From a virus: a stretch of DNA of 27,341 nucleotides. Where the stretch lies: positions 1-27,341 of IMG/VR virus record IMGVR_UViG_3300048126_000571; one strand, 5' to 3'. Position 1 is the first letter of the stretch, and each line of letters opens with the position of its first letter. The position numbers and the translations under genes were made by a program. The notes under the pieces were generated by a model. It saw nothing but the letters and a program-made list of their open reading frames with translations. It had not been told where the DNA came from and searched no databases. Positions 1 through 27,341 of this stretch are shown piece after piece.

Positions 1-1
1 T

Positions 2-1642
2 GTATCACGTGCAGGTTTGCTTGGATATGTACCTCGATCAGTATTGGCACCAAGGGCAACAGTTAAGTTAGTAGTTGATGTAACAAATAGTGATTCTATT
101 AATTTGCCAACAACATTAGTATTAGAAAGAGGTACTAAGTTTACAACATCAGTTGATGGTGTATCATATACATTCTCATCATTAGAATCTCAAACTGCAA
201 TTCGTCTTGACGATACAACAGGTAATAAAACATTTACTTATGATGCTATTCCAATAGCAGAAGGTACAATACGTTCATTATCATATCGTGTTGATAATGA
301 TATTGAAAACCAAAAATTCCAAGTATCAGATGCTGATGCTGATACTTCATCGTTAAGAGTACGAGTTCAGAATAATCAACAATCACAAACATTTGATACA
401 TATCAATTATTTACAACTTTACAAGATGTTGTATCTGATACACAAGTATATCACTTACAAGAAAATTCAAGTGGCTTCTATCAAATATTTTTTGGTGATG
501 GTATTATTGGTAAAAAGCCAGTTAATGATAATATTATATCTCTTGATTATCTTGTAACACAAGGTATTGCTGCAAACGGTGCTAATGTATTTGATTTAGT
601 AACAGCCTTTCCAACGTTAAACGAACCAGATATTACAGTTACAACAATTATTAATGCGAATGGTGGTTCGACTGCAGAAACAACAGAGTCAATACGATTT
701 AATGCTCCCATTACTTTCCAAGCACAGGATCGTGCTGTTACTTCACAAGACTATGCTGCAATTATTCAAAAGAACTTTGCTAACATTGAATCTATATCAA
801 CATGGGGTGGTGAAGATAATATAGTTCCAGATTTTGGTAAAGCATATATTAGTATTAAACCTCTTATTGGTGATGCATTAACTACGAACGAAAAGGAAGA
901 AGTTAAAAGTATTATTAAATCTAAGAATATTGTATCAATCACTCCTGAGATTATCGATCCTGAGTTTACTAATCTTGAGCTTGATGTAATTTTTAAATAT
1001 AATCCTTCAGTTACAAGTCGATCAATTTCTGCATTAGAATCATTAGTTAAAGACGTTGTATTAGATTATAACTTTAATCAGTTAAATCGTTTTGATGGTG
1101 TGTTTAGACATTCGGAGTTATTAACACTTGTTGATTCAGCAGATCCTGCTATTACAAGTTCTACAATTCGTCCATTCTTATTTAAAACAATTGTTCCTTC
1201 TGTAAGCCGTGTAAAAAATGATTTTACTTTAAGCTTTGCTGGTTCTTTCTTTATTCAACCAGGTAAACCATTTAATCTTTCAAGTACACCATTTAAATTT
1301 AATGGTGTAGATCATTTCTTTGGTGATACTGAAATAACTGACAGTGATAATAGAACAGTTGTAATATATAAAATTGTAAATAACGAAAATATTATTGTAA
1401 ATGGAAATGTTGGACTAATTAATAGCGATACTGGTGTTATTACTTTAAATAATTTTGCTCCTGATGATACAACACCAATAAGAATTACAATATCGCCTAA
1501 TTCATTAGACCTTGCACCAAAAAGAAATCAAATTATTAATATCGATTCTTCAAAAATTAACACTAAAGGATCAGTCGATAACATTGCATACTCTGGCTCA
1601 GCTGGAACGATCAATTATGCAACTACTACTAGAATGAGATAA
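2..1642 (+). CDS. 6: Baseplate wedge protein gp6, 5'-truncated by window edge
   Basis: This is the C-terminal 546 codons of a T4 gp6-type baseplate wedge subunit, the protein whose dimers form the inner ring of the baseplate around the hub. The frame is open from base 2, and the first residues (VSRAGLLGYVPRS) already match an internal gp6 motif, so the true start lies upstream. The TTG at 17 is only an in-frame codon. Recognisable family segments are the GLLGYVPRS stretch, the baseplate-J-like segment IRFNAPITFQAQDRAVTSQD (about 690-750), the following WGGEDN...FGKAYISIKP (about 800-860), and the NLELDVIFKYNP strand near 970-1010. T4 gp6 is 660 aa, so roughly 100 residues are probably missing. 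The stop is followed three bases later by the gp7 start, consistent with coupled translation. Family assignment is firm. Confidence 0.9.
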   Translation, partial: VSRAGLLGYVPRSVLAPRATVKLVVDVTNSDSINLPTTLVLERGTKFTTSVDGVSYTFSSLESQTAIRLDDTTGNKTFTYDAIPIAEGTIRSLSYRVDNDIENQKFQVSDADADTSSLRVRVQNNQQSQTFDTYQLFTTLQDVVSDTQVYHLQENSSGFYQIFFGDGIIGKKPVNDNIISLDYLVTQGIAANGANVFDLVTAFPTLNEPDITVTTIINANGGSTAETTESIRFNAPITFQAQDRAVTSQDYAAIIQKNFANIESISTWGGEDNIVPDFGKAYISIKPLIGDALTTNEKEEVKSIIKSKNIVSITPEIIDPEFTNLELDVIFKYNPSVTSRSISALESLVKDVVLDYNFNQLNRFDGVFRHSELLTLVDSADPAITSSTIRPFLFKTIVPSVSRVKNDFTLSFAGSFFIQPGKPFNLSSTPFKFNGVDHFFGDTEITDSDNRTVVIYKIVNNENIIVNGNVGLINSDTGVITLNNFAPDDTTPIRITISPNSLDLAPKRNQIINIDSSKINTKGSVDNIAYSGSAGTINYATTTRMR

Positions 1643-1645
1643 TAT

Positions 1646-4600
1646 ATGGCTCAGCAAAGTTTAAAAAATCTAGATTCATTTTCAAGAGGTTACATTGAAG
1701 ACGTAAGATCAAAAGTAGATTTTGATACTACGCGACGAGCTATTACGAGTGACAGTATTGAAGCTGGGACAAGCATTACGATGGCTTCAATACCAGCACT
1801 TGTTATCGATGGAAGTATTCCTGCAGAAATACAAAATCCATTAGTTGGTAAAGTTATATCAGGTAAAGGGATTGTTGGTACACCTCGTGTGACAGCTATA
1901 TCTGCAGATCGACTTGTAATTACGTTTGATCAGCCACAAACATTAGATGCTAGTTTAGGCCCAATTGCTCTCACTTTTAGTGATACAAATTCAGGTATAG
2001 ATCAATATGAATTAACTGGGTCTGCTAAGTCAAGGTCTAAAGAAGATATTCGAATTGATGATTTAGTTCCAGAAGAATTATTAGAATACGCAACAAATTC
2101 TGCGTATGGAAGTAATGATACTGGTGGTATACGCACATTCTTAGAATCTTATTATAAGTATATGAACTTGGAAGAGTTTACTTATAAAGATGTAGAAGTA
2201 TTTGAAGATATCGTTATTGACAACCAGGCTATTTTTAGAATTAATGTTCCAAACAAATTTTTCCAAAGAAATTTAGTATTAGCTGCAAAATTCTTTGATG
2301 CTGATGGTTTACCTTTGCTTGTTGGTGACGAAGATGGATCTCCTACTCTCGTAGGAGAGGATATATTATTAAATGATAGTGCTCTATTGACTGTTGGCCA
2401 AAGCTACCAAATTACGAGCTTAGGAGATGGTTCAGAAGCTAATATCGCTTTAGGCATAAACAATATTACAGGGCAAGAAGAAAATTCATATGCAGTAAAT
2501 GATGTATTCGTTGCAACTGATGATGGTACTGGATATGATGCAACTCAAGGTTCGTCACCAGTAAGTGTAAAATTGCTTTCATACCCTACGGTCATTGATG
2601 ATATTTTTACTAAAAATATTAGTATTAGTAATGCAAATAAATTGCCCGGAAGATTAGAAAACTCAGCTGAACCAACAGGTAGAACTTTAAATATTTATGG
2701 TTTATCACCAAGATTGAATAAACGTAAGATTAGAATGGAAACTTATGTTTATAATTATATCGAGGCTGGTCCGTCATATCGTTTAAACACAATAGAAGAT
2801 TCTCTAAATCTAAATGAAGCTCAAGAAGAATTTTTAGATTTAATGCAAAAGGAAATTGCTCCTGCATTAGATAAAACTTCGCCAGTTAATAAAAGAGCAG
2901 TATATGAAAAGATAATCGATTTTTATAAAATACGTGGCTCTTTTGAATCGATTGAAACATTCTTTAAATTATTATATAACGAGCAAGAAATTCAAGTTAA
3001 CTATCCGTGGGATAATACACTTAAGCCTTCTTCAGGTCTTTATGATCCTAAGTCTGCTTTTGCTGTAAACTATAGTCAAACACAATTAATTGAATCAAGT
3101 GATAACGCTAATAATGATACGTTTGGTAGATCTATTTCAGTAAGCGGTGATTCTTTTGCATCTGGCTCGCCTAAACAAGAAGCTGCAACTGTTGATATTA
3201 CAACGGATGCAGCAGCTAATGCTGGCTCAAATAATAGAACTATTCCATTAGCTAATACGACTGGCCTGCAAGTTGGCATGGTAGTTACAAGTGTGACTGA
3301 TGCAAGTAATATTACTTCTAACAGTAAAATCGCATCTATCGTCAATGGTGTAAGTATTACCTTAGATAAAAATATAGCAGAAAATATTGGTAGTGGCGAT
3401 ACTATAAGGTTTACCGGCCAAGTTAATGCCGGCGCGGTGTATGTATTTACTACTACAGACAAAGGAACGTCGTATACTGAAGAAGCAAAAATTGTAAGTA
3501 CTGCCACAGATGCCGATACTGGTTTTTCTGGAGATAATTTTGGTCGATGTGTTGAATTAGATGGAGATACTTTAGCAATATCTGCACCTTCTGATGAAAC
3601 TACTCTTGGTACAGCATCTACTGGTTCAGTTGAAATATGGGAACGTAGCAAAAATGCTTCCGGCAATAATGTTTGGTCGTTTAATACTAAAATTATAGCT
3701 CCGGTTGCAGGCGAAAGATTCGCAAATGGCAATGAATCTGTGTCTTTAAGTGGTGATTATCTTGCAGTAGGTCACGTTGGTTTTAATGATGATCCTACTA
3801 ATGAACCAGAAGGTGCAGTAGTAATATATAAAAGAGTTGGTTCGACATGGGTCGTATTACAAACATTAAGAGCTCCTACTACATTAAATTCAGGCGCACC
3901 TGCGAATAAAGGATTTGGTGAAACTGTTGTATTAAAGGGAAAATACCTTGTTGCTTCTTTTCAAAATTATTCAACAGCTTCAGTTTCAAAAACTGGTAGA
4001 GCAATTGTTTATAAGAAAAACGATATTACTGGTTTATACGAACAAGATGGAATATTGCAACCAACAAATGATATTGCAAATCAGCTTTTTTCAAAAGCAA
4101 TTGATATCACAAATGTAGAAAATGGATCACCACGAATTGCTCTAACAAGCCGGGATAATCCCTATCATACTATATACATTTTCGAAAGAGGTCACGCACT
4201 AGGAGATAGTACGGCAGAAGAAGCTGCTTCATGGCATCCTTTAAATTCTCTTCCAAGTACTGTGATTCCGAGTATACGAGATAATACAAACTATGGTGGA
4301 ATTGTAAGAATAAGCGGCGATAATTTAGTTATTGGTGAGAATGGGTATGATGAAGTAAATGCATCTAATAATGGTAAAATATATCACTATGAATATAATA
4401 ATGATACCAATATATGGGATCCAAAATTACAATATAGAGGTGATATAACTGTAGCAGAGTCTAACTTTGGGTTTGGTCTAGATTTGTCAGATGATGATAA
4501 AGGTTATTTAATTGTTGGTTCACCAGGCAAGATTGATGGGACAGGAAATCAAAAGGGTTTCGTAAGGTCGTTTAATAGACCAGCTCTTTCTGGATCATAT

Positions 4601-6157
4601 ACAACTTCAGCAGGATTTCTATCAGAGAAAAATATAAAAGTACATGACTCTGATTTTTATCAAAAGTTTTCTTATGTTGTAAAAGTAGGTCGAAACTTAG
4701 CTCAATGGAAAGAACCATTTGATAAGTTAGCTCATCCTGCAGGGTTTAAATATTTTGGTGAAGTATTACTTGTATTACAAGCTGTTCGTAATGTATTAGG
4801 CGATACTACATCTAATACAACTGTAGGAATAGGTGCTGATACAGTTACATATTTAAATTCATATAGCGCATCTCCTGCATTCAGAAAAACAATGTCATCA
4901 ATGCCCGGCATTCAGCCTGGTTATATCGGTATTGAAGATATAGGTTTACTGATAGAAGCAGTTGCATCAGTCTTTGGTATTATTGGTCTAGCTAGAACAA
5001 ATAAAGATGCTAAGCTAACAGTTAGTTCAGTTGCAGCAAATGGTGCAATTACTGGTATATCTATCGCAGAGCCAGGACATGGATATGCAACTGCACCAAC
5101 GCTTACGATAACTGGAACTGGAGCTGCAACGTGTACTATTAATTCTAAGGGTGAAGTAAACAGTGTTACTATTACTACTCCTGGCACTGGATATAGTACA
5201 CAAACAAATATAGTAACTCAAAAATTATCTGAAGTTTCAAATTCAGGTACAGTAAGACAAATCGGTAAGACTAGTTCTACTACATTGGGTTTGCAGTTAA
5301 TTGGATTAAATAATAAATCATATACGTCTACGCCACTAATTAGTATTTCAGCACCAGATGCTCGAGAAGCAAATGGTCAACCATCGGCTTCAAATGTACA
5401 AGCTACTGCTACTCTTACGAGAAATGCTGGGACTGGAAAAATTACAGGATTTACAATTACTAATCCTGGTAACGGATATCTAAATGATGCTAAGATAACA
5501 GTAGAATACGCACCAGAAAAGCGCGCTCCGGATTATACACATAAAAAGATTATTCCATCTAATCACGATGTTGAAATTAAAGAAGTGTTACCAGAAAATA
5601 ATTATTTTAATCGTAAAGATCGTATACCAGTTACAGAATATAATGTAACAGTTCAAAGTAAAAGCGATAATTCGGGCAATGCTTTTTATATAGACAATGA
5701 TGAAGCAACTGCATTATCATTAGTTCGTGGAAAAACGTATAGATTTATACAAAGCGATTTAAGCAATGTTAATCACCCACTTAAATTTTCTAGAGTGTTA
5801 AATGGTACACATGTCGACGCTCTGGAATATACGACGAATGTAACTTACGTTGGATTCCCTGGCACAAGTGGTTCTTATACTCAAATTACAATTCCACAAG
5901 ATGCACCACTAGCATTATATTATTATTGCTCAAATCATATTGGTATGGGATCTTCCCTAGCTATATCTGGTAAAAATGTAGCTAAGGAAAACCCTGCATT
6001 TTTAGGGCAAAAGAAATTCCAAGGGAATTATAATATAAATAATTTTTCTAACTTCACAATAGAAGATATAAACACAACAATCAATGATGGAACTGCTATA
6101 AATAAATTAAACATCCAAGCAAGTTTATCAGACGCAATTAAAGAAACTACACTATAG
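1646..6157 (+). CDS. 7: Baseplate wedge protein gp7, greatly enlarged with inserted domains
   Basis: T4-type gp7, the wedge subunit that links gp6, gp8 and gp10 in the baseplate. Length is 1503 aa against 1032 in T4. Family signatures include the N-terminus MAQQSLKNLDSFSRGYIEDV, RTFLESYYKYMNLEE (about residues 165-180), IIDFYKIRGSFESIETFFKL followed by YPWDNTLKPSSGLYDP (about 425-475), and FYQKFSYVVKVGRN...HPAGFKYFGEVLL (about 1008-1050). The extra length sits in inserts: a small beta module (residues 41-111), a VGQSYQI module (246-308), an apparent seven-bladed FG-GAP propeller (about 486-978), GxGY repeats (about 1124-1288) and a cupredoxin-like domain (1332-1442). It lies three bases after gp6 and its TAG stop overlaps the ribosome binding site of gp8. 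The Shine-Dalgarno sequence is weak, so coupling to gp6 is likely. Core identity is confident; insert functions are inferred. Confidence 0.88.
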   Translation: MAQQSLKNLDSFSRGYIEDVRSKVDFDTTRRAITSDSIEAGTSITMASIPALVIDGSIPAEIQNPLVGKVISGKGIVGTPRVTAISADRLVITFDQPQTLDASLGPIALTFSDTNSGIDQYELTGSAKSRSKEDIRIDDLVPEELLEYATNSAYGSNDTGGIRTFLESYYKYMNLEEFTYKDVEVFEDIVIDNQAIFRINVPNKFFQRNLVLAAKFFDADGLPLLVGDEDGSPTLVGEDILLNDSALLTVGQSYQITSLGDGSEANIALGINNITGQEENSYAVNDVFVATDDGTGYDATQGSSPVSVKLLSYPTVIDDIFTKNISISNANKLPGRLENSAEPTGRTLNIYGLSPRLNKRKIRMETYVYNYIEAGPSYRLNTIEDSLNLNEAQEEFLDLMQKEIAPALDKTSPVNKRAVYEKIIDFYKIRGSFESIETFFKLLYNEQEIQVNYPWDNTLKPSSGLYDPKSAFAVNYSQTQLIESSDNANNDTFGRSISVSGDSFASGSPKQEAATVDITTDAAANAGSNNRTIPLANTTGLQVGMVVTSVTDASNITSNSKIASIVNGVSITLDKNIAENIGSGDTIRFTGQVNAGAVYVFTTTDKGTSYTEEAKIVSTATDADTGFSGDNFGRCVELDGDTLAISAPSDETTLGTASTGSVEIWERSKNASGNNVWSFNTKIIAPVAGERFANGNESVSLSGDYLAVGHVGFNDDPTNEPEGAVVIYKRVGSTWVVLQTLRAPTTLNSGAPANKGFGETVVLKGKYLVASFQNYSTASVSKTGRAIVYKKNDITGLYEQDGILQPTNDIANQLFSKAIDITNVENGSPRIALTSRDNPYHTIYIFERGHALGDSTAEEAASWHPLNSLPSTVIPSIRDNTNYGGIVRISGDNLVIGENGYDEVNASNNGKIYHYEYNNDTNIWDPKLQYRGDITVAESNFGFGLDLSDDDKGYLIVGSPGKIDGTGNQKGFVRSFNRPALSGSYTTSAGFLSEKNIKVHDSDFYQKFSYVVKVGRNLAQWKEPFDKLAHPAGFKYFGEVLLVLQAVRNVLGDTTSNTTVGIGADTVTYLNSYSASPAFRKTMSSMPGIQPGYIGIEDIGLLIEAVASVFGIIGLARTNKDAKLTVSSVAANGAITGISIAEPGHGYATAPTLTITGTGAATCTINSKGEVNSVTITTPGTGYSTQTNIVTQKLSEVSNSGTVRQIGKTSSTTLGLQLIGLNNKSYTSTPLISISAPDAREANGQPSASNVQATATLTRNAGTGKITGFTITNPGNGYLNDAKITVEYAPEKRAPDYTHKKIIPSNHDVEIKEVLPENNYFNRKDRIPVTEYNVTVQSKSDNSGNAFYIDNDEATALSLVRGKTYRFIQSDLSNVNHPLKFSRVLNGTHVDALEYTTNVTYVGFPGTSGSYTQITIPQDAPLALYYYCSNHIGMGSSLAISGKNVAKENPAFLGQKKFQGNYNINNFSNFTIEDINTTINDGTAINKLNIQASLSDAIKETTL
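1766..1978 (+). repeat. Dispersed beta module type A, copy 1 (in gp7 N-terminus)
   Basis: Residues 41-111 of gp7: TSITMASIPAL, then LVGKVISGKGI, VTAISADRLVITF and a final IALTF. It shows the same order of elements as five other copies in this window: a short strand, 'L.VG..V', an 'I.sI....ITL' hairpin and a closing '.I.F' strand. This is the most divergent copy and was identified by eye. Confidence 0.5.
2339..2358 (+). other. 8-bp perfect hairpin inside gp7
   Basis: TCTCCTAC (2339-2346) and its exact complement GTAGGAGA (2351-2358) flank a TCTC loop. It lies in frame in the gp7 codons for SPTLVGE, just before the VGQSYQI insert. No T-tract follows, so it is not an intrinsic terminator. It may be an mRNA structure or coincidence. 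Confidence 0.5.
2381..2569 (+). repeat. Dispersed module type B, copy 1 (VGQSYQI module in gp7)
   Basis: Residues 246-308 of gp7: ALLTVGQSYQITSLGDG, a hydrophilic stretch, then VNDVFVATDDGTGYDATQG. The pattern 'vGxxYxIxxxG ... vgdxFxaT..GtG' is shared with segments of the DUF4815 protein (12971-13180) and the fibre (20420-20611). It resembles short beta modules often seen as inserts in phage tail proteins. Its function is unknown. Confidence 0.5.
3100..4578 (+). other. FG-GAP-type beta-propeller domain within gp7
   Basis: About 490 residues holding seven repeats of the FG-GAP kind, each opening with an 'FG.sv.lsGd.laigap' strand pair and closing with a 'g.vyiy.r' strand. Repeat openings are near 3118 (FGRSISVSGDSFASGSP), 3535 (FGRCVELDGDTLAISAP), 3712 (RFANGNESVSLSGDYLAVG), 3908 (GFGETVVLKGKYLVAS), 4081 (LFSKAIDIT), 4287 (YGGIVRISGDNLVIGENG) and 4460 (FGFGLDLSDDDKGYLIVGSP). 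Seven blades is the usual number for an integrin-alpha-like propeller. The insert falls between the conserved gp7 segments YPWDNTLKPSSG and KNIKVHDSDFYQKF, which in related phages I would expect to lie close together. Classical DxDxDG calcium loops are not obvious. A role in surface binding is inferred. Confidence 0.65.
3230..3418 (+). repeat. Dispersed beta module type A, copy 2 (inside propeller blade 1 of gp7)
   Basis: NNRTIPLANTTGLQVGMVV, then NSKIASIVNGVSITLDKNI and SGDTIRFTG. This is the clearest copy of the module. It interrupts the first propeller blade, between FGRSISVSGDSFASGSP and the blade's closing strand GAVYVFTT, so it is a domain nested within a domain. Confidence 0.6.
5015..5509 (+). 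repeat. GxGY repeat region in gp7 (type C modules)
   Basis: Tandem short beta units with the pattern 'I....PGxGY.t.Ptlti.G.G': GISIAEPGHGYATAPTLTIT, then VTITTPGTGYSTQTNI, then FTITNPGNGYLNDAKITV. Between the second and third lies YTSTPLISISAPDA, a degenerate unit. Single units of the same type occur in gp8 (6995-7081) and in the DUF4815 protein (9620-9721). The role is probably structural, adding a beta-solenoid or small barrel; this is inferred. Confidence 0.55.
5639..5971 (+). other. Cupredoxin-like domain in gp7 C-terminal region
   Basis: Residues 1332-1442 read as a single plastocyanin-like beta-sandwich: YNVTVQS strand, GNAFYIDND, LVRGKTYRF, then NHPLKFS with His1377, GTSGSYTQITIP, and finally LYYYCSNHIGMGSSLAI. 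The last segment supplies Cys1428, His1431 and Met1434. One upstream His plus a Cys-His-Met cluster is the type 1 copper ligand set of cupredoxins, though the C-x2-H-x2-M spacing is tighter than in plastocyanin (C-x2-H-x4-M). Similar 'YYYCSNHxGMG' domains occur in other marine phage structural proteins. Whether copper is bound is not shown by the sequence. Confidence 0.65.
6034..6041 (+). promoter_or_regulatory. TATAAATA late-promoter-like octamer upstream of gp8 (distal)
   Basis: Exact match to the T4 late promoter -10 octamer, inside the 3' end of gp7 and 125 bases before the gp8 start. In DNA this AT-rich a few such octamers are expected by chance, so the support is weak. Confidence 0.25.
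6097..6104 (+). promoter_or_regulatory. TATAAATA late-promoter-like octamer upstream of gp8 (proximal)
   Basis: Second exact T4-late octamer, 62 bases before the gp8 ATG and 55 bases after the distal copy. Distance and orientation fit a late promoter for gp8, but it lies in gp7 coding sequence and may be coincidental. Confidence 0.35.
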
Positions 6158-6166
6158 GAAAAAATC

Positions 6167-7915
6167 ATGGCCGCAATAATATCGGGAAACTTTAGATCAC
6201 TTAACGCTGCAGCTTTCGTCGATGAAATAAAAGGCGATAGAAGTAACGTATACGTTGGATTAGGTAAATCTAGTCCATGGGGAGGAACCACTACAGCTAA
6301 TACTAGTGATACTGATGCTCCTACACCAACTGACACACTAGAAGCAATTAACGAAGCACGTCAACAGCTTATCGGACTAAAATTAGTTACTGATGCCGAC
6401 GTATCACATGTTGTACCAAGATATGATTGGAACGCAGGCGCTGAATTTGTTGCATGGGATTCTACTGATCCAGCTATTTTTGATAAAGCTTTCTATTGTC
6501 TAACTGCAGACTTTAAAGTTTATAAGTGTATTGTTGCTCCAGTTTCTGGTGGTGTATCTGATGTTCCAACGCATACTGATGCAGCTATTACTGCTACGAC
6601 TGATGGTTATTATTGGAAGTACATGTATACTATTCTAGCAGCTGATTCTGAAAAGTTTTTAACAAATTCCTATATGCCAGTTAAAACTCTAACAGAACAA
6701 ACAAAAGGAACTGTTGCTGCTGCTATTTCTAATTCAAATACATTTACTCTTGACTTTGAAAATCCTAGGATTCAAGTAGGTCAAATTATTACTGCAGATA
6801 ACACTGGCGGTACATCAAACATTGATGCTGATACGACTGTTGTGTCTGTAAGCGGTAAAACTATAGTAGCTTCTGCCAGTATTACAGCTTTACATGATGG
6901 TAATATTGTAACCTTTGGTAATTTTTTATCAACTGATTCAAAGTTTTTGCAACAGCAATCACAACTTACTTCTAGGGCTCTAGGCTCAGTCAGTGGTATT
7001 GAAAGATTAAAATTAATAAGTGGTGGTACTGGTTACACTAGTGCAAATACAGGACTTGTTATAACTGGTGATGGGACTGGTGTCGCAACTCCAGGTACTA
7101 TTAACGCAAATTATATTACTGGCGGTGCATTTACTAGTGATATTATTCTTACAGGAGATGCTGCTACATCAGGTACTGATGTTGTTGGTACTAATTTTAG
7201 TGTTGCACAAGCTACAGTTACTTCATCTGATTCTGGTGCTTCAGGTGCTGAATTTGAACCAATTATTGCTCCACGTGGTCGACCAGGATTCAGTACAGCT
7301 AGTGCTAGTGGTGGACATGGTACAGATCCAGTATTTGAACTTGGTGGTTTTTATGTAGGACTTAATGTTCAAATAAGCGGAACAACTGATACAGCAATTG
7401 CTAATACTCAAGACTTTAGACAAATATCACTCATAAGAAATCCTCTTATTGGTGGTGTAATTCCAACAAATCCAGTTTCAGCAATTAATACATTAAAATT
7501 TATTTCTTATGATACTGCTCATACTGGTGGTGATAATAGTGCATCAACCGCTTATGCAACTAAAGGTGCTAATTTAGCTTTAGCTGCACAGGCAAATGAT
7601 CATGTGATCGAAAATAGTAGTACTGGATTTAAAGGATATATAGTTAATGTAGATACAACTGCTAAAAGAATTTACTACTTTCAGAATGATCTAACCGGTT
7701 ATGTTGCACCAACCGATGCTGATATGGTAATTAAGACTGGTGGGCAAGCAGTTGCTGGATTTGCAATAAGTGCAAGTACAGATGATATAGGAATTGGCGC
7801 AGCACCAAATAACTTTAATGCTGGATCTGGTGAAATGTTATTCCTTGAAAATCGTGATCCAATTCAAAGAAGCACATCACAGATTGAAGACGTTAAATTA
7901 ATTATAGAATTTTAA
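6167..7915 (+). CDS. 8: Baseplate wedge protein gp8, enlarged
   Basis: T4 gp8-type wedge protein, which with gp6, gp7 and gp10 builds the baseplate sector. The N-terminal third is typical of the family: ISGNFRSLNAAAFVDEI, SNVYVGLGKSSPWGG, VVPRYDWNAGAEFVAWDS, FYCLTADFKVYKCI and DGYYWKYMYTI...KFLTNSYMPV (to about residue 170). T4 gp8 is 334 aa; this one is 582. The extra length includes a type A beta module (188-251) and a GxGY unit (about 277-305). The C-terminus SGEMLFLENRDPIQRSTSQIEDVKLIIEF is family-like. The ATG has an AGGA Shine-Dalgarno at 6156-6159 overlapping the gp7 stop, so start choice is clear. Family assignment is firm. Confidence 0.9.
   Translation: MAAIISGNFRSLNAAAFVDEIKGDRSNVYVGLGKSSPWGGTTTANTSDTDAPTPTDTLEAINEARQQLIGLKLVTDADVSHVVPRYDWNAGAEFVAWDSTDPAIFDKAFYCLTADFKVYKCIVAPVSGGVSDVPTHTDAAITATTDGYYWKYMYTILAADSEKFLTNSYMPVKTLTEQTKGTVAAAISNSNTFTLDFENPRIQVGQIITADNTGGTSNIDADTTVVSVSGKTIVASASITALHDGNIVTFGNFLSTDSKFLQQQSQLTSRALGSVSGIERLKLISGGTGYTSANTGLVITGDGTGVATPGTINANYITGGAFTSDIILTGDAATSGTDVVGTNFSVAQATVTSSDSGASGAEFEPIIAPRGRPGFSTASASGGHGTDPVFELGGFYVGLNVQISGTTDTAIANTQDFRQISLIRNPLIGGVIPTNPVSAINTLKFISYDTAHTGGDNSASTAYATKGANLALAAQANDHVIENSSTGFKGYIVNVDTTAKRIYYFQNDLTGYVAPTDADMVIKTGGQAVAGFAISASTDDIGIGAAPNNFNAGSGEMLFLENRDPIQRSTSQIEDVKLIIEF
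6728..6919 (+). repeat. Dispersed beta module type A, copy 3 (in gp8)
   Basis: Residues 188-251 of gp8: SNTFTLDF, RIQVGQIITADN, DADTTVVSVSGKTIVAS and DGNIVTFG. It keeps the order of elements of the other copies although residue identity is low. Confidence 0.5.
6995..7081 (+). repeat. GxGY unit in gp8 (type C module)
   Basis: GIERLKLISGGTGYTSANTG followed by LVITGDGTG. It has the same pattern as the tandem units of gp7 at 5015-5509. Confidence 0.5.
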
Positions 7916-7933
7916 TAAAGAGAAATTAAAAAT

Positions 7934-10900
7934 ATGGCAATTACAACTTTAAATACGAATCCTAATAGTGCGTATACATTAGATGATTTCGATGAAACTA
8001 AAAACTATCATCGAGTATTGTTTAAACCTGGCGTTGCCGTACAAGCACGCGAACTTACACAAATGCAAACTGCCATACAACGTCAGATTGATTATCATGG
8101 TCAGCATAGCTTCACTGACGGTGCCAGAGTTGTAGGCGGCAAAGTTTCTCTTGAAGTCGAATATGATTATATTAAAGTAGAAGATACATTTACAACTGGT
8201 AGTACAGCTTTTGTTACGTCTTCTTATATGGGAGATTATAAAGGTAGCATTATTCAAGGTGCAACAAGTACGGTAAAAGCAAAAGTTCTTCAGGTTATTA
8301 ATGCTGCTGGTACTGATGTTAATGATTCTACTAAAACTGGTATTTTAGATGATGCGTCTGGTGATGCTATTACTTTATATATTCAATATATTGAAGGTGA
8401 TGCTGATCGTGGTGATGGATCAGGTGGTACGTATAAAAAGTTTGTTGCTGGTGAAGTAATTAAACTTTTAGATTCAAATGGCGCCGAAGTAACCGAAAAG
8501 AAAACCCGTGTAGGTGGATTTGGTAATGGCGATACTTTAAATGGTGGTAGTGCTTCAACTGCAACTGCTGCAGAATTTATTGGATCAGGTACATTCGTAA
8601 ATGATGCTACAAATGATTCAGAATTAACTGCTGCTGAATCTGTAGGTGTAGGATCTGCAGCAAATATTGAAGAAGGTGCTTATTTTATTAAAGGTACCTT
8701 TGTTCATGTAAAAGATCAGTCAGTCATATTAGACAAGTATTCAAATACACCTTCTCACTTTATTGGTTTAGAAGTAACTGAAAGTGTCGTAGGATCAACT
8801 AGCGATGCAACATTGAATGATAATGCTGCTGGCACTACAAACCTATCTGCACCAGGCGCTGATCGTTATCAAATTGCTACTAAATTAATTAAGACTGCAA
8901 AAGATAGTACTCCTAACTCTGAATTTACTAAATATGTATTGTTAATGACAGTTGAAGATGGTATTGTTGCTTCTGATAAAGCCCAAGGCGATCCAAAAAA
9001 TACAACTGAGCTTACAAAGAGATTAGCTCGAAGAACAAACGAAGAATCGGGTAACTATAGTGTTGAGCCATTTAAATATGAAGTAAGAGAATATTTAAAT
9101 AATGAAGGCGGTAATAATGGTTATAAGTCAGCTGCTACTATCATATCAAATGAAGACACTGTAAGTAATACTACTGAAGCAAGAACATTTGGTAATAATC
9201 GCCTTGCATTCGGTATTCAGCCAAACACGCTGTATGTTGATGGATTTAGAGTACAAAATTTAAAAACTGAGTATGTAACAATTGAAAAACCTCGAACTGA
9301 GACTCTTCAAGTTGGAGATGTTGAACGAGAAATTAATTATGGTAATTACTTTTTAGTTGAAGCTAGTACTATAAAAGGTATGCCTGATATTAATAACTTT
9401 ACTGTTGCAACATTACAAAACACAAATAATAATAGCACAGCGATTGCGCACTTTAGTAATATTACAGGTGCTGGCCCAACCGCGGGCAGAAACGATAGCA
9501 CTAAAGTAAGATATCAACAAACTGCTGCGCATGCAAGTACTAATAACTTTAAGAAAACAGCAGCTGATGGTACTGTTACAGAAAACTTAGATTTTGCAGT
9601 AACTAATCCCGGAAGTGGTAATGGTCTTATATTTGATCTAACTATTCGATATGATGGATCAGTTATAATTGAAATACTTGACGGTGGTTCTAATTATGCT
9701 ACAAACTGGGACGTAACAATTCCTACGAGTGAGGTTGGTGGTGCTATTGTTAAATTAAATGGTACTAAAGTAGGTTTAGGTACTTGTCGCTTTAGATCTT
9801 TAGAGAAGCATCCTGCAAGTACTGATAATTCCTTAATGCGATTACATGTATTTGATGTAAATGTTACTTCAGGTTCATTAACAGATGTAAAACGATTTGA
9901 TCAATTACATCCTGATGGTACTAGTGGTGCATATACACCCTTCCTTGCACAGACTTCTGCTACTCAAGTTGGTAAATTATATTCTAATGCTAGAACTGGT
10001 CCTTCAACTATTCAAGTATTCCGTATGCCTTTCACTTCTGTTAGACACATGGGATCACATAGTTCGGAAGTACCTCGTGGCAGAACTAAAAAGAGATATA
10101 CCTTTGAAAAAGATAATAATTCAGATACAACTGGAACATTTAATTTGGAATCTGGAGAATCATTAGTAGGTGCAACTGGTTTTTTAACGCAAGATGATGC
10201 AGCTGGTGCAACGTTTACTACTAATGTTGAAGAATCAGGTGGTACTGTTACGGTTAGTGGCTTAAATTCTGGTGAAAATGATGCAGATTGTAATATAATT
10301 ATTACAGTTGAAACTTCACAATCAAGTAGTACTACATTAAGAACAAGAACAAGAGCTTATTCAGATACAAGTGCTGCACCTTTTGCTGCATATGCATTTG
10401 ATGGACATTCACCTATTCGTTTAAACAAAGCTGATGTTGCTAAAGTATACTATGCTTATGATGCATTACACGATAAAACTGGTACAGTTGCTTCTAGTGG
10501 CGGAGCTTTAGGTTCAACTACAATCACGTTAACTGCAGAAGTAACTGGAATTACTCCAGGCATGCAGATAGTAAAAACTGCATCAGATGCAGGCAACTTA
10601 GAACCAATTAGTTATGGTCACGTTTCATCAGTAACTGCAGCTGGTGTTAATCCAACTGTAATTACTCTTGATAGACCATTACCTGCAGTTGCTAACGGTT
10701 TTGGAATTACTCTTTTCAATAACCTAATGGGTCAGTTTGATTTTGATGACGGTCAAAGAGATTCATTCTACGACGAATCAAGATTAAATCCAAAAGGAGC
10801 TGCAGCGGCTATTGATAATTTAAAGATTAAGTTTAAATATTATTCTCATGGTAGCGGTGACTTCTTTACAGTAGATTCATTCACTGGTACTGGCGCTGCA

Positions 10901-13900
10901 GCCGAGAAGCTGTCATACAATCGTCAATATAAATCAATTCCTTTAAGAGATTCTATTGATTTTAGACCTGTTAAAGCTGTAACGAACGGAACAGCAGCTC
11001 CGGCTTTAGGTAAAGAATTTTCGTCTGGTACTGGTGCTATTACTGGTAAGTCACCAGCTGAAGGCCAACGTTTAGTTTCTGATATGGAATTTTACCTACC
11101 AAGGATTGATAAAATTGTAGTCGATAAAGAAGGAAACTTTAGTACTATATCTGGTAAACCTGGATTGAATCCTACTATGCCAGAAGATAGAGTTAATTCT
11201 ATGACTCTTTTCACTGTTAAGTTGAAAGGGTATATGTATAGACCACTACCTGAAAAAGATTTTAAAGTTGTAACTCATAATTATAAACGATATCAAATGA
11301 AAGATATCGCTACTCTTGATGAACGAGTTAAAAAATTAGAGTACTATACATCTTTAAACTTCTTAGAATCTGCCGCAGCAAATCATCATATGACTGATTC
11401 TTCTGGTAATATCATGTTTAAAAATGGTATATTTGTAGATTCGTTTAAAGGTCATAACATGGCTAATGTGAATCACCCAGATTATTTGAACTCAATAGAT
11501 CGTGCTGCAGGTACACTAAGACCTCATTCAAATACTAAGAATGTTCCTTTACGTAGATATGCAAACGATATAGGTGTAACGGGTACTGAGCCAAAGAGTT
11601 CTAAGATTGCTGAAAAGAACTCTATATACACATTACCATATACAAATACACCATTTATTGAACAGCCTTATGCTGCTGATAGTATTAAAGTTAATCCATA
11701 CAATATCTTTACATGGGGTGGAGTAATGTGGCTATCACCAGATAGTGACGAGTGGGTTGATACACAACACCGTCCTGATGTGGTTATTGATCAGGTTGGT
11801 GTATATAATTCACTACTAGCCGTATTAGAAGAAGAAAATACAATAGGTACAGTCTGGAATCATTGGGAAACTATACACACTGGAGTTGATTCAGAGCAAA
11901 TAAGCAATACATTAACTCAGCTAGAAACAGCAAACGTTGATAGTAATGGTGCTGCTAGAGCAATGGCTACTTCTACTGGTACATTACAAGATCACTGGAA
12001 TGCTGGTCAACATAATACTGGGTTTATATCATATGATAACCAACACATTGATGTAAATGCATTAATTAATGATCCAAATGGAGAGTGGTGGGATACTGGT
12101 ACTGATGATAGTAGTGGTATGAGAATACTCGTCGATGAAACAATTACAAGTGAAGTTACTTTCCATGATCAAGTAAGAGATGGCTTTAGAAATGATGTAG
12201 TAATTGATACTGTTACCGAATCACAAGGTACAAAAATTGTTGAAACACAAATTGTTCCGTTTATTAGACCACGTACAATATACTTTAGAGCAGAGCAACT
12301 AAAACCTAATACTAAGTTTTATCCATTCTTCGATGGTATTGATGTAAGTTCATATTGTGTATCAGTTGCACCAGATTATGGTGTTGATGGTTTTATCGAA
12401 TGGACAAAGCAAGAAGCTATTGAAAGTCTTTCGCTTTATAATAAATCTAGTATTGATACAACTGGTCCGTTAATAACAGATGCTGGTGGTAAGCTATTTG
12501 GTAAATTCCAGATACCTAATAATGTTGCTGGCTTGAGATTTAAAACTGGTACAAGAGAGTTTAGACTTTCAGATGATATTACAAATAATACAACGAATGA
12601 ACTTTCTTATGCAGAAGCTAATTATTACGCTGCTGGTAAAATTAATCACTTAGAAGAAACGATACACACAACTCGTGTTCCAAGGATTGAAACTACTCAG
12701 CTTTCTGATTCTCGTACTATTCGCGAAGATGCTGTAACTAAAACTACTCAAAGAGTTAAGTATATTGATCCATTAGCACAAACGTTTATTTGTGATCAAT
12801 CTGGCGGTATGTTTACAACTAAGCTTGATTTGTTTGTAGCTGCGGCTGATACAACTGGTGGTAATGCAGAAAAAGCTAGTATTCCATTACGAGTAGGTTT
12901 AAGATTAGTTGAAAATGGTATACCTACTCAAAAGGCTGTTCCCGGTTCAGATGTAACAGTTTATTATAGTTCAAAAACAAATGGACATAATGCTAATGGA
13001 TTGATTGTAGGCGATACTTATACAATTAAAACCGTAGGTGATGCAAACTGGTCTAATGCTGGTTGGAAAGCTAATCAGGTTGGACCTAACGGTGACAAAC
13101 ATGGTGGAACTGCACAAGTTGGTGATTCATTTGTTTGTACACATGCTACAAACGGTGGTGGTACTACAGGTATAGCTAGAGCAGAAAATACATGTTATGC
13201 TTCAGATATTACAAGTGATGCATCTGTTGCATGTCCTATAACATTCGAGCATCCAGTTTATCTAACAGAAGCAACTGAATATGCTATTGTATTGATTGCA
13301 TCGTCTGAACTTTGGAAGATGTATTTCTCTGAAACTGGTCGATTGGATATCACAGGTTCACCTTCAACACCTGCTGCAATTGTTAAACAACCATATAATG
13401 GTGTATTCTTTACATCACAGAATGCTTCTACATGGTCACCTCATCAATTGAGAGATTTAAAATTCAACTTATATCGAGCTAGTTTTGATGTTAATGCTAG
13501 TACAACAGCTGCAAGTTATAAAGCTAGCTTTGTAAATGATGTGGTTGAAGCTGATAAGCTAGTTAATAATCCATTTACATACATTGCAAAACCTGATAGT
13601 AATACAACCGTAATACGTGTATTCCATAAAAATCATGGTATGTATACTGGTAATCAGTCAGGTGGTGCAAGCACAAGTAAAAACAGTAAAGTTGTATTTA
13701 CAGGCTGTGTTGCAGAAAATGGAATTGCGGCGGCAAAACTTAATGCGGCTGCAGGTCATTTTGTTCATGATATAGAACATGATTCATACTGTATTACACT
13801 AGGTGCAAGTGGAGCTGCGGTACAAGCAACTACTCTAAATATTGTTGGTGGTGGTAGTACAGTATTTGCAAGTGGTAATGTCCAATATAATAGCTTATAT

Positions 13901-14788
13901 GTCTATAACGAAAACTTCCAGCCAAATGGAACAAACTTATCATCTACGTTTGTTACAACAACTGGACGATCAATGGACGGTGATAGAGTAGGACGTCGAG
14001 GGCAAGCAATGGATTATTCTCCTCTTGCTAGTTCTATTATTTCATTAAATTCAAATCAACCACTCGAGTATCCTTGTGTAATTGCATCTGAAAAGAATGA
14101 AGCTCATGCAGCAGGTTTGATTAGTTCAACCTTTAATAACAAATCATTCGGTCTTTCCGTTGCATTTACTAATGAATCAAACTTACTATCACCTATAATT
14201 GATGGTAGAAGATTTTCATTATATGCAACACAAAATAGAATAAGTGATCCAGGCGCATATAATCAATATGGACCCGACGGTGCAGCAAATACAAATAGAT
14301 ATTATACTTCAACTGGTGATGTTACTGCTACTCCAGGAACAACTGCAATAGCAGGATCAGGTACTCAAAATAGTTATTATAATAATAACAACGCAGCGAG
14401 TGCAACGGCTGGTAGAGGTAGATACTATATACCTAATACATCACCACTCGGTACAGATGATATAAATAATTACATAACTAAAACTGTTCGTCTAGAAGCA
14501 GGATCGAGCGAGTTAAGAGTACTTGCAAATGTATTAAGACCTTTTGATTCAAACGTACATTTGTATTATAAAACATCTCCTAATCCAGATGCAGCTTTTG
14601 ATTTACTTCCATGGACTTATGCAGCGTCAACAAATAATATAGCAATTGAAGCTGGTTTTGACAATGTAGAATGGGTTATTGAACCATCTAAGGCGTTTAC
14701 AGTATTTGCATTGAAAATAGTATTATCTGGTAAAGATTCATCTAATGTTCCTATGGTAAGAAACTTTAGAGCTATTGCAGCAATATAA
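7934..14788 (+). CDS. DUF4815-type tail/baseplate structural protein, very large
   Basis: A 2284-aa structural protein. The N-terminus (DDFDETKNYHRVLFKPGVAVQARELTQMQ, about residues 17-45) is the hallmark of DUF4815 proteins of marine T4-like phages. Further conserved segments are IPLRDSIDFRPV (about 1002), KDIATLDERVKKLEYYTSLN (about 1117), PFIRPRTIYFRAEQLKPNTK (about 1442), DPLAQTF (about 1611) and a C-terminal domain starting YITKTVRLEAGSSELRVLAN. Position after gp8 is that of T4 gp9/gp10, so it is probably a peripheral baseplate protein that anchors fibres; this is inferred from order. It carries one each of the type A (10511-10717), type B (12971-13180) and GxGY (9620-9721) modules. Start ATG lies 18 bases after gp8 behind a weak purine-rich stretch. 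The next gene begins one base after its stop. Confidence 0.82.
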   Translation: MAITTLNTNPNSAYTLDDFDETKNYHRVLFKPGVAVQARELTQMQTAIQRQIDYHGQHSFTDGARVVGGKVSLEVEYDYIKVEDTFTTGSTAFVTSSYMGDYKGSIIQGATSTVKAKVLQVINAAGTDVNDSTKTGILDDASGDAITLYIQYIEGDADRGDGSGGTYKKFVAGEVIKLLDSNGAEVTEKKTRVGGFGNGDTLNGGSASTATAAEFIGSGTFVNDATNDSELTAAESVGVGSAANIEEGAYFIKGTFVHVKDQSVILDKYSNTPSHFIGLEVTESVVGSTSDATLNDNAAGTTNLSAPGADRYQIATKLIKTAKDSTPNSEFTKYVLLMTVEDGIVASDKAQGDPKNTTELTKRLARRTNEESGNYSVEPFKYEVREYLNNEGGNNGYKSAATIISNEDTVSNTTEARTFGNNRLAFGIQPNTLYVDGFRVQNLKTEYVTIEKPRTETLQVGDVEREINYGNYFLVEASTIKGMPDINNFTVATLQNTNNNSTAIAHFSNITGAGPTAGRNDSTKVRYQQTAAHASTNNFKKTAADGTVTENLDFAVTNPGSGNGLIFDLTIRYDGSVIIEILDGGSNYATNWDVTIPTSEVGGAIVKLNGTKVGLGTCRFRSLEKHPASTDNSLMRLHVFDVNVTSGSLTDVKRFDQLHPDGTSGAYTPFLAQTSATQVGKLYSNARTGPSTIQVFRMPFTSVRHMGSHSSEVPRGRTKKRYTFEKDNNSDTTGTFNLESGESLVGATGFLTQDDAAGATFTTNVEESGGTVTVSGLNSGENDADCNIIITVETSQSSSTTLRTRTRAYSDTSAAPFAAYAFDGHSPIRLNKADVAKVYYAYDALHDKTGTVASSGGALGSTTITLTAEVTGITPGMQIVKTASDAGNLEPISYGHVSSVTAAGVNPTVITLDRPLPAVANGFGITLFNNLMGQFDFDDGQRDSFYDESRLNPKGAAAAIDNLKIKFKYYSHGSGDFFTVDSFTGTGAAAEKLSYNRQYKSIPLRDSIDFRPVKAVTNGTAAPALGKEFSSGTGAITGKSPAEGQRLVSDMEFYLPRIDKIVVDKEGNFSTISGKPGLNPTMPEDRVNSMTLFTVKLKGYMYRPLPEKDFKVVTHNYKRYQMKDIATLDERVKKLEYYTSLNFLESAAANHHMTDSSGNIMFKNGIFVDSFKGHNMANVNHPDYLNSIDRAAGTLRPHSNTKNVPLRRYANDIGVTGTEPKSSKIAEKNSIYTLPYTNTPFIEQPYAADSIKVNPYNIFTWGGVMWLSPDSDEWVDTQHRPDVVIDQVGVYNSLLAVLEEENTIGTVWNHWETIHTGVDSEQISNTLTQLETANVDSNGAARAMATSTGTLQDHWNAGQHNTGFISYDNQHIDVNALINDPNGEWWDTGTDDSSGMRILVDETITSEVTFHDQVRDGFRNDVVIDTVTESQGTKIVETQIVPFIRPRTIYFRAEQLKPNTKFYPFFDGIDVSSYCVSVAPDYGVDGFIEWTKQEAIESLSLYNKSSIDTTGPLITDAGGKLFGKFQIPNNVAGLRFKTGTREFRLSDDITNNTTNELSYAEANYYAAGKINHLEETIHTTRVPRIETTQLSDSRTIREDAVTKTTQRVKYIDPLAQTFICDQSGGMFTTKLDLFVAAADTTGGNAEKASIPLRVGLRLVENGIPTQKAVPGSDVTVYYSSKTNGHNANGLIVGDTYTIKTVGDANWSNAGWKANQVGPNGDKHGGTAQVGDSFVCTHATNGGGTTGIARAENTCYASDITSDASVACPITFEHPVYLTEATEYAIVLIASSELWKMYFSETGRLDITGSPSTPAAIVKQPYNGVFFTSQNASTWSPHQLRDLKFNLYRASFDVNASTTAASYKASFVNDVVEADKLVNNPFTYIAKPDSNTTVIRVFHKNHGMYTGNQSGGASTSKNSKVVFTGCVAENGIAAAKLNAAAGHFVHDIEHDSYCITLGASGAAVQATTLNIVGGGSTVFASGNVQYNSLYVYNENFQPNGTNLSSTFVTTTGRSMDGDRVGRRGQAMDYSPLASSIISLNSNQPLEYPCVIASEKNEAHAAGLISSTFNNKSFGLSVAFTNESNLLSPIIDGRRFSLYATQNRISDPGAYNQYGPDGAANTNRYYTSTGDVTATPGTTAIAGSGTQNSYYNNNNAASATAGRGRYYIPNTSPLGTDDINNYITKTVRLEAGSSELRVLANVLRPFDSNVHLYYKTSPNPDAAFDLLPWTYAASTNNIAIEAGFDNVEWVIEPSKAFTVFALKIVLSGKDSSNVPMVRNFRAIAAI
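9620..9721 (+). repeat. GxGY-like unit in DUF4815 protein (type C module)
   Basis: NGLIFDLTIRYDGSVIIEIL followed by DGGSNYATNWDVTI. GSNY replaces GxGY, but the strand pattern around it matches the gp7 and gp8 units. Confidence 0.4.
10511..10717 (+). repeat. Dispersed beta module type A, copy 4 (in DUF4815 protein)
   Basis: GSTTITLTAEVTGITPGMQI, then ISYGHVSSVTAAG, TVITLDRPLPAVANGFGITL. The 'tgItpGMqIv ... vssV...ITLd' pattern matches the gp7 and fibre copies. Confidence 0.55.
12971..13180 (+). repeat. Dispersed module type B, copy 2 (insert in DUF4815 protein)
   Basis: GLIVGDTYTIKTVGDANWSN, then VGDSFVCTHATNGGGTTGIA. It appears cleanly inserted between two parts of a conserved DUF4815 segment: GLRLVENGIPTQKAVPGSDV upstream, and SDITSDASVACPITFEHPVY downstream. 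Relatives that I recall have only a short linker here. Confidence 0.55.
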
Positions 14789-14789
14789 T

Positions 14790-15005
14790 ATGAAAGGCGA
14801 ATATCAAAAAGTACAAGATAATCCTTCATTAATTCGTGATAAGAGCTCTGGTGCTATTATAAATATAAATGAAACTGCATACAATGCAAGACTAAAGCAG
14901 ATAGAAGATAGTAAAAAGAATGCTCAGCAAACTGAAAAGATCAATAAGCTCGAATCAGATGTTGAAGAAATTAAAAACTTATTAAAACAACTAGTGAGTA
15001 AATAA
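14790..15005 (+). CDS. Small conserved phage protein with C-terminal coiled coil
   Basis: A 71-aa protein. The N-terminal half, MKGEYQKVQDNPSLIRDKSS then GAIININETAYNAR, matches a small protein found near tail genes of T4-like marine phages ('RDxxSGAIxN' motif). The C-terminal half (from about residue 35) is a charged heptad-like helix, KINKLESDVEEIKNLLKQLV, that should form a coiled coil. The ATG at 14790 is chosen over an upstream in-frame TTG at 14775 because it sits one base after the preceding stop. Its own stop overlaps the fibre start in TAATG, so it is translationally coupled to the giant fibre gene. It could be a fibre-attachment or assembly factor; this is inferred from position only. 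Confidence 0.8.
   Translation: MKGEYQKVQDNPSLIRDKSSGAIININETAYNARLKQIEDSKKNAQQTEKINKLESDVEEIKNLLKQLVSK
14858..14865 (+). promoter_or_regulatory. TATAAATA octamer upstream of giant fibre gene
   Basis: Exact T4-late octamer inside the 71-aa gene, about 140 bases before the fibre start. It could drive the fibre gene separately from the baseplate run, but intragenic octamers are expected by chance at this AT content. Confidence 0.25.
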
Positions 15006-18000
15006 TGCCTCAAAATAAAGAAACAAGAGTATCAAAAAATTCAACATTCGAAGAATGGCGTCAATCAACTAACCAAGTATCATTTGATGTTGGTCCTATT
15101 GAAAGTAATGATGATCTAACAGCTGATTCTTTAGATAAAGAGACTAGGCTTACTGATCAGGCTAAGACTGTTTCTGTAGTTACTGGGTCATCTAGTGCTA
15201 CCAACATCGACGTCGGTGCTTCTGCTGGTTGGACTGGTTACAACGCGTTTCATAGTATAGGTAGTGGTAGTAGTAAAGGATCTACTGCCCATACTAGTCG
15301 TAATTATGTAGTAGATGCGTCTGAAATCGTTGATCAAAGATTCTCAGTTGCTGCTAATGGTAATGTTACACTAGCGCCTAATATTAGTATCTATGCTGAC
15401 AATAGCATCACGGGTGCTCAAAACGGTAGTGATGGTGGAATGTTCTTAGAAGCTAATACTTTCTTAGAAAATAATACTCTTAGAGGTAAGACAGTTACAT
15501 TTAGCGGAACTATTAATGCTAATAGCTTACATTCTCGATACTCTGTAAAAGCATTTATTAAATATTTATCTGCAGCTCCTAATTATAACCTATTAGATGA
15601 AGTTACTGCTGAGCTTACTACTAGTAATTCATTTTCTATAACACTAGATATAGCAGAAGGTACAGTAATACCTCAGGTAGGATTTCTAGTTTCGGGTGTT
15701 AATGCTAATGCTGCTGGTAGCTTTGACGATGGTTCAATTGTTATAGAAAGTCTTCAGCTTGCTGTTAGTGCAGGAGCTAGTGAAATTATTAGTGATGCGG
15801 AAGAGTTTATCCGTGATCAATCGAATGGTTTTAATAACGTTGGTATTCGGATCGACTTAGCTCCTGATAAAAAGGTTGACATGACAGCGGGTCATATTAT
15901 TTTTACTGGCGCATCAGGTGCACCTACTGATTTTGTTGCTGGTAAGAATATTGAACAATATACTGGTAATAATAACTCAAATACTCGAGAGTTTTCTGCT
16001 CAAATTGTAAGCGTTGTAAAGTCAGGATCTAATATAACAAAACTTCTTATTACAAACGCAGTAGGTGTATTTAATCCAGCCTTATTAATAGGTTCAGCTG
16101 ATAATTATTCTACCTCAGCTCAACAAATTGCTGCTAATAAAATTGTAAGACAAGTTACTGGTCTATTAGATCATGGTTATGTTCGAGTATATAAAACTAA
16201 TAGCGGTACCACTACTAAGCTAGCACAAGGTGTTGGTATAGCAAATGGATTCCACTTACCTCGAGCAACATTTGCTCTTCCTTTAACATCAGGGTCAACC
16301 CTGCCAGCTACTTATTTGGAAGGCGAAAGAGTTTATCAAACTGCAAATAACACAAAAGAAACTGCTAGTAATGTTGCATTCTTTAGTGCTAAAATATTAA
16401 TTGCGACAACTACTGCAAACAAATATGGTTTAGGTACTCACGGCGGTTTAATATTATATGATACTGATGGAACCTTTGATCCTAGTAAAAATATTAGAGG
16501 TGCTACAGCTGATTTATCTGATGTAAATGCTGTTATAGGAAATGCAAGATACAGCGCAACTCATAATGATTGTGTATTAGATAATACATTTTCATCCATT
16601 ATTCGATTAAATACTCCAGCTGTTACTGGTGATTCCTTTAGTGTTGAATTTGCAAGTGCAGTTGATGCAATCGTAGAAGTACAAGACGACATTGGTAAGA
16701 TTGAAGATCTTGCAACTAATACCGTTCAAGCTAAATTTGGTGCTAGTGCTGGTCAAAAATCACTTGCAACTGGCGATATAGTTACCACTTTAAATACATT
16801 ACAAGATATGATCGGCAATAATGTATTACCAACAATTGCTAATAATAATCATTTGATTCCAGCAAATATAACAACGATTAGTGGTTTAGCTAAAAGCGTA
16901 GTTGATTTTATTGGTGATACTGATTTATCGGATGCAACTTTAGGTGCTACAGCCAACACATCTTCTACTTTGACTGATGCAATTACAACAATTAAAAACT
17001 TTATTGGTAGTACAGATATTTCTGATATCGCTACTGGCGAAAAAATTACTACTACTATTGCACAGCTTCATGATGAAGTCGGTGATGTAACAACACTAGA
17101 TGCAGCCGGTTCGGCAACTGCTGGTGGATTTGATACCGAAGTTCTTACAACAGCTCTTATTGAATTAAGAACTCTTGTATGTCCTGGTGATATTGATACT
17201 GCTCAAACCGCATTGTCTGCTAATGCTGGAAATGCTGCTAACTTCGCCGCAACTACAAATACCGACGGTGTTATTGAGCTACAAAAAATTGTTGGTGATA
17301 GAACAGGACTTAGTACAGATAATCTTATTGGTACATCAGCTGCAACAAACGATATTGTTGCGCAAATTAATCATATTAAAGCCGAAATTGGTACAGCAGC
17401 ACTAGGTACTACTGCAGCTGGTGATATCGCATCAGCTATTAATGAATTAGAAACAAATATCCGTGGCTCTTTAGGCAATTATACTATTGATAATAACTTA
17501 AATGCTGAAGCAACATATGTTATAAACAATGGCATTATAGATGCTCTTAACGATTTAACAACATATATTGGTAATACTGCAATCAGTGGAATTGGTGCTG
17601 CAACTACTATTACTTCTGCTGTTAATAAAATGCATGCAGAGCTTGGAGATGCAGATAGTTTAAATGCTAATCCTGTTACTGCATTAAATGCTGGAACAAC
17701 TGATGGTACTGGTGGATTTAGAAATGCAACTGGTGGTAGTGATGCGACAGTTGTATCAGCTTTAACGGAATTAAGACAAGCGTTACTTGGTGATACAGCA
17801 GCTCTTGCCGCAGTGACTAATGCTCGAACTGATACTGATACTCAAGCTACTTTAGCTTTAGCTAAGGCTGATCTAGCAAATTTAGCTGGTTATAGTAAAA
17901 CAAATATTATTGATGCTATTCTAGAAATCCAAGATTTAATGGGTGATGTTACTTCACTCGATAACGGGGATAATGATTTTAATAGCGCAAGAATTACTGA

Positions 18001-21000
18001 TTCTTTAGTAGAATTAAAAACAGCTCTTGTTGGTACTGGTGATCTTACAGACACAATTGCTACTTTAAATGTAGGCGACGAAACTGATTTTTCATCTACA
18101 ACCGTTGTTAATGCTATTGCCGAACTTCAAACTGATCTTGGTCAACAAAGTCTACTAACTGCATCGCCATTCCATGCAGATTTATATACAACCACAGGAT
18201 CAACTGCATACGCTAGCACAGATTTCCAATTAGCAATTAATGGTATTACTGCTGCAATCGGTAATGCTGATATTGGTAACGCAATTAATAGTGGTAGTAA
18301 TGAAACTCTCACACAAGCAATTAGACAATTAAGAATTGATATTGGTGATGTTGGTGATAGTGGTGTAAATCTAGCTGCAGCTACAGGTTATTCAGCAACT
18401 AATTTAAAAGCGGCTGTACTTGAAATACAAGGTGATATTGGTGATGTAACTAATATCAATAATGCAACTGGTTATGTAGCTACTAGTGCAGTCACTGGTA
18501 TTACAGAAATTCAAGGATTAATTGGTAATCCTGTTGCTACTGCTGCTAACCTAGGATCAATCAATACTCGAGTTCAAAAAGATACTAATGCCGGAGTTGC
18601 TGCCGGAGCAACTACGATACCAATGGGTGATACAACTGGTATCGTAGCAGGTATGACGGTTTCAAATATAGAAACTGGTCGTACTTCAAGTATTGCAGCC
18701 GGGACTAAAGTAACAACTGTTAATGCCGATAATATTGAGGTAGATACAGATGTTGTTTCAACAATCAATGATACTGATACCTTACGATTTGATGTTTCTA
18801 CTGTTGTAAATGCAATTAACGCTATTGATGCTCGCATTGGGCAGGAAATAAATGCAACAACAATGGGTACTACTGAAGCTACGTTAGTACCAGCAATTAA
18901 AGAAATTACTGATGAGCTAGGTGACGTAACTGCAGGTAACCTTGGTACTACATCAAGTACTATTGTGACATCGATAAGAGAATTAGTTGATGGAACAGGT
19001 GCTGCAACAAGGGCAGTTTCTGGTGTTACAGGTTTAAAATCATCGGGTAAATTAGATAAAATATCTGGTACGAGTACTGTAACCAAAAATCCTACAGTAA
19101 CAGCAAATACTGGCCAAGCTAATATTACTGTAGCAGACGCATCTGATCTACTTATAGGTGCAGTTGTTACAGGTGCTAATATTCCAGCAGATGCATATAT
19201 TGAAAGTATTTCAGGTAACGTTATCACATTAAATAAAAATATTACTGTTGCTAATGTTACAACTAGTACAACTCTTACGTTTACTATGGATCAGTCAATT
19301 TTCGGTAATATTAACTTCTTTGCGCCAGGTTCAGTTGATAACGAAGAAACAGTAATGAAATTTGGTCCGAATACAGTTCTCGATGTTTCTGAAGGAACAT
19401 TGAAAATGTCTAGTGCTAGTGCTGCATTCCAGGTTCAAAGTACATACTTAAAACTACAAGGTACATCGAGGACTGGATCTGGTTTACAAATTGATCGTAG
19501 TGAAATGCCTAATGTTTCAATTGAAGCTGGCTCAGACACATTTATTGAATGGCGAGAAGATTTAATTAGTAATAATAATCCAAGTACTGCTCATAATCTT
19601 AATGATTTAGCGTGGCGTGTTAGAGGTTTAACTGCAGATGATACTAGTGCCGCGGCATATACTGTTCCTAATCTCGATTTCCAAAATGCATATCGTCTAT
19701 TTGGTATTGGTATATTTAACAATGCTAATACTATGGATAATGTTACTGTAACATGGGATGCTGCTGAAAAACACTTTAATGTTTCATTAAACGATACAAC
19801 TACTAATATGACAGGTGGTGGTTCTGGTCCAGCTGGATCGGGAGCAACAGACGGTTTAACTGCATGGGGTACAACTGCTAAGATTCCTCAAATTCATGTG
19901 GATCGTCAGGGTCGAATTGCAGGTATTGCAGAAGTTGATATGGCTAACTTCCTCGGAACATTTAATGTTCTAGGTGAGACTGGTACTCAGACCGTTGCAT
20001 CAGGTAATAATCTTAAATTTGTTGGTACTACAAACGGAACTACAACTGCTGTAACTGATGTTAGTGGTACAAGAACTGTTACAATTGGATTAGATAGTGA
20101 TGTTAGCATTACAAATAACTTAAATGTTGGCAATGACTTTAAAATTAATACAAACAAATTTACAGTTGATGGTACAACTGGTGATACCACAATTGCTGGT
20201 GCTTTAGCTGTAACAGGTTCTATTACTCAAAGTGGTGGTGGATCATTTGGATTCTCTACTACTTCTGCTACAGTTTCATCAAAATCTATTATATTAAATG
20301 CATTGACAACTAATGCAAATGCCGATATTTCAGCTGGTACTAATCAAGCATATCTTCCTGCCGCGGCTTTTATTGCTCACCGTGGATTTAAAACAAGTAC
20401 TGATGTAATTGCAATTGTAGGTGCATTAACGAAAGGTAAAAGATATCGAGTTAAACAGCTAAATACTGGCCAGGCAATTACCAACGCAGAACAAACTGCT
20501 CTAAAAGCAATAGGTGGTGGCCTGACTGACAATCTTGCAAATAACGATATTATTACGGCAGCAACGACAGGTAGTGCTGCTCTTGCTTCTGGTAGTAATA
20601 TTAGATTAAATGAACAAGAACCAGAGGCCAAACTTGCATGGAGCGAATCAAATAGTCAGTTTGTATTATATAGAGGTTCGGACTCAGCAGATGTAAGTAC
20701 AGATACAACTACAGGTGCAATCATTGCTCAAGGTGATACGATTGGATCTGCTACGAAGTTTACTGCTGCTGCAAATAGTGCTAATGAAAACAAACAAGTG
20801 CTCTTCGCGGACGTTACAGGTTCTACTTCACAGCTTCAAAGAAATTCTGGTTTATTATTTAATCCAAGTACAAATAAGCTTACATTAAGCGCTGGCCAAT
20901 TAGATCTTAGTGCTAATTTTAAACATCTTAATGGTATAACTAATATTAATACTGCCACGAACGCCAAACCATTCGAAATAAGCCGACTCGGCGGTAGTGA

Positions 21001-24000
21001 AAGTCAGGTAATGAAAGTTGGTATTACTGATAATGTCGCTATATTTGATTATATTGAAGATACAACTTCTGAAGGTAAGAACGTATTCGGTAAGTACAGA
21101 TTCCTCTTAAACGGTAATCATGGTGATGCTGATGAAATTACTGATCGAATGGCGCTTGAGATTAATAAAGATTCTATTATTGCTCGTGGTCTTACAGTTA
21201 ACACTAATGGTATTGCTGTTACTGGTGGCTCTACACTAGGTGGTGCATTAAATCACACCGGTATGTTTACTCAAGAAAGACACGATGTTGACGGTGCAAC
21301 TGTACTCGGTCATGAATTAAATAATAGAATAATTGGTGCACATTTCCAAAGTAAAGTTACGACTTCTGGTAATAAATCAATTCTGCAAATTGAAGATCGA
21401 CGTTCTACTGCGACTACTGATGGAGCTGAAGTATATAGTAGTGCTACAAAGGGAATACAACACCGGATAGATGGTACTTACATGAGTTTCCTTGACTTCC
21501 AGGCAACAAGTGGTCATGATCATCAAGCAATACTTGGTGGTATATCTCATGGTGCGCGTAAAACTTATATTAGCGGTAATGGTACAACTGCAACTAAAAT
21601 ATACAATAATACTAATAATGCTGCTGCATCTGAATTAGTTTTAGAAACTAAAGCAAGTGGTGTTAATGTTATTGGTAACATGGAAGCAGATTCGGCTGAT
21701 GTAACTGGTAATTTAGTAATTAGAAATGCTGCATTCCCAACAGCTCAAGATCCAATTGGCGGCGCTGATTCTAATTATAATTTAGCTCCGGCTTCTCCAT
21801 TACATATTCTTAAGAGAAGTGCTAATTTGCAAACTGATAATGTATTAGCTACATTTGAAGTACATGGGGCAGATTACGGTGCTACTCCTGGCAAAATCTC
21901 TATTGACTTTAAAGGTCAAGATACAAATAATAAAACAAATTTTGCTCGAATCTCTCAAGCTACAGTTAATGATATTGATTACGGTGATAACAATGAAGCT
22001 ACTTCTAATCTAATCTTTGGTGCTACATCTAACGGTGTGTATGGCGAGAAAATGATTATGACTGGCGGAGGCCGATTAGGTATTGGTTTGCTCAAGCCTA
22101 CGTGTACTCTTGATGTTGATGGTACAACTAAAGCAGCTAGCTTTGTAGTTAATCGTGATGAACCTTCATCAGTAACGGTACAGCAATCTACAATTCCGGC
22201 TGGTCAAACTACTAACTCAATTAATAAAATAACATTAAGCAATAATGGTAATACTGATAGACTTGGTCTAATGCGAGTACAAAGTACACAGTTAGGAACT
22301 ACGGCTGGTAACAGTACGAATCAAGCTGTTTTTGTATGCCGTAATGGTAATACTTCATATTTACAAGTAATCGACCAAAGAGATGGGGATGGTGCAGATT
22401 GGACAACTGCTCATAAACGTCTTGAGTTTGGTATCGATACTACACGTATGAGCTATATTGCACAAAACCTTAATGAAGATTATGGTTTAGAAATTGGTAC
22501 TGCTGGAAATTCAGGTGCGGTGAGTGCAGACAGCTTTACACCACAACCATGGATTCGATTTAGAAAAGCAGCTTCAGGCAACGGCGCTGGTGCTGTTGAA
22601 TTGTATCATGGTAATTCTGGTACTTCTACTAAGAGACTTGAAACAACTTCAAGCGGTGCAAACCTTACTGGTGATTTAACAATCCCAGGAACCGGTAGAA
22701 TATTTATTGGTGATCACGATTACTCTAATAGTGCTCATGGACAAGCAATTGCAAACGCGAAGCTTCATATCAGATCTAATGATGCTAATGACGCTAAGCT
22801 TATTATCGAAGCAGATGCTGATAATAATTCGGAAGGAGCAAATGCTGCACTTGAATTGTGGCAAGACGGTCAACGCGTTGGTGGCCGGATTGAAACAACA
22901 GCTAGTAACGGTGTGCATGCGACGGATTCACTCGATAACTCATTACTTATTTCTGCAATGAATGATGTTGGTGGAAACCAAGCTCATATACAGTTTGCTA
23001 CTGATGGAGATGCACCGCAGTACGGTACAGCTATTGGTAAAGTCAGAATGACAATACTCGATCAGGGTAATGTTGGTATTGGTGTTAATGATCCTGATCA
23101 AAAATTAGAAGTTAGCGGTAATATTAAGTTAAGTGGCATCATCGATCAAAACGGTACTGGCACTAATGACTTCGAAGGTCAAATTGATTGTAATAAGGAT
23201 GTTAAAACAACTGCTTCAGGTAAAGGTTTCTATGCATTTGGTGGTGGTAGTGATTACCTCACAATGACTCATGACGGATCTGGTGGTCATATTACTTCAT
23301 CTGATAAGCTAGAAATTGAAACTCCGACTTTTGAAGTTCGTAAAAGTACTGCTGGTGAGTTAATGATTAAAGCCGTACAAGACGGTGCAGTAACTCTATA
23401 TAATAATAATCTTCAAAAATTAGTTACTACTTCAAGTGGTGTACGAATTGGTCGTGATGCAGATGATGTTGCTTTAGCAAACTATGTAGACGGTACAAGG
23501 TTTAATCCAAGTAATCTTGAAGTTAATCAGATCACGTTTGATCGCGGGCTCAATAGTAATGACGCTGCTTATATAAGATTTGTTTCAACTGCAGCTGCTG
23601 ACAATCCTGCAACAGGCAATCGTTCAGCTTTAGATATTAAAATAACTGATGATGTGTCTGATACTGCATCTACTGCTGATAAGATTAGAATGAGAATGCA
23701 ATCTGGTTCTGTTAATAGTGGTAATGAATATTCATTGGTAGAAATTTCTGGTAAATCAAATGGTTCTACTCGAATGGATCTTACACAGAGTCCAGGAACA
23801 ACAAGTGAAGTAATAGCAGATACATTTTCTGGTGATTTAGCTGGTAATGCTAGCACTGCAACAACACTATCTACTACTCTTGCAGTTGCTAAGGGTGGTA
23901 CTGGTAACACAGCATTTGCAGATAAGGCTGTTATTATTTCTCAGGACAGTGGTACTGATAAATTATCTGCTGTAACAATGTCGACAAATGGCCAGCTACT

Positions 24001-25333
24001 TATTGGTGGCACGTCTGGTCCTGCTGCAGCTACTCTTACTGAAGGTCAAGCTATTGATATTACTAATGGTAATGGATCGATCACAATTGCAGCTGAAACT
24101 GCAACTGATACTACTCTTGGTGTTGCTAAGTTTAATACTGATAACTTCTTGGTATCGGCCGGTGATGTTACAATTAAAGATGGTGGTGTTGCTACTGCTG
24201 AAATTGCTGATGATGCAGTTACTTTTGCTAAGATGCAAAATGTTGCAACTGCTACAATCATGGGTCGAGAGGCCGCTAACAGCGGTGATGCTAAGGCATT
24301 GACTGCAGCTCAAGCTCGTGGAGTACTTAATGTTGATAATGGTGCTGATAACTATGGTAGTTGGAAACTTAAAGGTGGTGCGACTGGTACTACTGACATT
24401 GGTACAGGCGAAACTGTTTCTTTCCAAGGGAGTGGTGCCACAAGCGTAGCAAGAAGTAATAATACTATTACGATATCATCTAGTAATACAACTTATTCTG
24501 CTGCTGGAGCAGATGCTACGGCCAATGCCGGCATATACCTGAATGGTACAACATTTACACTGACGAGTGACATAAGACCTAATACAACTCAGACCTTTGG
24601 TAATAATACTGGAACGAAAATAAAATTTGCAACGCGTTATAACGCGGCCAATCCAGGGATTGAAATGTATACTGCACACAGCAGCTCTGCAGCTTTCTAC
24701 CTTGCGCCAGCCGAGAAGGTGTTAAGTTCAGATCATAGATCAGAGAATAGCAGTTTAGCGTATCAAGGTGTCATCGATGATATATATACAGTTAAAGTTG
24801 CAAAGAAAACACCTACTCTTGATAATGAGCTTTCATCTAAACAGTATGTTGATTCACAAAGAGAATTTATGGGTGGTGGTCGATATGGTGGGGGAGACGG
24901 TGGAACGGCTTCCCATCTACAGAATTGTACACTTGGTAGAATATCAACAGGCAAATATCGCGTTACTATTGCTAAAGGCGGAACAAATGATGGAGCAGAT
25001 GGTTCAGAACACTACTTAATACCATCGCTGGCCCACTCTGGATTAAGAACTACCAGCGGCAATAACCCTTCTACCACCACAGGACCTGGCAATGATTCAG
25101 GTGCAACTGGAGCAATGGAATTACCCGCGGGTAAAGGTCAGTTAACTATTACAGCTTATGTTGAAGATCAAACTACGACACAATTAAAATATATAGTTGA
25201 AATAACAGAGATGCGAGCTGGCAGGGTATACTGGACAAACGATGATGGTCAGCATAATACTAAATTTACTAGACACTACCAGGATTCTGCCTTTACTTGG
25301 ATGTTTAAGTGCGGTCGAGGTGTGACTGAGTAA
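15005..25333 (+). CDS. Giant modular tail fibre protein (3442 aa)
   Basis: An intact 10.3-kb gene, the largest in the window. The N-terminus has the anchor-type motif FEEWRQSTNQVSFDVGPIES. Residues about 140-260 look like a carbohydrate-binding-type beta-sandwich (NNTLRGKTVTFSGTINANSL ... FDDGSIVIESLQL). Residues 557-1332 are an array of about 22 degenerate 'ExqxxIGD' repeats. Two type A modules follow (1197-1262, 1369-1427), a type B module (1806-1869), and long triple-beta-type fibre segments (FTVDGTTGDTTIAGALAVTG; VGIGVNDPDQKLEVSGNIKL). Near the C-terminus are LAVAKGGTGNTAF and DGGVATAEIADDAVTFAKMQ, typical of phage fibres. No S74 peptidase-like autoprocessing domain is seen at the end. 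Start overlaps the previous stop (TAATG). It probably binds the host surface as a trimer. Fibre assignment is confident; domain limits are approximate. Confidence 0.85.
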   Translation: MPQNKETRVSKNSTFEEWRQSTNQVSFDVGPIESNDDLTADSLDKETRLTDQAKTVSVVTGSSSATNIDVGASAGWTGYNAFHSIGSGSSKGSTAHTSRNYVVDASEIVDQRFSVAANGNVTLAPNISIYADNSITGAQNGSDGGMFLEANTFLENNTLRGKTVTFSGTINANSLHSRYSVKAFIKYLSAAPNYNLLDEVTAELTTSNSFSITLDIAEGTVIPQVGFLVSGVNANAAGSFDDGSIVIESLQLAVSAGASEIISDAEEFIRDQSNGFNNVGIRIDLAPDKKVDMTAGHIIFTGASGAPTDFVAGKNIEQYTGNNNSNTREFSAQIVSVVKSGSNITKLLITNAVGVFNPALLIGSADNYSTSAQQIAANKIVRQVTGLLDHGYVRVYKTNSGTTTKLAQGVGIANGFHLPRATFALPLTSGSTLPATYLEGERVYQTANNTKETASNVAFFSAKILIATTTANKYGLGTHGGLILYDTDGTFDPSKNIRGATADLSDVNAVIGNARYSATHNDCVLDNTFSSIIRLNTPAVTGDSFSVEFASAVDAIVEVQDDIGKIEDLATNTVQAKFGASAGQKSLATGDIVTTLNTLQDMIGNNVLPTIANNNHLIPANITTISGLAKSVVDFIGDTDLSDATLGATANTSSTLTDAITTIKNFIGSTDISDIATGEKITTTIAQLHDEVGDVTTLDAAGSATAGGFDTEVLTTALIELRTLVCPGDIDTAQTALSANAGNAANFAATTNTDGVIELQKIVGDRTGLSTDNLIGTSAATNDIVAQINHIKAEIGTAALGTTAAGDIASAINELETNIRGSLGNYTIDNNLNAEATYVINNGIIDALNDLTTYIGNTAISGIGAATTITSAVNKMHAELGDADSLNANPVTALNAGTTDGTGGFRNATGGSDATVVSALTELRQALLGDTAALAAVTNARTDTDTQATLALAKADLANLAGYSKTNIIDAILEIQDLMGDVTSLDNGDNDFNSARITDSLVELKTALVGTGDLTDTIATLNVGDETDFSSTTVVNAIAELQTDLGQQSLLTASPFHADLYTTTGSTAYASTDFQLAINGITAAIGNADIGNAINSGSNETLTQAIRQLRIDIGDVGDSGVNLAAATGYSATNLKAAVLEIQGDIGDVTNINNATGYVATSAVTGITEIQGLIGNPVATAANLGSINTRVQKDTNAGVAAGATTIPMGDTTGIVAGMTVSNIETGRTSSIAAGTKVTTVNADNIEVDTDVVSTINDTDTLRFDVSTVVNAINAIDARIGQEINATTMGTTEATLVPAIKEITDELGDVTAGNLGTTSSTIVTSIRELVDGTGAATRAVSGVTGLKSSGKLDKISGTSTVTKNPTVTANTGQANITVADASDLLIGAVVTGANIPADAYIESISGNVITLNKNITVANVTTSTTLTFTMDQSIFGNINFFAPGSVDNEETVMKFGPNTVLDVSEGTLKMSSASAAFQVQSTYLKLQGTSRTGSGLQIDRSEMPNVSIEAGSDTFIEWREDLISNNNPSTAHNLNDLAWRVRGLTADDTSAAAYTVPNLDFQNAYRLFGIGIFNNANTMDNVTVTWDAAEKHFNVSLNDTTTNMTGGGSGPAGSGATDGLTAWGTTAKIPQIHVDRQGRIAGIAEVDMANFLGTFNVLGETGTQTVASGNNLKFVGTTNGTTTAVTDVSGTRTVTIGLDSDVSITNNLNVGNDFKINTNKFTVDGTTGDTTIAGALAVTGSITQSGGGSFGFSTTSATVSSKSIILNALTTNANADISAGTNQAYLPAAAFIAHRGFKTSTDVIAIVGALTKGKRYRVKQLNTGQAITNAEQTALKAIGGGLTDNLANNDIITAATTGSAALASGSNIRLNEQEPEAKLAWSESNSQFVLYRGSDSADVSTDTTTGAIIAQGDTIGSATKFTAAANSANENKQVLFADVTGSTSQLQRNSGLLFNPSTNKLTLSAGQLDLSANFKHLNGITNINTATNAKPFEISRLGGSESQVMKVGITDNVAIFDYIEDTTSEGKNVFGKYRFLLNGNHGDADEITDRMALEINKDSIIARGLTVNTNGIAVTGGSTLGGALNHTGMFTQERHDVDGATVLGHELNNRIIGAHFQSKVTTSGNKSILQIEDRRSTATTDGAEVYSSATKGIQHRIDGTYMSFLDFQATSGHDHQAILGGISHGARKTYISGNGTTATKIYNNTNNAAASELVLETKASGVNVIGNMEADSADVTGNLVIRNAAFPTAQDPIGGADSNYNLAPASPLHILKRSANLQTDNVLATFEVHGADYGATPGKISIDFKGQDTNNKTNFARISQATVNDIDYGDNNEATSNLIFGATSNGVYGEKMIMTGGGRLGIGLLKPTCTLDVDGTTKAASFVVNRDEPSSVTVQQSTIPAGQTTNSINKITLSNNGNTDRLGLMRVQSTQLGTTAGNSTNQAVFVCRNGNTSYLQVIDQRDGDGADWTTAHKRLEFGIDTTRMSYIAQNLNEDYGLEIGTAGNSGAVSADSFTPQPWIRFRKAASGNGAGAVELYHGNSGTSTKRLETTSSGANLTGDLTIPGTGRIFIGDHDYSNSAHGQAIANAKLHIRSNDANDAKLIIEADADNNSEGANAALELWQDGQRVGGRIETTASNGVHATDSLDNSLLISAMNDVGGNQAHIQFATDGDAPQYGTAIGKVRMTILDQGNVGIGVNDPDQKLEVSGNIKLSGIIDQNGTGTNDFEGQIDCNKDVKTTASGKGFYAFGGGSDYLTMTHDGSGGHITSSDKLEIETPTFEVRKSTAGELMIKAVQDGAVTLYNNNLQKLVTTSSGVRIGRDADDVALANYVDGTRFNPSNLEVNQITFDRGLNSNDAAYIRFVSTAAADNPATGNRSALDIKITDDVSDTASTADKIRMRMQSGSVNSGNEYSLVEISGKSNGSTRMDLTQSPGTTSEVIADTFSGDLAGNASTATTLSTTLAVAKGGTGNTAFADKAVIISQDSGTDKLSAVTMSTNGQLLIGGTSGPAAATLTEGQAIDITNGNGSITIAAETATDTTLGVAKFNTDNFLVSAGDVTIKDGGVATAEIADDAVTFAKMQNVATATIMGREAANSGDAKALTAAQARGVLNVDNGADNYGSWKLKGGATGTTDIGTGETVSFQGSGATSVARSNNTITISSSNTTYSAAGADATANAGIYLNGTTFTLTSDIRPNTTQTFGNNTGTKIKFATRYNAANPGIEMYTAHSSSAAFYLAPAEKVLSSDHRSENSSLAYQGVIDDIYTVKVAKKTPTLDNELSSKQYVDSQREFMGGGRYGGGDGGTASHLQNCTLGRISTGKYRVTIAKGGTNDGADGSEHYLIPSLAHSGLRTTSGNNPSTTTGPGNDSGATGAMELPAGKGQLTITAYVEDQTTTQLKYIVEITEMRAGRVYWTNDDGQHNTKFTRHYQDSAFTWMFKCGRGVTE
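18593..18790 (+). repeat. Dispersed beta module type A, copy 5 (in fibre repeat array)
   Basis: GVAAGATTIPMGDTTGIVAG then MTVSN, IAAGTKVTTVNADNIEVDTD and TDTLRF. It is the closest match to the gp7 copy at 3230-3418 and interrupts the helical repeat array. Confidence 0.6.
18612..18647 (+). other. 11-bp perfect inverted repeat in fibre gene
   Basis: CTACGATACCA (18612-18622) and TGGTATCGTAG (18637-18647) are exact reverse complements separated by 14 bases. They lie at the start of type A module copy 5. No T-tract follows. It could be an mRNA hairpin, or a remnant of how the module arrived, or chance. Confidence 0.5.
19109..19285 (+). repeat. Dispersed beta module type A, copy 6 (in fibre)
   Basis: TGQANITVADASDLLIGAVV, then TGANIPADAYIESISGNVIT and TSTTLTFT. 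It comes directly after the helical repeat array ends and just over 300 bases after copy 5. Confidence 0.6.
20420..20611 (+). repeat. Dispersed module type B, copy 3 (in fibre)
   Basis: GALTKGKRYRVKQLNTGQAI, then NLANNDIITAATTGSAALAS and GSNIRLN. The 'GKrYrvkqln' opening and 'ndiItAatTGsa' close match the gp7 and DUF4815 copies in order, with a different central stretch. Confidence 0.45.
21320..21660 (+). repeat. Duplicated fibre domain, copy 1
   Basis: Contains SILQIEDRRSTATTDGAEVY, KGIQHRIDGTYMSFLDFQ and ASELVLETKASGVNV. It aligns by eye with the segment at 22290-22660 in the order 'LQi.D.R..dga.....k....giD.t.MS', then 'LeT.sSG.n'. Confidence 0.45.
22290..22660 (+). repeat. Duplicated fibre domain, copy 2
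   Basis: Contains TSYLQVIDQRDGDGADWTTA, KRLEFGIDTTRMSYIAQN and TKRLETTSSGANLTGDLTI. It is paralogous to the segment at 21320-21660. Confidence 0.45.
24633..24646. other. Perfect 14-bp palindrome in fibre gene
   Basis: CGCGTTATAACGCG reads the same on both strands and is locally GC-rich in AT-rich DNA. It is in frame within fibre codons for TRYNAA. No function is evident. Confidence 0.5.
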
Positions 25334-25341
25334 TCACTATA

Positions 25342-25347
25342 TATAAT
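25342..25347 (+). promoter_or_regulatory. Possible -10 element in the 41-base gap before the AT-rich gene block
   Basis: TATAAT lies within CTATATATAATATTATG, 33 bases before the next ATG. No convincing -35 hexamer is visible at the right distance. It is not the T4-late octamer, so if used it would suggest an early or middle class promoter. The support is weak. Confidence 0.25.
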
Positions 25348-25374
25348 ATTATGCTGTACAACTTGAGGTGAAAA

Positions 25375-25821
25375 ATGAAGTTATATAATTATATCGAGAA
25401 GGAGATTGATGGAAGTTTGATTTTTACTCAATCTCCAGATCCCTTAGATAGAAAATATGTTTTTGAAATAAAAGAAATAGAAAACTATGGCGATCATATT
25501 AAATATATTGATTGTTGTTACTTAGATGAAAATAATAAACTAGAAATAGATTTAGTAAAAGTTTTAGCTAAAAAAATAAAAGATTTAGAATTTCTTTCTA
25601 AGACTAAAATACAAGAGTTAAGAAGAATGCTTACTGAGGCTTCAGCCTTAGGAAGAAATGATCTTGTAGAAGAAATTGTACGAACTATAAAGGAAGTTAA
25701 TTCCTTTACGAGTTCAGATTTTTCTAGTCTTAAGAGCGTATCAGATATTGAAAATGTTGTTTGCCCTGAATTAACTTTAGATTATGAAGGACTTTATAGT
25801 GAAAAATTATACGGAATATGA
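25375..25821 (+). CDS. Hypothetical protein, 148 aa
   Basis: Not recognised. The product is acidic and soluble-looking, with no signal peptide or membrane segment. The first 60 residues look like a beta-rich domain (YVFEIKEIENYGDHIKYIDC then CYLDENNKLEIDLVKV). The middle, about residues 65-115, is strongly helical (VLAKKIKDLEFLSKTKIQEL then LVEEIVRTIKEVNSF). The ATG is preceded by GAGGTG at 25365-25370, a good Shine-Dalgarno at normal spacing. The gene opens an AT-rich block of three genes and its 3' end overlaps the next gene. Positions 25501-25620 contain only 22 G or C in 120 bases, against 28 in 60 at 24001-24060 in the fibre gene, so base composition differs sharply from its upstream neighbour. 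Confidence 0.75.
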   Translation: MKLYNYIEKEIDGSLIFTQSPDPLDRKYVFEIKEIENYGDHIKYIDCCYLDENNKLEIDLVKVLAKKIKDLEFLSKTKIQELRRMLTEASALGRNDLVEEIVRTIKEVNSFTSSDFSSLKSVSDIENVVCPELTLDYEGLYSEKLYGI

Positions 25822-26344
25822 TATATGTAATATAGGTATTCAGGAACCTTTATATGTTGAAGAACTAGAATCTACCTTAAAGAGCTTTGCAAACAAAGAA
25901 ACATATGATAAGTATTTTGATGATAAATTAATTCGGTCAGAAAATAAAGCAGATCCTTATGCGTATAGAGCAATGAACTCGAGATCTGCTAGAATACCTG
26001 GCCTAGAACAATTACGAACATTATTTCCAATATTAAAAAAATCTTTTCCTAAGTTAATGTTTAGAGTAAGTGGTCATTTTATATATGGACCTGGCGACGG
26101 AATTGATGAGCACACAAATGCCGACGACCCAACCAATACTATGTATATTACGTATGCAACTGGTAAATCCAAATTTTCTTATAGATTCTCTCCTGAAGAT
26201 GAATTCATCGATACTTATGATAATGTAAATGGTTTAACTTTAAGAACATTTACAATAACATCAAAACCACCTTATATACACCACAAAGTGGAATGTGAAT
26301 CTGGCTATCGTGTTTCCATAGGATTGAGATATGTCCAAATTTGA
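25784..26344 (+). CDS. 2OG-Fe(II) oxygenase-like double-stranded beta-helix protein
   Basis: A 186-aa protein resembling small 2-oxoglutarate/Fe(II) oxygenase-like proteins of marine T4-like phages. The evidence is the segment RVSGHFIYGPGDGIDEHTNA (residues 94-113), MYITYATGKSKFSYRF (120-135), LRTFTIT, and the closing IHHKVECESGYRVSIGLRY. His110 would be the first iron ligand, His166 or His167 the second, and Arg176-Val-Ser178 matches the R-x-S element that binds 2-oxoglutarate. The usual HxD acid is Asn112 here (HTN), so catalysis is uncertain; Asp114 and Asp115 are nearby. The ATG overlaps the previous gene by 38 bases and lacks a clear ribosome site. A GTG at 25799 has AAGGA at 25787-25791, seven bases upstream, and may be the real start (181 aa). 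Substrate is unknown. Confidence 0.6.
   Translation: MKDFIVKNYTEYDICNIGIQEPLYVEELESTLKSFANKETYDKYFDDKLIRSENKADPYAYRAMNSRSARIPGLEQLRTLFPILKKSFPKLMFRVSGHFIYGPGDGIDEHTNADDPTNTMYITYATGKSKFSYRFSPEDEFIDTYDNVNGLTLRTFTITSKPPYIHHKVECESGYRVSIGLRYVQI
25787..25791 (+). promoter_or_regulatory. Ribosome binding site favouring a GTG start at 25799
   Basis: AAGGA lies seven bases before the in-frame GTG at 25799. The ATG at 25784 has no comparable purine run upstream. The GTG start would shorten the oxygenase-like protein by five residues and cut the overlap with the previous gene to 23 bases. Confidence 0.45.
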
Positions 26345-26702
26345 TCAAAGCGGAATGAACCAAAGATTTAGTAATCATTGGTTAGGTGAGGATGAGGAAC
26401 ATAGTAATTACTGCATTAATGTGCATCAAATGATAAAGACTCTTCATTGTTTAAGATTAGTATCCTTTGAAAAAAACTATGATATAAGTAATACTACATG
26501 CAAATCTTGGCCTTTAAAAACCAGTGTTTTAAATCATTATCAAACAGAAGGTGTATATACAAAGCCTATTGTAGTGACTGATGATGACTATTGTCTAGAT
26601 GGTCGTCATAGAATAGCTTTCTATAAAGAAAATAACATTTCAACACTTCCTGCTTATGTTGTTCCTCGATCTCAAGTAGATAAATTTATTGAGAGTTTGT
26701 GA
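26331..26702 (+). CDS. ParB/sulfiredoxin-like fold protein
   Basis: A 123-aa protein whose C-terminal half matches the ParB-N/sulfiredoxin-like fold: KPIVVTDDDYCLDGRHRIAF (residues 78-97), then ISTLPAYVVPRSQ. The 'LDGRHRIA' element corresponds to the conserved 'DGxHRxxA' nucleotide-binding or catalytic loop of this superfamily. The N-terminal half (residues 1-60) is unrecognised and holds three cysteines (28, 40, 57). Phage members have been annotated as nucleases or as unknown; the activity cannot be told here. It overlaps the oxygenase-like gene by 14 bases, and AGGA at 26320-26323 sits seven bases before its ATG, so coupling is likely. A separate role from the tail genes is likely but inferred. 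Confidence 0.6.
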   Translation: MSKFDQSGMNQRFSNHWLGEDEEHSNYCINVHQMIKTLHCLRLVSFEKNYDISNTTCKSWPLKTSVLNHYQTEGVYTKPIVVTDDDYCLDGRHRIAFYKENNISTLPAYVVPRSQVDKFIESL

Positions 26703-26712
26703 TTTTTATTTG

Positions 26713-26720
26713 TATAAATA
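26713..26720 (+). promoter_or_regulatory. T4-type late promoter (TATAAATA)
   Basis: An exact late octamer in the 52-base gap between the ParB-like gene and the 113-aa gene, 34 bases before the ATG at 26755. It is the only one of the exact octamers noticed on the + strand that lies between genes. This fits sigma-gp55-dependent late transcription of the following structural genes, as in T4. Direct evidence is sequence match and position only. Confidence 0.65.
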
Positions 26721-26754
26721 TACTATATTACAACGCAAATTAAGGTAAATATTC

Positions 26755-27096
26755 ATGGCAATTTATTCCAATTTAATAGTTGATCAAGGGTCTAATTTCA
26801 CTTCAACCATTACTGTAACAGATAGTGATGGTGATGTAGTTAATCTTACTGGTTATACTTATGCTGGTAAGATTAAAAAGAATTACAGCTCAGCAACTGC
26901 AGTTTCCTTTGTTACTCCAACAACTCCAGGTTCTAATGGCCAAATAGAAATCAGACTAACTGACACTCAAACAAAACTATTAGAGTCGGGTCGTTACGTC
27001 TATGATGTTGAAATATACTCAAGTGGCGGAGTAACAACACGAGTAGTTGAGGGTCAGCTTGAAGTAACTGCTGGAGTCACACTAGGAGGAGTATAA
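26755..27096 (+). CDS. Small structural protein of marine T4-like phages, beta-sandwich
   Basis: A 113-aa protein of a family found near fibre genes in marine T4-like phages: MAIYSNLIVDQGSNFTSTIT, LTGYTYAGKIKKNYSSATAV, and GRYVYDVEIYSSGGVTTRVV. The alternation of short strands and the 'LtGyt..gkIrk' element recall an N-terminal Ig-like domain of baseplate or fibre adaptor proteins (BppU-like); this is an analogy by eye. There is no signal peptide. The ATG has AAGG at 26742-26745 and a consensus late promoter upstream. The stop is separated by one base from the next ATG, so the pair is coupled. It is probably a small virion decoration or adaptor protein. Confidence 0.75.
   Translation: MAIYSNLIVDQGSNFTSTITVTDSDGDVVNLTGYTYAGKIKKNYSSATAVSFVTPTTPGSNGQIEIRLTDTQTKLLESGRYVYDVEIYSSGGVTTRVVEGQLEVTAGVTLGGV
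27084..27090 (+). promoter_or_regulatory. Strong Shine-Dalgarno for the last gene
   Basis: AGGAGGA lies seven bases before the ATG at 27098, inside the end of the preceding gene. It is the strongest ribosome binding site in the window, suggesting high translation of the next protein. Confidence 0.7.
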
Positions 27097-27097
27097 T

Positions 27098-27341
27098 ATG
27101 TCAGATATATCGGCAAAGATTTCGCAATCTGGTTTATTAAAAGGTTCCTCATCATCACAACAAGAAGTTGTCGCATCTAAAGTTGAAGTGAATACTGCAG
27201 GAATAAACCTCGGTGATCTTTCAGATGTTATCATTACGAGTCCTGCTGATGGTAGCTATATTGTATACGATAGTAATACAAATACATTCATAGACGATCA
27301 AACCATAACTAAAACTGCTAACGGTATTAATTTAACCGGTA
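27098..27341 (+). CDS. Tail fibre or structural protein, N-terminal part, cut by window end
   Basis: Only 81 complete codons are present, with no stop. After a polar start (SDISAKISQSGLLKGSSSSQ) comes INLGDLSDVIITSPADGSYI then VYDSNTNTFIDDQTI. The 'LgdlsDV.it.padG.ylvYdsntn.fi' pattern is common near the start of marine phage fibre and collar proteins. Coupling to the 113-aa gene (one base gap) and the strong ribosome site fit a late structural gene. The full length and function lie outside the window. Confidence 0.7.
   Translation, partial: MSDISAKISQSGLLKGSSSSQQEVVASKVEVNTAGINLGDLSDVIITSPADGSYIVYDSNTNTFIDDQTITKTANGINLTG

Follow-up and report, generated by a model that had tools for sequence, protein, structure and literature searches.

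The gp7-type baseplate wedge protein encoded here carries, between its two conserved wedge cores, a segment that is predicted to form a complete seven-bladed propeller of the FG-GAP_2 type with the integrin-alpha fold. Models and alignments together confirm that this propeller has been inserted as a single module into a surface loop of the wedge core. Neither the fold nor the repeat family is new, and a gp7-type protein with FG-GAP repeats is already known from cyanophage S-MbCM6; the novelty lies in one integrin-like ring within the wedge core itself, at a loop that is empty in the closest relatives. A search of literature that included few subscription journals, on FG-GAP with phage baseplate, tail or cyanophage, found no description of such a domain.

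Insertion between the gp7 wedge cores

The window, by which we mean the whole stretch of 27,341 nucleotides analysed, is a 27.3 kb contig from IMG/VR, from a marine virus of bacteria. Profile families on either side of gp7 identify a gp6-type gene (2-1642) and a gp8-type gene (6167-7915), an order that matches T4, phiM12, HTVC008M and Mosig. The isolated phages nearest to the window in gp6 infect Pelagibacter and Methylophilales, at about 35% identity. Further along, positions 15005-25333 encode a 3442-aa virion-type protein, following a 2284-aa DUF4815 protein; its first half contains many near-repeated, coiled-coil-like segments. The features of gp7 are collected in Table 1.

Table 1. Features of the gp7 gene, its wedge cores and the predicted propeller (positions in the window; residues of gp7)
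Feature	Position	Strand	Evidence
gp7-type baseplate wedge protein	1646-6157	+	Single open frame, 1503 aa; PF23786 Baseplate_wedge in two stretches; PHROG baseplate wedge families
Conserved N-side wedge core, residues 384-467, ends ...YPWDNTLKPSSGLYD	2795-3046	+	Profile match to HTVC008M/Mosig/Melnitz, phiM12 and T4 gp7; PF23786 positions 189-218
Inserted stretch, about residues 468-988, replacing the ~7-12-residue linker of empty-site relatives	3047-4609	+	Alignment with L039, L041, L047, L048, L160; gap counts over 137 distinct cores
Predicted closing ("velcro") outer strand of blade 7, residues 478-482	3077-3091	+	AlphaFold2 strand, model residues 54-58 (window) and 10-15 (L005); assigned to blade 7 by strand order
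Predicted blade 1, residues 496-617, nested domain included	3131-3496	+	AlphaFold2 strands; PF14312
Nested small beta domain, ~80 aa, residues 511-592, b-c loop of blade 1	3176-3421	+	Presence/absence in relatives
Predicted blade 2, residues 636-684	3551-3697	+	AlphaFold2 strands; PF14312
Predicted blade 3, residues 699-741	3740-3868	+	AlphaFold2 strands; PF14312 below cut-off
Predicted blade 4, residues 761-804	3926-4057	+	AlphaFold2 strands only (both models)
Predicted blade 5, residues 814-870, holds invariant SRDNPYHT segment	4085-4255	+	AlphaFold2 strands only (both models); conservation
Predicted blade 6, residues 882-931	4289-4438	+	AlphaFold2 strands; PF14312 below cut-off
Predicted blade 7, residues 944-977, three strands, completed by the closing strand at 3077-3091	4475-4576	+	AlphaFold2 strands (both models)
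Conserved C-side wedge core, residues 985-1050, begins GFLSEKNIKVHDSDFYQKFSYVVK...	4598-4795	+	PF23786 positions 233-280; profile match to many marine gp7s, phiM12 and T4 gp7

The whole window gp7 belongs to the baseplate wedge family PF23786 (28.2 bits against a curated cut-off of 27), which it matches in two pieces 540 residues apart, at residues 425-455 (profile 189-218) and 996-1039 (profile 233-280). Taken alone, each half falls below the cut-off of 27, as is expected if an insert splits the match, while the empty-site sister L160 gives one continuous match over profile positions 174-280.

A wider comparison used two core profiles against loci from three further viral-contig scans, and yielded 137 distinct gp7 cores. 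The cores listed were selected by similarity, from at most 80 loci per scan, so that the proportions of the gap classes are not population frequencies: the core-to-core gap is 7 residues in 40 and 12 residues in 19 (59 of 137 thus being empty), 76-172 residues in five, 341-420 in 52, 421-600 in 16 and more than 600 in five. Eleven of the 16 cores in the 421-600 class are those with the propeller, with gaps of 435-519 residues. The empty form reads ...TLIPSSGAWDASQGQYLDHKGWLSDEIKIQDSDFYQKFSYLIR..., whereas in the window form ...TLKPSSGLYD is followed by the propeller and then by AGFLSEKNIKVHDSDFYQKFSYVVK.... Empty-site gp7 proteins (L160, L039, L047, L048 and others) are homologous to the window protein on both sides of the site and downstream of it (SSMPG.QPG.IG.ED), and they are its closest lineages in the tree, but they have 7-12 residues in place of the propeller; no PF14312 match occurred anywhere in the empty-site records searched. 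T4 gp7 likewise shares both cores, detectable at 729-759 and 862-897, and has no PF14312-type propeller in the roughly 65-100 residues between them, which leave no room for one.

The original prediction, that the repeats interrupt two gp7 segments which adjoin in related phages, is therefore borne out by the short linkers among the cores listed, by the unbroken profile match in L160 and by the alignment with empty-site gp7 homologues. The alternative that would have undone it, in which the region is an ordinary conserved part of gp7, describes the small propeller clade correctly (11 of 11 members) but fails beyond it.

Two relatives depart from the intact gp7 frame of the window. In L008 (4874-9351) gp7 appears as two overlapping frames, split inside propeller blade 1 by a frameshift or a sequencing error. 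In L001 (2407-6915) a single base in 4512 differs from the window and creates a stop at codon 1241, either a nonsense variant or again a sequencing error.

Repeats, blades and closure of the ring

The sequence evidence for the repeats comes from PF14312 (FG-GAP_2), which matches the whole window gp7 in four stretches with 64.3 bits (curated cut-off 23, E 1.2e-17) and was found in all 11 family members scanned. A DNA-level search placed these stretches at 3074-3178, 3476-3631, 3674-3826 and 4286-4384, corresponding to blades 1, 2, 3 and 6, with DNA-level scores below the cut-off at blades 3 and 6. Blades 4, 5 and 7 are too diverged for PF14312 and draw their support from the structure models. 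The second family named in the original prediction, PF01839 (FG-GAP), gave no match in the window at E 0.001 and weak matches in five of the 11 family members. Within PF14312, the window protein shares the repeat sequence at a score above the curated cut-off, but differs in presenting one seven-bladed ring inside a phage wedge core.

PHROGs, searched with the propeller alone, returned no match, and in isolated phages its matches, to nt-1 and Phosso, were all weak. Vibrio phage nt-1 (402 aa) and cyanophage S-TIM5 (407 aa, annotated as a virion structural protein) encode proteins of propeller length with PF14312 repeats, but as stand-alone genes. The genome of Sinorhizobium phage Phosso (L018) matches an FG-GAP query in 14 places, and at 4057-12912 it encodes a giant protein with FG-GAP-like repeats along nearly all of its available length. 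PDB sequence searches with the protein and with a propeller profile found nothing meaningful, and the fold therefore rests on predicted models and on their Foldseek comparison.

AlphaFold2, run on window residues 425-1130 with an 11-row alignment, produced seven four-stranded blades across residues 478-977, with pLDDT of about 50-90 in most ten-residue blocks of the propeller and low confidence on either side of it. A model of the L005 propeller, which lacks the nested domain and shares 89% identity with that of the window, reached better confidence (mean pLDDT 76.4, pTM 0.83) and showed the same seven blades. In Foldseek the top ranks were taken by integrin alpha5 and alphaIIb chains (E 1.4e-11 to 2.8e-11, TM 0.60-0.63), and a comparison with predicted viral proteins recovered several FG-GAP proteins, one of them from S-TIM5. 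The seven repeats originally read from the sequence are thus upheld by the profile match for four blades and by the modelled blade count for all seven, and their expected arrangement as a closed, integrin-alpha-type ring agrees with both models and with the leading structural matches.

The resemblance to the integrin alpha propeller extends to the seven four-stranded blades, the N-terminal closing strand and the best structural match (E 1.4e-11, TM 0.63). Identity is, however, only about 14%, and the integrin calcium loops (DxDxDG-type; pattern D.[DN].[DNS]G) are absent from all 12 sequences. Judging from strand order, the ring would be closed as in integrins: in sequence blade 7 stops at strand c, and the first strand of the insert completes it. 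The boundaries first proposed, 3100-4578, cover the seven blades but leave out this closing strand.

Blade 1 contains the nested domain, which is present in the window, L002 and L003 and absent from L004, L005, L006, L009, L010, L011, L013 and L014. As L005 lacks it despite being closer to the window than L003 is, the domain appears to have been gained or lost by recombination. No second copy was found in other window proteins at profile level, and in style the domain resembles the small modules that fill the gp7 site in L146, L183, L187 and L195. Strand order would place it on the free face of the propeller, away from the termini. Although it recalls the I domain of some integrins, it is a different domain and sits in the b-c loop of blade 1.

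Other occupants and history of the site

Across the 137 distinct cores listed, the gp7 loop is a recurrent insertion site: it is either empty or holds a small domain, a ~350-residue module, the propeller or a very long stretch. In L146, L183, L187 and L195, which are relatives of the empty-site phages, the occupant is a small beta-rich module (76-172 residues). The gp7 proteins of the HTVC008M/Mosig/Melnitz type share both wedge cores and the gene order, but their site holds a different module of ~350 residues, a non-FG-GAP stretch that measures about 360-515 residues in HTVC008M, Mosig and Melnitz. YHYH domains lie between the gp7 cores of P-HM2 and L061. The virion protein at the gp7 position of S-MbCM6 (7022 aa, YP_007001806) has its wedge cores at 661-741 and 3448-3508, and at the site some 2700 residues that include YHYH and concanavalin-A-like lectin domains; it also contains FG-GAP_2 repeats, but these follow the C-side core and so lie outside the insertion site.

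Phylogenies were built from the two gp7 cores (162 columns) and from a longer alignment (404 columns). In the first tree the 11 propeller members are monophyletic (support 100) and adjoin the empty-site L160 (79); this pair lies within further empty-site lineages (63-78), and the empty and propeller group as a whole has support of 100. The second tree repeats this nesting, its inner branches being less well supported (72, 58, 56 and lower). The simplest reading is that the propeller was gained in an empty-site ancestor; because its nesting among empty-site lineages is moderately supported (58-79), such a gain is favoured over repeated loss but is not proven. Of the small-domain occupants, the three retained in the tree (L146, L183 and L195) take separate branch positions, which suggests that the site has been used repeatedly.

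The C-terminal part of gp7 carries a further variable domain (residues 1325-1442, window 5618-5971), present in the window, L002, L006, L009 and L011-L014 and absent from L003, L004, L005 and L010, and resembles sequences, up to 52% identical, in virion proteins of S-TIM5 and other cyanophages. Its invariant residues, His, Cys, His and Met (NHP ... YYYCxNHxGMG), are arranged like the ligands of a type-1 copper (cupredoxin) site. The domain gave no cupredoxin family or PDB match, and a copper site is therefore only a guess from the motif.

Divergence and probable role of the propeller

Within the clade, mean identity is 0.65 for the propeller, 0.91 for the N-side core and 0.87 for the C-side core; the corresponding dN/dS values are 0.27, 0.06 and 0.08, with similar synonymous divergence in all three. 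The propeller thus changes at about four times the rate of the wedge core while remaining under purifying selection. The same pace is seen in the N- and C-terminal parts of gp7, so it marks a peripheral part of the protein and not a receptor-binding part in particular. Hypervariable outer loops were not found: mean entropy on the presumed outer face was 0.94, against 1.13 on the attachment face (p 0.13), a difference in the opposite direction. This counts against a binding face, since a receptor-binding face engaged in an arms race would be expected to be the more variable. The presumed free face does carry a conserved patch near blades 5-6 (DNPY, RD.T, K..Y.GD), a candidate that could be either a binding site or a docking interface.

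On balance, we think it probable that the propeller is a swappable adhesion module, inserted in the gp7 wedge loop so as to face outward and to bind the host or its sugars. In this model the N-terminal strand of the insert closes the ring and brings both ends side by side on one face, so that the module could be spliced into a short loop and leave the wedge undisturbed. Both ends would leave from the face of the a-b and c-d loops, and from this topology the opposite b-c/d-a face should be free and point away from the wedge. As established for T4, gp7 is expected once per wedge and six times per baseplate. Six copies of such a module may bind reversibly to the host surface, or to the sugars or matrix around it. 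That the site is empty in the closest relatives and differently filled in distant ones, the same loop being a recurrent acceptor of other modules, suggests that the propeller is probably swappable and outside-facing. Adhesion is the most likely role mainly because lectin-like domains occupy the site in other phages; the faster divergence, the outward face expected from topology and the lectin-like domains at the S-MbCM6 site all fit a binding role.

The main rival is that the propeller is an internal docking or assembly platform that holds, in place of the host, another virion protein, such as a tail fibre, the large DUF4815/VrlC-like protein or a neighbouring wedge. Beta-propellers are common protein-protein platforms, all seven blades are retained in each of the 11 clade members under purifying selection, and the invariant outer-face patch on blades 5-6 resembles a conserved interface. 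Yet the propeller is missing from sister lineages whose gp6-gp7-gp8 order is the same, and unrelated modules, lectin-like ones included, fill the site in other lineages, so that no conserved baseplate partner appears to require it; we regard this explanation as rather unlikely. It is less probable still that the insert is a decoration, neutral or of slight use, with gp7 gathering beta-rich modules at permissive loops and the propeller being mainly bulk. Marine gp7-type proteins do vary in length between about 670 and 7000 residues and bear numerous added modules, and the nested and C-terminal domains come and go even among close relatives, but seven complete blades kept by purifying selection over 60-70% identity are hard to reconcile with mere bulk.

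Lower-ranked Foldseek matches included sialidases, which raises the idea of an enzyme of the sialidase or glycoside-hydrolase type that degrades a surface polymer. We consider this very improbable: by sequence the propeller is FG-GAP_2, in structure it is best matched by integrin propellers, which are not enzymes, and neither the window gp7 nor the 11 family members matched any sialidase or hydrolase family. Finally, two genes might have been joined in metagenome assembly, and the frame change that splits the region in L008 could be taken as a sign of this. Eleven distinct contigs from different samples nevertheless carry N-core, propeller and C-core in this order in one frame, and L001, from another sample, is identical to the window over gp7 bar one base. 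Such independent contigs imply reads across both junctions, and we reject an assembly artefact, giving it a negligible probability.

If the propeller is indeed an exchangeable adhesion module, a broader picture becomes possible, which we put forward tentatively. Marine T4-like phages may use the gp7 loop generally as a place to exchange adhesion modules (propeller, lectin-like, YHYH and small beta domains), which would form a second, modular receptor-binding layer of the baseplate that is independent of the fibres, with the free face of the propeller accepting further modules in turn. Wedge cores have been seen as a conserved scaffold of the contractile tail, with host recognition left to the fibres. 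The exact insertion point is now identified, and it is one that evolution has used repeatedly. As empty, differently filled and propeller-filled versions of one loop provide a clean comparison, the idea of exchangeable binding modules on the wedge core is directly testable.
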